This document shows positions 1 to 64,000 of a stretch of 64,000 nucleotides of DNA, in pieces. Below the pieces are notes generated by a model. That model was given only the letters and a program-made list of their open reading frames with translations. It did no database searches and had not been told where the DNA came from. The stretch's first letter is position 1; each line of letters opens with the position of its first letter. The DNA is from Pseudoalteromonas espejiana DSM 9414 (lineage in GTDB: Bacteria; Pseudomonadota; Gammaproteobacteria; Enterobacterales; Alteromonadaceae). A program made the position numbers and the translations under genes. The DNA is taken from assembly GCF_002221525.1 (NCBI RefSeq), contig NZ_CP011028.1, forward strand, positions 2,987,001-3,051,000, written 5' to 3'.

Positions 1-6
1 TTACCT

Positions 7-1353
7 TTATAAATTATCTACATCAATATTGTGTTTTTTAATCAGTTTGTAAAAGTCTGAACGGTTTCGTTTAGCAAGCTTTGCGCCTTCGGCTACATTG
101 CCGCCCGCCATTTTTAGCGTATTTATAACGTAGTCGCGTTCAAATTCTTTTTTAGCGTCGTTAAGTGATAACGGCTCTGCACTGGCCTCATTAGCATTAA
201 GTGCGTTTAACACTAAATGCGCCGAAATTACGTCACTGGCGCTAAGTGCAACGACTTGTTCTACTACGTTTTGTAATTGGCGAATATTACCTGGCCAATC
301 GTAGCGCACAAGTGCATGCATGGCATCGTTGGCAAAGCGCTTTTCAGCTTGGTTCATGCGCTTAGCAATACTGGCGCTAAAGTGTTGCGCTAGTAAACTT
401 ATGTCTTCACGGCGCTCACAAAGTGGCGGTAATTTTAAGTTAACAACGTTTAAGCGGTAGTATAAATCTTCCCTAAATTGCTGATTACTAATCGCATCCG
501 GTAAGTTTTTATGAGTAGCCGATACAATGCGTACATCAATAGGGATTTCTTCTTGAAAACCAACAGGGCGAATGGTTTTTTCTTGTAGTACTCGCAGTAA
601 TTTAACTTGTAAGTTAAGGGGCATATCGCCAATTTCATCTAAAAATAACGTGCCGCCCTGCGCTTGTTGAAACAAACCTTGGTGATCTTTCACCGCCCCT
701 GTAAAGGCCCCTTTTTTGTGGCCAAATAGCTCAGACTCTAAAAGCTCACCAGGTACAGCGCCACAGTTAATGGCCACAAATGGCCCATCGCTTACATGAC
801 TGTGTTGGTGAATCGCTTGCGCCAGCAGTTCTTTACCTGTACCACTTGCACCAGAGATAAGCACATTAACTTGTGTTGGCCCAAGTAATTTTACTTGCTC
901 AAGCAAATGCAGCATAGCGCCACTGCGAGTCACAATATTACTTTTTGGAATAACTTCATCGGCGTTAACACCATGTATTTCAATTGCTTTTGCAAGGCTG
1001 TCGAATAGCTCGTCTTTATCTACTGGTTTTGTTATAAAAGCAAAAATACCTTGTTTAGTGGCTTCAACCGCATCAGGAATAGATCCATGAGCTGTCATCA
1101 TAATAACGGGCAATGCTGGGTAGCGGCTTTGCAGTTGGCGATGTAGTGTCATGCCATCCATTTCATCCATACGCAAGTCGGTTATTACCGCATCAAACAC
1201 TTGGTTTTTGAGTATTTGCAGTGCCGTAATACCACTTTCGCAAGTAGTTACTTCGTAATCTTTAGACTCGATACGAATAGTCAGTAATTTTAATAAGCTG
1301 GCGTCGTCATCAACTAATAATACTTTTGCGCCTTGCAGCTTTTGTTCGGCCAT
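7..1353 (-). CDS. glrR: Sigma-54-dependent response regulator GlrR (QseF)
   Basis: Cytoplasmic enhancer-binding response regulator of 448 aa (E. coli GlrR is about 444). The receiver domain has an acidic pocket at residues 15-17 and the phospho-acceptor Asp59. The AAA+ domain has Walker A GASGTGKE (168-175), the sigma-54 contact motif GAFTGA (215-220) and Walker B FLDE (237-240). A Fis-type helix-turn-helix closes the C-terminus. I start at the ATG opening MAEQKL; the frame runs 58 codons further upstream but that stretch overlaps the preceding lipoprotein gene and has no receiver homology. It is the last gene of glrK-lipoprotein-glrR, the same order as E. coli glrK-yfhG-glrR. The AAA+ motifs make the sigma-54 role secure; the target genes are inferred only. 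Confidence 0.93.
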   Translation of the reverse strand: MAEQKLQGAKVLLVDDDASLLKLLTIRIESKDYEVTTCESGITALQILKNQVFDAVITDLRMDEMDGMTLHRQLQSRYPALPVIMMTAHGSIPDAVEATKQGIFAFITKPVDKDELFDSLAKAIEIHGVNADEVIPKSNIVTRSGAMLHLLEQVKLLGPTQVNVLISGASGTGKELLAQAIHQHSHVSDGPFVAINCGAVPGELLESELFGHKKGAFTGAVKDHQGLFQQAQGGTLFLDEIGDMPLNLQVKLLRVLQEKTIRPVGFQEEIPIDVRIVSATHKNLPDAISNQQFREDLYYRLNVVNLKLPPLCERREDISLLAQHFSASIAKRMNQAEKRFANDAMHALVRYDWPGNIRQLQNVVEQVVALSASDVISAHLVLNALNANEASAEPLSLNDAKKEFERDYVINTLKMAGGNVAEGAKLAKRNRSDFYKLIKKHNIDVDNL

Positions 1354-1355
1354 AA

Positions 1356-1889
1356 TTACTGCTCCTTGGTATCTTCGCGCAGTAATAACTGCTGCTCTAT
1401 GGTGGCTAATGAGGACAATGTTTGCTGCATTTTGTCGTTCAGGGCTTGCTGCTCTTTTTTTGCATTTATTTGTCGAGTAACGTGCTGCTTTTGCAGCCAT
1501 AAATATTGTTTTATCGGGTCGGGCCAAAAGTAGGCTAAATCTAGCTTTTGTAGCTTTTTCATTACTTCGTCAGGAGCGCTTGCGGTATTTAAACACATAT
1601 AGTTAAAAAAGCTTTTTAGTTCTTTTTCACCTAAAAAGGTATGTGTACTGGGCTTAATTTTAAACCCACCACATTGGTTAGCATGCCATGCAATTACTTG
1701 CTCTGCGCTTGGGTAAACAGGCTCACTTTTGGGGCGCACTTTTGGATTAGGTACTGTGCTTTTTATTTTTGTATTAGTTGGTTCAACCTTTTCAGTAGAG
1801 GCTGTTTTTTGTGTGTTATTTATTTCACACCCAGCTAATACAACCGCACTGCTGAGCACACATAAAATAGCTATTAAGCGCGTACGCAT
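1356..1889 (-). CDS. QseG/YfhG-like lipoprotein of the glr locus
   Basis: Predicted lipoprotein of 177 aa. A short basic N-terminus and hydrophobic stretch end in a lipobox VLAGC with Cys21. The mature part is Lys/Gln-rich with a helical, probably coiled-coil C-terminal half. It lies between the glrK and glrR homologues with gaps of 4 and 2 bases, so translation is probably coupled. In E. coli the gene at this position (yfhG/qseG) encodes an outer-membrane lipoprotein linked to the kinase. Identity rests mainly on position and lipoprotein nature, because sequence conservation in this family is weak. Confidence 0.8.
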   Translation of the reverse strand: MRTRLIAILCVLSSAVVLAGCEINNTQKTASTEKVEPTNTKIKSTVPNPKVRPKSEPVYPSAEQVIAWHANQCGGFKIKPSTHTFLGEKELKSFFNYMCLNTASAPDEVMKKLQKLDLAYFWPDPIKQYLWLQKQHVTRQINAKKEQQALNDKMQQTLSSLATIEQQLLLREDTKEQ

Positions 1890-1893
1890 GCTA

Positions 1894-3345
1894 TTAAACT
1901 CCTTGATTATTTAACGGTATTTTTATTGTAAATAAACAGCCCTGAGGTTGATTATGCTCAACATTAAGCTGCCCTCTTAATTGTTCAACCGACTCTTTAA
2001 CTATGGTTAAACCTAAGCCACTGCCTTGCAGCGTAACATCTTTAGAATGCTTACCTTGATAAAATGCGCTGAAAATCTGGCTTTTTTCTTGCTCTTTAAT
2101 CCCACAGCCATTGTCGCTAACCTGCATAATGAGCAGCTTATTTTCAAGCGCTAGAGCTATGTTTATACTTTGCTCATTAGCAGAAAATTTTAATGCATTA
2201 GAAATAAGTTGAATAAGGATCATTTCAATAAGCTCCCTTGGTAAAGCCAACGGTTTATTGGGTATACTGTTTTGCCAATTAAGGGCTTGCTGTTTGGCCG
2301 TTAAGCGGTGTTCAAAATGACTATTTATTTTGTTAATTAAATAGCTAAATTCAACTTCGCTCACACTATCTTTGCTGGTACGAATCGCGTTGTAACTTAG
2401 TAGGCTGTCGATCATCGTGCGCAAGCGCACCATAGATTCACTTATTAGCTCAAGCACCGCTTGCTGCTCTTTTGTAATTGGGCCAACAATTTCATCACTA
2501 AGTAAATCGGTGCCCTCTACCATAGACGCCAATGGCGTTTTTAGTTCGTGGGTAACATGGCGTAAAAAGGTATCTTTTTGCTGCTCTAACATATGTAGTT
2601 GCTCTTGCACCCAACGTAGCTTTTCACCTAGTTCAACTAGCTCTGTTGAGCCCTGTACAGATATTTTTTGCTGCCAATGACCCTGCCCTAACTTATCAAT
2701 CACTGACGTTAAGCCTTTTAAACGCTTACTTATACGCCATAAAAAGCCACCACCTACAAGTAAAGTAAGTGGAATAAGCGCCACTAACCAGTTAATAAAC
2801 GAGCTTTGCAAAGCGCTTAATTCGCTTTGGTTATTTTGAATTTGCGCCGCGTTTGTATCGCGCAGCCACACAGTAAGCTCAGCCATTAAATCACTAATGG
2901 GCACAAATAATGCGGCATCTTGTTGGTTGTTTTTAATTAGCGCTGTATGTGTTGTACTAAGTGTATTTGCTAAACGGCGCCATTGTGTGGTGTATTGTGG
3001 TGTTGCACTTACTTGGCTTAACTCATCAATTGAATTTAATGACGACTGCCACTTTTCGTTAATAAGCGTGTCGAGCGATTCGCTTTTTAATACCCAGTTT
3101 TGCCTAGTGGCTCGCTCTAAACTGTTTAACTCTTGCTTTAAAAAATTAAATGACTTAGTAACTTGGTAGTTATTACTAACAATAAGCTGGGTAACTGCAA
3201 GCTGTTTGTTTAACGCATTTAGAAACACAATAACCACTAAACTAAGCGGAAGTAACGACAGCAGCATGCTAATTACAAACTGACCTATTAAGTTGGGTCG
3301 CCAGTTAAGCATTGCATAGTACTTTTTAGCCATAGCTATTGGCAT
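1894..3345 (-). CDS. glrK: Sensor histidine kinase GlrK (QseE)
   Basis: Inner-membrane sensor kinase of 483 aa. Transmembrane segments lie at about residues 21-43 and 184-203, bracketing a periplasmic helical sensor region of about 140 residues. A HAMP linker follows, then a HisKA domain with the phospho-acceptor His266 in VTHELKTPL, then an HATPase domain ending in the G-boxes DNGCGI and GSGLGL. The first ATG is preferred because AAGGAA lies about 8 bases upstream. It is the first gene of a three-gene unit with the lipoprotein and GlrR. The stimulus cannot be read from sequence. Confidence 0.9.
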   Translation of the reverse strand: MPIAMAKKYYAMLNWRPNLIGQFVISMLLSLLPLSLVVIVFLNALNKQLAVTQLIVSNNYQVTKSFNFLKQELNSLERATRQNWVLKSESLDTLINEKWQSSLNSIDELSQVSATPQYTTQWRRLANTLSTTHTALIKNNQQDAALFVPISDLMAELTVWLRDTNAAQIQNNQSELSALQSSFINWLVALIPLTLLVGGGFLWRISKRLKGLTSVIDKLGQGHWQQKISVQGSTELVELGEKLRWVQEQLHMLEQQKDTFLRHVTHELKTPLASMVEGTDLLSDEIVGPITKEQQAVLELISESMVRLRTMIDSLLSYNAIRTSKDSVSEVEFSYLINKINSHFEHRLTAKQQALNWQNSIPNKPLALPRELIEMILIQLISNALKFSANEQSINIALALENKLLIMQVSDNGCGIKEQEKSQIFSAFYQGKHSKDVTLQGSGLGLTIVKESVEQLRGQLNVEHNQPQGCLFTIKIPLNNQGV

Positions 3346-3487
3346 TGTGTGTTCCTTTTTATAATTTTAAGCCTTTATTTTAATTACTTACCTTATACTC
3401 TCGCTGAATCAACTTCTATATTTAATCCAACACGCTTCGTTTGTTGCTATTTAGTAACATGCTAACTCATTGATATTTAAGCTAAGC

Positions 3488-3511
3488 CAACACTCGTATT
3501 TAAGGGTGTTG
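3488..3511. promoter_or_regulatory. Inverted repeat, candidate enhancer site
   Basis: CAACACTC pairs with GGGTGTTG across an 8-base AT-rich spacer (8 pairs, one of them G-T). It lies about 90-110 bases upstream of the -24/-12 element, a typical position for a sigma-54 activator site. The sequence does not match the E. coli GlrR consensus TGTC-N10-GACA, so assignment to GlrR is a guess based on adjacency. Confidence 0.35.
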
Positions 3512-3596
3512 CAAAATTAACACAAAACTAAGTAAATATTTCCTACACCAGCCACTTAAAAACCATAACCCATTGAAAATTAACACCTAAAATTTA

Positions 3597-3612
3597 TGGC
3601 ACTATTTTTGTA
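3597..3612 (+). promoter_or_regulatory. Candidate sigma-54 promoter (-24/-12)
   Basis: TGGCACTATTTTTGTA fits the sigma-54 consensus TGGCAC-N5-TTGCA with a single departure (GT for GC in the -12 element) and correct GG-to-G spacing. Transcription would start near 3624, leaving a short leader with AAGGAA before the first EF-hand ATG at 3648. Confidence 0.45.
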
Positions 3613-3647
3613 ATACCCAGTGCAACTTTAATCAATAAGGAAATTAA

Positions 3648-3881
3648 ATGAACAACCGCTTTTTAGTAATTTTACCTTTGCTTGCCTTTGGATTTATGGG
3701 CACCGATGCAATAGCTATGGACGTTCAAGCTACATTTAATGAGCTAGATAAAGACAGTAACGGCACACTTAGCGAATCAGAAGCGGGTGAAGACGCTGTA
3801 CTACACGAAAATTTTTCACAAATAGACACTAACCAAGATGGTCAGTTGTCGCTAAGTGAATTCAAAAAGTTTATTCAGTAA
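3648..3881 (+). CDS. Exported two-EF-hand protein (1 of 4)
   Basis: Small predicted periplasmic or secreted Ca2+-binding protein of 77 aa. A signal peptide of about 23 residues ends near AIA. The mature part of about 54 residues is almost entirely two EF-hand loops at residues 34-45 (DKDSNGTLSESE) and 60-71 (DTNQDGQLSLSE). Both have Asp1, acidic or Asn side chains at 3 and 5, Gly6 and Glu12, so both should bind calcium. AAGGAA lies upstream of the ATG. It leads a row of four related genes and has the best candidate promoter. No homologue of known function comes to mind beyond generic EF-hand proteins. Confidence 0.85.
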   Translation: MNNRFLVILPLLAFGFMGTDAIAMDVQATFNELDKDSNGTLSESEAGEDAVLHENFSQIDTNQDGQLSLSEFKKFIQ

Positions 3882-3905
3882 ATTCATTCAATAAGGAACA
3901 TAATT

Positions 3906-4133
3906 ATGAAACAACTTATCGCTGCATTTTCTTTGATGTTTTTAGCCATTAGTGCCACTGCTTTAGCATCGTCAGTAAACATACGCTTTGCACATTTAGA
4001 CAAAAATATGGACGGCGCTGTGTCGCTTGCAGAAGCAAAGCAAGACAAAGAAGTCATGAGACAATTTGCCGACTTAGACGAAAACGAAGATAAAGAAATC
4101 TCAAAAGAAGAGTTTCAAAACTTTAAACCGTAG
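3906..4133 (+). CDS. Exported two-EF-hand protein (2 of 4)
   Basis: Predicted exported protein of 75 aa, 24 bases after the first EF-hand gene and with its own AAGGAA site. The signal peptide runs to about residue 21 (ATALA). EF loop 1 at 32-43 (DKNMDGAVSLAE) is canonical. Loop 2 at 58-69 (DENEDKEISKEE) has Lys in place of Gly6, which may lower affinity or alter loop geometry. The two loops start 26 residues apart, exactly as in the other three members, supporting origin by tandem duplication. Confidence 0.83.
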   Translation: MKQLIAAFSLMFLAISATALASSVNIRFAHLDKNMDGAVSLAEAKQDKEVMRQFADLDENEDKEISKEEFQNFKP

Positions 4134-4347
4134 TTGACCTTAATTCTGATCAATACAAGATAGGTTTATTATCTAGGCATCAGATGAATTAAGTTTTACT
4201 TAAGCTTTTAACAAGTAAGGTAGTCACTAAAGCATTTGCCATAATCCCTGAGGGAATGTGTAAACGGATTTAATGTTGGGAAGTTAAATTATGGCAAGTG
4301 CTTTATTTTATAAATGCTTAAGCACAGTATTATTTGGAAGGAAAACC
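4134..4347 (+). other. Gap inside the EF-hand cluster
   Basis: A 214-base non-coding stretch separating EF-hand genes 2 and 3. It contains a short palindrome TCCCTGAGGGA near 4246-4256 but no clear terminator or promoter consensus. An in-frame ATG at 4291 would extend gene 3 by 19 codons, but that extension lacks a signal-peptide start and a ribosome site. Confidence 0.5.
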
Positions 4348-4584
4348 ATGAAGCGTGTTTTTTTTAGTGTTATCGCCTTTGTTATGATTAGTTTTAATGC
4401 TGCTGCACTTGATGTGAAACAGCGCTTTGATCATCTCGATGCCAATAAAAGCGGCTATTTAACTCAAGACGAGTTAGAGCCACAACCTCAGCTACTCAGC
4501 ACTTTTATGCGTTGGGACAAAGATCAAGACAAGCAAATTTCACTTATTGAATTTAAAAATTATTTAACCAATAACCTCTACTGA
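4348..4584 (+). CDS. Exported two-EF-hand protein (3 of 4)
   Basis: Predicted exported protein of 78 aa starting at the ATG preceded by GGAAGGA. The signal peptide ends near residue 20 (NAAA). EF loop 1 at 31-42 (DANKSGYLTQDE) is canonical; loop 2 at 57-68 (DKDQDKQISLIE) carries Lys at position 6 like gene 2. Loop spacing is again 26 residues. It is followed after 8 bases by the fourth gene, so the two are probably translated together. Confidence 0.83.
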   Translation: MKRVFFSVIAFVMISFNAAALDVKQRFDHLDANKSGYLTQDELEPQPQLLSTFMRWDKDQDKQISLIEFKNYLTNNLY

Positions 4585-4592
4585 GTATTAGT

Positions 4593-4829
4593 ATGAAAAC
4601 CTTAAGCTATTTAGCGCTTGTTGCGCTTAGCCTTTTTAGCACCTTAAGCCTCGCACAAAGTACAGAAATTGCAGACAAATTTAAAAAATTCGACCGCAAT
4701 AATGATGGTTTTTTAACACGCTCCGAAACCGCTGTAGACCCCGCTCTTTGGTCACGTTTTTCTAGTTATGATAAAGACAAAGACGGCCAGCTCACATTAA
4801 CTGAGTACGGTATTTACGCCAGTAAGTAA
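4593..4829 (+). CDS. Exported two-EF-hand protein (4 of 4)
   Basis: Predicted exported protein of 78 aa with a signal peptide to about residue 21 (LSLA). The two canonical EF loops are at 34-45 (DRNNDGFLTRSE) and 60-71 (DKDKDGQLTLTE), both with Gly6 and Glu12. The ribosome site is weak and the start lies 8 bases after the stop of gene 3, suggesting translational coupling. The mature protein of about 57 residues is essentially one EF-hand pair, similar to a half-calmodulin. Confidence 0.83.
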   Translation: MKTLSYLALVALSLFSTLSLAQSTEIADKFKKFDRNNDGFLTRSETAVDPALWSRFSSYDKDKDGQLTLTEYGIYASK

Positions 4830-4945
4830 TTATTTTACAAAGCTTAAAGCCTAAGATAGGTTTTAAGCTATTTACCTCAACATATTGGTATTCTAAAATT
4901 GAGTTTGCTAGTGTTATTTTACTAACAATAAAAAATAACCTACTT

Positions 4946-6601
4946 ATGCAACTCAAAAAACTATGTAAACCTTTCATACTTGCTAGCTTGTTAATAAGCA
5001 GCACTGTTATAGCGCAAACCCAAGTTATTTATAATGCCAATGGCTACACACCTTTGTACCAAGGTGATGTTCAGTCGTTTTCTACTTTGGTAATTAAAAA
5101 TGGCAAAGTGGTTAAAGTTGGCGATGATTCACTTAAAGACTCCTTCCCTAATGCTAAATTAATTGATGCAAAAGGTAACACGTTACTGCCAGGACTTATT
5201 GATGCACACGGCCATGTTATTGGCCTTGGCGATAACTTATCGCAACTTGATGTACGCGGTGCTAAGTCGGTTGACGAAATAACCACAAAATTAAAAAGCT
5301 TTGCTGAAAATAAACAGGGCTGGATTTTAGGCCGAGGTTGGAACCAAGAGCTGTGGAGCGATACGCGTTTTCCAACCGCTAAAGACTTAGATAAAGTAGT
5401 TGATGATCGTCCAGTGGTACTGTCTCGCGTTGATAGCCATGCTATTTGGGTTAATAGCAAAGCGTTAAAACTGGCAGGCATAACCAGCGCAACCAAAGCG
5501 CCTGAAGGCGGCGAAATTATCAAAGACGAATTTGGTAACCCAACCGGTATTTTTATTGATAAAGCAGAGTCGTTGATTACTCAGCATATGAGCGCCCCTA
5601 CCAAACAAGCAATTAGCGACTCGTTAGATGCGGCAGGCCAACATTTACTTAGCTTAGGGATCACCTCTACGCACGATGCAGGAATAGATAAAACAACCTG
5701 GCAAGTTTATAAAGAGCGTAGTGAACAAGGTAATTTACCACTGAGAATTGTTGGGATGTTAAGCGCAGCAAGCCCTGATTTAACCGAAATGCTTAAAGCT
5801 GGGCGCTACCAAGATGCCAGCTCGTTTATGTCTATACGCAGTGTAAAAGTATATGCCGATGGCGCTCTTGGCTCCCGTGGAGCTGCTTTAATTGAAGATT
5901 ACGCCGATAGAAAAAACCATCACGGGCTCATGCTAGAAACTCAAGCAAAATTGGAGGAATTATTTACCTTAAGCTTTAAGCATGGGTTTAGCGCCAATAC
6001 GCATGCCATTGGGGACAAAGCCAATAAAGTGGTACTTGATGCGTATAAAAATGTATTTAAGCAAACTGGCGGCATATTATTGCGTAACCGAATTGAACAT
6101 GCGCAAATTGTCACCCCTGAAGATATTCCGCGTTTTAAAACGCTTAAAATAATTCCATCTATGCAACCTGTACACGCTACATCAGATATGCACATGGCAG
6201 AGCAGCGCTTGAGCGATGACCAGTTACAAGGTGCTTATGCATGGCAAACGTTTTTAAAGCAAGGCTCTGTGATTGCAGCAGGCTCTGATTACCCTGTAGA
6301 GCTTGCCAACCCGTTTGATGGCTTATATTCAGCCATTACACGTATGGATCATAATATGCTGCCAGAGAACGGCTGGCGCGCAAGTGAAGTACTAAGCAGA
6401 GAGCAAGCATTAAGAGCCTTTACCCTCGGTGGCGCTTATGCAGCCCATCAAGAATTTAAAATAGGCAGTTTAGAGCACGGCAAATGGGCCGACTTTATTT
6501 TAATAGATAAAGACTACTTTAAAGCACCTTTAGATGAGATTTATAAAACAAACGTTTTACAAACTTGGATAGCTGGTGAATTACGTTATAAAAAAGAATA
6601 G
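4946..6601 (+). CDS. Exported YtcJ-like amidohydrolase (family 3)
   Basis: Metal-dependent hydrolase of 551 aa. A signal peptide (residues 1-23, ending VIA) predicts a periplasmic location. The amidohydrolase core begins with a small beta domain, followed by the metal motif HGH (His88 and His90). Downstream are the features of the YtcJ/amidohydrolase-3 group: VYADGALGSRGA, NTHAIGDKA, RIEHAQIV and a late Asp in AAGSDYPVE. Substrate is unknown; relatives act on N-acyl or cyclic amide bonds. It follows the EF-hand genes after 116 bases on the same strand, but a functional link is not shown. Confidence 0.87.
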   Translation: MQLKKLCKPFILASLLISSTVIAQTQVIYNANGYTPLYQGDVQSFSTLVIKNGKVVKVGDDSLKDSFPNAKLIDAKGNTLLPGLIDAHGHVIGLGDNLSQLDVRGAKSVDEITTKLKSFAENKQGWILGRGWNQELWSDTRFPTAKDLDKVVDDRPVVLSRVDSHAIWVNSKALKLAGITSATKAPEGGEIIKDEFGNPTGIFIDKAESLITQHMSAPTKQAISDSLDAAGQHLLSLGITSTHDAGIDKTTWQVYKERSEQGNLPLRIVGMLSAASPDLTEMLKAGRYQDASSFMSIRSVKVYADGALGSRGAALIEDYADRKNHHGLMLETQAKLEELFTLSFKHGFSANTHAIGDKANKVVLDAYKNVFKQTGGILLRNRIEHAQIVTPEDIPRFKTLKIIPSMQPVHATSDMHMAEQRLSDDQLQGAYAWQTFLKQGSVIAAGSDYPVELANPFDGLYSAITRMDHNMLPENGWRASEVLSREQALRAFTLGGAYAAHQEFKIGSLEHGKWADFILIDKDYFKAPLDEIYKTNVLQTWIAGELRYKKE

Positions 6602-6721
6602 GTTACTAAATAAGCATTATTCACAATAAATGAATTTATTATGAATATTTACTAAAGTAATTAAAAAGTATGTCGATAAATGGAGGATTTTAAAAAACCT
6701 CTTATGTTTCAGGAAGAAAAC

Positions 6722-7399
6722 ATGTTATCCAAAAAAATATCTCTTACTTTATCGACTCTTTTTACTTTATCACTTTCAGCATGTTCTACTCACCCGGTTT
6801 ATAATGGTCACGCTCCCCATAATAATATTGGTCATCATAACGCTCATAGCCGCTATTCAGACATTCACCAACCTCGTGTAAATAACTGGCAATTTCCTGA
6901 AAATAACTACCGCCCAATTAACAGCAGTAAGTTATTAAGTAATTATACCGAGCAATTAGCAATGAAGCTGATTGAAAATATGAATTACATAAATAGTGGG
7001 ACGCCTATTGCAATTACTTCGTTCGTGAACTTAGACGACAATTTACAAACCACAAATATATTTGGTAATCACCTAGCTGAAAGCTTTATTACTGAAATGC
7101 AGGAGTTTGGGTTGTCTGTGGTTGATTACAAGCACACAGGCGCAGTGCATGTAACCCCTTTAGGTGATTTCTCATTTAGCCGTAATGGTAAAGAGATCAA
7201 AGGTTACCCACATATCGAATACACTTTAACAGGCACTTTAACTTACACTAATCGCGGTGTAATTGTTAACGCTCGAATTATTGGTGCGAAGTCTAAAGTG
7301 GTGGTTTCATCTGCTAAAGGATTTATCCCAAGTTTTGTGGTTGAGTCACTGCACCCAACTCGCAGAACTGATGGGATTGTATTAGACGCGATTCAGTAA
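6722..7399 (+). CDS. FlgO-domain lipoprotein
   Basis: Predicted outer-membrane lipoprotein of 225 aa with lipobox LSAC and Cys21, then a His/Asn-rich linker to about residue 60. The C-terminal 160 residues resemble the FlgO domain (LAMKLIENMNYINSGTPIAITSF, later HIEYTLTGTLTYTNRGVIVNARI), in which a conserved alpha/beta fold follows the lipid anchor. I start at the ATG with AGGAAG upstream rather than an ATG 14 codons earlier. FlgO proteins of Vibrio are flagellar outer-membrane lipoproteins, but there are no flagellar genes here, so a general envelope role is equally possible. Confidence 0.72.
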   Translation: MLSKKISLTLSTLFTLSLSACSTHPVYNGHAPHNNIGHHNAHSRYSDIHQPRVNNWQFPENNYRPINSSKLLSNYTEQLAMKLIENMNYINSGTPIAITSFVNLDDNLQTTNIFGNHLAESFITEMQEFGLSVVDYKHTGAVHVTPLGDFSFSRNGKEIKGYPHIEYTLTGTLTYTNRGVIVNARIIGAKSKVVVSSAKGFIPSFVVESLHPTRRTDGIVLDAIQ

Positions 7400-7403
7400 A
7401 ACT

Positions 7404-7435
7404 AAAAAAGGGTTAACTTGTGTTAACCCTTTTTT
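7404..7435. terminator. Bidirectional intrinsic terminator
   Basis: GGGTTAAC pairs with GTTAACCC across TTGT, flanked by A6 and T6, between convergent genes ending at 7399 and 7451. Confidence 0.9.
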
Positions 7436-7450
7436 GTACCAGCGAGTAGC

Positions 7451-7687
7451 TTAGCTTTTTGCCTGTTCTACTTTTGGCTGGCGATATAATTTTATAAGGT
7501 GGTAAATATTTACCAAGGCTAGTAAGCCATTAGTAAAGGCCACTGGCACAGCCTCTATTGCCACGCCATAGGCCGTGAATACAATACAACCAAACATATT
7601 GTACCAACGAAGCTTTACCACATCGGTCATTGTTAACGATGCAACCAATAAAGCTGATGCAATATAACCTAAATATTCCCAACTCAA
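7451..7687 (-). CDS. Small membrane protein, YgjV/CBU_0592-like
   Basis: Integral inner-membrane protein of 78 aa with about three hydrophobic segments (roughly 5-20, 28-45 and 50-66) and a basic polar tail. The pattern MSWEYLGYIASALL and LRWYNMFGCIVFTAYG resembles small half-transporter-like proteins of the YgjV/CBU_0592 type. Function is unknown in that group. GAGAAC-like purine bases precede the ATG. It stands alone, convergent with the FlgO-like gene. Confidence 0.65.
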   Translation of the reverse strand: MSWEYLGYIASALLVASLTMTDVVKLRWYNMFGCIVFTAYGVAIEAVPVAFTNGLLALVNIYHLIKLYRQPKVEQAKS

Positions 7688-7939
7688 TTGTTCTCTCCTA
7701 CCCTTTAGGTTAGCATTACGCTAATGCTAACTTGTGGCACTTGTAAGTGTTGCAAAGTATAAAATAAAAAAACTAACTTGCTTAAAAAACCTTAAAAAGT
7801 ATATTGGTTGTAGCCAATAGCTTCCTAAATCATTACACGGGAAATGAAGGTATTACGTACATAGCAAAGCTAAATACAATAGCAAGTTAGCGTAAATTCT
7901 TAGAGCCTTAATAATATCGTCATTAAGGTGTAATAAATA

Positions 7940-7951
7940 GGACAATTGTCC
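7940..7951. promoter_or_regulatory. 12-base perfect palindrome before a Crp/Fnr gene
   Basis: GGACAATTGTCC is a perfect palindrome ending 13 bases before the ATG at 7965. Its position fits an operator for autoregulation or a leader hairpin that hides the ribosome site. It is not a Crp (TGTGA-N6-TCACA) or Fnr (TTGAT-N4-ATCAA) site. Confidence 0.45.
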
Positions 7952-7964
7952 GAAGAGCATATTG

Positions 7965-8621
7965 ATGTTTCAATACCATTTTTCGAGTTACCTTGTTGAA
8001 CAATTACTCACATTTGCGGGTAGTAGTTATCAGCAATCAAAAAAAGAAGTGTTGATCCACCAGGATCAACCACTTAGTAAACTTGTGCTAGTTCGCAGCG
8101 GTACTATTTCGTTTAGTTATGATGTAGGCAACGGGCGCCGCCTATTATTAGGGCAGCTAGACTGCAACAACACATTAATTGGCGAAATAGAAGCACTTAA
8201 CAATAACCCCTGTATTTACACTGTTACCTGTTTTAGCGATGTAACTTACAACTTAATAGAGCTGCGCCATTGGCGTGCACTATTACTTGAAAAGCCAGAG
8301 CTTAGCTTATATACAGCACAAACTATTGCGGCTAAATTTCAAGAAAATCAAAAAATTAATCTTGATAAATTGCTACTGCCTTTAAGCTACAACATAGCTA
8401 AAGATTGCTTATTAAGGGCCGAGAATAACAACCCTACGTTACTTCGTGCATACCCTACTGTGAATGCAGAAGCAGAGCGCTTTGCCACCACAGAGCGTGC
8501 GTATCGTCGTGTGGTAACTGAACTGGTTGAAAAAGGCTTAGTGCAGCGCAGCTCTCATGGTCTAAAAGCGGTTGATACGGCAAGTTTAAGTGAATATGTT
8601 GATAGCTTTGCACAGCTTTAA
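7965..8621 (+). CDS. Crp/Fnr-family transcriptional regulator, YeiL-like
   Basis: DNA-binding regulator of 218 aa. A cyclic-nucleotide-binding-type beta-roll covers residues about 10-120 (LVLVRSGTISFSYDVGNGRRLLLGQL) and a winged helix-turn-helix lies at about 150-205 (AERFATTERAYRRVVTELVEKGLV). Size and layout match E. coli YeiL. The canonical cAMP-binding motif RPRERT/S is absent and there is no N-terminal Cys cluster for an Fe-S centre, so the signal is unclear. An in-frame TTG sits directly before the ATG; I chose the ATG. A palindrome in the leader may be its own operator. Confidence 0.8.
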   Translation: MFQYHFSSYLVEQLLTFAGSSYQQSKKEVLIHQDQPLSKLVLVRSGTISFSYDVGNGRRLLLGQLDCNNTLIGEIEALNNNPCIYTVTCFSDVTYNLIELRHWRALLLEKPELSLYTAQTIAAKFQENQKINLDKLLLPLSYNIAKDCLLRAENNNPTLLRAYPTVNAEAERFATTERAYRRVVTELVEKGLVQRSSHGLKAVDTASLSEYVDSFAQL

Positions 8622-8640
8622 AGGAGCTAAAAACAGACAC

Positions 8641-8667
8641 AAAAAAAAGGCCGTTATGGCCTTTTTT
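8641..8667 (+). terminator. Intrinsic terminator after the Crp/Fnr gene
   Basis: GGCC pairs with GGCC around GTTAT, extended by flanking A and T runs, and ends in T6. It lies 20 bases after the stop. Confidence 0.85.
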
Positions 8668-8774
8668 AGTTTGTAAGGTTTTTCATTCCAATACGCTATT
8701 AAGCTAGCTAAATTAGGGGATTAACGCATTTGGTTACTCGCCTTTAATAAGCCACATAATTATGCGAACGGATA

Positions 8775-9341
8775 TTACTTTTCTAGTAGAATATCTTGGA
8801 TATTAACTAAATCAGATTTACCTTCAATAATTTCATCCGGCGTTAAACCCGATAATTCATGCGGGAATACTAACCACTCTTCAGACTCATGGATAAAGTA
8901 ATCTGGCACCATCTCTACTTTAGAGTTTTTAGGCTTGTAATACGGACACGCCACGCGAATATCACGTGGTAAATTTAAGCGCATAAGCTCAGAAAGCTTT
9001 TCTTTAAGCGCAAAAATACTGCGGCCAGAATCAAACACGTCATCAACAATAAGTAATGAATCGCCTGCATTGGCGTTTTCTACAATGTAGTGCAAACCGT
9101 GTACTTTAATCTCTTTTGACTGCTTACCAATGCCGTAATAAGACGAAGTACGAACCGCAATATGGTCGGTTTCAATACCTTTGTAGTCGTAATATTCTTG
9201 CACAGCAATACCGATTGGTGCACCACCTCGCCAAATACCAATAATAAAGTCTGGACGAAAGCCATCTTTATAAACTTGTGCCGCTACGCGGAATGAATCT
9301 TCAAGTAGCTGTTGAGCTGTGATGTAGCACTTATCTGACAT
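8775..9341 (-). CDS. Purine-type phosphoribosyltransferase
   Basis: Type I phosphoribosyltransferase of 188 aa. The PRPP-binding motif LLIVDDVFDSGRSI is intact, and an upstream IIGIWRGGAPIGIAVQEYY contains the PPi loop. The type resembles the hypoxanthine/xanthine-guanine phosphoribosyltransferases used in purine salvage. Exact base preference cannot be fixed from sequence. The gene stands alone, with a promoter region on the right before pepB's terminator. Cytoplasmic. Confidence 0.82.
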   Translation of the reverse strand: MSDKCYITAQQLLEDSFRVAAQVYKDGFRPDFIIGIWRGGAPIGIAVQEYYDYKGIETDHIAVRTSSYYGIGKQSKEIKVHGLHYIVENANAGDSLLIVDDVFDSGRSIFALKEKLSELMRLNLPRDIRVACPYYKPKNSKVEMVPDYFIHESEEWLVFPHELSGLTPDEIIEGKSDLVNIQDILLEK

Positions 9342-9468
9342 AGTTTAGAACCCCAGTGGTGAGTATAACATTTGAGTGTAGGCTCTTTAGCCAATAATTA
9401 AACACCCAAACAGGTATTGGCGAAGGATTTTACCGTAAATAAAAAAAAATTGCTTGTCTGCAAATAGC

Positions 9469-9496
9469 AAAATAGGCACCAAATGGTGCCTATTTT
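9469..9496 (-). terminator. Terminator-like hairpin after pepB
   Basis: AAAATAGGCACC pairs with GGTGCCTATTTT across AAAT, 28 bases beyond the pepB stop. The T-run is interrupted, so strength is uncertain. Confidence 0.7.
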
Positions 9497-9523
9497 ATGT
9501 ATTAAACGCTTAGTTACGTACTA

Positions 9524-10819
9524 TTAAGCTTTTTCTAACAATGTACGTGCAACGGTTCGCATACCTTGCGTTGTTGCGCCAGCAGCCCATTGACTCGTGC
9601 TACCCATGTTAAATGCCGCGGCTAAATCTATGTGTACCCAACCCTTACCATCGTTAGGTACAAAGCGAGATAAAAAGCCAGCCGCATTTGATGCGCCACC
9701 GTAACCACCGCCTTTTTGAGCACGGCTGTTAGCTGTGTCAGCGTAGGGTGATGGGCAGTTTTGTTGGTGCCATTTTTCAAGTGGTAACGGCCATGCAGCT
9801 TCCATTTCTTGAGAGGCAAAGTCTTCTACTTCGCGGGCAAGTTCTTTATCCAGTGCAAATAAAGCATTGTACTCTTGGCCAACCGCAACAAGAGCAGCGC
9901 CAGTTAGGGTTGCAGCATCAATAATAAGTGGTGCGCCAGTTTCACCTGCAGCCATTAGGCCATCGGCAAGCACTAAACGCCCTTCAGCATCGGTGTTTAC
10001 AATCTCTACTGTCGTGCCATTTTTGTACGTTAAAATGTCACCTAATTTGTAGGCATGACCCGAAATTAAGTTTTCCGCACAGCATAAGAACAACTTAATG
10101 CGTTTTTCAATACCGCGGTTAATAGCTAATGCTAAGCCTGCAGTTACCGTTGCTGCACCCCCCATATCGCACTTCATTCCTAGCATACCTTCGCTAGATT
10201 TGATTGAGTAACCGCCAGAGTCAAAAGTAATACCTTTACCTACAAGTGCTGCACTCACTGGCGCGTTTTCATCGCCTGTTGGGTTGTAGTCAAGCTCAAG
10301 TAATACAGGTGGGCGCTCTGAGCCACGGCCAACCGCGTGAATACCAATCCACTGCTGCTCTAATAAGGCATCACCTTTAATTATTTGGTAACTTACGTGC
10401 TCAGGCGCTAATGATTGAATAAATTCAGCGGCTTTTTCAGCAAGGCTCTCTGGGTAAATGTCATCGGCTGTGCCGTTAACCATTTCGCGAGCCCAAGTAG
10501 CTGACGCTTTTAAATGCGCAAGCTCTTTAATATCTGACTGTGCATTATCAACAAACTCAACACCGTTTAACGATTTAGGTGTTACAAAGCCTTGATAAAA
10601 AGCCCATTGGCTTTCAGTGCACCATGTATCGCCAGCAAGCTCTACGCTTTTTACGCCTTGGCTAGCAATAGTACGTGCCGCTTTTTGAACATTTTTTAAT
10701 GTTTCTTGCTCAGATAAATGAACCGTTGCGCCTTGCTCGTTAAAAGACAACGTGGCGTTTTCGCCCCAATGACTCGGTGCTGCTTGCTCGCTTAGTTGAA
10801 CAACAAATTTTTCACTCAT
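9524..10819 (-). CDS. pepB: Peptidase B (leucyl aminopeptidase family M17)
   Basis: Cytoplasmic metallo-aminopeptidase of 431 aa (E. coli PepB 427). The M17 signature NTDAEGRL, the upstream metal-ligand segment GKGITFDSGGYSIK and the KCDMGGAATV stretch are all present. It removes N-terminal residues from short peptides as a hexamer. I start at the ATG opening MSEKF, which has AAGGG upstream, rather than an ATG six codons earlier. Divergent from sfsA. Confidence 0.93.
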   Translation of the reverse strand: MSEKFVVQLSEQAAPSHWGENATLSFNEQGATVHLSEQETLKNVQKAARTIASQGVKSVELAGDTWCTESQWAFYQGFVTPKSLNGVEFVDNAQSDIKELAHLKASATWAREMVNGTADDIYPESLAEKAAEFIQSLAPEHVSYQIIKGDALLEQQWIGIHAVGRGSERPPVLLELDYNPTGDENAPVSAALVGKGITFDSGGYSIKSSEGMLGMKCDMGGAATVTAGLALAINRGIEKRIKLFLCCAENLISGHAYKLGDILTYKNGTTVEIVNTDAEGRLVLADGLMAAGETGAPLIIDAATLTGAALVAVGQEYNALFALDKELAREVEDFASQEMEAAWPLPLEKWHQQNCPSPYADTANSRAQKGGGYGGASNAAGFLSRFVPNDGKGWVHIDLAAAFNMGSTSQWAAGATTQGMRTVARTLLEKA

Positions 10820-10939
10820 GTTAGAATACCCTTGCACTTAAATGTGCCAACGAGTTTACTATAGTGCGCACAAGTTCCCAACAGCTTGAGATAAATAACA
10901 TAAACCAACGCGCCAGCTGCGTTTAGTATTGGAATTTAG

Positions 10940-11665
10940 ATGAAATACACCCCCGCCTTACAACCAGCCACATTGTTAAAACGTTACAAACGCTTTTTAG
11001 CCGACTTACAGCTCAGTGATGGAAAAGAGTTTACTGCGCACTGCGCCAACACAGGTAAAATGACCGGCTGCGCAGAGCCAGGATTTACTGCTTTTTACTC
11101 AACCAGTAATAACGCTAAACGTAAGTATCCACATTCGTTAGAACTTACCCAAAATGACTTATCGCAGCTTATTTGTGTAAATACAGCCGTTGCTAATAAA
11201 GTAATAGAAGAAGCCATACATAATAATGTGATTACTGAGCTTAGCGGCTATGAGCAACTTCAAAGTGAAGTAAAATATGGTAGCGAAAACAGCCGTATCG
11301 ACTTTTTACTAAGTAATACTGATAAACCCGATTGTTATGTAGAGGTAAAGTCGGTCACATTACTAAGTCAAAGTGAACCTGCAAGCGGCCAAGGATATTT
11401 TCCGGATGCGCAAACGCTGCGCGGGCAAAAACATATTCGCGAACTAATAGAAATGATCGAACAAGGCCATCGAGCAGTATTACTGTTCGCTGTTTTGCAT
11501 GAGGGCATTAACAGTGTAAGCGCCGCCACGCATATAGACAAAAAATACAGTGAGCTTTTAAGCATCGCAATTACTAAAGGTGTTGAGGTATATGCGTACA
11601 AAGCGAGTATTTCGGCAGATGAAGTCGTTATTGATAAGCAAATAACATTTATCGAAAATCCATAA
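10940..11665 (+). CDS. sfsA: SfsA family protein
   Basis: Protein of 241 aa with the full SfsA pattern: [12 protein letters not shown] at the N-terminus, [14 protein letters not shown] at about 35-48, and the nuclease-like core RIDFLL followed by [10 protein letters not shown]. SfsA was first described as a maltose-metabolism stimulator and has an OB-type N-domain and a PD-(D/E)XK-like C-domain; its biochemical role is still unclear. It lies directly upstream of dksA, the same neighbourhood as in E. coli. Confidence 0.92.
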
Positions 11666-11716
11666 AATGCATCTGTTAAATTTAAAATGAAAAATTAACT
11701 TGTTTTTAAACTTTTT

Positions 11717-11791
11717 GCCCATATAAATAGGCAAGTTTAAATACCGAAATAACGATTAATAAAGCATCAAATTAAAAATATGGGCCTTTTT
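11717..11791 (+). other. Long-range inverted repeat with T-run between sfsA and dksA
   Basis: GCCCATAT (11717-11724) pairs with ATATGGGC (11778-11785), followed by C and T5. A competing small hairpin, TTGCC with GGCAA at 11715-11734, overlaps the left arm. It may be an sfsA terminator with a long loop, or two mutually exclusive structures. The loop of about 53 bases makes it a weak terminator call. Confidence 0.35.
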
Positions 11792-11838
11792 AGTCAAAAC
11801 ACATGGTTGAAGCTAATTCGATTAATTAAAAAATAAAT

Positions 11839-11867
11839 TTGCCTAGGGTATGAGATTCTGCTATTTA
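11839..11867 (+). promoter_or_regulatory. Candidate sigma-70 promoter of dksA, GC-rich discriminator
   Basis: TTGCCT (11839-11844), a 17-base spacer and TATTTA (11862-11867), followed by the GC-rich stretch CCGCCGGC just before the likely start point. Such discriminators are typical of promoters inhibited by ppGpp and DksA. This would fit autoregulation of dksA. Confidence 0.5.
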
Positions 11868-11916
11868 TACCGCCGGCTAATGCTGAGGCATTAAATTAAG
11901 GATTTAGGAGAGAGTT

Positions 11917-12360
11917 ATGCCAGACCAAAAAAGACATGGTTTATTGGCTCAGGCCGGTATAGAGCCATACCAAGAAAAGCCGGGCGAAGAGTACATGAAT
12001 GAAGCACAACGTGCTCATTTTAAAGCGATTTTAGAAGCGTGGCGTAACGACTTACGTAACGAAGTAGACCGTACAAAGTCTCACATGCAAGACGAAGCTG
12101 CTAACTTTCCTGATCCCGTTGACCGCGCTGCACAAGAAGAAGAGTTCTCTTTAGAGCTTCGTACTCGTGACCGCGAACGTAAACTGATCAAAAAAATTGA
12201 AAAAACAATCAATTTAATTAAAGAAGACGAATTTGGTTTTTGTGAGTCATGCGGAATCGAAATTGGTATACGTCGCTTAGAAGCACGTCCTACTGCCGAT
12301 TTATGCGTAGACTGTAAAACTCTTGCAGAAATTAAAGAAAAGCAAGCTGGACGCGGTTAA
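11917..12360 (+). CDS. dksA: RNA polymerase-binding transcription factor DksA
   Basis: Transcription factor of 147 aa that inserts into the RNA polymerase secondary channel and works with ppGpp. The coiled-coil tip Asp66 and Asp69 in [12 protein letters not shown] correspond to E. coli Asp71 and Asp74. The zinc finger is formed by Cys109, Cys112, Cys130 and Cys133. A strong GGAGAGAG ribosome site precedes the ATG. It is followed after 17 bases by gluQ, the classic pair. Confidence 0.97.
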
Positions 12361-12377
12361 TTAAAAATTAGTTAACT

Positions 12378-13322
12378 ATGTCTCCTACAGCCGTTACCAC
12401 GCCAAAGCGTGACTATCGCGGTCGATTTGCACCGTCTCCTTCTGGGCCACTTCATTTTGGCTCACTTGTGGCGGCTGTGGGCAGCTACCTTGATGCTAAA
12501 GTTAATCAGGGTAAATGGTTAGTGCGCATTGAAGACATTGACACCACGCGGGTAGTCAAAAATGCCGATACCGATATTCTAAATACCTTACAAGCCTATG
12601 GTCTCTACTGGGACGAATCAGTTGTTTACCAAACCCAGCGTTTAAGCCTTTATCAAGACGTAGTTACCTCGCTAATAGATGAAGCGTTAGTGTATGGCTG
12701 TCGTTGCTCTCGAAAACAAATTAAAGCGATTGGTGGAATATATCAAGGCCATTGTAAAACCCTTAATTTGCCTACTGAGCAAGGCGCGCTTCGCCTCAGC
12801 CAGAAGTACCCCACTACGCATTTTAGTGATTTAATTCAGGGCGATATCACGGTAAACAGTGCATTAGCTTATGAAGATTACATTATAAAACGCAGTGATG
12901 GATTATTTGCCTATCAACTTGTTGTGGTTATTGACGACATTGAGCAAGGCATTAACCGTGTTGTACGCGGCGCTGATTTAATAGAGCCCACGGCGCGGCA
13001 AATTAGCTTGTTTAAACAACTTAATAAGCCCACACCAGAGTACGCGCATTTACCACTGGCCGTTGCAGAGCCGGGCTTTAAGCTATCTAAGCAAAATTAT
13101 GCGCCCGCAATTAGCATAAGCAACCCAAAGCCTGCGCTTATTGATGCCTTTGCCTTTTTAAATTTACCTGTGCATGCGCAATTACACGACTTAACTATTG
13201 AGCAATTAATAGCATGGGCTATTAACGAATTTAGCTTAACCAAGGTACCACGCATACCTGAAATTCAAATTTCTCAGGAGCAACATCTAAACAGCACTAA
13301 ATTTATCCATTTAAGTAAATAA
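12378..13322 (+). CDS. gluQ: Glutamyl-Q tRNA(Asp) synthetase
   Basis: Truncated glutamyl-tRNA synthetase paralogue of 314 aa lacking the anticodon-binding domain. It attaches glutamate to queuosine in tRNA-Asp. It has the HIGH-like segment APSPSGPLHFGSL, a Cys-rich zinc site (CRCSRKQI ... YQGHCK) and the KMSKS-like KLSKQN. It follows dksA after 17 bases, as in E. coli dksA-yadB. Confidence 0.94.
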   Translation: MSPTAVTTPKRDYRGRFAPSPSGPLHFGSLVAAVGSYLDAKVNQGKWLVRIEDIDTTRVVKNADTDILNTLQAYGLYWDESVVYQTQRLSLYQDVVTSLIDEALVYGCRCSRKQIKAIGGIYQGHCKTLNLPTEQGALRLSQKYPTTHFSDLIQGDITVNSALAYEDYIIKRSDGLFAYQLVVVIDDIEQGINRVVRGADLIEPTARQISLFKQLNKPTPEYAHLPLAVAEPGFKLSKQNYAPAISISNPKPALIDAFAFLNLPVHAQLHDLTIEQLIAWAINEFSLTKVPRIPEIQISQEQHLNSTKFIHLSK

Positions 13323-13366
13323 AAAACGCTAAAAACAGCTTAAATTCAGTCCATCAACTTAATTTT

Positions 13367-13383
13367 TATACCGCGCTGGTATA
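13367..13383. repeat. Small inverted repeat in the pcnB leader region
   Basis: TATACC pairs with GGTATA around GCGCT. A second inverted repeat (ATAGCC with GGCTAT) follows at about 13386-13408. A TATAAT hexamer at 13434-13439 is a possible -10 for pcnB but has no convincing -35. Confidence 0.3.
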
Positions 13384-13504
13384 TGATAGCCGCCTAAATA
13401 TAGGCTATTTACAATAAACACAAAGCACCGCACTATAATAGCTAACTTACTGTGCTTTATGATTGCGATGACCAGCCAATCATCATTTCTGTAGGAGACA
13501 GATT

Positions 13505-14890
13505 ATTATTTCCAAGCTTTTTCAATTTTGCAGGCAAATAATCGGCCCAAATGCCGATACGCAAAGCACTCAAACAAGTGATGAACCGGTTGTAATTACA
13601 CGCGGTGAACATGGCATTTCACGCAAACAATTTAGCCCAAATGCAATCAAAGTACTTTACCGTTTAAAAGACGGTGGCTACGACGCGTACCTAGTAGGTG
13701 GTTGTATTCGCGATATATTGTTAGGCCAGCAACCAAAAGATTTTGACGTTGTAACCAACGCAACGCCTGAGCAAGTTAAAAAGCTATTTAGAAACTGTCG
13801 CCTAATTGGTCGCCGCTTTCGTTTAGCGCACATTGTTTTTGGCCGCGAAATAATTGAAGTGGCAACAATGCGTGGGCACCATGAAGCGCAAGAAGATAAA
13901 AACCAAATTAGCCAATCAAGTGAGCAAGGCCAATTATTGCGCGACAACGTATTTGGCAGCATTGAAGAAGACGCAGAGCGTCGTGATTTTTCAATTAACG
14001 CCTTGTACTACTCAATTAACGACTTTTGTATTTACGACTACGCCAACGGTTTAGCAGCAATACAAGCAAAGCAAATTGAGTTAATTGGCGACCCAGAAAC
14101 ACGTTACCGCGAAGACCCTGTACGTATGTTACGTGCAGTGCGTTTTGCAACAAAGCTTGATATGAGCATAGCGCCAAAAAGTGAAAAGCCAATTACCGCG
14201 CTTGCCAGCTTACTTGATAATATTCCGCCTGCACGTTTATTTGAAGAAGTACTTAAGCTGTTTTTAAACGGCAAAGCAGAAGCAAACTATTTAATGCTTC
14301 GTCAATACGGTTTATTCAAATCGTTATTCCCTGAGCTTGATAAAATTTTAGATAAAAACCCAGACGGCTTAGAAGCTGAATTTATTCAGCAGATGTTTCA
14401 AAATACCGATAAGCGCATAAATGCTGATAAAAAAGTAACACCTGCTTTTATATTTGCCGCCTTACTGTGGTTCCCGCTGCTTGAACGTGCAGATAAAATT
14501 AAACAACAAGAGCAACTTTCTTACTTTGATGCATTTGCGCAAGCCATGAACAAAGTGTTAAGTGAAAACGCTCAGCATATAGCTGTACCTAAGCGCTTTA
14601 CGCTCGGTGCACGCGATATTTGGCATATACAGCAACGTTTAGATAAACGTGCTGGTCAGCGCGCTTACAGGCTTACCCAGCAACCTCGATTTAAAGCCGC
14701 TTATGACTTTTTATTATTGCGTGTTGATGCGGGCGAGCAACAACATATTGAGCTTGCTCAGTGGTGGACCCAGTACTTAAGCCAAGATATAAACGGCCAA
14801 AAAGAAATGGTTAAAACACTTGGTCATCAAGGTGGGCCTAAACCGCGCAAGCGCCCTCGCCGTCGAACGACTAAAAAGCCAGCTGAGTAA
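13505..14890 (+). CDS. pcnB: Poly(A) polymerase I, AUU start
   Basis: Polyadenylates RNA 3' ends and promotes RNA decay; also related to CCA-adding enzymes. I place the start at ATT 13505, giving 461 aa (E. coli 465). AGGAG at 13493-13497 is 7 bases upstream. The frame from there reads SKLFQFCRQII and then ISRKQFSPNAIKVLYRL, which aligns residue by residue with the E. coli N-terminus (FCRKVL; ISRKDISENALKVMYRL). There is no ATG, GTG or TTG in frame before TTG 13718, and that one would delete the helix preceding the catalytic GGCIRDILLG and DFDV. E. coli pcnB also starts at AUU. The C-terminus is a basic Arg/Lys tail. folK follows after 4 bases. Confidence 0.9.
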   Translation: MISKLFQFCRQIIGPNADTQSTQTSDEPVVITRGEHGISRKQFSPNAIKVLYRLKDGGYDAYLVGGCIRDILLGQQPKDFDVVTNATPEQVKKLFRNCRLIGRRFRLAHIVFGREIIEVATMRGHHEAQEDKNQISQSSEQGQLLRDNVFGSIEEDAERRDFSINALYYSINDFCIYDYANGLAAIQAKQIELIGDPETRYREDPVRMLRAVRFATKLDMSIAPKSEKPITALASLLDNIPPARLFEEVLKLFLNGKAEANYLMLRQYGLFKSLFPELDKILDKNPDGLEAEFIQQMFQNTDKRINADKKVTPAFIFAALLWFPLLERADKIKQQEQLSYFDAFAQAMNKVLSENAQHIAVPKRFTLGARDIWHIQQRLDKRAGQRAYRLTQQPRFKAAYDFLLLRVDAGEQQHIELAQWWTQYLSQDINGQKEMVKTLGHQGGPKPRKRPRRRTTKKPAE

Positions 14891-14894
14891 TTGC

Positions 14895-15380
14895 ATGCAG
14901 TGTGTATATTTGGGTTTAGGTGCCAATCTAAACTCACCTAAAGAGCAGCTTGATAACGCAGTTACTGCGCTTAAAAAGCTGCCCAATTGTGAATTTACAA
15001 GTGTGTCGCATTATTACGCCAGTAAACCTATGGGCCCACAAGATCAGCCCGACTACGTTAATGCGGTAGCCTGTATTAAAACATCACTTGAGCCAGAGCA
15101 ATTGCTTGATTTAACACAAGCGATTGAACTTGAGCATGGCCGCGTAAGAAAGGCACAGCGCTGGGGGCCACGCACGCTCGATATTGATACTTTACTTTTT
15201 GGCCAGCAAATTATTAATACGGCACGTTTAACTGTGCCCCATTACGGCCTAAGTGAGCGAGAGTTTGTAGTTTATCCGTTGCTAGAACTTGCCCCAGAAC
15301 TTATTTTACCAAGCGGCATTGCTTTAAAAACCATTGCGCAAAATTTACCGCTCAACGACTTACAACAATTACCTCTGTAA
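14895..15380 (+). CDS. folK: 6-hydroxymethyl-7,8-dihydropterin pyrophosphokinase
   Basis: Folate biosynthesis enzyme of 161 aa (E. coli 159) that transfers pyrophosphate from ATP to 6-hydroxymethyl-dihydropterin. The signature RWGPRTLDIDTLLFG is complete, with LGLGANL at the N-terminus and YVNAV in the pterin region. I start at the ATG 4 bases after the pcnB stop; the frame extends upstream only by overlapping pcnB. The pcnB-folK pairing is the same as in E. coli. Confidence 0.94.
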   Translation: MQCVYLGLGANLNSPKEQLDNAVTALKKLPNCEFTSVSHYYASKPMGPQDQPDYVNAVACIKTSLEPEQLLDLTQAIELEHGRVRKAQRWGPRTLDIDTLLFGQQIINTARLTVPHYGLSEREFVVYPLLELAPELILPSGIALKTIAQNLPLNDLQQLPL

Positions 15381-15410
15381 TTAACCAAGGCTTATGCCTG
15401 CGAGGATATT

Positions 15411-16205
15411 ATGTCTAAAATAACCGTTTCTACTTTAAATAAAATGAAAGCAGAAAATAACAAAATCACTGCATTAACCGCCTACGATGCGAGTTTTGCT
15501 AAGTTATTTCACGATAACGGTGTGGAGGTTATTTTGGTTGGCGATTCATTAGGCATGGTGCTTCAAGGAGGAGACGACACCCTTGGCGTAACCAATCAAG
15601 ATATTGCCTATCATACACGCTGTGTACGAGGTGGTAGCCGTGAGCTATTTGTTATTGCCGACATGTCATTTATGACCTACTCAAATGTGAGTGATACCTG
15701 TAAAAATGCCGCAGAGCTAATGCGCGCTGGCGCCAATATGGTTAAGCTTGAAGGCGGTGAATGGCTGCACGAAAGCATAAAAAGCATAACGCAACAAGGT
15801 ATTCCTGTGTGCGGGCACTTAGGGTTAACGCCACAATCAGTGCATGTATTTGGCGGCTTTAAAATTCAAGGCCGCGAAGAAGAAAAAGCACAAAAAATGA
15901 TTGAAGACGCTAAATCGCTTGAAGATGCCGGCGCACAATTATTAGTACTTGAGTGTATTCCAAGTGCACTTGCTAAACGCATTACCGATGCTGTTAACAT
16001 TCCTACTATTGGTATTGGTGCTGGTAATGTAACCGACGGTCAAATTTTGGTAATGCACGACCTTGTTGGTATTTCAGCAGGGTACATTCCTAAATTTTCT
16101 AAAAACTTTTTACTGGAAACTGGCAACATGCCAGATGCGGTTAAAAAGTATTGTACAGACGTTAAAAGTGGCGCATTTCCAAGTGCCGAACATGAGTTTA
16201 AATAA
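15411..16205 (+). CDS. panB: 3-methyl-2-oxobutanoate hydroxymethyltransferase
   Basis: First enzyme of pantothenate synthesis, 264 aa, making ketopantoate from alpha-ketoisovalerate and methylene-tetrahydrofolate. The typical [47 protein letters not shown] and GIGAG segments are present. GAGGAT is the ribosome site. The stop overlaps the panC start by one base (TAATG), so the two are translationally coupled. Confidence 0.96.
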
Positions 16206-17053
16206 TGCAGTCAATTACTGAAATCAAATCGTTACGTAGTCAAATTAAAGCATGGCGCCAAGCGGGTTTAAGCGTGGCATTAGTGCCTACTATGGGCAAC
16301 TTACACCGTGGTCATTTTTCGCTTGTAGAAAAGGCAAAAACAATGGCCGATAAGGTTGTTGTTAGTATTTTTGTAAACCCTATGCAATTTGGCGCTAACG
16401 AAGATTTAGATAACTATCCACGTACACTTAACGCAGACAAACAAGGCTTAGCCGAACTAGACACCGACATTGTATTTACGCCAAGCGTAGACACTATTTA
16501 CCCTAATGGCTTAGGTGAGCAGAGCTTTGTTGATGTACCTGGTGTTTCAATGGGTTATTGCGGTGGCACGCGCCCTGGCCATTTTAAAGGGGTTGCGACC
16601 GTTGTTACTAAGTTATTTAATTTAGTACAGCCAGATTACGCCTGCTTTGGTGAAAAAGACTTTCAGCAGCTGCAAGTTATTAAAACCATGGTACGTGACT
16701 TATCAATTCCGGTTGAAGTAGTTGGTGTACCGACCATGCGTGAAGTATCGGGCCTGGCTATGAGTTCGCGTAATGGGTATTTATCAGCTGATCAAAAAGC
16801 AACAGCCACAGCGCTATTTACCACGCTAAATGCATGCGCTGAGCAGTTAAAAGCAGGTAATACTGATTATAAAGCGCTTCAACAAAGTGCTAAACAAAGC
16901 TTAGAACAGGCAGGCCTTAAACCTGACTATTTTGAGATAGCTCAACGAGATACATTAAAAGCTGCTACACTTGATGATACACAATTTGTTATTTTAGCCG
17001 CGGCCTATTTAGGCAGTGTTAGATTAATAGACAACTTACAAGTTGTAATTTAA
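16205..17053 (+). CDS. panC: Pantothenate synthetase
   Basis: ATP-dependent ligase of 282 aa that joins pantoate and beta-alanine. It contains [14 protein letters not shown] (HIGH-like), [20 protein letters not shown] and MSSRNGYLS (KMSKS-like). One-base overlap with panB. No panD follows here, so aspartate decarboxylase must be encoded elsewhere. Confidence 0.96.
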
Positions 17054-17083
17054 TACTCGCGCAGCTCACTTTTAAGGATAAGC

Positions 17084-17320
17084 ATGCAAACAATTATTAA
17101 ATCGAGTGTAATCGCCCTTTCATTTTCATTGTTAGCTGCTTGCCAAAACCAAGTGCAAAACCCTGAATTAAACCAATGTGCACAGCAAAACTATCAATGC
17201 GAAAGCACCTGTGAGCAGCAATCTATTGCCCAAGGCTTAAAGCAGCAAGTATGCTCTGCTAAATGTGTAGAAAGTTACAATCAGTGTAAAGCTCAAGCCG
17301 AAAAATTAGGTAGCTTATAA
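17084..17320 (+). CDS. Cys-rich small lipoprotein with mirrored CX3C pattern
   Basis: Predicted lipoprotein of 78 aa. The lipobox LAAC gives lipidated Cys20. The mature part has six more cysteines at 32, 39, 43, 57, 61 and 68, spaced C-x6-C-x3-C and then, mirrored, C-x3-C-x6-C around a 13-residue turn. This fits an alpha-helical hairpin closed by three disulfides (32-68, 39-61, 43-57). I know no named family for it. AAGGAT precedes the ATG. It lies 30 bases after panC and before a strong terminator, so it is probably co-transcribed with the pan genes. Confidence 0.75.
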   Translation: MQTIIKSSVIALSFSLLAACQNQVQNPELNQCAQQNYQCESTCEQQSIAQGLKQQVCSAKCVESYNQCKAQAEKLGSL

Positions 17321-17342
17321 TTTAACTTTAAATTTTAAGCAC

Positions 17343-17371
17343 AAAAAAACCGCTCATTGAGCGGTTTTTTT
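17343..17371. terminator. Bidirectional intrinsic terminator
   Basis: ACCGCTC pairs with GAGCGGT around ATT, flanked by A7 and T7, between convergent genes ending at 17320 and 17388. Confidence 0.93.
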
Positions 17372-17387
17372 ATTGCTTGGGTTTAAA

Positions 17388-18353
17388 TTATAAACCAAGC
17401 TTTTTAAGTTCAACTTCTACTAACTTAGCAGATAGTGGTACGTAACCGTCTTTTTCAACGATTTTTTGACCGTCTTTAGAAAGTACCATTTTTAAGAACT
17501 GAGCTTCAATTGGTGCAAGCGGCTTGTTAGGGTGCTTGTTCACGTACACGTATAAGAAACGAGACAGCGGGTACTTACCTTGTGCAACATTTTCTAAAGT
17601 AGCATCAACATAGTTAGTGCCTTTTTTAGATAGTGGCACAGTACGTACGCCTGATGTTTTATAACCAATACCTGAGTAACCAATCGCGTTTAATGAAGAA
17701 GAGATTGACTGTACAACAGACGCCGAACCTGGTTGCTCATTTACGTTGTTACGGAAATCACCTTTACATAGTGCTTTCTTTTTAAAGTAACCGTAAGTAC
17801 CTGATACAGAGTTACGTCCGTATAATTGAATGTCTTTAGCAGCCCAATCACCCGTTAAGCCAATGTCGCTCCAGCGGTTAACTTGATCTGATGCGCCACA
17901 CTTACGAGTAGAAGAAAAAACCGCATCTACTTGGTCAATACGTAAACCTTCAATTGGGTTATCTTTGTGAACAAATACCGCTAGTGCATCAATTGCTACA
18001 CGTACTTCAGTTGGCTTATAACCGTAACGTTTTTCAAACGCTTCGATTTCTTTTGATTTCATTTTACGGCTCATAGGTCCCATATTTGAGGTACCTTCGG
18101 TAAGTGCCGGTGGAGCAGTAGACGAACCTGCAGCCTGAATTTGAATGTTCACATTTGGGTAAATACGTTTGTACTCTTCAGCCCAAAAAGTCATCATGTT
18201 GGCTAACGTATCAGAACCTACAGATGAAAAGTTACCTGAAACACCGTTAATTTTTTGATATTCAGGAATTGCATCATCAAGTGCAACAGCCTGCGCAGAT
18301 ACTAAAGTTGTAACAGCCACACCCATTGCGGCAACTAAATTTTTAAATTTCAT
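17388..18353 (-). CDS. pstS: Phosphate-binding periplasmic protein (PstS family)
   Basis: Periplasmic phosphate-binding protein of 321 aa for a PstABC importer. The signal peptide ends near AQAVA at about residue 23. Phosphate-site signatures are [23 protein letters not shown] and the late [12 protein letters not shown]. The start is the ATG opening MKFKN, with GGAG upstream. It is transcribed after phoB and phoR from its own PHO-box promoter. No pstC, pstA or pstB follows, since a terminator closes the unit. Confidence 0.9.
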
Positions 18354-18396
18354 GCGGGTTCTCCGATTTGTTCGTCCCATTTCCTAACTGCCGTCT

Positions 18397-18451
18397 ACTC
18401 TAAAGTGAGTACATGACAGTTAGATTACTCTTAAATGACACTTTTATGACT
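18397..18451 (-). promoter_or_regulatory. Double PHO box and -10 of pstS
   Basis: Read on the minus strand, AGTCAT, TGTCAT, AGTAAT and TGTCAT occur at exactly 11-base steps (plus-strand starts 18446, 18435, 18424, 18413). This is two adjacent PhoB sites in the CTGTCAT-N4-CTGTCAT style. A -10 like TAGAGT (18397-18402) begins 10 bases downstream, the usual PhoB-activated layout. Confidence 0.85.
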
Positions 18452-18467
18452 TAGCTTTTATTTGCGA

Positions 18468-19775
18468 TTATTTAGCTAAACTAACTAGCTTATCCTTTGA
18501 AAAATCGAAAGAAAAACTCGAGCCTTTGCCTAATTCACTACTAATATTTAATTGGCTATCATGGCGTGTAAGCACATGTTTGGTTATTGCTAACCCTAAA
18601 CCTGAGCCACCCGTGGTACGGCTTCTGGCTTTATCTACCCGATAAAATCGCTCGGTTAAACGGTTTATATGCTCCGGTGCAATACCGTCGCCATTATCTT
18701 CAACACTAAAATGTGCTTCATCTTCTTTACGCTGCCAGTTCACTATTATTTTTCCACCGGCTTTAGTGTAATGAATCGCATTAAATACTAAATTAGAAAA
18801 CGCGCTACGTAGCTCATCTTCTGAGCCTTTTATATCAAGCTCATTGTCTATATTAAAAATGAGTTCATGGCCTTTATCTTGATTAATAGAGTGAGCCTCG
18901 GTTTTTATATAATTAAGCATTTGCGGTACATTTATCGCTTTGTCGTTATCTTGCTTACGAGCGCCTTCAATACGAGAAAGTGATAACAGCTGATTTACTA
19001 AGCTGTCCATGCGCTTACATTGTTCAAGCATAGTATTTTGCGCTTTGTTCCACATTGCAGGCGGCGGCATCATGTCGCCATCCATCATCTCAAGATAACC
19101 TGTTACCACAGTAAGCGGCGTTCGTAGCTCATGCGATACATTGGCAACAAAGTCTTTGCGCATTTGCTCAAGCTGCTTTAAGCGTGTTACATCACGTACA
19201 ACCACCATAAGCTGGGTACTGGCATAAGGCATTACCCTAAATTCAAGCACTTGGTCGACTATGTTGCCGTTATCAAGCTCTAAAGGGTCTTCAAACTCCC
19301 CTCGATGCATATATTTAGCAAACTTAGGTTCGCGGATTAAATTATCAAGGCGTTGCCCGTGATCAGTAGGCCATTGTAGCCCGAGTACCTTCAGGGCAAG
19401 TTGATTACACCATACAATGCTCAAGTCATTTTGCAGTACCACAACAGCATCGGGTACTGCCTCTGCGCCATCACGAAATCGGCGTATTAAATCGGCTAAC
19501 TCGTTACGCTTTTTTCGATTACGGTGTTGTAAATGGTATATGCCTTCAAATACTTGTTCCCACGCGCCCTCGCCTTCTGGCGGATTAAAGCTGCGCTGAT
19601 TTAAAAGCCAATCACTTAAGCGATATAGTTGATGGTAATGCCATACGAGGAGAGAAGTTGTGCCTAAAAATAAAAGCAAAAATGGTGCACCAACAAGTAC
19701 ACCAATTAACAATAAGGGCAAAAAATAGATAAACAGGCGCTTTGCTAACGCCTGCTTGTTAACAACTCGATACAT
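18468..19775 (-). CDS. phoR: Phosphate regulon sensor kinase PhoR
   Basis: Inner-membrane histidine kinase of 435 aa. Two close N-terminal membrane segments (about 12-45) precede a PAS domain (about 100-190, with DAVVVLQNDLSIVWCN). The HisKA motif NVSHELRTPLTVVTGY and an HATPase with NLVFNAIHYT, DNGDGI and GGSGLGLA follow. It controls PhoB according to phosphate supply through PstSCAB-PhoU. It is 54 bases after phoB on the same strand. Confidence 0.95.
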   Translation of the reverse strand: MYRVVNKQALAKRLFIYFLPLLLIGVLVGAPFLLLFLGTTSLLVWHYHQLYRLSDWLLNQRSFNPPEGEGAWEQVFEGIYHLQHRNRKKRNELADLIRRFRDGAEAVPDAVVVLQNDLSIVWCNQLALKVLGLQWPTDHGQRLDNLIREPKFAKYMHRGEFEDPLELDNGNIVDQVLEFRVMPYASTQLMVVVRDVTRLKQLEQMRKDFVANVSHELRTPLTVVTGYLEMMDGDMMPPPAMWNKAQNTMLEQCKRMDSLVNQLLSLSRIEGARKQDNDKAINVPQMLNYIKTEAHSINQDKGHELIFNIDNELDIKGSEDELRSAFSNLVFNAIHYTKAGGKIIVNWQRKEDEAHFSVEDNGDGIAPEHINRLTERFYRVDKARSRTTGGSGLGLAITKHVLTRHDSQLNISSELGKGSSFSFDFSKDKLVSLAK

Positions 19776-19829
19776 ACACTCACTTTACCTTAGAGTAGTA
19801 CTTTACAAGCAAGCAAAGCTGTAAGTACG

Positions 19830-20519
19830 TTATAATTTGCTTGAAAAACGATAACCTGCGCCACGTACAGTTTGTACTAAACGGTCATGTCCAAGTGGTG
19901 CAATCGCTTTACGCAAGCGACGAATATGCACATCAACAGTACGGTCTTCTACGTAAACATTAGTTCCCCACACATGATCTAGCAGCTGCTCACGGCTATA
20001 AACACGCTCTGGATGAGTCATAAAAAAATGTAATAATCTAAATTCTGTAGGCCCCATATCAAGCTCGCTACCCTCAGAGGTTACACGGTGTGATATTGGG
20101 TCTAAACGCAGGCCATGCACTTCAATGGCCTCTTCTAAAGAGGTTGGCGATACACGACGAATAACCGCTTTAATACGCGCCATTAATTCTTTAGGAGAAA
20201 ATGGTTTAGTTACGTAGTCATCTGCGCCTACTTCTAGTCCGCGTACTTTGTCTTCTTCTTCACCGCGGGCCGTCAGCATAATAATTGGAATTTGACGGGT
20301 ATATTCGCTTTGCTTAAATTGCTTAGCAATTTGAATACCGCTACCGCCAGGTAACATCCAATCAAGTAAAACCATATCTGGGTACGGTTCGACCATGGCT
20401 GCAATGGCAGAGTCGTAATCTTCTGCTTCAATTGCCTGAAATCCATTTTGCTCTAATACAAAAACTAACATCTCTCTGATAGGAGCTTCATCATCTACGA
20501 CTAGTACTTTACGTGACAT
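19830..20519 (-). CDS. phoB: Phosphate regulon response regulator PhoB
   Basis: OmpR-type regulator of 229 aa. The receiver has Asp9/Asp10, phospho-acceptor Asp53 and Lys in TKPFSP. The winged-helix domain ends with [13 protein letters not shown] and VRGAGYRF. It activates pho promoters during phosphate starvation. A PHO box lies just upstream, predicting positive autoregulation of phoBR. Confidence 0.96.
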
Positions 20520-20560
20520 TCCAAATTATCTCTTACGCTATCGAATTAGTTTTCATTATT

Positions 20561-20588
20561 ATGACTAAGTATGACATTTTTATGAAAG
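20561..20588 (-). promoter_or_regulatory. PHO box upstream of phoB
   Basis: On the minus strand TTTCAT, TGTCAT and AGTCAT follow at steps of 11 and 10 bases (plus-strand starts 20582, 20571, 20561), about 40-70 bases before the phoB ATG. It fits autoregulation by PhoB. Confidence 0.72.
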
Positions 20589-20728
20589 TGTAACGTGTAA
20601 ATTAAAATCATGGTAAAAAAAACACAAATTTGTGACAAAACTTCCCATTAAGGTCATATTTTTAAAAGTATTTTGATTATTTATACAGTTAAAAACATAT
20701 TTAAAAACGATTACAGTTTTATTTCGTG

Positions 20729-21107
20729 TGGCTATAAATTGGATCTTTTTGATGGATCATTGCTTTACTAACTTAACTGGCAAACTTTATTTTTTGCAAA
20801 ATATTAGTAAATACAGCTAAGCATTCGCTCAAAAATAGATCGGTTTTTTACTAAGGGCTATGTGAAAGATCAGAGTTTTACCAAGCAGATCGGTTTTGAG
20901 ATCACAGTTATACTTAGTCAAATCGCTAAGTAACTGATTAGTTGTTTAAATAAAAAACGATCAGATTATTTATAGCTCAAAATCAGCCTTAAAATTGGCG
21001 GCGCTTAGTAAATTAATGATCCAAAAAATACATGTGTTAGTAAATGCGTGATCCCAAATAACCGGGTTAGTAATACAGTGATCTCAGCATAATAAAATTG
21101 ATAGCCA
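20729..21107. repeat. Mirrored array of GATC-N5-TTTACTAA repeats with inverted ends
   Basis: A 17-base motif GATC-N5-TTTACTAA occurs in one orientation at 20755, 20838 and 20868 (last with one mismatch), with a weaker copy at 20900. It occurs in the opposite orientation, TTAGTAAA-N5-GATC, at 21005, 21037 and 21067 (last with one mismatch), with a weak copy at 20946. The outer edges TGGCTATAAATT (20729) and AATTGATAGCCA (ending 21107) are inverted repeats with one mismatch and start/end TG...CA. No transposase and no target-site duplication are visible. It could be a non-autonomous element with multiple transposase-binding sites, or a regulator-binding array. Confidence 0.6.
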
Positions 21108-21111
21108 TTAA

Positions 21112-21140
21112 AAAAGCCAGCAACTAAGTTACTGGCTTTT
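21112..21140 (-). terminator. Intrinsic terminator after fba
   Basis: AAAAGCCAG pairs with CTGGCTTTT with further AAC/GTT pairing inside; on the minus strand it ends in a T-run. It lies 24 bases beyond the fba stop. Confidence 0.88.
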
Positions 21141-21164
21141 AAATAAATTGCTTACAAAGTGGTG

Positions 21165-22229
21165 TTATCTAATTTTTGGGTCTAGTTCGCCGCTTAAGTA
21201 TTTAAGGTGCATGTCGTCCAGTGAAATTGGCTTAATTTTACCAGCCTGTCCTGCTGTACCAAACGAGTTGTAACGCGCTACACATATCTCTGTCATCGCT
21301 TTGGTCGCTTCAGCTAGGTATTTACGCGGGTCAAAGTTAGATGGGTTAAGCGCCATATGGCGGCGAATAGCACCGGTAGACGCTAAACGTAAGTCTGTAT
21401 CTATATTTACTTTACGTACGCCGAATTTGATCCCTTCTACAATTTGCTCTACTGGCACACCGTAGGTTTCAGGAATTTCACCACCGTATTGGTTTATGAT
21501 CTCCAACCAGTCTTGCGGCACCGACGACGATCCGTGCATTACTAAATGCGTATCAGGAATACGTGCATGGATCTCTTTAATACGATCAATCGCTAAAATG
21601 TCATCTGTTGGCGGGCGCGTAAACTTGTAAGCCCCGTGCGAAGTACCGCAAGCAATAGCCAGCGCATCAACATGGGTTTTATTTACAAAGTCAGCGGCTT
21701 CTTCAGGGTCGGTAAGCATTTGGTCAGTAGTAAGCTTTCCTTCTGCGCCTACACCATCTTCTTCGCCCGCTTCACCTGTTTCAAGTGAGCCAAGTACACC
21801 TAACTCGCCTTCAACCGACACACCACAGGCGTGCGCCATAGCAACGGTTTCGCGTGTTACATCTACATTGTATTCGTAGCTTGAAGGGGTTTTTCCATCA
21901 GTCATTAGTGAGCCATCCATCATTACTGATGAAAAGCCAAGTTGAATTGAGCGTTGGCAAACACCTGGCGAGGTGCCGTGATCTTGATGCATTACTACAG
22001 GAATGTGCGGCCATTCTTCAACGGCTGCTAAAATCATGTGGCGGATAAATGGAGCACCAGCGTAAGCACGTGCGCCTGCTGATCCTTGAACAATTACTGG
22101 GCTGTTTGTTTTATCAGCCGCTTCCATTATTGCGCGCATTTGCTCTTGGTTATTCACGTTAAAGGCTGGAACGCCGTAACCGTGTTCAGCTGCATGATCT
22201 AAAAGTTGTCGCATACTGATTAAAGCCAT
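21165..22229 (-). CDS. fba: Fructose-bisphosphate aldolase, class II
   Basis: Zinc-dependent glycolytic and gluconeogenic aldolase of 354 aa. The N-terminal [11 protein letters not shown], the metal segment [10 protein letters not shown], the acidic stretch [19 protein letters not shown] and the late [14 protein letters not shown] are characteristic of the class II subgroup of 340-360 residues. Last gene of epd-pgk-fba, ending at a good terminator. Confidence 0.95.
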
Positions 22230-22292
22230 TGGGTATTCTCCAATTTATCGACAGCAGTCTCCTGCCATCTAGTTTGAACGGATTTGTTAGTT

Positions 22293-22311
22293 TGGCGCAA
22301 TCACTGCGCCA
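22293..22311 (-). other. Hairpin between pgk and fba
   Basis: TGGCGCA pairs perfectly with TGCGCCA around ATCAC, without a T-run. It may be an mRNA-processing or stabilising hairpin in the pgk-fba gap. Confidence 0.45.
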
Positions 22312-22393
22312 CGAACCATCACAACTAAAGCTGCAAAGTTTCGTCATAATTAACTATTAAATAAGGGTGAGAGGTATTTAATAATTAATCGTT

Positions 22394-22413
22394 GGTGAGG
22401 GTTTCCCCTCACC
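22394..22413 (-). terminator. GC-rich hairpin after pgk
   Basis: GGTGAGGG pairs with CCCTCACC around TTTC, 15 bases beyond the pgk stop. The downstream side is AT-rich but lacks a clean T-run, so partial termination or 3'-end protection is likely. Confidence 0.55.
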
Positions 22414-22427
22414 ATACACGGCTAAAT

Positions 22428-23603
22428 TTATTTAGCGCGCGACTCTAGCATTTCTACTGCTGGAAGTTTCTTGCCTTCTAAAAACTCTAAGAACGCACCA
22501 CCCCCAGTTGAAATGTAAGATACTTTATCGGCAATGCCGTACTTATCAATAGCAGCTAAAGTGTCGCCACCACCTGCAATTGAAAACGCGTTTGAATTTG
22601 CAATTGCTTGTGCAATAGCACGTGTGCCATTACCAAACTGATCAAACTCAAATACGCCAACAGGGCCATTCCATACTACAGTACCTGCGTTTGCTATAAT
22701 TTTAGCAAGCTGGTTAGCTGTATCTGGTCCAATATCAAAAATCATGTCATCGCTTGTTACTTCGCTTACATCTTTAAGCGTAGCAACTGCTGAGTCTGAA
22801 AACTCATTACCAACAACTACATCGGTAGGAACCGGAATTTCGCCATCGTTTTGTTTAGCTGCTGCACATAAACGGTTTGCTTCATCCATTAAATCAGCTT
22901 CATATAGTGATTTACCAACCGGGTGGCCCGCAGCTGCAATAAAGGTATTGGCAATACCGCCACCTGTTACTAGCTGATCAACAATTGTTGAAAGCGAGTC
23001 TAAAACAGTTAATTTAGTCGATACTTTAGAACCACCAACAATGGCCACTAATGGGCGAGCTGGGTTATCAAGTGCTTTACCTAATGCTTCAAGCTCAGCT
23101 GAAAGTAAAGGGCCTGCACACGCTACATCGGCAAATAAGCCAACGCCATGTGTAGAGGCTTGTGCACGGTGAGCCGTACCAAATGCATCCATTACATATA
23201 CATCACACAGTGCTGCAAGTTGTTTTGATAACGCTTCATCGTTCTTCTTTTCGCCTTTGTTAAAGCGCACATTTTCAAACACAACAACTTCGTTATCGGC
23301 AACTTCAACGCCGTTTAAGTAGTCTTTTTCAAGGCGTACAGTTTGCTCAAGTGCATCGTTTAGGTAATCGGCTACAGGGGCAAGCGAAAACTCATCATCG
23401 TACTCGCCTTCTGTTGGGCGGCCAAGGTGTGACATAACCATTACTTTAGCGCCTTTTTCAAGGGCTAGCTTAATAGTAGGCAGTGCAGCACGAATACGCG
23501 CATCTGAGGTCACTTTACCTGCTTTAACTGGTACATTTAAATCTTCACGAATTAATACGCGCTTGCCGTTTAAATCTAAATCTGCCATTTTTATGACCGA
23601 CAT
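22428..23603 (-). CDS. pgk: Phosphoglycerate kinase
   Basis: Glycolytic enzyme of 391 aa transferring phosphate from 1,3-bisphosphoglycerate to ADP. It has [27 protein letters not shown] stretch [14 protein letters not shown] and the late GGGDTLAAI and [20 protein letters not shown] lies before the ATG. Middle gene of epd-pgk-fba. Confidence 0.96.
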
Positions 23604-23668
23604 AACATCTCCTTAGTTAACGATACTTGAACCTGAAAAATAAATTTTAAAATTATTATAAAATACGT

Positions 23669-24679
23669 TTACTTAGCCATCATCGCACGTGCTGTATCTA
23701 GCATGCGATTGGCAAAACCCCACTCATTGTCACACCAAACAAGTAACTTTATCAGCCTTTTATGACTAACACGTGTCTGCGTGCCATCAATAATACAAGA
23801 ATGCGGGTCGTGATTAAAATCAACCGATACCAGTGGCTCTTCGGTGTAACTTAAAATACCTTCTAAGCGGTCTTTTGCTTGTGCTTTAAGTGCATTATTA
23901 ACCGCGTTTAAATCTACATCGGCGTTTACTGTAACACTTAAATCCATCGCTGTTACGTTAATCGTTGGTACGCGAACCGCGATGGCTTCAAAGCGACCTT
24001 TAAATTTTGGCAAAATACGGTCTATACCACGCGCAAGCTTTGTATCTACAGGAATAATAGACTGACTCGCAGCGCGAGTACGGCGTAAATCATGATGATA
24101 CGCATCAATTACTTGTTGATCGTTCATTGAAGCATGAATAGTAGTAATAGCGCCCGACTCAATGCCAAACGCATCATCTAGCACTTTAATAACGGGTACC
24201 ACACAGTTAGTGGTACACGAGCCATTTGATACAATAGTGTGTTCGGTTTTAAGCTCATCGTCGTTAATGCCATACACAATAGTGGCATCTACGTCGTTAT
24301 CAGCTGGATGAGAAAACAACACCTTTTTAGCACCCGCGGTAATATGTAATTGTGCATGCTCACGCGAGTGATAAACACCGGTACATTCAAGTACTACATC
24401 TACATCAAGGGTTTGCCAAGGTAATTCTACTGGGTTTTCTTCACAAAATAGTGCAATGGTATCGCCTGCAACACTAATGGTGTCTTCACCAAGCTTTACA
24501 GGAAAAGAAAAACGACCGTGGGATGTGTCGTATTTTAATAAATGAGCAATAGCTTCAGGGTCAGCAAGTTCGTTAATCGCAACAACTTTTATCTCGTCGC
24601 TCAAACCTGACTCGTACAACGCGCGGACAATATTTCGACCAATACGACCAAAACCATTTATTGCAAGTTTGATTGCCAT
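23669..24679 (-). CDS. epd: Erythrose-4-phosphate dehydrogenase
   Basis: NAD-dependent dehydrogenase of 336 aa that makes 4-phosphoerythronate for pyridoxal phosphate synthesis. GAPDH-like fold: [16 protein letters not shown], active-site SNGSCTTNC with the catalytic Cys, and a C-terminal [14 protein letters not shown]. Position before pgk and fba is the classic epd-pgk-fba operon. It could act as a glyceraldehyde-3-phosphate dehydrogenase, but residues such as the [24 protein letters not shown] stretch favour Epd. Confidence 0.9.
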
Positions 24680-25020
24680 GAAATATAAAATCCACTCTCT
24701 TTACGTGCAGACAAAGGCATCAATGCCTTTTAGATGGCTGTATTGTAATCGACCTTGAACATTTTTATAAGAGGGAGCGATTAGAAACTTTAAATTAATA
24801 AACCTTTTAATATCAATATTAATAAGCAAAATTAGTTAACAGCATTTATATCCTTCTAATTAAACAATAAAAGTCTTAGTCCTTTAGTCTAATTTATAGA
24901 ATTAACATTGAATTTTAATCTAATCGGGTTATGTTATTAAAATCAAAAAATTTACCTTTTCTTAAAAGTAAATTATCAAAATAAAAGATCATTTATCTAA
25001 ACTTTAGGTTAGAAAATAAA
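24680..25020. other. Divergent intergenic region epd / CrbR-like gene
   Basis: 341 bases, very AT-rich, no gene. It contains the candidate regulator box at 24876-24891. I cannot place promoters for either flank confidently. Confidence 0.65.
24876..24891 (+). promoter_or_regulatory. Candidate CrbR-like operator, copy 1
   Basis: TTAGTCCTTTAGTCTA, two TTAGTC half-sites 8 bases apart, lies about 130-145 bases before the regulator ATG. An identical 16-mer occurs in reverse orientation at 29324-29339 before the porin gene. Confidence 0.5.
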
Positions 25021-25680
25021 ATGACAACACACACAAAAATTATCATTGCAGATGATCACCCCCTGTTTAGGCAAGCATTGTCGCTAATGCTTACCTCAAG
25101 CTTTACTGACTCTTCATTGCTTGAGGCACAAACTATCGCCGAACTAGAACAAGCACTTATTGATACACCCGACATCGACCTTATTTTATTAGATTTAGAT
25201 ATACCCGGTGCGGAGGGGTTTAATACACTTAATAACATTCGCCTTAAATACCCCCATATCGCGGTAGTAGTTATCTCTGGGTTTGAAGAGTCTGAAACCA
25301 TTAATAAGGCAATAGAATTTGGGGCTGCTGGTTTCATACCTAAATCCACTCCCGTTAACGACATGGTAGCTGCACTTAATAGCATTATTAATGGTGAGCT
25401 TTGGGTTCCCGCTTATGCATTAAAACAAGGATCTCAGCAAGATAAAGAAGAAAGTAAAATTTCAACACTCACCAATCAACAACGAAAAATACTCTTTATG
25501 CTGGCTGATGGGCTACTCAATAAACAAATTGCGTATGACCTAAACCTGTCTGAATCGACAATAAAGAGCCATGTGAGTACCATTTTTTTAAAGCTGGGTG
25601 TTAAAAACCGTACTCAAGCCGTTATTTTGCTAAACCACCATAAGCATGAACATGACTTTTTTACTCATAACACACCTTAA
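25021..25680 (+). CDS. LuxR-type response regulator, CrbR/ErdR-like
   Basis: NarL/FixJ-type response regulator of 219 aa. The receiver has Asp11/Asp12 and phospho-acceptor Asp58 (ILLDLDIPG); the LuxR helix-turn-helix covers about 145-205 (LNKQIAYDLNLSESTIKSHV). Relatives CrbR (Vibrio) and ErdR (Pseudomonas) work with symporter/kinase fusions to control acetate or alcohol use. Its stop codon overlaps that of the convergent hybrid kinase by 3-4 bases, which fixes the pairing. Predicted targets are the porin/ABC/ligase operon next door. Confidence 0.85.
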   Translation: MTTHTKIIIADDHPLFRQALSLMLTSSFTDSSLLEAQTIAELEQALIDTPDIDLILLDLDIPGAEGFNTLNNIRLKYPHIAVVVISGFEESETINKAIEFGAAGFIPKSTPVNDMVAALNSIINGELWVPAYALKQGSQQDKEESKISTLTNQQRKILFMLADGLLNKQIAYDLNLSESTIKSHVSTIFLKLGVKNRTQAVILLNHHKHEHDFFTHNTP

Positions 25681-28600
25681 AGAAATGTATCGGATATATA
25701 ATTTTTTTCTAATCGCTTAGTTAAAAGCGAACTCATCAGCGCTCTTAATGCAATAGGTTTAACTATTTTACGCAAATATCCGATATCAGCATTCTGCGCC
25801 TGTTTTTGCACTGACTCATCCATAGTGGCTGTAATGAGAATTGCAGGTAATGGATACGGGCTTACTGCGCGTATAGCTTGAATCAGCTCAATACCATTGT
25901 AATAGCGAACGTGAGCAGGGCTGTGTTTTTGGGCCCCGAGTAATCCCGTGCTCGTTTGTGAATCACATGCGGGTATAGCTTCATCTGTTAGCTGATAATC
26001 AACCAGTAATATATCAATATCTTCCTCGTGGCTCTTGTAAATAGACATAGCCTGTTGAGCATTTGAGGCTAATAGCACATTACACTTCCATGCTGATAGT
26101 AAATCCTTCATACCAGCCGTCACGCTTTCCTCATTGTCTATACACAGCACACACACGCCTTGTAAGCTGTTACTCGCCTGTGTAGGTTTAGGCTCTGCAA
26201 GCTTAACCTCTGACGCTAAAGGCACTTCTACACTAAACGCACTGCCACAATTTACCTTAGAGAGTAGCCCAAGCTTATGATTGAGTATTTCAGCTAAACT
26301 TTTTGCAATATTTAAGCCTAAACCAAGCCCTTTTGGACCCACCAGCTTGGTTGATAATTGTGTAAATTGTTCAAACACTTGCTGTTGTTTTTCGTATGGG
26401 ATCCCGGGGCCATTATCAATTACTTGTATGCACAGGTTTTGCCCTTTCCTGCGACAACCTAACAATACTTTCCCATCGTGTGCATAACGAAAAGCATTAC
26501 TTAAAAAGTTTTGTACAATTCGAGCAAGTAACGTTAAGTCACTTTTTATATACACCTTACTCGAAGCACATCTAAAATCTATTGCGTAATCGTGCGTTAA
26601 AGCTGAAAACTCAAGCTTTAACATAGAGAATAGTTTTTCAATAGGAAATACACTGATATCAGGGGTTATATTACCGCTTTCAATACGTGCTATTTCGTTT
26701 AAATCGAGTAAAAGATTATTAGCAATCTCTAACGAGTTATCTATTTGCTTAATTTGCATTCGCTCTTGCGCAGATACCTTGGCGCTTAAACTTACCGCAG
26801 ATGAAAACAAACGAGCAGCAGAAAGTGGCTGTAATAAATCGTGGCTACATGCTCTTAAGTATTGGCTTTTTTTAAGGTGGGCTTGCTCTGCTTTTAGTTG
26901 TGCTGCTACAAGTTCTTGATTCGCTTTTTCGAGTTCAACATTCGCTTGTTCTAACTCTTTAGTACGTGCTAAAACGCGGCTTTCTAAGTCTGTATTTTCT
27001 TCTTTTAGGTATTTTTCGGCTTTTCTAAATTCTGTAATATCTGTAAAAATCATTACAAAGCCCCCGCCTGGGATCGGGTTTCCTTCAATATTAATAATTT
27101 TATCATTAAGTAAACGCCGCTCAGACTGATGCCTACTTCCTGCTTTTAAATACCCTAAACGTTTATTTACCTGAGCCTCAATATCACACACATATCGCTT
27201 TTGATTTGTAAGGTTGTATCTAATAAGTTCACTGATAGGGCAACCAATATATATAAAATCCTTTGGGTAATTAAAAATATCTAGGTATTGCTTATTCCAA
27301 GCCACTAAATTTAAGTCGCCATCAATCACTGAAATGCCTTCACTGGTATTTTCAATGGCGCCTTGTAAAACTGAGCGACTAAACTCAAGCTGCTGAGTAG
27401 AATTATCTTCTACAATTTTTGCCACTTGGTCAAAAGCCATATCGCGCCCACCTAAACCAAAAGACAATACAAGTTTAGCTGACGCAGCCCCAAGCACAGG
27501 TGCCAAAGTATTCTCAGCATGAAATAGTAATGCTTCATTGTAGGTTTTATGCTTTTTATCTTTGTGCAGTATATTGAATTGTGCAAAACACTGTTTTGAC
27601 TTTTCAAAACCAATAAAGCGGGCCAAAAGCAGTTCAAGTTCACTTATATCTACCTTTGGTTGTTTAGGAAAATGCCTATGGTGGTTTTTACCTGTATCGT
27701 AAAAAAACTTACTCTGCATTTCTTCGCGGATGTTTTGTCGGGTCAGCAATGACACTATAAATAATACGCTTATATTTAGGCTTAACCCTATTAAGGTCAT
27801 TACCGTGGTTTTAGGCCAAGTCGTGTTACTAAATAAGTGTTCGTAAAAACCAAGCTGCGGGAGTAAATTGCCAAATCCCCAAATTAGAAAGCCGCAACTT
27901 ATCCCCCAAAAAACGCCCTTTTGAGTGGCTCTTGGCCAGAAAAAAGCAGCTATCAATGCAGGTCCAATTTGCGCAATAGCGCCAAAAGCAATTTCACCCA
28001 ATGATGATAACGCGCCAGGCGGAGAAATAAGCAACATACCAAGGCTTAATGCTATTACAACAACCACTAACGCCTTACGAATAAATAAAAGCCGTGATTG
28101 AAAATGCAAATAATCGTGGTTTTTCCTGGGTGAAAATTTAAATATAAGCGGGAAGACAATTTCATTGCTCAACATCGTACTCAACGCGATGGTTGATACA
28201 ATAACCATGGAACTTGCTGCAGAAACAGCCCCTAAAAACGCAAATAACGACAACCACACCTGCCCATAATAGGCGGGTAAAAATAATACATAAGCATCTG
28301 CATTTAACGACTCCGCATAATTTAAAGTGCCCGCTAAACCAATAGGCCCTGCAAAAAATGCAAATACTAAAATGTAAGCAGGTAACAACCAACGCGCTAA
28401 GCTACTTGTTTTTCTATCTTTTATTTCAACAAACATGACTTGAAACTGCCGCGGTAAACATAAGCACGCTGACATAACAATAAATAGTAAACCAAACATA
28501 CCTACCAAATTACTTGGTTCAAATTGCTGCGCTAAAGAAACATGCCCTTTTGACTTTTCTAAAATTTCTAAAGGTGAGTCATAAATTACAAACGATACAA

Positions 28601-29216
28601 AAAGCCCCACAAGTAAAAATGCAATCAGTTTAACGGCTGACTCAAATGCAATAGCTATCATCACTCCTGGGTGGCGCTCTGTTACATCAATCGTTCTAAT
28701 ACCAAAAATAATTGTAAAGCCAGTTAAAATCACACTAACAATTAAACCTAGCTGCCAAACGGGCAGATCCTGACTTTCTTGCAAGATAATATATGAGTCA
28801 ATAATTGCTTTTAGTTGTAAGGCTATATAGGGCAAAGTGCCTATTAACGCGACTAGCGTAATAATAAGTGCCAAACTTTGTGACTTGCCAAAACGGGCAG
28901 AGAGTAAATCGGCTATTGAGTTTGTTTTTAGTTGCAGGCTCGTTTTTATAATCCGCTGTATAAAAGGCCAAGCAAATATAAATAATAAGATAGGGGCTAA
29001 ATAAACAGGAATATAATTAAAAGAGCCGCTAGCAGCCTGTGCAGATGTTCCTAAAAAACCCCACGATGTACAGTATACACCCAGCGATAGCGCATAAATA
29101 ATCGCATGCTGTTTAGCAACTAATTTATGACGATACTTCCCGCCTAAAAAAGCGATTAAAAACAGTAAGCTTATATAGCCAATGCTTACACTTATTAGCA
29201 ACCAGTTAGAAAACAT
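25677..29216 (-). CDS. Hybrid sensor kinase with sodium-solute symporter domain, CrbS-like (1 of 2)
   Basis: Inner-membrane protein of about 1179 aa. The first 480 residues are a complete sodium:solute symporter-type domain (about 13 membrane helices, opening with the family motif CTSWGFLGT). A linker, PAS domain, coiled coil, HisKA (SHDLLQPL, His792), HATPase and receiver (Asp1073) follow. The receiver has an unusual insertion of about 25 residues right after Asp1073 that is absent in the second copy. I start at the ATG with AAGAAG upstream; a GTG 10 codons earlier lacks a ribosome site. CrbS/MxtR relatives sense or transport small carboxylates. Confidence 0.9.
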   Translation of the reverse strand: MFSNWLLISVSIGYISLLFLIAFLGGKYRHKLVAKQHAIIYALSLGVYCTSWGFLGTSAQAASGSFNYIPVYLAPILLFIFAWPFIQRIIKTSLQLKTNSIADLLSARFGKSQSLALIITLVALIGTLPYIALQLKAIIDSYIILQESQDLPVWQLGLIVSVILTGFTIIFGIRTIDVTERHPGVMIAIAFESAVKLIAFLLVGLFVSFVIYDSPLEILEKSKGHVSLAQQFEPSNLVGMFGLLFIVMSACLCLPRQFQVMFVEIKDRKTSSLARWLLPAYILVFAFFAGPIGLAGTLNYAESLNADAYVLFLPAYYGQVWLSLFAFLGAVSAASSMVIVSTIALSTMLSNEIVFPLIFKFSPRKNHDYLHFQSRLLFIRKALVVVVIALSLGMLLISPPGALSSLGEIAFGAIAQIGPALIAAFFWPRATQKGVFWGISCGFLIWGFGNLLPQLGFYEHLFSNTTWPKTTVMTLIGLSLNISVLFIVSLLTRQNIREEMQSKFFYDTGKNHHRHFPKQPKVDISELELLLARFIGFEKSKQCFAQFNILHKDKKHKTYNEALLFHAENTLAPVLGAASAKLVLSFGLGGRDMAFDQVAKIVEDNSTQQLEFSRSVLQGAIENTSEGISVIDGDLNLVAWNKQYLDIFNYPKDFIYIGCPISELIRYNLTNQKRYVCDIEAQVNKRLGYLKAGSRHQSERRLLNDKIINIEGNPIPGGGFVMIFTDITEFRKAEKYLKEENTDLESRVLARTKELEQANVELEKANQELVAAQLKAEQAHLKKSQYLRACSHDLLQPLSAARLFSSAVSLSAKVSAQERMQIKQIDNSLEIANNLLLDLNEIARIESGNITPDISVFPIEKLFSMLKLEFSALTHDYAIDFRCASSKVYIKSDLTLLARIVQNFLSNAFRYAHDGKVLLGCRRKGQNLCIQVIDNGPGIPYEKQQQVFEQFTQLSTKLVGPKGLGLGLNIAKSLAEILNHKLGLLSKVNCGSAFSVEVPLASEVKLAEPKPTQASNSLQGVCVLCIDNEESVTAGMKDLLSAWKCNVLLASNAQQAMSIYKSHEEDIDILLVDYQLTDEAIPACDSQTSTGLLGAQKHSPAHVRYYNGIELIQAIRAVSPYPLPAILITATMDESVQKQAQNADIGYLRKIVKPIALRALMSSLLTKRLEKNYISDTFL

Positions 29217-29323
29217 AATGAGCTTCTTGTCCGTGCTTTTTAGCACATTTTTTATTATTAGTAGAAGTGGGAGTTACCCTTTTTACATCCTGAATTTAAC
29301 CATATAGCACCCAACTAAAGAAC

Positions 29324-29339
29324 TAGACTAAAGGACTAA
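29324..29339 (-). promoter_or_regulatory. Candidate CrbR-like operator, copy 2
   Basis: On the minus strand TTAGTCCTTTAGTCTA, identical to 24876-24891, with a third TTTAGT half-site further along. It lies about 90-104 bases before the porin ATG and 108 bases before the divergent kinase ATG, a fitting position for a shared activator site. Confidence 0.5.
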
Positions 29340-29427
29340 ACGATAGGTGCTAAGTCTTATTACTAATTGTTGCTTTGTTCGGTTTACTTACTATTAGCTG
29401 AACAACTAATACAAGGGAATAAGCTAG

Positions 29428-30468
29428 ATGTTCGATTCAAAATATAAAAAACTACTACTGGCATCTTCGTTACTAACTGCAAGTTCAGCCGCTTTTGCCG
29501 GCTACGAAATCAAACTAACAGAAAACGATAAACTCACATTTGGTGGCTATATAAAAATAGACTCTCGGTATGTTGATGGGGATGTAGCTTATCGTGATTT
29601 TTGGATTGGGGATGGTGCAGCGCTTGAAGAAGACGCCTCTCAGTTTAAAATTTTTGCTAATGAAACCCGTTTCAACACCAAGTATGTCCATGGCGATGTG
29701 ACCGGCTTTATTGAAATGGATTTTAACGGTGGTGGTGGTAACGAAATAATATCGAACTCTGCAAACCCACGTATACGTCACGCTTTTATAAACTATCAAG
29801 ACCTCACTGTTGGCCAAACGTGGTCAACGTTTATGAATACCAGTGCAATTCCAGAAGCAGCCGATTTTGCAGGTGCTACCACAGGGCTGGTGTTTATTCG
29901 CCAAGGGCAAGTGCGTTATAACATGGGTAATTTTCAACTGTCGCTAGAAAACCCAGAAACATGGGGCGGCGATACCTCTAACGACAAACTACCCGATTTA
30001 GTCGCTCGCTATAACTTTAAAGATGATTGGGGCAACGTATCAGTATCGGCCCTTGCGCGTCAGCTTAACACTCTCTCAGGTGAGCAAGAATCTGCTTTTG
30101 GTATGTCTGTGGCAGGTTTAGTTAAAACAACTGGCAAAGATGATCTACGTTTTCAATTTCACAAAGGTGAGCTTGGTCGCTATGTCGGCGCTGCTGCTGC
30201 AAAAGATGTATACGATAACGAAGTTGAAGATCTCACCTCAGTACTCATAGCATACCGCCACTTTTGGACAGATACACTTCGTTCAAGCGTGCTCTACGGA
30301 AAAGTTGAAGGTGATGTGTCTGAGCGCGAACGTACTCAATGGGGCGTTAACGTATTTCAAAATTTAACCAAAGATTTAGTGGTGGGCTTTGAAGTAGGTA
30401 ACTTCTGTATGGATGAACAAGATAAAGACTCTAACTACGTTCAAGCCACATTGAGATTTGCACTTTAA
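29428..30468 (+). CDS. DcaP-like outer-membrane porin
   Basis: Predicted beta-barrel porin of 346 aa. A signal peptide ends at about residue 24 (AAFA). The pattern LTFGGYIKIDSRY, FIEMDFNGGGGN, PRIRHAFINYQDLTVGQTWSTFM and FIRQGQVRYNMGNFQLSLENPE is that of the DcaP family, whose Acinetobacter member takes up dicarboxylates. The last residue is Leu in ATLRFAL rather than the usual terminal Phe. AAGGGA precedes the ATG. A terminator-like hairpin follows, so the ABC genes downstream are read at a reduced level from this promoter. Confidence 0.82.
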   Translation: MFDSKYKKLLLASSLLTASSAAFAGYEIKLTENDKLTFGGYIKIDSRYVDGDVAYRDFWIGDGAALEEDASQFKIFANETRFNTKYVHGDVTGFIEMDFNGGGGNEIISNSANPRIRHAFINYQDLTVGQTWSTFMNTSAIPEAADFAGATTGLVFIRQGQVRYNMGNFQLSLENPETWGGDTSNDKLPDLVARYNFKDDWGNVSVSALARQLNTLSGEQESAFGMSVAGLVKTTGKDDLRFQFHKGELGRYVGAAAAKDVYDNEVEDLTSVLIAYRHFWTDTLRSSVLYGKVEGDVSERERTQWGVNVFQNLTKDLVVGFEVGNFCMDEQDKDSNYVQATLRFAL

Positions 30469-30503
30469 GCCACTTTACCTCTAATGCTTAGCACCGCGTA
30501 ACA

Positions 30504-30552
30504 CTCCCAACCAATGTTGCGTTTGGGAGGAGAATACTCTCCTCCCCTTTTT
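30504..30552 (+). terminator. Terminator with competing upstream hairpin between porin and ABC operon
   Basis: GGGAGGAGA (30525-30533) pairs with TCTCCTCCC (30538-30546) around ATAC and is followed by C and T5. An upstream pairing of CTCCCAA (30504-30510) with TTGGGAG (30523-30529) uses the same left arm, so the two structures exclude each other. There is little room for a promoter between this site and the ATG at 30593. Confidence 0.7.
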
Positions 30553-30592
30553 ACATTAGAGACAGTCAATCCGAAAAATTTGGAGAGCAGCA

Positions 30593-31411
30593 ATGACAGC
30601 TTCAATACTTAATGTAGAAAACATATCACTTGCTTTTGGTGGGGTTAAAGCCTTAACCGATGTGAGCTTTTCTGTTAAAGAAGGGTCTGTTTTTTCGATT
30701 ATTGGCCCTAATGGGGCCGGTAAAACCTCAATGTTAAATTGTATTTCAGGGCGCTATACCCCTAATAGCGGTAACATTTTTTTTAATAATAAAAACGTAA
30801 CGAGTTTGCAGCCAAACGACCGCGCCGATTTAGGGATGGGTCGAACATTTCAAAACCTCGCTTTATTTGGTCATATGTCGGTATTAGACAACATTATGGT
30901 TGGCCGTCATCACTTATTAAAAAATAATTGGCTAACGGGTCCATTATATTGGGCATCCGGTGCGCAAAAAGAGGAACTTGAACACAGACGAAAAGTTGAA
31001 GAAGTCATCGACTTTTTAGAAATATCCCACATCCGCAAATCCATAGCAGGCACCCTATCTTATGGTTTACGCAAACGCGTAGAGCTTGCAAGAGCAATGG
31101 CCCTCAATCCTAAACTTATTCTACTCGACGAGCCAATGGCAGGCATGAACCTAGAAGAAAAAGAAGATATGGCTAGGTACATTCTTGACCTTAATGAAGA
31201 GTTTGGGATCACCGTTGTCATGATTGAACACGACATGGGCGTGGTGATGGATATTTCCCATGAAGTAATGGTTTTAGATTTTGGTAAAAACTTAATTTGC
31301 GCCAAACCAGAACAAGTAATGGCAGACCCATACGTAAAACGTGCCTATTTAGGACTCGAAGAAGCCGATAGCGAACCTGAAGAAGTTAACACATTAGAGG
31401 AAGTAAGCTAA
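30593..31411 (+). CDS. ABC transporter ATPase, LivG-like
   Basis: ATPase of 272 aa in the branched-chain-amino-acid (HAAT) transporter class. Walker A GPNGAGKT, signature LSYGLRKRVELARAM, Walker B LILLDEPMAGMN and switch His in MIEHDMGVV are intact. The long insertion after the Q-loop (LLKNNWLTGPLYWASG) is typical of LivG. GGAGAG is the ribosome site. One-base overlap with the ligase gene shows translational coupling. The substrate is probably not an amino acid, given the ligases in the operon. Confidence 0.92.
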   Translation: MTASILNVENISLAFGGVKALTDVSFSVKEGSVFSIIGPNGAGKTSMLNCISGRYTPNSGNIFFNNKNVTSLQPNDRADLGMGRTFQNLALFGHMSVLDNIMVGRHHLLKNNWLTGPLYWASGAQKEELEHRRKVEEVIDFLEISHIRKSIAGTLSYGLRKRVELARAMALNPKLILLDEPMAGMNLEEKEDMARYILDLNEEFGITVVMIEHDMGVVMDISHEVMVLDFGKNLICAKPEQVMADPYVKRAYLGLEEADSEPEEVNTLEEVS

Positions 31412-33381
31412 TGACTCACCATGATTCAATTAATGATTTTGAAATGGCCGAACTCAATACCTTTCCTAAAATATTACAGTTTAATGCCCAGCAATGGCCT
31501 CATGAAACAGCCATGCGAGAAAAAGAATTTGGTATATGGAATGAATTTACATGGGAAGATTATAACAACCGAGTAAAGTGGCTCACACTTGCATTGCTAG
31601 ATAAAGGTGTAAATAAGGGTGATGCAATTGCCTTGCTTGGCGATAATCGCCCTGAATGGGTGTGGGGAGAAGTAGCTGCGCACGCAATGCGATGCCACTC
31701 TTTAGGTATTTACCAAGATTCAATGCATGAAGAAGTGGCCTACTTACTCCAAAGTAGTCATGCCACGGTTGTAATAGCTGAAGATGAAGAACAGTGCGAT
31801 AAATTACTCGAACTAGGCGATGAAATTTCACACGTTAAATTTATTGTTTACTGCGACCCTAGAGGCATGCGCAAATACAACGATGAGCGCTTAATTGACG
31901 TAAATTCGCTGTATACACTTGGCCAAACCATAGATAACAGTGAACCTAATCGCTACCCACAACTAATTGAAGCAACCTCCCCAGACGACATAGCAATTTA
32001 CTGTACAACATCCGGCACTACTTCAAAGCCTAAAATAGCACTACTCAATGGTGGTAATTTTGTTAAACATTGCAGCTCTTACTTAAGAGCTGATCCACGC
32101 CAGCCAGGCGATAACTACGTATCGGTATTACCTCTGCCTTGGATAATGGAGCAAGTTTATGCTGTTGGCCAAGCACTTATTGCACGTCAAATAGTTAACT
32201 TTGTTGAAGAGCAACAAACATTAATGTCTGATCTTAGAGAAATAGGCCCAAGCTTTGTATTACTTGCCCCACGAGTATGGGAAGGAATTTTAGCGGATGT
32301 TCAAGCTCGGATGATGGACTCAACACCATTAAAAAGAAAACTATTTTCTTTTGCCATGAGCATTGCCGAAAAAAGCCAGCTTAAAGGTAAAAAATCGTGG
32401 TTTGCAGAGCTTATTTTAATGAGAGCGCTTAGAGACAGACTCGGCTTTTCATATTTAAAATCGGCAGCAACAGGCGGGGCTGCAATGGGCCCAGACACGT
32501 TTAGGTTTTTTCAAACCATTGGTGTGCCGTTAAGGCAACTTTATGGGCAAACCGAAATGTGTGGTGCTTATACAATTCATCATCAAAACGATGTTGATTA
32601 CGACAGTGTTGGCTTTGCGTTCGATAACGCAAAAATTAAGGTGATTAACGAGGATGAAGCCGGTGTTGGCGAAATCGTTGCTAAAACAGTGGGTATGTTT
32701 ACCGGCTATCTTAATAACCAAGATGCATACAACGAAGATGTTAAAGATGGATGGATGCAAACAGGCGATGCAGGCTACTTTAAGCCTTCAGGGCACTTGG
32801 TTGTTATCGATCGAATAAAAGACTTAGCATGCACAAATAACGGCGTTCAATACTCACCGCAATACATTGAAAATAAATTGAAGTTTTCGTCATTTATTGG
32901 CGAAGCCGTCATATTAGGTAAAAACAAACCTTATTTATCAGCCATCATTTGTATTCGTTTTAGTATCGTTGCTAAATGGGCAGAACAAAACGGTTACTCA
33001 TTCACAAATTACACTAACTTATCTACCCACCCTGAAGTTTATAAAAAGCTCAGTGAAGAAATACAACGTGTTAATGAATCACTCCCTGACGCTCAAAAAA
33101 TACATAAGTTTTTACTGCTTTATAAAGAGCTTGATGCTGATGATGGAGAGCTTACACGTACGCGTAAAGTAAGACGCAGCGTTATTGCCCAAAAGTATGG
33201 CGATATCATAGATGCGATATACCAAGATCAAAATATAGTTGATATTGATACCGTTATTGTATTTCAAGATGGCACTAAAACACGCATTCAAACTCAACTT
33301 AAAATCCAATCTCTTATTAATACTCCCACAGTCACCCCCGTGGCAAACACTCACACTGAAGCACAACGGAGAGCATCATGA
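31411..33381 (+). CDS. AMP-forming acyl-CoA synthetase, long FadD-type
   Basis: Adenylate-forming ligase of 656 aa. The ATP P-loop is TSGTTSKPK, the A5 motif YGQTEMCGAY, the A7 motif GWMQTGDAGYF and the hinge VIDRIKD. Length and the split nature match long-chain-type acyl-CoA synthetases that accompany Liv-type transporters. It should convert an imported acid to its CoA thioester at the inner face of the membrane. It sits between the transporter ATPase and permease genes with overlaps of 1 and 4 bases, showing tight coupling to transport. The carboxylate substrate cannot be read from sequence. Confidence 0.9.
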   Translation: MTHHDSINDFEMAELNTFPKILQFNAQQWPHETAMREKEFGIWNEFTWEDYNNRVKWLTLALLDKGVNKGDAIALLGDNRPEWVWGEVAAHAMRCHSLGIYQDSMHEEVAYLLQSSHATVVIAEDEEQCDKLLELGDEISHVKFIVYCDPRGMRKYNDERLIDVNSLYTLGQTIDNSEPNRYPQLIEATSPDDIAIYCTTSGTTSKPKIALLNGGNFVKHCSSYLRADPRQPGDNYVSVLPLPWIMEQVYAVGQALIARQIVNFVEEQQTLMSDLREIGPSFVLLAPRVWEGILADVQARMMDSTPLKRKLFSFAMSIAEKSQLKGKKSWFAELILMRALRDRLGFSYLKSAATGGAAMGPDTFRFFQTIGVPLRQLYGQTEMCGAYTIHHQNDVDYDSVGFAFDNAKIKVINEDEAGVGEIVAKTVGMFTGYLNNQDAYNEDVKDGWMQTGDAGYFKPSGHLVVIDRIKDLACTNNGVQYSPQYIENKLKFSSFIGEAVILGKNKPYLSAIICIRFSIVAKWAEQNGYSFTNYTNLSTHPEVYKKLSEEIQRVNESLPDAQKIHKFLLLYKELDADDGELTRTRKVRRSVIAQKYGDIIDAIYQDQNIVDIDTVIVFQDGTKTRIQTQLKIQSLINTPTVTPVANTHTEAQRRAS

Positions 33382-34271
33382 ACTTTGAATTACTCATTCA
33401 GTTAATCATTAATGGGCTTATTGTCGGCTTGTTGTATGGCGTCGTCGGTATGTGTTTTGTTTTAGTTTATAAGTCGACACAAATTGTAAACTTTGCACAA
33501 GGCGAATTTTTACTTGTCGGTGCCTGGGTATGCTGGAGCGTACTTATTTACTTAGAGCTGCCCTTTATTGTTGGCTTTTTGCTCACAATGGCGTTTATGG
33601 CGGCCTTTGGTATTTTAATTCAAATGATTGTTTTACGCCCTATGATTGGCGAGCCAATTATTTCAGTCATTATGGTTACAATTGGTTTATCTATCTTTTT
33701 TCAAGCGTTGATGAAGTGGATTTTTGGTGTGTCAGCGCAAAGTTACCCGCAAGTATTTGATGCACAAAGCATTCAAATTTTTGGCCTAAATATAGAGTCA
33801 GCCTACTTAATGAGTACGGTTATAGCCTTAATTATTATGGTTGCATTTTACCTCTTTTTTAAACATTCAAAATATGGCCTCGCTATGCGAGCCACTGCAT
33901 TTAATCAGCAAATTGCACAAAGCTTAGGTATTTCCGTTAAACAAGTGTTTGCTATGAGCTGGGGCATTGCGGCAACGGTATCAGCAACAGCCGGTATTGT
34001 AATAGGGATGGTTAACGGGGTTTCAAGTTCTCTATCAATGATGGGGATTAAAGTGTTCCCAGCCGTTATTTTAGGTGGCCTCGACTCGATTGTAGGTGCA
34101 ATTGTGGGTGGCTTAACAATTGGAGTGCTGGAAAACTTAGCTGAGTTTTTTGATAGCCAATACCTTCATGTTGGCAACATGTACGACATAGCGCCATTTT
34201 ACGTCCTTCTCATCATACTTTGGTTTAAACCTTATGGTTTATTTGGAACTAAAGATATTGAACGAATTTAA
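33378..34271 (+). CDS. ABC transporter permease, LivH-like
   Basis: Inner-membrane permease of 297 aa with about eight hydrophobic segments. The family patterns NGLIVGLLYGVVGMCFVLVYKSTQIVNFAQGE at the N-terminus and the late GIKVFPAVILGGLDSIVGAIVGG loop, which contacts the ATPase, are present. Start overlaps the ligase stop by 4 bases (ATGA). Confidence 0.93.
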   Translation: MNFELLIQLIINGLIVGLLYGVVGMCFVLVYKSTQIVNFAQGEFLLVGAWVCWSVLIYLELPFIVGFLLTMAFMAAFGILIQMIVLRPMIGEPIISVIMVTIGLSIFFQALMKWIFGVSAQSYPQVFDAQSIQIFGLNIESAYLMSTVIALIIMVAFYLFFKHSKYGLAMRATAFNQQIAQSLGISVKQVFAMSWGIAATVSATAGIVIGMVNGVSSSLSMMGIKVFPAVILGGLDSIVGAIVGGLTIGVLENLAEFFDSQYLHVGNMYDIAPFYVLLIILWFKPYGLFGTKDIERI

Positions 34272-34289
34272 GAGCTTACATTTAGCGAC

Positions 34290-34309
34290 GCGCTGTAAAA
34301 ATACAGCGC
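34290..34309 (+). other. Intercistronic hairpin livH-livM
   Basis: GCGCTGTA pairs with TACAGCGC around AAAA, an 8-pair stem with no T-run. It probably shapes mRNA processing or stability rather than termination. Confidence 0.65.
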
Positions 34310-34349
34310 AATGCGCTTAAACATAAATTATAAAAATTAGGATCTTATT

Positions 34350-35423
34350 ATGTCTAGCTTAACTATGCGCCCGTGTGGCGACTTTAGAACCAGTTACAAA
34401 CAAGACAATACCATTTACGAAACTAAAACCATTCGTAACGTAGCTATTATTGCCATTGCACTACTATGCTGCGCACCATTTTTAGTCGATGCATACTTTT
34501 TAACGCTGTTTATTCAAATTTCATATTTAGGCATTGCGGCACTAGGCCTTAACATTTTAGTCGGTTATACGGGGCAAATATCATTAGGCCATGGCGCATT
34601 TTTTGGCTTTGGTGCGTTTGCCTCAGCTTGGCTGAATATGTCCTTTGGCATCCCTGTTTTATTGTGTATCCCTATCGCAGGCTTTTTAACTATGTTGGTT
34701 GGCATGCTATTTGGCCTTCCCGCTTCGCGTATTAAAGGGCTTTATTTAGCAATTGCCACTTTAGCCGCTCAATTTATTCTCGAAGATTTTTTTGCTCGTG
34801 CCCAATGGTTTACTGGTGGTTCAGCTGGCTCATCAGCCGACCCTGTCTCTATTTTTGGCTTTGTGTTTAATACCGACCAAAGCTTTTTTTACATTGCGTT
34901 ATTTGCCCTTGTTTTTATGTATATCTGGGGATGTAACCTAATGCGCAGCCGAGAAGGTCGCGCCTTTATTGCAGTAAGAGATCACTACCTATCAGCAGAA
35001 ATTATGGGAATAAAACTTAATAAGTACCGTTTGCTGTCATTTGGGGTTTCATCTTTCTATGCGGGTATTGGCGGTGCGTTATACGCGCATTACCTAGGAT
35101 ACGTTTCAGCTGAAGGATTTACATTATTTATGTCGATTCAATTTCTAGCGATGATCATCATTGGTGGCTTAGGTTCTATTAAAGGCACCCTTATGGGCGT
35201 TGTATTTATGGTGTTTTTACCTGAAGTGTTAGAAAGCGGCGTTGGATTAATGAAAATGACTGATTGGGGCAATATTCCTATGGTGGTTGATGGCCTTGCT
35301 TACATTAAAGAAATGGCTATAGGCCTAGTTATTATTTTATTTTTAATTTTTGAGCCAGAAGGCATGGCGCATCGCTGGGCACAAATTAAAAACTATTGGA
35401 AATTTTACCCGTTTTCTTACTAA
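34350..35423 (+). CDS. ABC transporter permease, LivM-like
   Basis: Inner-membrane permease of 357 aa. Family patterns are LNILVGYTGQISLGHGAFFGFGAF, RIKGLYLAIATLAAQFI and the late FLAMIIIGGLGSIKGTLMG coupling loop. The cytoplasmic N-terminus of about 30 residues is longer than usual and an internal start is possible, but AGGATC precedes the chosen ATG. It forms the second half of the channel with the LivH-like protein. Confidence 0.92.
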   Translation: MSSLTMRPCGDFRTSYKQDNTIYETKTIRNVAIIAIALLCCAPFLVDAYFLTLFIQISYLGIAALGLNILVGYTGQISLGHGAFFGFGAFASAWLNMSFGIPVLLCIPIAGFLTMLVGMLFGLPASRIKGLYLAIATLAAQFILEDFFARAQWFTGGSAGSSADPVSIFGFVFNTDQSFFYIALFALVFMYIWGCNLMRSREGRAFIAVRDHYLSAEIMGIKLNKYRLLSFGVSSFYAGIGGALYAHYLGYVSAEGFTLFMSIQFLAMIIIGGLGSIKGTLMGVVFMVFLPEVLESGVGLMKMTDWGNIPMVVDGLAYIKEMAIGLVIILFLIFEPEGMAHRWAQIKNYWKFYPFSY

Positions 35424-35486
35424 CAAATTACACGACAACAACAAGCTCATTGGCAACACAGCCAAAAAATGAAAAAGGAAATTATC

Positions 35487-36734
35487 ATGCACAATAAATT
35501 AAAATTAAGTTCTGTATTTGTATGTTGCTCATTAGCTATGAGTAACCACGTAATTGCTCAAGACTCTGTGTTTGTAGGTCACTTAGCTGATATGTCAGGA
35601 CCTACCTCATTTGTTGGTAAAAACTATGCTGACGGAGTACGTGACTCACTTGCTTACATTAATGAAAATGGCGGTATTAATGGCACTCGATTAGAGTCTG
35701 AAACTATTGATTACGCCTATAAAGTACCACAGGCCATTGCTTCTTATAAAAAATGGTATTCGCGTAAAAAAATGGTCGCAATGCAAGGCTGGGGTACCGC
35801 TGATACAGAAGCGCTAATTTCGTTTGTAGCCAGAGACAAAGTCCCCGTATTTTCAGCGTCTTATTCTGGACATTTAACCGACCCGACTGGCAAAAATCCA
35901 CACACTAAAAAACCAGCGCCTTATAACTTTTTTTATGGCGCTTCGTACTCAGACTCTTGCCGTGGACTTGTTCAATGGGCTGCTCAAGATTGGCAGAACA
36001 AAGGCGGTAAAGGTAAACCCAAATTTACTCACCTAGGTGCAAATCATCCATTTCCTAACGCGCCTAAAGAAGCCTGTGCAGAATACGCAACTGAGCTCGG
36101 TTTTGATGTACAACCTGCAATCGTAATTTCGATGAAACCAGGCGATTTTAAAGCGCAATGTTTAAGTTTAAAAAGCTCAGGCTCTAATTATGGCTACATT
36201 GGCAACTTAGGTGGCTCTGTACTTTCGTTGGTTAAATCATGTAATACCGTCGGCGTTGATATTCAGTTTATGTCAAACATTTGGGGCGGCGACAAAAAAA
36301 TCTTTAATGCGGCAGGTGAAGGCATTAAAGATTACATTTTCCCTACTATGACCCCTTTTTGGGAAGATGAAATGCCTGGCATGAAATTGGTGAGAGAAAT
36401 ATCAAAACAATCAGATCCATCAGGAAAAGAGCAGCGCGTTCACCATTATGTGCGCGGTGTTTGTTCAACGTTTTACATGAAAGAAGCAATGGAATGGGCA
36501 AAAGAAAACGGCGGTATAACTGGCGAAAACATTAAAAAAGGCATGTACGTTAAAAAGAACTGGGTGCCTAAAGGGCTTGAAGGTGTGTGCTTAGCTGCCA
36601 ACTGGAGTAAAGACGATCACCGTGGTGTAAACCAAGTAAACATATACAAAGGCAATTACAACAAAGGCAATGTAACTGCTGAAAAAGTATCGGTAGTAAC
36701 ACTTGAACGCCGTGACGATTGGTTAGGCTACTAA
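35487..36734 (+). CDS. ABC transporter substrate-binding protein (Liv type)
   Basis: Periplasmic binding protein of 415 aa with a signal peptide ending near VIA at residue 25. The fold is the peripl_BP_6 type: GHLADMSGPTSFVGKNYADGVRDSLAYINENGGINGT. Three cysteine-containing segments (SDSCRGL, KEACAEY, GVCSTFYM) may form disulfides. I use the ATG with AAAGGA upstream rather than one 6 codons earlier. Relatives in clusters with acyl-CoA ligases are thought to bind aromatic or aliphatic acids rather than branched amino acids. Confidence 0.88.
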   Translation: MHNKLKLSSVFVCCSLAMSNHVIAQDSVFVGHLADMSGPTSFVGKNYADGVRDSLAYINENGGINGTRLESETIDYAYKVPQAIASYKKWYSRKKMVAMQGWGTADTEALISFVARDKVPVFSASYSGHLTDPTGKNPHTKKPAPYNFFYGASYSDSCRGLVQWAAQDWQNKGGKGKPKFTHLGANHPFPNAPKEACAEYATELGFDVQPAIVISMKPGDFKAQCLSLKSSGSNYGYIGNLGGSVLSLVKSCNTVGVDIQFMSNIWGGDKKIFNAAGEGIKDYIFPTMTPFWEDEMPGMKLVREISKQSDPSGKEQRVHHYVRGVCSTFYMKEAMEWAKENGGITGENIKKGMYVKKNWVPKGLEGVCLAANWSKDDHRGVNQVNIYKGNYNKGNVTAEKVSVVTLERRDDWLGY

Positions 36735-36746
36735 TAAATATAAAAA

Positions 36747-36782
36747 TTGGTTGCAAGGATCTTCAAAGCTCTTTGCAACCAA
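36747..36782 (+). other. Intercistronic hairpin after the binding-protein gene
   Basis: TTGGTTGCAA pairs with TTGCAACCAA, extended by GG/TC, with a loop of about 12 bases. It lacks a T-run. Hairpins in this position often protect the upstream mRNA and let the binding protein be made in excess. Confidence 0.7.
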
Positions 36783-36812
36783 CCTACAAGACTAAATAAA
36801 TACGGAGTGTGT

Positions 36813-37634
36813 ATGTCATCAGCAGCAAAAAAATTAGAGCCCGCCTCACCCATCTTAACCGTCAATAATATAGAAGTTGTATACGATGAAGTTATTCAGG
36901 TACTTAGAGGCGTTAGCTTAGATGTACCAGAGGGAGAGATTGTTACTTTATTAGGCCCAAATGGGGCAGGTAAATCAACAACACTTAAAGCTATTTCTGG
37001 ATTACTTAAAACCGAAAACGGTGAAGTAACCAAAGGTGACATTACTTTTATGGGCGAGCGCATAGATTCTAAAAATGCAGAAGATGTGGTGCGCAGCGGT
37101 TTATTTCAAGTAATGGAAGGGCGTCGTATTATTGAAGATATGACATCTTTAGAAAACTTAAAGCTAGGTGCATTTACTAGAAGAGACTCGCAAATAAACC
37201 AAGATATTGACATGGTTTATCACTACTTTCCGCGTTTGAAAGAGCGCACAGGTTTAGCCGGCTATTTATCTGGCGGTGAACAACAAATGCTAGCAATAGG
37301 TCGGGCATTAATGGCTAGGCCAAAAATGATTTGCCTAGATGAGCCATCAATGGGCCTCTCCCCCCTACTTGTTAAAGAAGTATTCGCGATAATAAAAAAA
37401 ATAAATGAAGAGCAAGGCATCACTATGTTTTTAGTAGAGCAAAACGCTAATTACGCGCTGCGTGCTGCTAATTATGGCTACATTATGGAGTCTGGAAAAG
37501 TGGTATTAGACGGAACACAAGAGCAGCTCATGAATAACGAGGATGTTAAAGAGTTTTACCTAGGAGGTGGTAACGAAGACCGTAAAAGCTTTAAAGATTT
37601 AAAGTCTTATAAACGCAGAAAGCGCTGGCTGTAA
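36813..37634 (+). CDS. ABC transporter ATPase, LivF-like
   Basis: Second transporter ATPase, 273 aa. Walker A GPNGAGKS, signature LSGGEQQMLAIGRALM, Walker B MICLDEPSMGLSP and FLVEQNANYAL H-region are intact. The C-terminus is extended by about 20 Lys/Arg-rich residues (SFKDLKSYKRRKRWL). I start at the ATG with GGAG upstream; the longer frame would run back over the hairpin. Confidence 0.92.
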   Translation: MSSAAKKLEPASPILTVNNIEVVYDEVIQVLRGVSLDVPEGEIVTLLGPNGAGKSTTLKAISGLLKTENGEVTKGDITFMGERIDSKNAEDVVRSGLFQVMEGRRIIEDMTSLENLKLGAFTRRDSQINQDIDMVYHYFPRLKERTGLAGYLSGGEQQMLAIGRALMARPKMICLDEPSMGLSPLLVKEVFAIIKKINEEQGITMFLVEQNANYALRAANYGYIMESGKVVLDGTQEQLMNNEDVKEFYLGGGNEDRKSFKDLKSYKRRKRWL

Positions 37635-37684
37635 TAAAAACAGTTTAAATAAATTTACTTTTTAGCATGACTTCGGAGCCCCTT

Positions 37685-38932
37685 ATGACTAACTTATTTA
37701 ACCCAAAAGAAAGCCAATCGCATATAAGCCGAGAACACGATTTATTCACAAAATTGCCTAGCTTTATTTCATATGCAAAACAAAACACCCCCTATTACAA
37801 AAATATATTAGCCGATATTACTGCGGATAAAATAACTACTCGGGAACAATTGGCCACACTGCCCATTACCAGAAAATCATCACTCATTAGCTTACAAAAA
37901 ACAGCATCGCCGTTAGCGGGGTTAAACTCAGAGCAAGGGCATATTAGTCGGCTGTTTCAATCGCCCGGCCCTATTAACGACCCAGAAAACTGTGAAAATG
38001 ACTGGTGGAGAATGGGCCAAGCATTTTACGCAGCTGGTTTTAGAAAGCACGATAAGGTGCAAAACTGTTTGTCGTACCATTTAACGCCTGGTGGGTTCAT
38101 ACTTGATTCCGGAGCTCGCGCCTGTGGCTGTATTGTAATACCCGCAGGGCCAGGGCAAACCGAACAACAACTCGACACCATTGAAGGACTAAAACCTCAA
38201 GGCTACTGCGGCACTCCCTCTTTTTTAAAAATTTTATTAAATAAAGCTCAGCAGCAAAAGCGCGATATAAGCAGTATTACTAAAGCATTAGTCACCGGTG
38301 AGGCTTTACCTAAAGCACTGCGTGATGAGTTTACAGCAGCAGGCATTAATACATTACAAGCTTATGCCAGCGCAGATGTAGGTTTAATTGCTTATGAAAG
38401 CATTGCAGATGATGGTTTAATTATTGCTGAAGACCTTATTGTGGAAATTGTTCGCCCTGGCAGTTTAGAGCCGGTAGCCGATGGCGAGGTAGGTGAAGTT
38501 GTTGTAACCAGCTTCAACCATGACTACCCTTTAATTCGCTTCGCTACAGGTGACTTATCTGCTATTAAATCAGGGCAAAGTAAATGTGGACGTACAAATT
38601 TACGCATAAAAGGCTGGATGGGACGAGCAGATCAGACAACCAAAATTAAAGGTATGTTTGTCCATCCCGAGCAAGTGGAGCGCGTTAGGTTAAGTGTTAG
38701 CGGCATTACTAAAGTCAGGCTGAATGTTACAAGTGAAAGCCATAACGATAAAATGCACCTTTTGTGTGAGCTAAGTACAAACGCCAATAATGCAGAGACA
38801 ACCACACTGCAAAACACACTATCAGAAAGCCTAAAGCTATATACAAAGTTAAATGGCAGTGTTGAGCTTGTGAGCCCCGGCACTTTAAGCGATGACGGCA
38901 AAGTGATCGACGACCTAAGAGCTACGTGTTAG
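37685..38932 (+). CDS. PaaK-like phenylacetate-CoA ligase family protein
   Basis: Adenylate-forming ligase of 415 aa in the PaaK family. The start of the fold, FISYAKQNTPYYKNIL, and GKTTREQLATLPITRKS-type region are followed by YHLTPGGF, GGTPS-like QGYCGTPS, the acyl-adenylate motif YASADVGLIAYE and the C-domain hinge. The usual PaaK P-loop SSGTTGKP is replaced by LFQSPGPINDPE, so activity may be altered. It is shorter than PaaK (about 437). The start is the ATG with GGAG upstream. It follows the LivF gene, making two ligases in one transport operon. Confidence 0.82.
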   Translation: MTNLFNPKESQSHISREHDLFTKLPSFISYAKQNTPYYKNILADITADKITTREQLATLPITRKSSLISLQKTASPLAGLNSEQGHISRLFQSPGPINDPENCENDWWRMGQAFYAAGFRKHDKVQNCLSYHLTPGGFILDSGARACGCIVIPAGPGQTEQQLDTIEGLKPQGYCGTPSFLKILLNKAQQQKRDISSITKALVTGEALPKALRDEFTAAGINTLQAYASADVGLIAYESIADDGLIIAEDLIVEIVRPGSLEPVADGEVGEVVVTSFNHDYPLIRFATGDLSAIKSGQSKCGRTNLRIKGWMGRADQTTKIKGMFVHPEQVERVRLSVSGITKVRLNVTSESHNDKMHLLCELSTNANNAETTTLQNTLSESLKLYTKLNGSVELVSPGTLSDDGKVIDDLRATC

Positions 38933-39015
38933 TTTTATTTTCAACAAGGCTTTGAGTTTGCTAATAAAATACCTGCCTCAGCATTTTAAAGCCTTTATCT
39001 CTAAAAGAGCAATAT

Positions 39016-39492
39016 ATGAGTAAAATCGCTTTTCAAGACTGCTATATACAAAGCTTAAGCCATTGTTATGGATGCGGTAAAAACAACCCCGAAGGGCATC
39101 AGCTGAAAAGCTACTGGTTAGATAACTATGAGGGAAGTAAAACAATAGCTCACTTTACGCCTAAGCCCTACCACACCGCTATTCCTGGGTTTGTGTATGG
39201 TGGCTTATTGGCCTCTCTTATTGATTGCCATGGCACAGGGAGCGCAGCAGCCGTTGTCCACTATAAAAATAACTTAACTATTGGCAGCGACCCTACAATT
39301 CGTTTTGTTACAGCGGCCTTAAATATTAATTATTTAGCGCCAACACCTATAGATAAACAACTAGAGCTCGTAGGCGAGTTTAGCCAAGTAAAAGATAATA
39401 AAGTAATTGTTGATATTACTTTATCTACAAATAACGTTATTTGCGTAAAAGGTGAAGTAGTCGCTGTTAAAATGCCAGCCACGTTTAAATAA
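39016..39492 (+). CDS. Hotdog-fold thioesterase, PaaI-like
   Basis: Protein of 158 aa with a single hotdog domain. An N-terminal CYGCGKNNPEG, a possible metal or redox CxxC pair, is followed by YHTAIPGFVYGGLLASLIDCHGTGSA, the helix with its catalytic Asp. It would hydrolyse acyl-CoA thioesters made by the ligases upstream. It lies 83 bases after the PaaK-like gene and before a bidirectional terminator, so it closes the operon. Confidence 0.82.
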   Translation: MSKIAFQDCYIQSLSHCYGCGKNNPEGHQLKSYWLDNYEGSKTIAHFTPKPYHTAIPGFVYGGLLASLIDCHGTGSAAAVVHYKNNLTIGSDPTIRFVTAALNINYLAPTPIDKQLELVGEFSQVKDNKVIVDITLSTNNVICVKGEVVAVKMPATFK

Positions 39493-39520
39493 GCAGTATT
39501 TAAAACTTTTAAATGAACCC

Positions 39521-39549
39521 AAAAGTAGCTTAATTACTCTGCTACTTTT
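39521..39549. terminator. Bidirectional terminator
   Basis: AAAAGTAGC pairs with GCTACTTTT around an 11-base loop, between convergent genes ending at 39492 and 39582. Confidence 0.82.
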
Positions 39550-39581
39550 AGGCGTTCACCATAGTATAAACTGATTGTTTA

Positions 39582-40241
39582 CTACAGTGCTTTTAGAGCA
39601 TTAATAATATCTTCTGGCTCTGAGCGTGTACGGTAATCAACATCAACATAACGCCACGTCACCTTACCTTCACTATTTAAAACAAAGGTGGCAGGGATAG
39701 GTAGAATGCTGCCATTGCCGTTATTAAGTGACTCTAAATCAAGGCCGCGGTCTACACGCATATGCTCTAGTAAAAATTCAGGAACTTTCCACGCTACGCC
39801 ATAACTTGCTGCAACATCTGCATTTTGGTCACTCAGCACTACAAAATCCATGTTACTTATTTCGTTTTCGCTCATTGAGCCATCAGGCATTTGTGGGCTA
39901 ATAGCAACCAACTGTGCGCCTAATGCATGAATTTCAGGTAAGCGCGCTTGAAGCGCTTTTAGCTGTAAATTACAGTATGGACACCAACTACCACGATAAA
40001 AAGTAATAACCATCGGGCCTTTAGCAAGTAACTCGGTTAACTGCACCGATTGACCTTGTTGATTTGGTAACTCAAAGTTTGGCGCGTTTTGGTTTAGAGC
40101 AAGTGCATTAGCTCCCTCTTGAAAAGATTTTGCTTGAGCAATACTCTCATCAACACCTTTCATAAAAGCAGGATTACCTTTTCGCCCTGCTGCTACTTTT
40201 GCCTCGGTTTGTGCTTTTAATGTGTTGCTTTCATCGCTCAT
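39582..40241 (-). CDS. Peroxiredoxin-like protein (AhpC/TSA family)
   Basis: Thioredoxin-fold protein of 219 aa. The core from about residue 50 (ALNQNAPNFELPNQQGQ) contains FYRGSWCPYCNLQL, with a vicinal CPYC motif where classical peroxiredoxins have a single Cys. The N-terminal 45 residues are helical and charged. Substrate unknown; a thiol peroxidase role is likely. Cytoplasmic, single gene. Confidence 0.82.
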   Translation of the reverse strand: MSDESNTLKAQTEAKVAAGRKGNPAFMKGVDESIAQAKSFQEGANALALNQNAPNFELPNQQGQSVQLTELLAKGPMVITFYRGSWCPYCNLQLKALQARLPEIHALGAQLVAISPQMPDGSMSENEISNMDFVVLSDQNADVAASYGVAWKVPEFLLEHMRVDRGLDLESLNNGNGSILPIPATFVLNSEGKVTWRYVDVDYRTRSEPEDIINALKAL

Positions 40242-40320
40242 AGTATGGCTACCTTCAAATTAATCAAAAACGTAAAGCCAGCTTACATTATGACAATGTA
40301 TTTGGAATGAAAATTTTAAC

Positions 40321-41049
40321 TTAATCATCTACTTCTAAATCAAACACCACGTCTATAGATGATTTAAAGCTTAGTGTTGCCTGTAAATCGTTACTACGTA
40401 TTTGAGGAAAAGAATTATTGCCTTGCTGCGCCCTGTGCATTTTGGTTATGGCTGTACTAAAACCACTGTCATAGTTGTTTTTAGTTGAACGAATAGTGCG
40501 TACTTCACCTACTTTTGCATTGAATGAATCAGCAAGGGAACCCGCTTTTATTTTTGCATCTTCAATTGCTAACTGTGTGACTTGCGCTTGTAGTTGTTCA
40601 AATTTTGAAGATAAAAACTCAATATCTTGAATGGCATTTACTTCTTGGTTCAATAAAAAATCTGTTAAATCGCTCACACGCTCAATACTGTTTAGCGTTA
40701 CTTCAAACGTTCTTATCGCTGAGTATTCGCTAAGGGCCTGATGCCCTGTTTCAATATAATCCATCCCTGTTTTTTCAATTTTAACGTTTGAGGCAACTAC
40801 GTCATCAGCGCTTATTTCAAATTGATTGAGCCCATCTATTAATAACTTCACTTTATTCTCAAGCTCATTATTGGCGGCTTTCGGCTCATTTTTAACACTA
40901 TTCACTCTAAATAGTATTTTAGCCATATCAGGCTCAACTAATACCTCAGCAGTGCCTTGCACTGAGATATGACGATTGGCTGGTAAGCTCGCATTAGCAA
41001 AAGCGATGAGTGGTAAAAAGAGTAGAAAAATAGTGATGATGAGTTTCAT
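40321..41049 (-). CDS. SIMPL-domain (DUF541) exported protein
   Basis: Protein of 242 aa with a signal peptide ending near residue 20 (FANA). The mature part has the SIMPL pattern: ISVQGTAEVLVEPDMAKILFRV, then VVASNVKIEKTG and YSAIRTFEVTL. Members are periplasmic or envelope proteins of unclear role, often oligomeric. AAGGAATGA precedes the ATG. Alone on its transcript as far as I can see. Confidence 0.85.
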   Translation of the reverse strand: MKLIITIFLLFLPLIAFANASLPANRHISVQGTAEVLVEPDMAKILFRVNSVKNEPKAANNELENKVKLLIDGLNQFEISADDVVASNVKIEKTGMDYIETGHQALSEYSAIRTFEVTLNSIERVSDLTDFLLNQEVNAIQDIEFLSSKFEQLQAQVTQLAIEDAKIKAGSLADSFNAKVGEVRTIRSTKNNYDSGFSTAITKMHRAQQGNNSFPQIRSNDLQATLSFKSSIDVVFDLEVDD

Positions 41050-41205
41050 GTCATTCCTTGAGATAATTATTTGAAATAAAAGTTACTAAAAAAGCATCAA
41101 GTACCCATATCAATACATAGAATAATAAAAGTAAATGCTCGGTCATAAAGCGCCGTGCTATCTGATAAGGGATTTATCGTTGGATTACGCTGTCATCTAC
41201 CCAAG

Positions 41206-41829
41206 CTACGTTAACTCACCAATTTTTAGCTCTTTACCGCGGTTTATTTGATGGCATTGCGCTAGCAATAATTCAGCGGTGGCTTGTGCGTCTGTAAGTG
41301 CGTTATGGCAATGATAGCTTGGTAACTCATAACGTTTGCGACACGCACTTAGGGTTAAATCATCTTGTTTTATTTCTGCCCCTTGGCAAATAAGGCGTTT
41401 TTTTTCTATGTGTAAGGTGTCGAGTATTAGCTTTGGTTGCGCACTTATATTGGCGTTTTTAAGGGCTGCTTTTAAAAAGCCCCAATCGAGTACCGCGTTA
41501 TGAAATACCAAAATGCTGTCGTTAAAATGCGCTTTTAATTGCATTAATATACTTTCTAAGCTTTGCCCTTTAGCCACAGTGTCGTCAATAATGCCGTGAA
41601 AAACGGGGCTTTGCTCTAAGCTTTTTACATCTTTATTTATTAAATGCTGCGACTCACTCATTTTTATACATTGGTTGTCTATTTTAACCCAAGCCACCGA
41701 TACAATTTCGTGCTGATTAACATCAAGCCCGGTAAGCTCTAAATCAATCACTAAATAGCGCTGTGTTAGTGCATTTTGGCTTAATAAATTTCGCCTTTTT
41801 AAGTATTGACTGAGTAGTTTTTTTACCAT
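41206..41829 (-). CDS. DnaQ-like 3'-5' exonuclease
   Basis: DEDDh exonuclease of 207 aa. The three Exo motifs are VIDLELTGLD, HNAVLDWGFL and HNALTDAQATAELL, giving the metal-binding Asp/Glu set. It is not the DNA polymerase III subunit, which is longer, and resembles the stand-alone exonucleases next to symporter genes. It follows the cNMP/CBS/DUF294 gene after 15 bases, a pairing seen widely near acetate symporters in gammaproteobacteria. Confidence 0.87.
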   Translation of the reverse strand: MVKKLLSQYLKRRNLLSQNALTQRYLVIDLELTGLDVNQHEIVSVAWVKIDNQCIKMSESQHLINKDVKSLEQSPVFHGIIDDTVAKGQSLESILMQLKAHFNDSILVFHNAVLDWGFLKAALKNANISAQPKLILDTLHIEKKRLICQGAEIKQDDLTLSACRKRYELPSYHCHNALTDAQATAELLLAQCHQINRGKELKIGELT

Positions 41830-41844
41830 ACATCTTCCCCCTAA

Positions 41845-43695
41845 TTACAAGCTGCCGCGGGCAAATTTAAATGCGGCGGCTTGCTGGGCTTGTTTTACTA
41901 GGTAAAAGGCTTCTTTTAATTGATGGCGTTCAAGCGAGGTGAGTTTATCGGGGTTTATACAATTACTTGGTAAACCTTCTTCGTTTATTTGCGTGCTAAA
42001 GCGTAGCTGAGTTAAAAATCGCCAGCAGTCTTTTAAGTTATATATGTCTTCTTTGCTTAGTAGCTTATGTTTAAGTAGGGCATCTAAGCGCTCTTGAGTG
42101 TTAGCCCTTTTTATTCCGGCTTTTAACGCATATAAACGCACTATGTCGTTAATAATAACCACACCGCGTTTTTTTAAATCTATATACTTATGGTTGTTGT
42201 CGCTTTTTTCAGTTTTAAGCTTATTAAATAAACCTATAGGCACCGAGCTGGCTCTTATATCGGTTGCCATCGCAGCGTAAAATAATTCGTCGCGCGATAT
42301 TCTATTTAGCTGCTCGCAAAAACCACTATATAAAGCGTTGGAGCCTTCTATAAAGCGCAAATCAAAAAATATTTTACAGTTAAGCATGGCACTGGGTGTG
42401 GGGCTTTTTATCCATTTAAAAAAGCGCTCGCACCACTGGCTTACGCTCATTCTGCACTCATCACTGCTGGCCATTATATTACCTGGGCAACGTCTAATTC
42501 CGCACTCTACTAGCTGCTCACAAACAAACTCCCCCATGTGTTTAAAATAAGCTTGATGCTCGTCGCTTAAATCTTCAGGGAGCAATAAGCCGTTGTCTTG
42601 ATCTGAATGCAGGGTTTGCTCCTCACGTGCTTGCGAGCCAAAGCAAATAAAACAAAAGCTGGTGGGGGCTGCGCCGTTTTCTTCTTGAAATAGGTGAATA
42701 AGGCGCGAAGTTAACGCATCGGTTAAGCCGCTGAGTAATTTACCAATTAACGATATGTCTTCTATGTTGTATGAAAAGCTGCGCAGTAACTCAGGAATTT
42801 CATCGGCATAACGTTTTAAGTCGGCAATGCTATGCGCTTTATAAATGCGGCCAATAAGCTGCACCGGGTCGCTTTTTTGCTGGCGCAGTAAATCGGTGCT
42901 GGTAAGCATGCCCAGTGGTTTATGGCTTTCGTCGAGTACGGGTAAATGGTGAATATTATATTTAAGCATTAAATGTAATGCAGAAAACACACGATTGTTT
43001 TCAAATATAAATTTAGGTTTGGCACTCATTATGGTGCTCACTGCATCTTGCGGGTCTACTTCGTCGGCAAGTACGCGGTTACGTAAGTCGCGGTCGGTAA
43101 CAACGCCCACTAATATTGCATGTTCGGTGATCATAATTGACGATACACCGTGTTTTTTCATTTTTTTAGCGGTTTGCCTAATGCTTGCATCGGGCGCAAG
43201 GGTAATTGCAGTGCGGGTCATTAGCTCAGATATTCTGCGCTCAGACCAGCTATCGTTTTTACTTTTATAATGCGATGAAAGCAAACGGTTAGCGTGTGCT
43301 CGCACAAAGTATTGCTCAAACGGCTTATATTGGCGGCGTAAAAAGTCAAAGTCGTCTTGGGCCAGCATATACACTATGCCCTCTTTTTGTACCTGCAACC
43401 TGTTTTGAATCGCCTCCCCCGTCAGTAAAGAAGGGTAACCAAAGTAATCACCTTGGGCTAAACGTTTTACTACATCACCTTTTGCATCCACTAGGTCGTA
43501 TAAACCAGAGCGAATTAAAAATAGCTTTGGGGCTTGTGTTTGTAGCCATTGCGCTTGGTTTTCTCGGGTTAAATACACACTATCAATGTGCCCTACAAAA
43601 TATTCACACGCACTGTCGTGAAGCATGCTAAACGGTGCCTGCATACACACAAACTGGGCAACTTCCTGCTGCTCTACACTCATTGTTGTACTCAT
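41845..43695 (-). CDS. cNMP-binding/CBS/DUF294 nucleotidyltransferase-like protein
   Basis: Cytoplasmic multidomain protein of 616 aa. A cyclic-nucleotide-binding domain (about 20-130, LIRSGLYDLVDAKGDVVKRLAQGDYFG) is followed by two CBS motifs (about 165-275). A GlnD-like nucleotidyltransferase core has CFGSQAREEQTLHSDQDNG, and a DUF294 helical C-terminus closes it. It is probably a signalling protein, perhaps modifying a partner such as the symporter downstream. An alternative ATG four codons in has a slightly better ribosome site. Confidence 0.88.
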   Translation of the reverse strand: MSTTMSVEQQEVAQFVCMQAPFSMLHDSACEYFVGHIDSVYLTRENQAQWLQTQAPKLFLIRSGLYDLVDAKGDVVKRLAQGDYFGYPSLLTGEAIQNRLQVQKEGIVYMLAQDDFDFLRRQYKPFEQYFVRAHANRLLSSHYKSKNDSWSERRISELMTRTAITLAPDASIRQTAKKMKKHGVSSIMITEHAILVGVVTDRDLRNRVLADEVDPQDAVSTIMSAKPKFIFENNRVFSALHLMLKYNIHHLPVLDESHKPLGMLTSTDLLRQQKSDPVQLIGRIYKAHSIADLKRYADEIPELLRSFSYNIEDISLIGKLLSGLTDALTSRLIHLFQEENGAAPTSFCFICFGSQAREEQTLHSDQDNGLLLPEDLSDEHQAYFKHMGEFVCEQLVECGIRRCPGNIMASSDECRMSVSQWCERFFKWIKSPTPSAMLNCKIFFDLRFIEGSNALYSGFCEQLNRISRDELFYAAMATDIRASSVPIGLFNKLKTEKSDNNHKYIDLKKRGVVIINDIVRLYALKAGIKRANTQERLDALLKHKLLSKEDIYNLKDCWRFLTQLRFSTQINEEGLPSNCINPDKLTSLERHQLKEAFYLVKQAQQAAAFKFARGSL

Positions 43696-43741
43696 TAAAA
43701 AGTATACACAAAACCTAATGTACTCATTATTTAAACAAATA

Positions 43742-43767
43742 AAAAGCCCGACTAAAGTCGGGCTTTT
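43742..43767 (-). terminator. Intrinsic terminator after the symporter
   Basis: AAAAGCCCGAC pairs with GTCGGGCTTTT around TAAA. It lies 31 bases beyond the symporter stop. Confidence 0.9.
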
Positions 43768-43797
43768 GGTGCTTTATTTTTAAGTAGGCTTAGCGCA

Positions 43798-45522
43798 TTA
43801 ATGTGCGTGTGCTTCACCTGACCCTTTAGGATTACGAATACCTTCTACCATTTGCTGTATTTCTACAGGTGTTGGTTTAGTTAATTTAAGGATAACTGCT
43901 GCAACTACAAAGTTGATTATCATACCCACTAAGCCAATCCCTTCTGGCGAAATACCTAAGAACCAGTTTTCAGGGCTATTAAGCTCAGGGCTTACAAATT
44001 TAAAGAAGATAATATACGCGGCGGTAAAACCAATGCCCGTTACCATGCCTGCAATGGCGCCTTCTTTATTCATGGTTTTAGAGAATATACCCATAATAAT
44101 TGCTGGGAAGAAACTCGCTGCCGCTAAGCCAAAGGCAAATGCCACTACCGATGCCACAAACCCGGGAGGGTTAATCCCAAAGTAAGCCGATATTACAATG
44201 GCTATCATGGCGGCAAGTCGCGCGGCTAATAGCTCTTGTTTATCGCTTATATCAGGCTTAAGGGTTCGCTTGAGTAAATCGTGCGACACGGAGGTAGAAA
44301 TAACCAATAATAAACCTGCAGTAGTCGAAAGCGCAGCAGCAATACCACCGGCTGCAACTAATGCAATTACCCACGCTGGTAAGTCGGCAATTTCAGGGTT
44401 AGCCAGTACCATAATATCGCGGTCTACTTTTACTTCGTTTGCGCTATTTGGATCTTCTACTTTACCGGCCGTGTAAAACATTTTGCCGTCGCCATTTTTA
44501 TCATTAAAGGTAATAAGGCCTGTGCGTTCCCAGTTTTTAATCCACGCTGGTGCTTCTGCGTATTCTGTACCGCTACCATCTTTACCGTTAATGGTATCAA
44601 TCATATTTACGCGAGCAAACGAGGCAACCGCGGGTGCTGTAGTATAAACAATAGCAATAAATACCAGTGTCCACGCTGCTGAAATACGGGTGTCTTTAAC
44701 ACGAGGTACAGTGAAAAAGCGCACAATTACATGTGGTAAACCTGCAGTACCGACCATTAACGCACCGGTAATTGCAAATACATCAATCATGCTTTTAGAG
44801 CCTTCGGTGTATTGTGCAAAACCAAGCTCTGCGCTTAAACCGTCAAGCTTATCGAGTACGTACATGCCCGAGCCATCACTTAATGTGGCACCAAAGCCTG
44901 TTTGTGGGAAAAAGTGGCCTGTCATCATCATTGAAATGAAAATAGCAGGAACAAGGTAGGCAAATACAAGTACACAGTACTGCGCTACTTGCGTGTAGGT
45001 AATGCCTTTCATGCCGCCAAGTACGGCATAAAAGAATACAATCACCATACCAATGTAAACACCGGTTTCAATTTCTACTTCTAAAAAGCGCGAAAACACC
45101 ACGCCTACACCGCGCATTTGCCCTGCAATGTAAGTAAAACAAATAAATATGGCACATAAAATTGCCACTAAACGTGCAGTGCGTGAGTAGTAACGGTCGC
45201 CAATAAAATCTGGCACCGTAAATTTGCCGAATTTACGTAAGTAAGGCGCTAAACACATGGCGAGTAACACGTAACCGCCGGTCCACCCCATTAAGTAAAC
45301 GCCGCCATCGTAACCTGCAAACGAAATAATACCCGCCATAGAAATAAACGACGCTGCGCTCATCCAATCGGCTGCGGTTGCCATACCATTAGCAAGTGGA
45401 GGTACGCCGCCGCCCGCTACGTAAAATTCGTTAGTTGACCCTGCGCGGGCCCAAATTGCTATGCCTATATAAAGCGCAAAGCTTAAACCAACAATAATAA
45501 ATGTGAGTGTTTGAACATCCAT
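43798..45522 (-). CDS. Cation:acetate-type symporter (sodium:solute symporter, VC_2705 group)
   Basis: Inner-membrane symporter of 574 aa with about 13 membrane helices and the SSS family motif region GGMKGITYTQVAQY and GTAGLPHVIVRFFTVP. An extended periplasmic loop (about 310-370, NGKDGSGTEYAEAP) sits between helices. The ActP family imports acetate and related acids with Na+. Its partner is the small DUF4212 subunit encoded 10 bases upstream, which is why I place it in the VC_2705 group rather than plain ActP. Confidence 0.88.
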   Translation of the reverse strand: MDVQTLTFIIVGLSFALYIGIAIWARAGSTNEFYVAGGGVPPLANGMATAADWMSAASFISMAGIISFAGYDGGVYLMGWTGGYVLLAMCLAPYLRKFGKFTVPDFIGDRYYSRTARLVAILCAIFICFTYIAGQMRGVGVVFSRFLEVEIETGVYIGMVIVFFYAVLGGMKGITYTQVAQYCVLVFAYLVPAIFISMMMTGHFFPQTGFGATLSDGSGMYVLDKLDGLSAELGFAQYTEGSKSMIDVFAITGALMVGTAGLPHVIVRFFTVPRVKDTRISAAWTLVFIAIVYTTAPAVASFARVNMIDTINGKDGSGTEYAEAPAWIKNWERTGLITFNDKNGDGKMFYTAGKVEDPNSANEVKVDRDIMVLANPEIADLPAWVIALVAAGGIAAALSTTAGLLLVISTSVSHDLLKRTLKPDISDKQELLAARLAAMIAIVISAYFGINPPGFVASVVAFAFGLAAASFFPAIIMGIFSKTMNKEGAIAGMVTGIGFTAAYIIFFKFVSPELNSPENWFLGISPEGIGLVGMIINFVVAAVILKLTKPTPVEIQQMVEGIRNPKGSGEAHAH

Positions 45523-45532
45523 TGCTTAGCTC

Positions 45533-45796
45533 CTATTCGTCTACGCCGTATTTTTTATCTAACGTATTCATTTTGAAAACGTAAACAAAAATCAAAGCTA
45601 CAAAGGTGTAAATAGCGCCTTGTTGTGAAAACCAAAAGCCAAGTTTAAACCCAAAAAAACGCACTTCGTTAAGTACATCTACCAGTAATATGCCAAAGCC
45701 AAACGAGACCACAAACCACACTGCTAGTAATTTAAACAGTAGTGAGATGTTTTCTGCCCAATAAGCTTTTGCTTGTTCTTCATCTTTAAAAGCCAT
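45533..45796 (-). CDS. DUF4212 symporter small subunit
   Basis: Membrane protein of 87 aa with two hydrophobic segments (about 17-40 and 50-75) and the strong family pattern WFVVSFGFGILLVD ... GFKLGFWFSQQGAIYTFVALIFVYVFKMNTLDKKYGVDE. It accompanies the symporter in Vibrio and relatives. I start at the ATG with GGGGA upstream, nine codons in. Overlap of 10 bases spacing with the symporter gene indicates one operon. Confidence 0.88.
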   Translation of the reverse strand: MAFKDEEQAKAYWAENISLLFKLLAVWFVVSFGFGILLVDVLNEVRFFGFKLGFWFSQQGAIYTFVALIFVYVFKMNTLDKKYGVDE

Positions 45797-46187
45797 TTTA
45801 TTTTTCCCCTTTAAGCATCGCAAAATTGCGATGAGTGGTTTTTTTATATTCGTTTATTAATTTAGCAACGCGGCGTAAAGAGGGAAGTGAGACCATAGTC
45901 GTAACAGCTTATTAACGTTTACGTAAACTGTTTGTTATGTTTTATAGAAAATTAAATAACTATTATATTTCAATACTTTAACCTTTTAATAAGCGATATT
46001 AATAAAAGCAGTTAAGTCATTTGTGTAAAAATGCGACATTAGTCTAATAAACCATCAAAAATAAAAATAAACATTTAAAATCAGTCGGTTAATGAAATCA
46101 TGAAAATAATGCGTAAAATTGAGCACGCACACTTAAAGGTATCTCTGGTATTGTGTAAAAGAATAAATAATAAGGTTTAATAACAAC
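45797..46187. other. Divergent region between symporter and second hybrid kinase
   Basis: 391 bases with no gene. It holds a near-perfect palindrome at 45816-45833 and a single TTAGTCTAA half-site at 46039-46047, about 140 bases before the kinase gene. Otherwise AT-rich without clear promoters. Confidence 0.65.
45816..45833. promoter_or_regulatory. 18-base inverted repeat upstream of the symporter small subunit
   Basis: CATCGCAAAATTGCGATG has 8-base arms around AA. It sits about 20 bases before the ATG at 45796, just outside the GGGGA ribosome site. It could be an operator or a translation-control hairpin. Confidence 0.45.
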
Positions 46188-49100
46188 ATGACTGCTGTAC
46201 TGATTTTTGTAGCACTGGGCTACATTGGCGTGCTGTTTTGGCTTGCCAATTGGGGCGATAAAACAACACCACTGGCTAAACGGATTAGCCATCACCCGTT
46301 TGTGTATTCGTTATCGTTAGGGATTTATTGTACCTCGTGGACTTACTACGGTTCGGTAGGTACCGCGGCCACCAGCAGCTGGAGCTACTTGCCCATTTTA
46401 CTTGGCCCTTCTTTGTTATTTATATTTGGCCAAGGCTTTTTACGTAAACTTGTTTTAGTAAGTAAAAAGCAAAATATAACAACCATTGCCGACTTTATTT
46501 CTGCCCGTTACGGTAAGCGCCAAACCAGTGCCATACTAGTCACCGTTATTGCACTGCTTGCGACAATTCCCTACATTGCACTGCAATTAAAAGCCTTAAG
46601 TACCAGTTTTTTATTACTGCAAAATAGCAATCAAATATCGGGCGAAATGCTCACTCTAACCGCCACATTAATTATGGCGCTATTTGCTATATTTTTTGGT
46701 ACTCGTAAGGTCGATGTTACCGAGTATCGCTCAGGGCTTATGCTGGCCGTTGCATTTGAATCTATGATCAAACTTATTGCGCTTATTGCGGTTGCAGGGC
46801 TTGCTGTATATACCTTATTTAATTTGCCAGAAGCAGCAAACAGTAACGTTACTGAGTCTACGTGGCTGCACTGGGGTAACTTCAACTTTTTTAGTTTTAA
46901 TTTTATTGGCCAGTCTTTAATGGCTGCCGCTGCCATAATATGCTTGCCGCGCCAGTTTCATGTAACCGTGGTCGACAACCAAGACAAACGCCATTTATTT
47001 ACTGCTCGCTGGGCATTCCCACTTTATTTATTGCTTACCGCCGCGATGATTATTCCCATAGCAACAGCTGCAATTCACCCAAATATTGGCAGTGGTTTTT
47101 CGCCTGATAGCTTTGTATTAGCGCTACCGCTTATTCACGACCAAGCCTTTTTAAGTACCTTTGTATTTATTGGTGGGCTTAGCGCTGCAACCGCCATGAT
47201 AGTAGTTGCTACACTTACGCTTAGCACCATGATCTCAAACGATGTTGTTTTACCGCTTTTGCTACGTCGTAAATTTAAACGTAATTTAATTACCAGCAGC
47301 TACAAGTCGCAAATTTTATTAGTTAGGCGTTTTACCATAGCAGGCATATTAATATTGGCTTATTTTTACCAGCAATGGTTTGGCCACGGAAGTGCATTAG
47401 CCAGCATGGGGCTGGTAGCATTTTCGTTAGTAACGCAGTTATTACCTGCCATTGTGGGCGGCTTATATTGGCGAAAAGGCCATGCTTATGGCGTTTACGC
47501 TGGGCTATTAGCCGGCTTTATTTGCTGGATACTGTTTTTAATGATGCCAATTTTAGACGCTGGCAGTTCGCTTAACAGCGAGCTACAACAAACGCTAATA
47601 ACACGCGGTACATTAATCGCTTTATTTGCCAATATTGGCTGTTACATTAGCTTTTCACTAGGGGCCGAAGAGCGCCTAATTGATAAAATACAAGCTGCAG
47701 CGTTTGTTAACCCTAAAGATCAGGCTATTTTATCGCGCCGCTTAAACAAAAACGTTAAAGCCACGGTTTACGACTTTAAAATACTACTGCAAACCTTTTT
47801 AGGTATTCAGCGCAGCCAACAAGTTCTGGCGCACTTTTCATTATCAAACCAACTAAGCGATAACAACGCCCACCCTGAGCCTGAGTTTATAGCCTATTGT
47901 GAACGCGCATTAACTGGCGTTTTAGGCGCATCATCGGCGCAAGCACTTATTCATACGGTGTCATCGGGTAAGCGCATGGCATTTGAAGAAGTGGTTAACT
48001 TTTTTGACGAAACCACCCAAGCACTGCAATTTAACCAAAATTTACTTTATACCTCGCTCGAAAACTTAAGCCATGGTATTTCGGTGGTCGATAAAGACTT
48101 AAAACTCGTGGCTTGGAATAAGCGCTACAGCCAAATGTTTGGCTACCCCGATGGCTTTTTAGAAGTAGGCCAACCCATTGAAGATATAATTAGATACAAC
48201 GCGGTACGTGGTGAATGTGGCCCAGGTGAAATAGAACGCCAAGTAGAAAAACGCGTACAGCATTTAAAAAATGGCAGCTCGCATCACTTTATTCGCCATC
48301 GCCGTAATGGCCAAGTATACGAGATGATTGGTAACCCCCTGCCCGACGGCGGTTTTGTTACTAGTTTTTCGGATATTACTACGCACATAAGCACGCAAAA
48401 TGCGCTTGAAGAGATCAATATGGATCTTGAAAACCGCATAGAAGCGCGCACCCAAGAAGTGCAAACTATTAATAAAGACTTACAAGCGCAAATAGACAGC
48501 CGTGTAAAAACAGAGCAAGCGCTTACCCTTGCCAAACGTGAGGCTGAACAAGCAAATGACAGTAAAACTCGTTTTTTAGCACTGGCCAGCCACGACATAT
48601 TGCAGCCACTTAATGCGGCGCGTTTATACCTTGCTGCGATTGATGAACAACAGCTCGATACCACTAATCAAAATAGCTTTAATAAGCTTGGTCACAGCTT
48701 AGATTCTACCGTACATTTAATGTCGGCACTGCTTGAAATAGCCAAACTTGAACAAGGCGCTATGACCCCAACACCAAGGCATTTTTGTATAAACGATATA
48801 CTTATGCCGCTGCAAAGTGAGTACGCTATTTTATCAAGCGACAAAGGCTTAAAATTAACCGTGCGCTCAAACGCGCAAATAGTACATAGCGATATAACTT
48901 ACTTACGCCGAATTATTCAAAACTTGGTGTCTAATGCGGTTAAATACACAGAAACAGGACGTGTATTAATTGCATGTAGAAACCGTAAGCATAATTTACG
49001 CATAGAAGTATGGGACACAGGCCCTGGCATTAGCGAAATAGAACAAGCTAAAATTTTTAACGACTTTTACCGCATAGAAGCCGGCGATAACAAAGGCGTA

Positions 49101-49628
49101 GGTTTGGGGTTAGGCGTGGTTAAACGTATGGCCGACCTACTTAGCTTAGAGCTAGATGTACACTCTGAACCCGGCAAAGGTAGCCGTTTTAGTATTGAAG
49201 TCCCTTATGGTGATACGCAGTTTGTACAGCAAAAACCTACTGCTAGCGGCCTAGTAGAAAACCGCGCTGCTATAAATATTGTGGCCGTAGATGACGACCC
49301 AGAAAATCTAGCCGCCATGGCAAGCTTGCTTAAAAAATGGCAAGCCAATTACACCTTATTTGACGATGTAGATAAAGTGCTTGAGCACGCCAAACAGCAC
49401 ACGGCTCCCGATGTAATTTTAATGGATTATCAACTAGGTAATGAGTGCGATGGCATATCTTTGATAAAAACACTTCGCAAAACATGGCAAAGCGAAGTCC
49501 CTGCTATACTTATTACTGCTGTGCGCGACACAGAACTTAAACAAGAAACCAAAGCAGCTAATATTCATTATTTAAGTAAGCCTATTAAACCAGGAAAGTT
49601 AAAAGCGTTGCTTAATCACAGTACTTAG
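46188..49628 (+). CDS. Hybrid sensor kinase with sodium-solute symporter domain, CrbS-like (2 of 2)
   Basis: Inner-membrane protein of 1146 aa with the same architecture as the first copy: a symporter domain of about 480 residues (CTSWTYYGSVGTAATSSWSYLP), then PAS, coiled coil, HisKA (SHDILQPL, His802), HATPase (DTGPGI, GVGLGLGV) and a receiver (VAVDDD, Asp1080). The receiver lacks the insertion seen in copy 1. It is divergent from the acetate-type symporter operon and has no response regulator gene nearby, so it may signal through the CrbR-like protein at 25021. Confidence 0.9.
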   Translation: MTAVLIFVALGYIGVLFWLANWGDKTTPLAKRISHHPFVYSLSLGIYCTSWTYYGSVGTAATSSWSYLPILLGPSLLFIFGQGFLRKLVLVSKKQNITTIADFISARYGKRQTSAILVTVIALLATIPYIALQLKALSTSFLLLQNSNQISGEMLTLTATLIMALFAIFFGTRKVDVTEYRSGLMLAVAFESMIKLIALIAVAGLAVYTLFNLPEAANSNVTESTWLHWGNFNFFSFNFIGQSLMAAAAIICLPRQFHVTVVDNQDKRHLFTARWAFPLYLLLTAAMIIPIATAAIHPNIGSGFSPDSFVLALPLIHDQAFLSTFVFIGGLSAATAMIVVATLTLSTMISNDVVLPLLLRRKFKRNLITSSYKSQILLVRRFTIAGILILAYFYQQWFGHGSALASMGLVAFSLVTQLLPAIVGGLYWRKGHAYGVYAGLLAGFICWILFLMMPILDAGSSLNSELQQTLITRGTLIALFANIGCYISFSLGAEERLIDKIQAAAFVNPKDQAILSRRLNKNVKATVYDFKILLQTFLGIQRSQQVLAHFSLSNQLSDNNAHPEPEFIAYCERALTGVLGASSAQALIHTVSSGKRMAFEEVVNFFDETTQALQFNQNLLYTSLENLSHGISVVDKDLKLVAWNKRYSQMFGYPDGFLEVGQPIEDIIRYNAVRGECGPGEIERQVEKRVQHLKNGSSHHFIRHRRNGQVYEMIGNPLPDGGFVTSFSDITTHISTQNALEEINMDLENRIEARTQEVQTINKDLQAQIDSRVKTEQALTLAKREAEQANDSKTRFLALASHDILQPLNAARLYLAAIDEQQLDTTNQNSFNKLGHSLDSTVHLMSALLEIAKLEQGAMTPTPRHFCINDILMPLQSEYAILSSDKGLKLTVRSNAQIVHSDITYLRRIIQNLVSNAVKYTETGRVLIACRNRKHNLRIEVWDTGPGISEIEQAKIFNDFYRIEAGDNKGVGLGLGVVKRMADLLSLELDVHSEPGKGSRFSIEVPYGDTQFVQQKPTASGLVENRAAINIVAVDDDPENLAAMASLLKKWQANYTLFDDVDKVLEHAKQHTAPDVILMDYQLGNECDGISLIKTLRKTWQSEVPAILITAVRDTELKQETKAANIHYLSKPIKPGKLKALLNHST

Positions 49629-49646
49629 CTTTAGTTAAAAAGAGTA

Positions 49647-49681
49647 AAACAAAAGCCCTGCAAGTTGCTGGGCTTTTGTTT
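49647..49681. terminator. Bidirectional intrinsic terminator
   Basis: AAACAAAAGCCC pairs with GGGCTTTTGTTT around an 11-base loop, between convergent genes ending at 49628 and 49699. Confidence 0.92.
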
Positions 49682-49698
49682 ATAACTTATTGCTACTA

Positions 49699-52353
49699 TT
49701 AAGCTTGGTTTGCGCGGCTTCTGAGCTTTTGAAATAACCAGCTCAGCCCCACTAACGAAAGCCCTAAACCAATAAACGAGAGCGCCTTTAACAGCCCTGT
49801 TAAATTTGCCATATCAATTAAAAACACTTTAACAATAACAGCCGCGAGTAACCCTAAACCTATTTTTTGAATGAGTAATTTGTTTTTAAGGTGCCCTAAT
49901 ATAACGGTACCTGCGCCAAGGGTTAGCCAAATAACAGAGTAGCTATATAGCTCTGCATTACTTGCCCCTTTTGATAGGTAAATATAAGGCCCTTGCCAGT
50001 ATTGGCGAATAAAACTGTTAATAGCGATTAAGCCAAGTATGCCAGCGGCTGCAAGTATAAATGGCGCTACCTTAGCGTTAATAGGTTTAATAAGCGTATA
50101 TAGCCAAAACGTTAAGAGCGCAGGTACTAACCATAGTAAAAACAGCCAGTTAAATACGGGGAGTTCACCAATATAAATAGAGGTGAGTAACGGATTGTCA
50201 TCAAGTAATGTTTTAAATGCAATAAGCCCTGCACCGCTGGCTAATACACAGCCCGCAATTTGATAAAGCCTAGCTAAGCTGCCTGCAATACGTGCACGAT
50301 GTAAGTAAACGCAGCCCAGCGCAAGCCAATTACAGGTAAGTAAGGCTTGTTCGTAAAAGCTCAATGAGTCAAATTGTGGGTAATGCCCTACAAGCTGATA
50401 ACTGGTTTCGGTGGTAATAAATAGCGCAAAACAATGAAGCGCAGCCCCTTCTAACCAAATTTTTAATTGCGAGGTATTAAAGCATTTAGCGGCAGCAAAA
50501 AATAATGCAGTACACAGCGGATAAACAATAATACTCCAATGCAGGTTAAATAAAGTAAGCGCATCGTAACTTGGCGTCCATGGTGCAAGCGTTAAGCGCA
50601 GCAATAAAGCCGCCACTAACGCTTTAATTGGCCAATGCGGCATAGGTACTTGATGACGATGAATTAAAACGCTAACAAGTAAAACTTGTACGGCAAGGGC
50701 AATTGTTAAGCCGCTGTCGCTTAGTAGCATAGTTATAGCAAGTGTAATATTGGCATTTGCGCCTACCCAATAGGTAAAACGCTGAAAAAGTGTCGTGCCA
50801 CTCATTGCACATTTAATTAAAATAGCACTACTTACAAGTAGTATCACAGCCCATAATGGGTATGCCGTAGCCAAAGCATGATTTGGAATAATGGCGTACA
50901 AAGTGGCAATCATTGCAAATACACTAAATGCAGCACTCACATGAAAAGCTAAGCGTTTAGGCGCCCACTTAATACCAAAATAAAGCCCAAATGCGCTCAG
51001 TACTAAACCTAAAAATAATCCGCTGCCATATTGGTAGTTAAATATAAAAAGCGGATCTGAAAAGTCAGAATAATAATTAGGGGTGCTGATAAGCACTAGT
51101 ACGGCAATTATCAACGCAAAGCCTTGCCATAAATCCCAACGACTATTTTTAAGAACTAAAAATAGTAATGTAGCCATGCTTAATGCACTAATTATTTGCC
51201 ATTGTTGGTCATAACTACTAAAAAGCATAGCGAGTAATAAAGGGGTTACAAATGCCAGCATTAATGGGTGTGCGGGTATTACATTTATTAAGCGTTTTAA
51301 ACTGTGCGGGCGAAGCTCAACAACCCTTAATGTTACTCCTAAGCAAGGCATAGCAATTAGGCCAATAATACTTAGTAAGCCATACGCCCCCATAAGCCAA
51401 ATGGTGCTTTGTTCAACCAACGTAAAGCCAACTAAATACCAGCCTAAATGCCCTGCCCACAATAAATACCACAGCCAAGCGCGTTGCACTTTTTGCGCTA
51501 CAAGTGCAGCCGACAAACTTATAAACCCAATATACATATAAAGCGCAAACAAGTTATTGCTACCTGTATTAACCAACACAGGCACACAATACGCTCCTAT
51601 AATACCCAACACGGCTAATACAGGGCCAAGCACTAATGCCATGGCACTGGCGCTAATAGCAATAATGCCCAGTGCTATAAATGCGGTTAGCGGGCTTATC
51701 ATGTTATAGCTGTTATACGCTAATAAGGTCAGTGCAAAACAAGTGCTAAAGCCACCACTTGCAAGAGCGGCCGGTATATAATTATTAAACCCTTCAAATA
51801 TTATTTTTTTATAGTGCAAATACCCAGCACCAGCAATTAAACCAACACCAAATAAGCCTCCTAAACTTAACCGCATAGCATGCGATAACAACCCGGCCTC
51901 TAAGCTATATTTAGCTAAAAATATACCGCCAAATGCCAGTGCTATTGCACCTATCCAGGTCATCCAGTTTTGCTCAAAGCCACTGCGTAGTTTTTCAAAA
52001 AATGAACTAATAAAAGCAGGTTTAGCTTTCGCTTTAGTCGCTAATATATTTGCACTAGTGGTTGATGCTAAAGGCTCTACACTTGGCAAACTTGGGGTGG
52101 GTATATGCACGTCTTGATGGGAGGGTTTACTATATGCTTGCTCGCCTGCCTGCTGATAGGTGCTTTGTGCATTAGCGCTTTGATTTTTTAGGTTTGGCTT
52201 TAACGCTGTTTGCTCTAGGCTGAGCACCTTTGCTTTTAATTGCACTATTTCTTGTTTTAAATTACTCAATTGCGCAACCGCTATAATACCGCAAATTGCA
52301 CCAGCCATAATAACCAGTGCAAATAAACCCACTATCCCTAAAAACTCGTCCAT
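49699..52353 (-). CDS. DUF2339 multispan membrane protein
   Basis: Very hydrophobic protein of 884 aa. After one membrane anchor (about 5-27) and a coiled coil (LKQEIVQLKAKVLSLEQ) with a low-complexity linker, about 25 membrane segments follow from residue 125 (WMTWIGAIALAFGGIFLAKYS). This layout defines the DUF2339 family, whose function is unknown. A single-gene transcript. AGCGTGCC precedes the ATG; the start is therefore less sure. Confidence 0.8.
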   Translation of the reverse strand: MDEFLGIVGLFALVIMAGAICGIIAVAQLSNLKQEIVQLKAKVLSLEQTALKPNLKNQSANAQSTYQQAGEQAYSKPSHQDVHIPTPSLPSVEPLASTTSANILATKAKAKPAFISSFFEKLRSGFEQNWMTWIGAIALAFGGIFLAKYSLEAGLLSHAMRLSLGGLFGVGLIAGAGYLHYKKIIFEGFNNYIPAALASGGFSTCFALTLLAYNSYNMISPLTAFIALGIIAISASAMALVLGPVLAVLGIIGAYCVPVLVNTGSNNLFALYMYIGFISLSAALVAQKVQRAWLWYLLWAGHLGWYLVGFTLVEQSTIWLMGAYGLLSIIGLIAMPCLGVTLRVVELRPHSLKRLINVIPAHPLMLAFVTPLLLAMLFSSYDQQWQIISALSMATLLFLVLKNSRWDLWQGFALIIAVLVLISTPNYYSDFSDPLFIFNYQYGSGLFLGLVLSAFGLYFGIKWAPKRLAFHVSAAFSVFAMIATLYAIIPNHALATAYPLWAVILLVSSAILIKCAMSGTTLFQRFTYWVGANANITLAITMLLSDSGLTIALAVQVLLVSVLIHRHQVPMPHWPIKALVAALLLRLTLAPWTPSYDALTLFNLHWSIIVYPLCTALFFAAAKCFNTSQLKIWLEGAALHCFALFITTETSYQLVGHYPQFDSLSFYEQALLTCNWLALGCVYLHRARIAGSLARLYQIAGCVLASGAGLIAFKTLLDDNPLLTSIYIGELPVFNWLFLLWLVPALLTFWLYTLIKPINAKVAPFILAAAGILGLIAINSFIRQYWQGPYIYLSKGASNAELYSYSVIWLTLGAGTVILGHLKNKLLIQKIGLGLLAAVIVKVFLIDMANLTGLLKALSFIGLGLSLVGLSWLFQKLRSRANQA

Positions 52354-52424
52354 GGCACGCTCTTTTTATTTATTATGGGTTGAGTGTACCTAAACTTTTT
52401 AAATTATATAAATTTTTGTATAAA

Positions 52425-52456
52425 AAAAGCCCTAAACACGAATGCTCAGGGCTTTT
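52425..52456 (-). terminator. Intrinsic terminator after the repeat lipoprotein gene
   Basis: AAAAGCCCT pairs with AGGGCTTTT around a 14-base loop, with a T-rich run on the minus strand. Confidence 0.8.
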
Positions 52457-52482
52457 ACTTTCTAGAACTTATTACCGGTTAA

Positions 52483-53844
52483 TTATTCTACGCTGTCTGT
52501 AATTGTGCGGGTTACACTCATTTTAAAGCCTGAGCTTGTTGTTTCATCATGCTCTAAAATTAAGATGTAGTTACCTTCTTCAGTAAAGTCGATGTCGCTT
52601 TGTTGAATTAACACTATTTGTTGGCCGTTATCTTCATATACGGCATACACAGTGTAAGCTTCGTCATCTACGTCAATTTCTTCTTGGTCGTATCTATCTA
52701 GGCCATCAATCACATTGGTTGCATCATCAACCGTTTCACCATTAAGTGTAAAGTACACATCAACTTCACTTACTGTTTGGCCTGCGTAGCTTTCGATTAA
52801 GTTAACTACCGAAATAGTATGGCTGTAACTGCTTGGTGTTAGGTTTTCTTCTACGCTCATCATGCGTAAGCCATTGTCGATATCGTTGTAAAATACACCC
52901 ACTGCGCTTTGTTCGCGCTCAAGGGTCATTAAAAAGTTATCGGCAAGCTTAGTGCCTTCTTCGTCGTACATAGCTACGCTGTAACTATTTGGTGAAAGCT
53001 CTATATAATCGGTGTAGGTGTCGCTTGCTACAGTATTGGTGTCGTTTACTGTGGTACCGCGAGTGGTGCTAAAGCTTACCGGCGAGTAGTCATCAACGGT
53101 ATTTATAAAGCGCAACTGCCCAAGCGCTGATTGGTGCTTTAGCGCAGTAACGTAGTTATTGTCAGTGACTATATCAAGGGTGATGCCGTTTTCTTCTGTT
53201 GCATAGCTTGGGCGGATCATCGCTACGTAGCTTTCTTCATCGTAAAAGTATACCGACTCAGATTCGTACACTACATCTGTACTACCAGCTTCAGTAATAA
53301 AAATGGTGTAGTAACCCTCTTCAAGAGTTTGTAAATCAAGCTCACTTAAATACTGCGCCGATGAAAATAACTCTGCGCTTTCAAATACGCCATCATCTGT
53401 TGCTAGGTAAATATCGTAGCTGGTGTCTTCACCTGTAATATTATAAAAACCTAAATTAAACTCATCTGTATCGCTTGAAATAGGTACGCTAAGCTCTGTA
53501 AATGTTGGCTCATCAAAGTTACCGCTCATTACTATTAGCTCGGTTTTATCACCTTTGATTGATACTTCTTGCTCGCTAATAGTGATGTAGCTGTCGTTCG
53601 CGTCTAAGTATTCAAAACTTAAATCGTAAGTCCCCGTGCTGTAATTATGACGGGTAGTTACATCGGCAAAGTTGGTGCCTGAACGCTCAGTTTCATCTAC
53701 AAATAAACGTGTGTATGGGCTGTTGTACGAGCCATTATATAATTGTACGTAGCCTGTATCACTTGAGCCGTCGCTGCCGCCACAACCAACTAAAATAGAC
53801 ATTAAACTTAGAGGTAAAGCAGCTTTCAACAGAGAGTTGGTCAT
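52483..53844 (-). CDS. Acidic surface lipoprotein, DUF4397-like
   Basis: Predicted lipoprotein of 453 aa with lipobox LVGC near residue 20 and a mature part rich in Asp, Glu, Ser, Thr and Tyr. Beta-rich repeats such as LQLYNGS, EYLDANDSYITI and FNLGFYNITGEDTSYDIYL recur, resembling DUF4397 immunoglobulin-like modules. The acidity suits a marine extracellular protein. The start is the ATG with AAGGAAA upstream, 16 codons into the frame. Role unknown. Confidence 0.65.
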   Translation of the reverse strand: MTNSLLKAALPLSLMSILVGCGGSDGSSDTGYVQLYNGSYNSPYTRLFVDETERSGTNFADVTTRHNYSTGTYDLSFEYLDANDSYITISEQEVSIKGDKTELIVMSGNFDEPTFTELSVPISSDTDEFNLGFYNITGEDTSYDIYLATDDGVFESAELFSSAQYLSELDLQTLEEGYYTIFITEAGSTDVVYESESVYFYDEESYVAMIRPSYATEENGITLDIVTDNNYVTALKHQSALGQLRFINTVDDYSPVSFSTTRGTTVNDTNTVASDTYTDYIELSPNSYSVAMYDEEGTKLADNFLMTLEREQSAVGVFYNDIDNGLRMMSVEENLTPSSYSHTISVVNLIESYAGQTVSEVDVYFTLNGETVDDATNVIDGLDRYDQEEIDVDDEAYTVYAVYEDNGQQIVLIQQSDIDFTEEGNYILILEHDETTSSGFKMSVTRTITDSVE

Positions 53845-54008
53845 TAAAGTTTCCTTATTATTAAAATCACTATTATGACTACTTTGCTGCATTTTAATTT
53901 CATAGTTTACAAAGTATTACCCTCGCTGACAGTTCTTTACGAAATCGTTAAAAAGTGTTTAAAATGTGCAAATAATAAGGATATATAATACTGTAAAAAA
54001 TTGAGGTA

Positions 54009-54917
54009 TTAGGGGGCTAACCTGAGTTGGTTTCGACCTGAGTCTTTGGCTAAATATAGCGCTTGGTCTGCACGTTTCATTACAGTATCAAAGTGCTCAT
54101 GCTTGTTGAGTCTTTTAGCAATACCAATACTAACCGTTAAAAACCTATCGTCTTTAACATTAATAGTTCTTACCTTTTCAAGAATTTGTTCACTAACGTC
54201 AACAACATTTTCAAACTGGCTAGATGGAAAATATCCCGCAAACTCCTCACCACCAATTCGTGCAAACATATTTTCATTTTCAAATAACGCATTTACTTTT
54301 TTAGCAAACACTTTGAGAACTCTATCTCCCATATCGTGACCAAATTCGTCGTTGATAGATTTAAAATGGTCAATATCAATAACAATTAATGTGTATTGCT
54401 TATCGTGCGACCTATCAACGTATTCATAAAAGCAGCGTCTGTTGTAAACTTTTGTGAGATCATCAATTATAAATTCTTGGGCTAAGCGCTTGTGCATTTT
54501 TTGCATAAACGTCATCGTTTTGAATAACCCGTAAGCGGTAATAACCATGCCTGATGATCTACATAAATCCTCTATGTACATACTCACCCAAAGAGGCTGA
54601 ATTACAACCTCATCCAACACATCGGCCGTTGCCCCTACTATCCACAACATCAAACCAATACTAACGTAAACAAATGCTTTTCTTGCGAGTAAAGAACATT
54701 GAACAACAAAAAATATACTCATAATTACAACTAAACTAATTAAGTCAGTTGCTAACCCGTAAAGGTTTGCGCCTAAATTTAGAAAGGCTAGGCTATTTAA
54801 GGAAATGATTGAAAAAATTGTAATATAAGAAAGAGTAGCCGCTATTAAAAACTTGTTTAATTTAGTGATATGCATAAAGCGGCTAAGTTTGAGGCTTACT
54901 GACTCAGATTTAATCAT
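54009..54917 (-). CDS. Membrane-anchored diguanylate cyclase
   Basis: GGDEF protein of 302 aa. About four membrane segments (roughly 22-125) act as the sensor part. The C-terminal GGDEF domain has DDLTKVYNRR at its start, the metal site DIDHFKSINDEFGHDMGD and an active GGEEF signature, so c-di-GMP synthesis is expected. The RxxD inhibitory site before GGEEF is missing (the equivalent stretch reads FENENMFAR), so product inhibition through that site is not expected. Confidence 0.88.
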   Translation of the reverse strand: MIKSESVSLKLSRFMHITKLNKFLIAATLSYITIFSIISLNSLAFLNLGANLYGLATDLISLVVIMSIFFVVQCSLLARKAFVYVSIGLMLWIVGATADVLDEVVIQPLWVSMYIEDLCRSSGMVITAYGLFKTMTFMQKMHKRLAQEFIIDDLTKVYNRRCFYEYVDRSHDKQYTLIVIDIDHFKSINDEFGHDMGDRVLKVFAKKVNALFENENMFARIGGEEFAGYFPSSQFENVVDVSEQILEKVRTINVKDDRFLTVSIGIAKRLNKHEHFDTVMKRADQALYLAKDSGRNQLRLAP

Positions 54918-54978
54918 GAAGTTTAATAAAATTAATTAAGCAATACTTAAACTTATATCACATAGTATTATTTTGCTA

Positions 54979-55563
54979 TTAAATTAAAGTACTAATTCCC
55001 CAAGCAGCTAAAACTAATATTGTTAAGCCAATCATAGCTTTAGTTTTATGTTTGCTAATAATACGCTCAGCCTGATTACCGGCGTAATACACCACAATTG
55101 CTAGCCCAAAGTAGCGAATAGAACGCGCAATACCTGACGCTAATAAAAACAAACCTATTGAGTACTTAGTAGCCCCAGCGGCCAGCATCGCTATTTGAAA
55201 CGGTATGGGCACAATGCCAAGGGTCATAACAAACCAAAAACCTTGGCTTTTCATTTGTTGCTTAACGTTTTCAAATTGCTCAGGGCTCGAAAACGTATTA
55301 ATAACCCAATCGCCTACAGCGTCAAATAAGTAGTAGCCAAGTGCATAACCAAATAAAGCACCAATAATACAGCCCACAGTGGCCATAAGGGCTATTAACC
55401 AAAGCTTTTCACGGCGAGCCTGCATCAGCGGCACAAGTACAGCCTCAAGCGGAATAGGCACTATGGTAGATTCTAAAAACGACGCCACAGTAATTCCACT
55501 GAGCATGTGTTTAGAGTCAATAAAATTACGTGTTTTTTCTTTTAGCTTTTTTTGAATAGCCAT
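54979..55563 (-). CDS. DedA/YqaA-family membrane protein
   Basis: Membrane protein of 194 aa with about five hydrophobic segments. It matches the YqaA branch of the DedA/SNARE-associated family: FLESTIVPIPLEAVLVPLMQARR, GALFGYALGYYLFD and FVMTLGIVPIPFQIAMLAAGA. Family members affect membrane lipid homeostasis and may transport lipid carriers. Single gene. Confidence 0.87.
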   Translation of the reverse strand: MAIQKKLKEKTRNFIDSKHMLSGITVASFLESTIVPIPLEAVLVPLMQARREKLWLIALMATVGCIIGALFGYALGYYLFDAVGDWVINTFSSPEQFENVKQQMKSQGFWFVMTLGIVPIPFQIAMLAAGATKYSIGLFLLASGIARSIRYFGLAIVVYYAGNQAERIISKHKTKAMIGLTILVLAAWGISTLI

Positions 55564-55752
55564 ATAAATCCCTTTTTGCTTGTGATGATAAGCCGTTGCT
55601 CAATGGGCTAATTCTTACATATTTACGTTAATACACGCTGAAACAGTTAAAGATTTAACAGCTACAAAACCGTTAACAAATTAGCAATAATTATAAGGAT
55701 ATTTTATTATGTGCCAATGCAGTTAAATACCTACCAAAGCAGTTAAAAATTT

Positions 55753-56988
55753 ATGCAAAGTGCGCGTTTTATTCCCTTTCGAAAACAAGATATTATTGAT
55801 ATGTGTAGTGATGAGTTAAATAACAGCTCTGAGCAAACGTCGTTTAAACAATTTTGTGATTTATTAGCAAGCCTTATCCATTACGATTACCACGCAACAC
55901 TTGAGTCGCTTAAAAATAACTACGCCCCCTTTGATCCTAATAGCGATACACGATCATTAGCGCCGGTTTCAAATGATCAAAAAGCGCAGTGCCAACGTGA
56001 TTTTGCGCGCGATTTTGCTAATGTTTTAAACGCCGCTAACTTTGAAGTAATAACTAATCAAGATTTACAAGATGCACTAAGCGAAGAATCCCTTTTTAAA
56101 GTGCGCCTTGAGGTGGAGTTTGACGACTTTGAAGAAGTGGTTTTTTATCGCCGTGGCGAGTCGCAGCTCATTGAAACCATAACCAGTTTTTGGGGGCTTC
56201 GTAAAAAGCCACTGCACTTTACTAATTACGACCGCGTTGCGGTGTTTATTCGTTTTAAAGACAAAGCCCACTTTGACGCTAAAAATAAAACGCCTTTAGG
56301 GTTTGAGCCAAGCTCAACCATAGTTAAGCTGTTTCAAAATGTACCTAAAGCCGACCTTGAAATGCTATTTCCTAATAGCGAAGTACGCATGCGCCCTATC
56401 GATAAAGTGATTATTGGCTCATCGGCTTTAATTGGCGGTGCCGTGGTTTTAATTACAAAGCTTGGCGCATCAATTTTATTATTATTTGCTTTGTTTGCTT
56501 TTTGGGGTGGCTTTAGAAGTGAAGCCGTAGAAATGACCCAACAACACTTTATTACCTTTGCTATTGGCATGGGAGTATTTGGCAGCTTTATTTTTAAAGA
56601 GTGGAGTAAATTTAAAAACCGTAAAATTAAATTTATGAAAGCCCTAAGCGATAACCTTTACTTTAAAAACCTTGATAACAACGCGGGTGTTTTTCATACC
56701 CTTATAGACGCAGCCGAAGAAGAAGACATAAAAGAAGCCCTACTGGCCTATACCTTTTTACTAAAATCTAAAAGTGGCCTAAGCGCACAAATGCTTGATG
56801 AGCAAATAGAGGCCTGGTTTAAAACAAAGTATAAATGCGAACTCGACTTTGAAATTAGCGATGCGCTTGAAAAGCTCACTCGGATGCGTTTAGTAACCTG
56901 CACTAACAATGTGTATAGCGCAATAAATTTAGATCATGCAAAAACTATTTTGGATGAGCGCTGGGATAACCTGTTTCAATATAATTAA
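55753..56988 (+). CDS. DUF3754 (TMEM143-like) protein
   Basis: Protein of 411 aa: a soluble N-terminal part of about 215 residues, two adjacent membrane segments (about 218-240 and 255-275, IIGSSALIGGAVVLITKLGASILLL) and a soluble C-terminal part with a winged-helix-like end (DALEKLTRMRLVTCTNNVYSAI). The layout is that of DUF3754, related to mitochondrial TMEM143; function unknown. A weak ribosome site precedes the ATG. It is followed by a strong terminator. Confidence 0.75.
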   Translation: MQSARFIPFRKQDIIDMCSDELNNSSEQTSFKQFCDLLASLIHYDYHATLESLKNNYAPFDPNSDTRSLAPVSNDQKAQCQRDFARDFANVLNAANFEVITNQDLQDALSEESLFKVRLEVEFDDFEEVVFYRRGESQLIETITSFWGLRKKPLHFTNYDRVAVFIRFKDKAHFDAKNKTPLGFEPSSTIVKLFQNVPKADLEMLFPNSEVRMRPIDKVIIGSSALIGGAVVLITKLGASILLLFALFAFWGGFRSEAVEMTQQHFITFAIGMGVFGSFIFKEWSKFKNRKIKFMKALSDNLYFKNLDNNAGVFHTLIDAAEEEDIKEALLAYTFLLKSKSGLSAQMLDEQIEAWFKTKYKCELDFEISDALEKLTRMRLVTCTNNVYSAINLDHAKTILDERWDNLFQYN

Positions 56989-57011
56989 TCTGCAAAGTTT
57001 ACCTAAAAACA

Positions 57012-57041
57012 AAAAAGCAGCTGTCATTACAGCTGCTTTTT
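57012..57041. terminator. Bidirectional intrinsic terminator
   Basis: GCAGCTGT pairs with ACAGCTGC around CATT, flanked by A and T runs, between convergent genes ending at 56988 and 57067. Confidence 0.92.
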
Positions 57042-57066
57042 ACGTTACTTAACAAAGTGCAATTAG

Positions 57067-60000
57067 CTAAGCAGCTTGATGCCTAGTAAATTTTGCATGC
57101 ACTAATTTATAAAGTGCAGGTAATATTAATAGCGTAAGCAGAGTTGATGAAATAATCCCGCCAACTACCACGGTTGCCAGTGGCCTTTGTAGCTCAGCGC
57201 CGGTGCCTGTATTTAGCGCCATAGGAATAAACCCTAAACTTGCCACTAAAGCCGTCATTAGTACTGGGCGCAGGCGCGAAAGCGCACCGGTTTGTATTGC
57301 ATCTATTAAACTAAGCCCATCAGCTCTTAATTGCTTAATAAACGACAGCATAACCACACCATTTAAAACCGCTACACCACTTAGCGCGATAAACCCAACG
57401 CCTGCCGATATTGATAACGGCATATCGCGTAGCAGTAACGCAAGCACGCCACCACTAAGCGCAAGTGGCACGCCGCTAAATATAATTAACGAATCACGCA
57501 GCGAATTAAACGCGCTATAAAGCAGGCCAAATATAAGCAATAAAGTAACTGGCACCACCAGCGATAGCCGCTTACTTGCCGATTCTAGCTGTTCAAACGT
57601 GCCGCCATACTCAATCCAATAACCACTTGGTAAATTAAGCTCTGAATTTAAAGCAGTTTGCGCATCGCTTACAAAGCTTGCTAAATCGCGCCCCTCTACG
57701 TTTGCAGTTACTACAACATTACGCTTACCGCTTTCGCGGTTTATTTGATTAGGCCCTTTATCAATACTAATATTTGCCACTTCACCAAGCGGTACAAATG
57801 CAAGGTCGGGGTTAGCACTTTTTGGTACAGCAACAGGTAAACGCGCAAGCTGTGTTATATCGCTCGACCAACGCTCATCTAAACGCACTAATAACGAAAA
57901 GCGTTTATCGCCTTCATAAATAAGCCCGGTTTGCACACCGCCTACCGCAGCGCTTACACTTTGCTGTATATCGGTTACTGTTAAACCTAACAGCGCCATG
58001 TGGTCACGAAGCGGCGTAACCGAAAGCGTAGGCAGGCCTTCCATTTGCTCAAGGCGTACATCGGTTGCGCCAGTAATGCTTTGCACCAAGGCTGTGGCTT
58101 TTTCGCCATACTGTTTTAATGTTGATAAATCATCACCATAAATACGCACGGCAACATCGGCCCGCACGCCTGCTATTAACTCGTTAAAGCGCATTTCTAT
58201 TGGTTGGGTAAACTCATAGTTATTACCGGGCACTTCATTTACCAAATGGCGAATTTGCTTAACCAGTTCTTCTTTGCTTAAAGCGGGGTTAGGCCATTGC
58301 TCGCGCGGTTTTAACATTAAAAAGGTGTCGGCAACGTTAGGTGGCATAGGATCGTTTGCTACATCGGGCGTACCAATTTTTGAAAATACATTAGCCACCT
58401 CAGGCTTAGCTAAAATGGCTTGCTCTAGCTCTTTTTGCATTTTTACCGATTGTTCAATACCGGTGCCGGTAATGCGCAGCGCATGCATGGCTATATCGCC
58501 CTCATCAAGCTGCGGTAAAAACTCAGCGCCCATATTTTTAACTTTAAAGCCAAGCGCAATTACAAGCACAGCCGCAATACTAACCATAACCCACGGTAGT
58601 TTTAGCGATAACCCAAGTAGCGGCTTATAACCTTTTTTAATACCGCGGATAACCGCATTTTCGCTCTCGCTTACTTTTCCTCGCACACATACCGCAATAG
58701 CAGCAGGTACAAAGGTAACGGCAAAAATAAGTGCTCCTACTAATGCAGCAACAACGGTAAATGCCATTGGCTGAAACATTTTCCCTTCAACACCACTTAG
58801 TGCAAACAGCGGTAAATACACCAGCATAATAATTAAAATGCCAAATACCGCTGGGCTAAATACTTCTTTAGTAGCGGCGGTTACCACATTTAAACGCTCA
58901 TTTAATGTAAGCAACCTGCCATGTTTGTGCTGCGCAAGGCCAAGTTGCCTTAAACAGTTTTCAACTACTATTACTGCGCCATCAACAATTAAACCAAAAT
59001 CGATTGCGCCTAGGCTCATTAAGTTACCCGACACTCTATTACCTACCATACCGGTAATGGCAAATAACATACTAAGCGGAATAACCATGGCCGTAATAAG
59101 CGCACCGGTTACATTACCTAATAACAGCAGCAAAATAACAATCACTAGCACCGCACCTTCAAACAGGTTGGTTTTTACAGTGTCTATGGTTTTATCAACA
59201 AGGGTTGTGCGGTCATAAACTGCTTCTACCACAACACCTTCAGGCAAGCTAAGTTGCACGTCTTTGAGTTTATCAGCCATGGCTTTTGCCACTACGCGGC
59301 TGTTTTCGCCAATGAGCATCATGGCGGTGCCAAGCACGGTTTCTTTACCGTTATAAGTAGCAGCGCCGGTTCTGAGCTCTTTACCTAGGCGCACATTTGC
59401 TACATCTTTAATACGTACTGGTGCATCATCGCGCTTAGCAACAACCGTGTTAGCTATGTCATCAATGGTTTTTAATTGCCCTGGTGAGCGCACTAAGTAT
59501 TGCCCGTCAAAACGCTCTATAAACCCTGCACCTTGGTTACTATTATTTAATTTAAGTGCCGTAATTACATCACTTAGTGTGAGCTTATAAGCCAGTAGTT
59601 TTTCAGGCATGGGCGCTACTTGGTATTGGCGCTCAAACCCTCCTTGGCTGTTTATTTCGGTAACCCCTTTTACTTTTAATAGCTGCGGACGAATAACCCA
59701 ATCTTGCAAAGTACGTAAATCTTCTGCGTTATATGGCGTGCCATCATCTTTTAATGCACCGTTATTTGCATGCACAGAGTAAGTAAAAATCTCCCCTAGC
59801 CCGCTGGCAATTGGCCCTAAGTTTGGTTCAATATTGGTTGGTAAATCTGATCTAATACTTTGAATGCGCTCTGATATTTGCTGGCGCGCCCAGTAAATAT
59901 CGGTGCCTTCGTTAAAAATAACGGTTACTTGCGAAAGCCCATAACGCGAAATTGAGCGGGTGTAATCAAGCTTAGGTATACCCGCCATTGCGGTTTCAAT

Positions 60001-60204
60001 TAAATACGTAATGCGCTGCTCGGCTTCAAGCGGGGTAAAGCCCGGCGCTTTGGTATTTATTTGCACTTGCACATTAGTTATATCGGGTACGGCATCAACG
60101 GCCAAATTTTGAGTGTTGTATACACCAAACCCAGCAAATAAAAGTGTGAGCGCAAGCACCATCATGCGGCGCTTAACCGCAAACGAAACTATCCAGTTAA
60201 TCAT
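57067..60204 (-). CDS. czcA: Heavy-metal RND pump, CzcA-like
   Basis: Inner-membrane RND proton antiporter of 1045 aa that drives divalent metal efflux through a periplasmic adaptor and outer-membrane channel. The N-terminus AVDAVPDITNVQVQI and the helix-4 motif DFGLIVDGAVIVVEN mark it as a heavy-metal exporter. That motif is the CzcA/Cnr type for Co, Zn, Cd or Ni, not the CusA type (DFGAAVDAAIVMIEN), so divalent cations are more likely than Cu/Ag. It is third in czcC-czcB-czcA, 8 bases after czcB. Confidence 0.92.
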   Translation of the reverse strand: MINWIVSFAVKRRMMVLALTLLFAGFGVYNTQNLAVDAVPDITNVQVQINTKAPGFTPLEAEQRITYLIETAMAGIPKLDYTRSISRYGLSQVTVIFNEGTDIYWARQQISERIQSIRSDLPTNIEPNLGPIASGLGEIFTYSVHANNGALKDDGTPYNAEDLRTLQDWVIRPQLLKVKGVTEINSQGGFERQYQVAPMPEKLLAYKLTLSDVITALKLNNSNQGAGFIERFDGQYLVRSPGQLKTIDDIANTVVAKRDDAPVRIKDVANVRLGKELRTGAATYNGKETVLGTAMMLIGENSRVVAKAMADKLKDVQLSLPEGVVVEAVYDRTTLVDKTIDTVKTNLFEGAVLVIVILLLLLGNVTGALITAMVIPLSMLFAITGMVGNRVSGNLMSLGAIDFGLIVDGAVIVVENCLRQLGLAQHKHGRLLTLNERLNVVTAATKEVFSPAVFGILIIMLVYLPLFALSGVEGKMFQPMAFTVVAALVGALIFAVTFVPAAIAVCVRGKVSESENAVIRGIKKGYKPLLGLSLKLPWVMVSIAAVLVIALGFKVKNMGAEFLPQLDEGDIAMHALRITGTGIEQSVKMQKELEQAILAKPEVANVFSKIGTPDVANDPMPPNVADTFLMLKPREQWPNPALSKEELVKQIRHLVNEVPGNNYEFTQPIEMRFNELIAGVRADVAVRIYGDDLSTLKQYGEKATALVQSITGATDVRLEQMEGLPTLSVTPLRDHMALLGLTVTDIQQSVSAAVGGVQTGLIYEGDKRFSLLVRLDERWSSDITQLARLPVAVPKSANPDLAFVPLGEVANISIDKGPNQINRESGKRNVVVTANVEGRDLASFVSDAQTALNSELNLPSGYWIEYGGTFEQLESASKRLSLVVPVTLLLIFGLLYSAFNSLRDSLIIFSGVPLALSGGVLALLLRDMPLSISAGVGFIALSGVAVLNGVVMLSFIKQLRADGLSLIDAIQTGALSRLRPVLMTALVASLGFIPMALNTGTGAELQRPLATVVVGGIISSTLLTLLILPALYKLVHAKFTRHQAA

Positions 60205-60212
60205 GCTGCCTC

Positions 60213-61460
60213 CTAGTGAGAGTGACTTGCGCCGCTTTTTAAAATATCGGCTTTAATTACATAACTGTTTTGCGTTACGTACTCACTGTTTGGCGAAAGC
60301 CCCTGAAGTACCTCTACCCACTCGCTGTTTTTAGCACCAAGTTTTACAGGGCGTACTTCAAACACATTGCCACTTTTTATAAACACGCTAGGCTTGCCGT
60401 TAAATTCTTGAATAGCAATCGCTTTGACGCGTACAGCCGCATCTACTTTTGCCGTACTAATGTCACTATTAACATGCATACCTGGTCGCCAATGGCCATC
60501 AGGGTTTTTAAGCTCGATTCGCGCACGTGCAATGTGCCCGCCACTCATCATTGGGGCTATGTAAAACACCTCACCTTGCGCATTTAAATGATGATGTAAG
60601 TCGTACACTGTAGCGCTTTGCCCTATGGCAAGCTTTTCAATGTTATCGGGAAAGGCCGACAGTTCAACCCATACGGTTTCAAGGTTTACTATTTGCATTA
60701 AAGCGCTACTGGCAAGCTCGCCGCGCTTTAAATATTGCTCACTAATAACGCCTGTAATTGGGCTTTTTATGGTGTAATTTTGTAAGGTTTCGCGGTTAGT
60801 TACGCTGGCAAGTTTGTCGCCTTTTTTAACGTTTTGGCCAATGCTTACAAAAATATCGTTAACTAAGCCGGTATAAGGCGCCATTACTTCAACGGTGCCG
60901 TGCGCGGTGGGCGCTATAACACCAAATAAAGTATCGGTTAGCTCAACGCTGCCTGCTTTTGCAATGTCGGTTTTAATCCCTGCGCGCTCAATTGCTTTCT
61001 CGCTTAGCGTTGTACGCCCTTCTTCTTGCTCATAATGATAATTTATTTCGGTGCCTTTATAGCGTGCCATTACATCAAGCTTAAAAGAATGCGGCTCGTT
61101 TACGCTCACGGTACTTACTAAATAGTCATCTTCAGCTTTAAAGCGAATAAGCTGTGGTGCTTCGCTTAAACGCTGCACGTTTACGGTTACGTCTAACTGA
61201 TTTATATCAACGGCTTTATTGTTATTAAACCCATATATTCGCAGTTCAGTATTACCGGCAAACTGGGTTAATTTAAGCTCTAAATCAAGGGCGTTATTGG
61301 TTAGTAAAAAGCCGCCGTGTGGGCCTTTTTGTGTGTGTTCATCTTCATGGCCTTCTTCGTGACCTTCTGCGTGATGATTAGCCGACGCCATAGCCGTGCT
61401 ACTTAAAAATGGGAGTGTAAATAATTGCGTAATTAATAATGCGATAAGAGTTTTATTCAT
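60213..61460 (-). CDS. czcB: Efflux periplasmic adaptor, CzcB-like
   Basis: Membrane-fusion protein of 415 aa. The signal peptide ends near residue 26. Residues 29-48 are rich in His, Glu and Asp (HAEGHEEGHEDEH), a likely metal-binding tail. Barrel-sandwich and hairpin motifs follow: VMAPYTGLVNDIFVSIGQNVKKGDKLASV. It links pump and channel. It overlaps czcC by 4 bases and precedes czcA by 8. Confidence 0.9.
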   Translation of the reverse strand: MNKTLIALLITQLFTLPFLSSTAMASANHHAEGHEEGHEDEHTQKGPHGGFLLTNNALDLELKLTQFAGNTELRIYGFNNNKAVDINQLDVTVNVQRLSEAPQLIRFKAEDDYLVSTVSVNEPHSFKLDVMARYKGTEINYHYEQEEGRTTLSEKAIERAGIKTDIAKAGSVELTDTLFGVIAPTAHGTVEVMAPYTGLVNDIFVSIGQNVKKGDKLASVTNRETLQNYTIKSPITGVISEQYLKRGELASSALMQIVNLETVWVELSAFPDNIEKLAIGQSATVYDLHHHLNAQGEVFYIAPMMSGGHIARARIELKNPDGHWRPGMHVNSDISTAKVDAAVRVKAIAIQEFNGKPSVFIKSGNVFEVRPVKLGAKNSEWVEVLQGLSPNSEYVTQNSYVIKADILKSGASHSH

Positions 61461-62719
61461 GATTGATGAGTCTCGATTAAAGGTTGGCCGGTTAAACGCT
61501 CAAGGGTAAGTAGCACTTGGTATAGCTCGCTATGGGTGTTGATAAGTGCGCGTTTAGAATCAAATAAAGCTTGCTGTGCGTCTAGTAATTGCAATACCGA
61601 TATTTGCCCTTGTTGATAGCTTTTTAAACTTTGTTTTATAAGCATTTGCGCTTGTGGAATAATGCGCTGTGTTAAAAGTTGTGCCTGCGTGGTTTTACCT
61701 TGGTAATACGCATGGAGCGTGCGTATTTGCTTGCGTAACTGAATACGTAATTGCCCTTGCTGCTCATTAAGTAGCGTAAGTTGATGCTGCGCCGCCTCAA
61801 TATTACCGCCATTAGCATTACTTAATTGCAGCGGCATTGAAAACGAAAACACAAATGAGCTGGCATCAGTTTGCTGGTTATATCGCACGCCACCACCCAA
61901 GGTTAAATCGCTTTGACCACTTGAGCGTTGCAGGGCTAAATTAGCCGTTTGTTGCATATATTGCTGCTGTAAAAGTGCAAACTCTGGCGCTGTATTTACC
62001 GCATCAAGTAACGCGGCTTCGCTTTTAATAGCAGCTATTTGTGATAAATCGCCCGCATAGTAATCACTCACTTGCACCTCTTGCCAAAGCTCATTGAGTG
62101 CTAAGCGAGAGCGCTCAAATTCACTTTGTAGCATGGCCGTATTTAAATCTACTTGGCTTAATGCATAACGCATGCGGGTTACATCGGCACTTGAGACCGC
62201 ACCCGCTTCAGCGCGTTTTTCAATTGCGTTAAGTGCCTGCTTAACAGTGCTTTTACGGTCACTATTTAACGCAATTAACGCCTGAAACTTTAGTACTTGG
62301 TAATAACGTTCAGCGGTGGTTGCTAAAAGTGCCAACCGGGTATTTTTATACTCAATTGTTTGCGCTTTTATATTGGCAGTGGCGTAATTAATACGGTTTT
62401 GACGTTTATCACCCAACTCTATTAATTGGCTTAAAGCCAGCGTGTACTGCGCCCCCGAAAACGCATGAGAGCTGTGAGTTCCTAAAAAGTTTTCAGCTTC
62501 AAAACTCAACTCAGGGTTAGGTGAAAGCATGGCTTGGCTTTTGAGCGCCGTTAATATTTTTTGATGATACGGGTAGCGCTTAAGCTGTAAGTTTTGCTGC
62601 TCGGTGTTTTTAAGCGCCTGCTTTAGCGTTAATACATTTTGAGGCTCGCTTTTTGCCAAAGCGCTCAATGTTGGTAATGCACACAGTAGCGCCACCAGCA
62701 TAAGTGGTTTTTTGTTCAT
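61457..62719 (-). CDS. czcC: Outer-membrane efflux channel, CzcC/TolC family
   Basis: Outer-membrane factor of 420 aa with a signal peptide to about residue 22 (ALAKS). Alpha-helical repeats of the OEP family include LTLKQALKNTEQQNLQLKRYP, LSQLIELGDKRQNRI and the second-half SYQQGQISVLQLLDAQQALFDSKRALI. I start at the ATG with ACGGA upstream; a TTG seven codons earlier lacks a ribosome site. First gene of the three-part pump; its stop overlaps czcB. Confidence 0.9.
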   Translation of the reverse strand: MNKKPLMLVALLCALPTLSALAKSEPQNVLTLKQALKNTEQQNLQLKRYPYHQKILTALKSQAMLSPNPELSFEAENFLGTHSSHAFSGAQYTLALSQLIELGDKRQNRINYATANIKAQTIEYKNTRLALLATTAERYYQVLKFQALIALNSDRKSTVKQALNAIEKRAEAGAVSSADVTRMRYALSQVDLNTAMLQSEFERSRLALNELWQEVQVSDYYAGDLSQIAAIKSEAALLDAVNTAPEFALLQQQYMQQTANLALQRSSGQSDLTLGGGVRYNQQTDASSFVFSFSMPLQLSNANGGNIEAAQHQLTLLNEQQGQLRIQLRKQIRTLHAYYQGKTTQAQLLTQRIIPQAQMLIKQSLKSYQQGQISVLQLLDAQQALFDSKRALINTHSELYQVLLTLERLTGQPLIETHQS

Positions 62720-62866
62720 ATAGCATGTCCGTTTTAACAAACAGAGTTGGCTTAATCACTATGCCTGTTTTAAAACAAGCGCAATTAAGCAACCTAAATA
62801 TGTACATAACTAGCCTAATAGCGCACAAGCGCAGACAGTTATTTACAACGTGTTTAAAATTAAAAA

Positions 62867-63175
62867 CTAGCTATAAAAATTGGGTGGCGGAACATCTGGC
62901 GGATAATTTAAACCGCTATAGCAAGCAGGCTGCGTTGCTTGGCTTTGCTCGGGGCTTATAGGATGATTTAGCGAACTGTAATAACCACAGTGGCAATGCT
63001 GATGGGCATGAATTTCGGTAGGTGATTGCGCGTCTTCATCGTTTGTATCGGCTAAAGAATGAATGTGCGAGGCATGATCAACTTCTTCTTGTAAATGATA
63101 CGCAGCAGCATCACAGCTAATAAAGCTGTGTACAAGCACAAGGAGTATCACGACTAAAAAGTAGTTTGAGCGCAT
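62867..63175 (-). CDS. His-rich exported protein, CzcI-like
   Basis: Protein of 102 aa with a signal peptide (residues 1-about 24) and a short mature part rich in His and Asp (HASHIHSLADTNDEDAQ, HAHQHCHCGYY) and four Cys. The position just before czcCBA and the size fit CzcI, the small periplasmic metal-binding protein of czc loci. Sequence similarity to CzcI is only of this general kind. AGGT precedes the ATG. It is 147 bases before czcC. Confidence 0.6.
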   Translation of the reverse strand: MRSNYFLVVILLVLVHSFISCDAAAYHLQEEVDHASHIHSLADTNDEDAQSPTEIHAHQHCHCGYYSSLNHPISPEQSQATQPACYSGLNYPPDVPPPNFYS

Positions 63176-63292
63176 CCATTACCTAATAAAATTTAAAGTG
63201 GGTTCCTATTTTACATAGTAGGAACAGCGGCATATTAAACCTGCAATGCACCTTGAGGTCAATAAACAACGCGCAAAACCGTTGATAAAAAT

Positions 63293-63586
63293 TTACTGGT
63301 CTTCGTCTACACAACATTCGTTTTGTAAAAAACCAATTACATCGTCTAAGCGTTGGTACATGGCTACACAATAAAGTGTGCGCCCTTCGCGCCTTTGGCT
63401 AATTAGCCCAGCGTTAACTAAGCCCGATATATGGTGCGAAAGTGTAGAGCCTGCCATGCTTAGCTCTTCTTGTATATTACCTACACTAATGCCAGCGCGC
63501 CCTGCTTTTACTACACGCTTATATATAGTTAAACGCGTAGGGTGACCCAATTCTTTTAATGCTTTTGCAACGTCGGTAATTTCCAT
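63293..63586 (-). CDS. ArsR/SmtB-family repressor
   Basis: Winged helix-turn-helix regulator of 97 aa. The DNA-binding helix is MAGSTLSHHISGLVNAGLI and the wing REGRTLYCVA. The classic ArsR metal site ELCVCDL is absent; the only cysteines are Cys73, Cys91 and Cys92, the last two in the C-terminal ECCVDE, which may form a different metal or metalloid site. GAGGTTG precedes the ATG. Divergent from the ArsP-like permease and upstream of the czc genes, so it could regulate either. Confidence 0.87.
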   Translation of the reverse strand: MEITDVAKALKELGHPTRLTIYKRVVKAGRAGISVGNIQEELSMAGSTLSHHISGLVNAGLISQRREGRTLYCVAMYQRLDDVIGFLQNECCVDEDQ

Positions 63587-63598
63587 TACAACCTCGTA

Positions 63599-63618
63599 AT
63601 TTCTAAATTATTAGAAAT
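63599..63618. promoter_or_regulatory. Candidate ArsR-type operator
   Basis: ATTTCTAA and TTAGAAAT, perfect 8-base arms around ATTA, start 13 bases before the ArsR ATG. A related TCTAGAAAT lies at 63721-63729 just before the permease -35. Confidence 0.6.
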
Positions 63619-63620
63619 AA

Positions 63621-63638
63621 TAACAATTTGAATTGTTA
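63621..63638. promoter_or_regulatory. Second perfect palindrome near the ArsR gene
   Basis: TAACAATT and AATTGTTA, perfect 8-base arms around TG, directly next to the first palindrome. It may be a second operator or overlap the repressor promoter. Confidence 0.45.
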
Positions 63639-63735
63639 AATACAGCTTTATTAGCAAGTTACCTTAAAAGTTAAAAAATAAAGCATTTAAAAACAACGCC
63701 ATAAACTTTATTTCCACATATCTAGAAATGAAGTA

Positions 63736-63764
63736 TTGACGACATTCTGGCTCGCCAATATACT
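63736..63764 (+). promoter_or_regulatory. Strong sigma-70 promoter of the ArsP-like gene
   Basis: TTGACG (63736-63741), a 17-base spacer and TATACT (63759-63764). A palindrome-like TCTAGAAAT just upstream at 63721-63729 fits repression by the divergent ArsR. Confidence 0.8.
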
Positions 63765-63828
63765 TCCATAAAATTCGAAATATAGTTTATTCAATATAAG
63801 CTATACCTTGTGTACTTTGGAGTGCGTT

Positions 63829-64000
63829 ATGAGTAATGAAATGCTAGCAATGGCAAAAGAGGCGTTAGGCATGTTTGCCTTTTTAGCTACAGAGTTAACT
63901 ATTTTATTTATTGTTATTAGTTATTTAGTGGGTGTTTTGCAGCTATTTATAACACCTGAAAAAATTCAATCCATTTTAAGTTCAAAAAACGGTAAGGGCT
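63829..64000 (+). CDS. ArsP-like permease, N-terminal part (cut by window end)
   Basis: 57 codons of a membrane protein starting ATG; the window ends within it. It begins SNEMLAMAKEALGMF, then a hydrophobic helix FLATELTILFIVISYLVGVLQ, then FITPEKIQSIL, the opening of the DUF318/ArsP permease family, which exports organoarsenicals or related compounds. The divergent ArsR repressor and promoter support this. It was too short at the edge to be listed as a complete frame. Confidence 0.72.
   Translation, partial: MSNEMLAMAKEALGMFAFLATELTILFIVISYLVGVLQLFITPEKIQSILSSKNGKG

Follow-up and report, generated by a model that had tools for sequence, protein, structure and literature searches.

A probable sensing, uptake and activation cassette for small fatty acids, often branched ones, in Pseudoalteromonas espejiana

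Results

We analyzed a 64,000-nucleotide stretch of Pseudoalteromonas espejiana DSM 9414 (contig NZ_CP011028.1), here called the window. The unit of interest is a 14.7-kb block, at about 24,799-39,502 of the window, running from the response regulator gene RR1 to a thioesterase gene. Its features, in window coordinates, are:

24877-24891, plus strand: operator-like palindrome TAGTCCTTTAGTCTA, upstream of RR1; exact genome match
25021-25680, plus strand: RR1, LuxR/NarL-type response regulator, CrbR/ErdR-like (Pfam Response_reg and GerE)
25677-29246, minus strand: HK1, hybrid histidine kinase, N-terminus hydrophobic; a second kinase, at 46188-49628, is its paralogue
29324-29338, minus strand: second exact copy of TAGTCCTTTAGTCTA, between HK1 and dcaP
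29428-30468, plus strand: DcaP-type outer-membrane porin (PF19577, 47.3 bits, cut-off 27; 6eus, E 1.3e-8)
30525-30546, plus strand: terminator-like hairpin between dcaP and livG
30593-31411, plus strand: LivG-type ATPase (PF00005; best NCBIfam LivG, 247.2 bits, below cut-off 362)
31411-33381, plus strand: acyl-CoA synthetase, 656 aa, canonical ANL motifs (AMP-binding Pfam)
33378-34271, plus strand: LivH-type permease (PF02653)
34350-35423, plus strand: LivM-type permease (PF02653)
35469-36734 (start perhaps 35487), plus strand: periplasmic binding protein, SBP (PF13458, 193 bits)
36747-37634, plus strand: LivF-type ATPase (PF00005; best NCBIfam LivF, 227.8 bits, below cut-off 441)
37667-38932, plus strand: PaaK-like putative pseudo-ligase, 421 aa, P-loop replaced by FQSPGPI
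39016-39492, plus strand: hotdog thioesterase (4HBT), accessory (PF03061; 2prx, E 5.4e-61)

The genes listed by the initial annotation were recovered as ORFs at their positions, each named family scoring above its Pfam cut-off (DcaP, two ABC_tran, two BPD_transp_2, Peripla_BP_6, two AMP-binding, and 4HBT), and reading the bases bore out the overlaps of 1 and 4 bases between the 656-aa ligase gene and its neighbors. The complete HAAT/Liv importer also stands, with a Peripla_BP_6 SBP, two BPD_transp_2 permeases, and two ABC ATPases encoded in a single run of genes. The unit is larger than was seen at that time: RR1, HK1, and the operator-like sites had been overlooked. Rfam at gathering scores gave no matches over 24000-47000.

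The block is missing from the non-carrier G663; by BLASTN of the window, 20002-24798 adjoins 39503-40362 in L117 with a 14-base overlap, and no clean empty site was found in L116, the other of the two non-carriers compared. Within the genus, close relatives of HK1 and RR1 (60 genomes each) and the SBP (48 genomes) are confined to one shared pair of genomes. The order livG-ligase-livH-livM-SBP-livF-PaaK is kept in 76 of 80 named loci, and the remaining four (L009, L015, L024, and L049) are short and end inside the unit, so the seven-gene arrangement is not a product of chance. The thioesterase, a putative safety valve in the initial annotation, and dcaP are accessory genes, found in 25 and 44 of the 80 loci, respectively.

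The binding protein, the only PF13458 match above cut-off in the genome, argues against the function that its family suggests. In LivJ and LivK, Glu226 and Tyr202 contact the ligand amino group; the corresponding SBP positions hold Ile271 and Leu247, each in 19 of 20 sequences. Lacking both residues, the SBP probably does not belong to an amino acid transporter, and we rejected branched-chain amino acid transport on this ground. The HAAT subunits themselves and the second fold match of the SBP, valine-bound 3lkb, would suit such a transporter with incidental ligases; however, all 76 complete loci have a ligase within the operon, the canonical one always between livG and livH, and together with the residue loss this makes the amino acid explanation very improbable.

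The two ligase-like proteins differ in their catalytic motifs. The A10 lysine of the 656-aa ligase is present in 86/86 sequences, and every P-loop variant listed, together accounting for 85 of 86 rows, contains TTSGTT. The best NCBIfam profile of this ligase is FadD11, at 228.5 bits far under the cut-off of 950, which leaves room for longer acids as substrates. In the PaaK-like protein (147.1 bits against TIGR02155, under the cut-off of 646.3), a G-[ST]-T type P-loop occurs in 0 of 87 sequences. The altered loop that the initial annotation had remarked on is thus real and conserved, being replaced in all 87, and the aligned A10 lysine is absent in 30 of 85. The two-step or dual-substrate pathway that had been drawn from the presence of two ligases loses its footing on both counts, and these changes led us to reject two active ligases. 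Judged by these motifs, the only canonical ligase is the 656-aa protein. The PaaK-like protein retains its fold and several conserved motif residues; since the ATP-phosphate loop has been lost while the fold is kept, a binding or modulating role (with AMP, acyl-AMP, or acyl-CoA) is likelier for it than adenylation.

HK1 and RR1 resemble the CrbS/CrbR acetate regulators, whose kinase has the architecture SLC5-STAC-PAS-HisKA-HATPase-REC. Pfam identifies PAS, HisKA, HATPase, and REC domains in HK1 and finds no SSF domain in the N-terminus of either HK1 or the CrbS-like kinase, and a profile comparison with ActP gave E 2.7e-4 and a probability of 41%. The best NCBIfam profile of RR1 is ErdR (212.5 bits, under the cut-off of 390). 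The 15-bp palindrome TAGTCCTTTAGTCTA has exactly two genome matches with one mismatch allowed, both of them exact, compared with one match at up to one mismatch for the reversed control pattern; a look at 3 other loci did not reveal the motif found upstream of RR1. We derived an ACTU matrix from Table 4 of PMC5715377, using 8 of its 23 rows, which we selected ourselves and only some of which are experimentally supported. Scores of at least 12 were found in 21 of 47 intergenic regions versus 1.07 expected (47 of 48 were used, with the 24-base L032 excluded). At dcaP and RR1 the window carries only a variant of ACTU, scoring 9.4 and 13.1, respectively; this variant, whose fifth base is C, is shared by the window and most Colwellia-type loci. 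ACTU-like sites also lie at 45887 and 46031.

These similarities, and the proximity of an acetate-type locus (ActP-like, DUF294-CBS, and CrbS-like genes), raise the possibility that the block merely extends that locus and serves acetate scavenging. We consider this improbable, as HK1 and RR1 stand well apart from the native proteins (34% between HK1 and the CrbS-like kinase across their full length, 43% between RR1 and the native regulator) and have their own motif variant, and an ActP relative of at least 40% lies within the examined flanks of only 1 of 80 loci.

Neighboring genes in distant carriers offer an indication of substrate. In some of them, genes for isobutyryl-CoA, crotonyl-CoA, or similar catabolism flank the unit. 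Catabolic matches were present in 9 of 27 distant SBP regions and 1 of 20 control regions, where the reference proteins came from the L120 and L121 regions, four test regions (L138, L139, L144, and L145) have no operon altogether, the matches in L132 and L144 are of 24-27% only and to a generic ligase, and the control positions, hand-picked in 12 contigs of carrier genomes, are non-random and longer than the test flanks. The raw figure thus overstates the test; a strict count gives 5 of 21 operon regions (L136, L146, L147, L148, and L150), three of them from one order, and catabolic neighbors were found in none of L118, L124, and L125. In high-GC loci, flanking genes were picked by codon-position GC and BLAST, as picking ORFs by length gave spurious genes, several of them with no Pfam match. 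Among the part of the flanking ORFs whose proteins were run through Pfam or NCBIfam, no ring-degradation gene was found. This absence, and a PaaK-like protein without an intact ATP loop, make it doubtful that the block imports and activates an aromatic acid in the manner of CouP-type proteins, an explanation we hold to be about as improbable as acetate scavenging.

Discussion

We conclude that the block is an acquired cassette whose probable role is the sensing, import, and activation of small fatty acids, often branched ones, and that it brings its own sensor pair. The first proposal for these genes, in which a carboxylate is imported and then activated with CoA, is supported by inference for an acid other than an amino acid, from the SBP residue loss, the ligase, and the catabolic neighbors in some distant carriers. 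As a specific reading, we tentatively propose that the block takes up and activates a short-chain monocarboxylic acid, probably a branched one, under its own regulation. The catabolic neighbors in some distant carriers lead us to favor short- or branched-chain fatty acids, with moderate support; isobutyrate, isovalerate, 2-methylbutyrate, and butyrate form the candidate substrate class. The acid would cross the outer membrane via DcaP, and HK1 would respond to the acid itself or to some effect of its presence and phosphorylate RR1, which may then occupy both copies of TAGTCCTTTAGTCTA, one upstream of the RR1 gene and one in the gap from HK1 to dcaP. In the periplasm, the Peripla_BP_6 protein would recognize the carboxylate of the acid but no amino group, LivHMGF would import the acid, and the 656-aa ligase would form the acyl-CoA for beta-oxidation or branched-chain acyl-CoA breakdown. 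More speculatively, and in our estimation unlikely at this level of detail, the block may be a short- or branched-chain fatty acid ABC importer with a dedicated SLC5/STAC-type sensor kinase, in which a conserved and catalytically dead PaaK pseudo-ligase gauges acyl-CoA, acyl-AMP, or AMP and so links import to activation by the true ligase.

The substrate could instead be a fatty acid of medium or long chain length, or a dicarboxylate, as with RPA3723/RPA3724 by the pim operon of Rhodopseudomonas palustris. FadD11 is the top ligase profile, the SBP fold matches include 4n03, titled a fatty acid SBP, fatty and dicarboxylic acids cause shifts in HAAT proteins of R. palustris (PMC3223731), and porins of the DcaP type serve di- and tricarboxylates (PMC12338516). 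Against this, the neighbors in some distant carriers belong to C4-C5 acyl-CoA pathways and the regulator pair is kin to an acetate system. We regard this alternative as rather unlikely, though clearly more credible than an aromatic acid or acetate.

The proposed short-chain acid system can be set beside several known ones. It matches the E. coli LivJ/LivK-LivHMGF (HAAT) system in subunit composition and families but differs in its SBP without amino-group residues, its in-operon ligase, and its attached porin and two-component system. It resembles CrbS/CrbR (MxtR/ErdR) in that HK1 is a full-length homologue of the CrbS-like kinase beside an ActP-like gene, the regulator is ErdR-like, and ACTU-like palindromes lie between kinase and operon. 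However, this is a separate pair travelling with the operon, its motif variant carries C as fifth base, and its putative target is an ABC importer instead of acs/actP. The PaaK-like protein departs from PaaK, BT_0428, and 2-hydroxyisobutyryl-CoA ligase in its P-loop, which is replaced, and in its A10 lysine, which is often missing. In R. palustris, HAAT fatty/dicarboxylic SBPs adjoin a CoA-ligase operon (pimFABCDE), as here, but the ligase sits in the adjacent operon and no such kinase is mentioned in the accessible part of the report (PMC3223731). A search by title, with subscription journals mostly outside its reach, found no publication on such an operon or on ABC uptake of isobutyrate.

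Short-chain acids are usually thought to enter cells through diffusion or symporters. If our reading is true, some bacteria would spend ATP on both the import and the activation of such acids, through a dedicated ABC importer with its own acetate-type sensor. The PaaK fold would also gain a new, testable role, in a conserved pseudo-ligase encoded beside a functional relative from its own superfamily. Caution is also warranted over two names that these proteins receive automatically: phenylacetate-CoA ligase and branched-chain amino acid transporter.

The region has 11 terminator-like sites, compared with 14.2 expected from shuffles. The one between dcaP and livG has the most G-C pairs among them, and the segment spanning it (30490-30560) has a z of -4.75. 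This hairpin, which splits dcaP from livG, was absent from the initial annotation.

Gene content, extent and probable gain of the block

The nine genes that the initial annotation had grouped into one import and activation unit are all present where it placed them. Their domain assignments pass the Pfam cut-offs, and the bases confirm that the 656-aa ligase gene overlaps its neighbours by 1 and 4 bases. The unit had nevertheless been drawn too small, as a response regulator and a hybrid kinase stand upstream:

25021-25680, +, response regulator RR1, upstream of dcaP
25677-29246, -, hybrid kinase HK1, upstream of dcaP

The 4.5-Mb, two-contig genome containing the window has a single Peripla_BP_6 protein over cut-off, the binding protein of this block (SBP), with one further match below it.

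Among 60 same-genus genomes, a close relative of HK1 occurs only in G675 (77%), the next matches being 34-38%; the RR1 relative is 67% identical in G675 and at most 46% elsewhere. Of 48 same-genus genomes, only the two with close HK1 and RR1 also have SBP; across all relatives examined the count is 4 of 79. In G663, which does not carry the block, the left flank (to 24798) directly abuts the right flank (from 39503); a second non-carrier (locus L116) showed no clean junction at this position. Because HK1, RR1 and SBP share two genomes and the G663 flanks adjoin, regulators, porin, transporter, ligase and thioesterase are either all there or all missing. Gain is favoured by the block being found in just 2 of 48 genomes. 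In a tree of 28 ligases, those of the window and of Pseudoalteromonas rhizosphaerae RA15 group with four Cognaticolwellia-type rows (support 100/98), which fits transfer from Colwelliaceae.

Conservation

The order livG-ligase-livH-livM-SBP-livF-PaaK is kept in 76 of 80 named loci, the other four being short and ending inside the unit; carriers include Colwellia, Shewanella, Ferrimonas, Vibrio, Endozoicomonas and Thalassospira. Within the available flanks of these 80 loci, relatives of at least 40% identity were counted near the unit for HK1 (47), dcaP (44), the thioesterase (25), RR1 (18) and ActP (1). At an E-value threshold of 1e-60, SBP relatives are present in 4/274 genomes of the window's class, 17/398 phylum-wide and 21/337 (17/253 genera) in the class of genome G301. 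Of 27 regions around distant SBP relatives, 23 contain the core in whole or in large part, unlike the other four; a PaaK-like gene at 35% identity or more was not found in three of the 23 (L119, L137, L141). At L138, L139, L144 and L145, SBP relatives (40-51% identical) are solitary or accompanied by livF only.

Several loci show individual peculiarities. One Colwellia genome has a chemoreceptor-like gene immediately upstream of dcaP (L035:1924-3495), and in Colwellia maritima (L077) several operon genes are each broken into a neighbouring pair of pieces, which resembles a frameshift or an assembly error. At the aligned A10 site, the DGK motif is missing from the PaaK-like proteins of Vibrio and Endozoicomonas (L052-L055, L067, L070).

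Regulation

Along its whole length, HK1 shares 34% identity with the kinase at 46188-49628, which we take to be the native CrbS because it adjoins an SSF symporter (VC_2705 family) and a DUF294-CBS protein. Every one of the 60 same-genus genomes searched, counting that of the window, has a CrbS-like kinase. The surrounding region (41206-49628) has acetate-locus type neighbours, namely a DnaQ-like protein, the DUF294-CBS protein, the symporter and the CrbS-like kinase; ACTU-like sites at 45887 and 46031 both score high. Many same-genus genomes encode another CrbS-like kinase, 35-38% identical to HK1 (for example G666:C13:50012-53329), in some Pseudoalteromonas with a response regulator gene nearby. 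According to PMC9100948, the SLC5/STAC kinase systems characterised up to then were two, CrbS/R and CbrA/B, to which that paper adds RpuS/R.

The genome contains exactly two copies of the palindrome TAGTCCTTTAGTCTA, one ahead of RR1 and the other in the HK1-dcaP intergenic region; tolerating one mismatch adds no third site. As a control, the pattern read backwards was run with the same tolerance and gave a single match. The palindrome is similar to the ACTU motif described for CrbR (PMC5715377). Scored with a matrix built from 8 published ACTU sites, 37 of the 47 HK1-operon intergenic regions reach at least 9 (shuffles predict 5.9) and 21 reach at least 12 (1.07 predicted); these regions come from relatives that are not independent of each other. 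Of 273 control intergenics taken from these loci, 19 reach the lower score and 5 the higher. The RR1-upstream copy was not found in any of the other three loci open to this check. Partial termination downstream of dcaP is suggested by a predicted hairpin that carries a T-run (30525-30546, z -4.75).

Binding protein and substrate class

In E. coli LivJ/LivK, Glu226 and Tyr202 hold the amino group of the ligand. In SBP, Glu226 is replaced by Ile271 and Tyr202 by Leu247 (Ile and Leu each in 19/20 aligned sequences), a correspondence also given by pairwise alignment with 1usg; the Ser79 position is still hydroxylated (Thr in 20/20). The SBP model (mean pLDDT 80.6) matches 3eaf, 3lkb and then 4n03. 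Since 3lkb has valine bound, the fold by itself is compatible with amino acids. Given the replacements at Glu226 and Tyr202, the ligand is unlikely to need a free alpha-amino group.

Catabolic neighbours bear on the substrate. SBP is carried by four of 54 genomes in the order of G202, and a methylmalonate-semialdehyde dehydrogenase gene adjoins the operon in all four, followed by more isobutyryl-CoA genes wherever the contig extends far enough; the genes run divergently in G202 and G788 and lie immediately downstream in G738 and G739. In G202, profile scores exceed the cut-offs for methylmalonate-semialdehyde dehydrogenase, hydratase and 3-hydroxyisobutyryl-CoA hydrolase but not for acyl-CoA dehydrogenase. 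Around the G084 operon, on the same strand, lie genes for 3-hydroxybutyryl-CoA dehydrogenase and acetoacetate-CoA ligase (both over cut-off) and enoyl-CoA hydratase (below). G832 has two acyl-CoA dehydrogenases, a thiolase, a carboxyltransferase and an AtuE-like hydratase, the thiolase alone over a cut-off; four Vibrionaceae loci carry ETF and ETF-QO genes. Overall, catabolic genes occur in 9 of the 27 distant regions (24 matches) versus 1 of 20 control regions, where the sole match is a 30% aldehyde dehydrogenase. A strict count, in which the four operon-less regions, the two source loci and a region with nothing but a 24% match to a generic ligase no longer count as hits, leaves 5 of 21 operon regions, three from one order.

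Taken together, these neighbours and the acetate-type regulator lead us to propose, with only moderate confidence, short or branched-chain monocarboxylates as the substrate. Two papers describe HAAT binding proteins for fatty, dicarboxylic and aromatic acids in R. palustris (PMC3223731) and a need for DcaP porins in Acinetobacter growth on di- and tricarboxylic acids (PMC12338516). We found no description of this operon in the open-licence papers searched. In Thalassospira and a number of other distant genomes, the unit or SBP has an aconitase-family gene next to it, mostly divergent from livG, which may reflect function or old synteny (L056-L060, L062-L066, L068, L069, L071-L076, L078, L122, L133, L134, L135, L139, L141).
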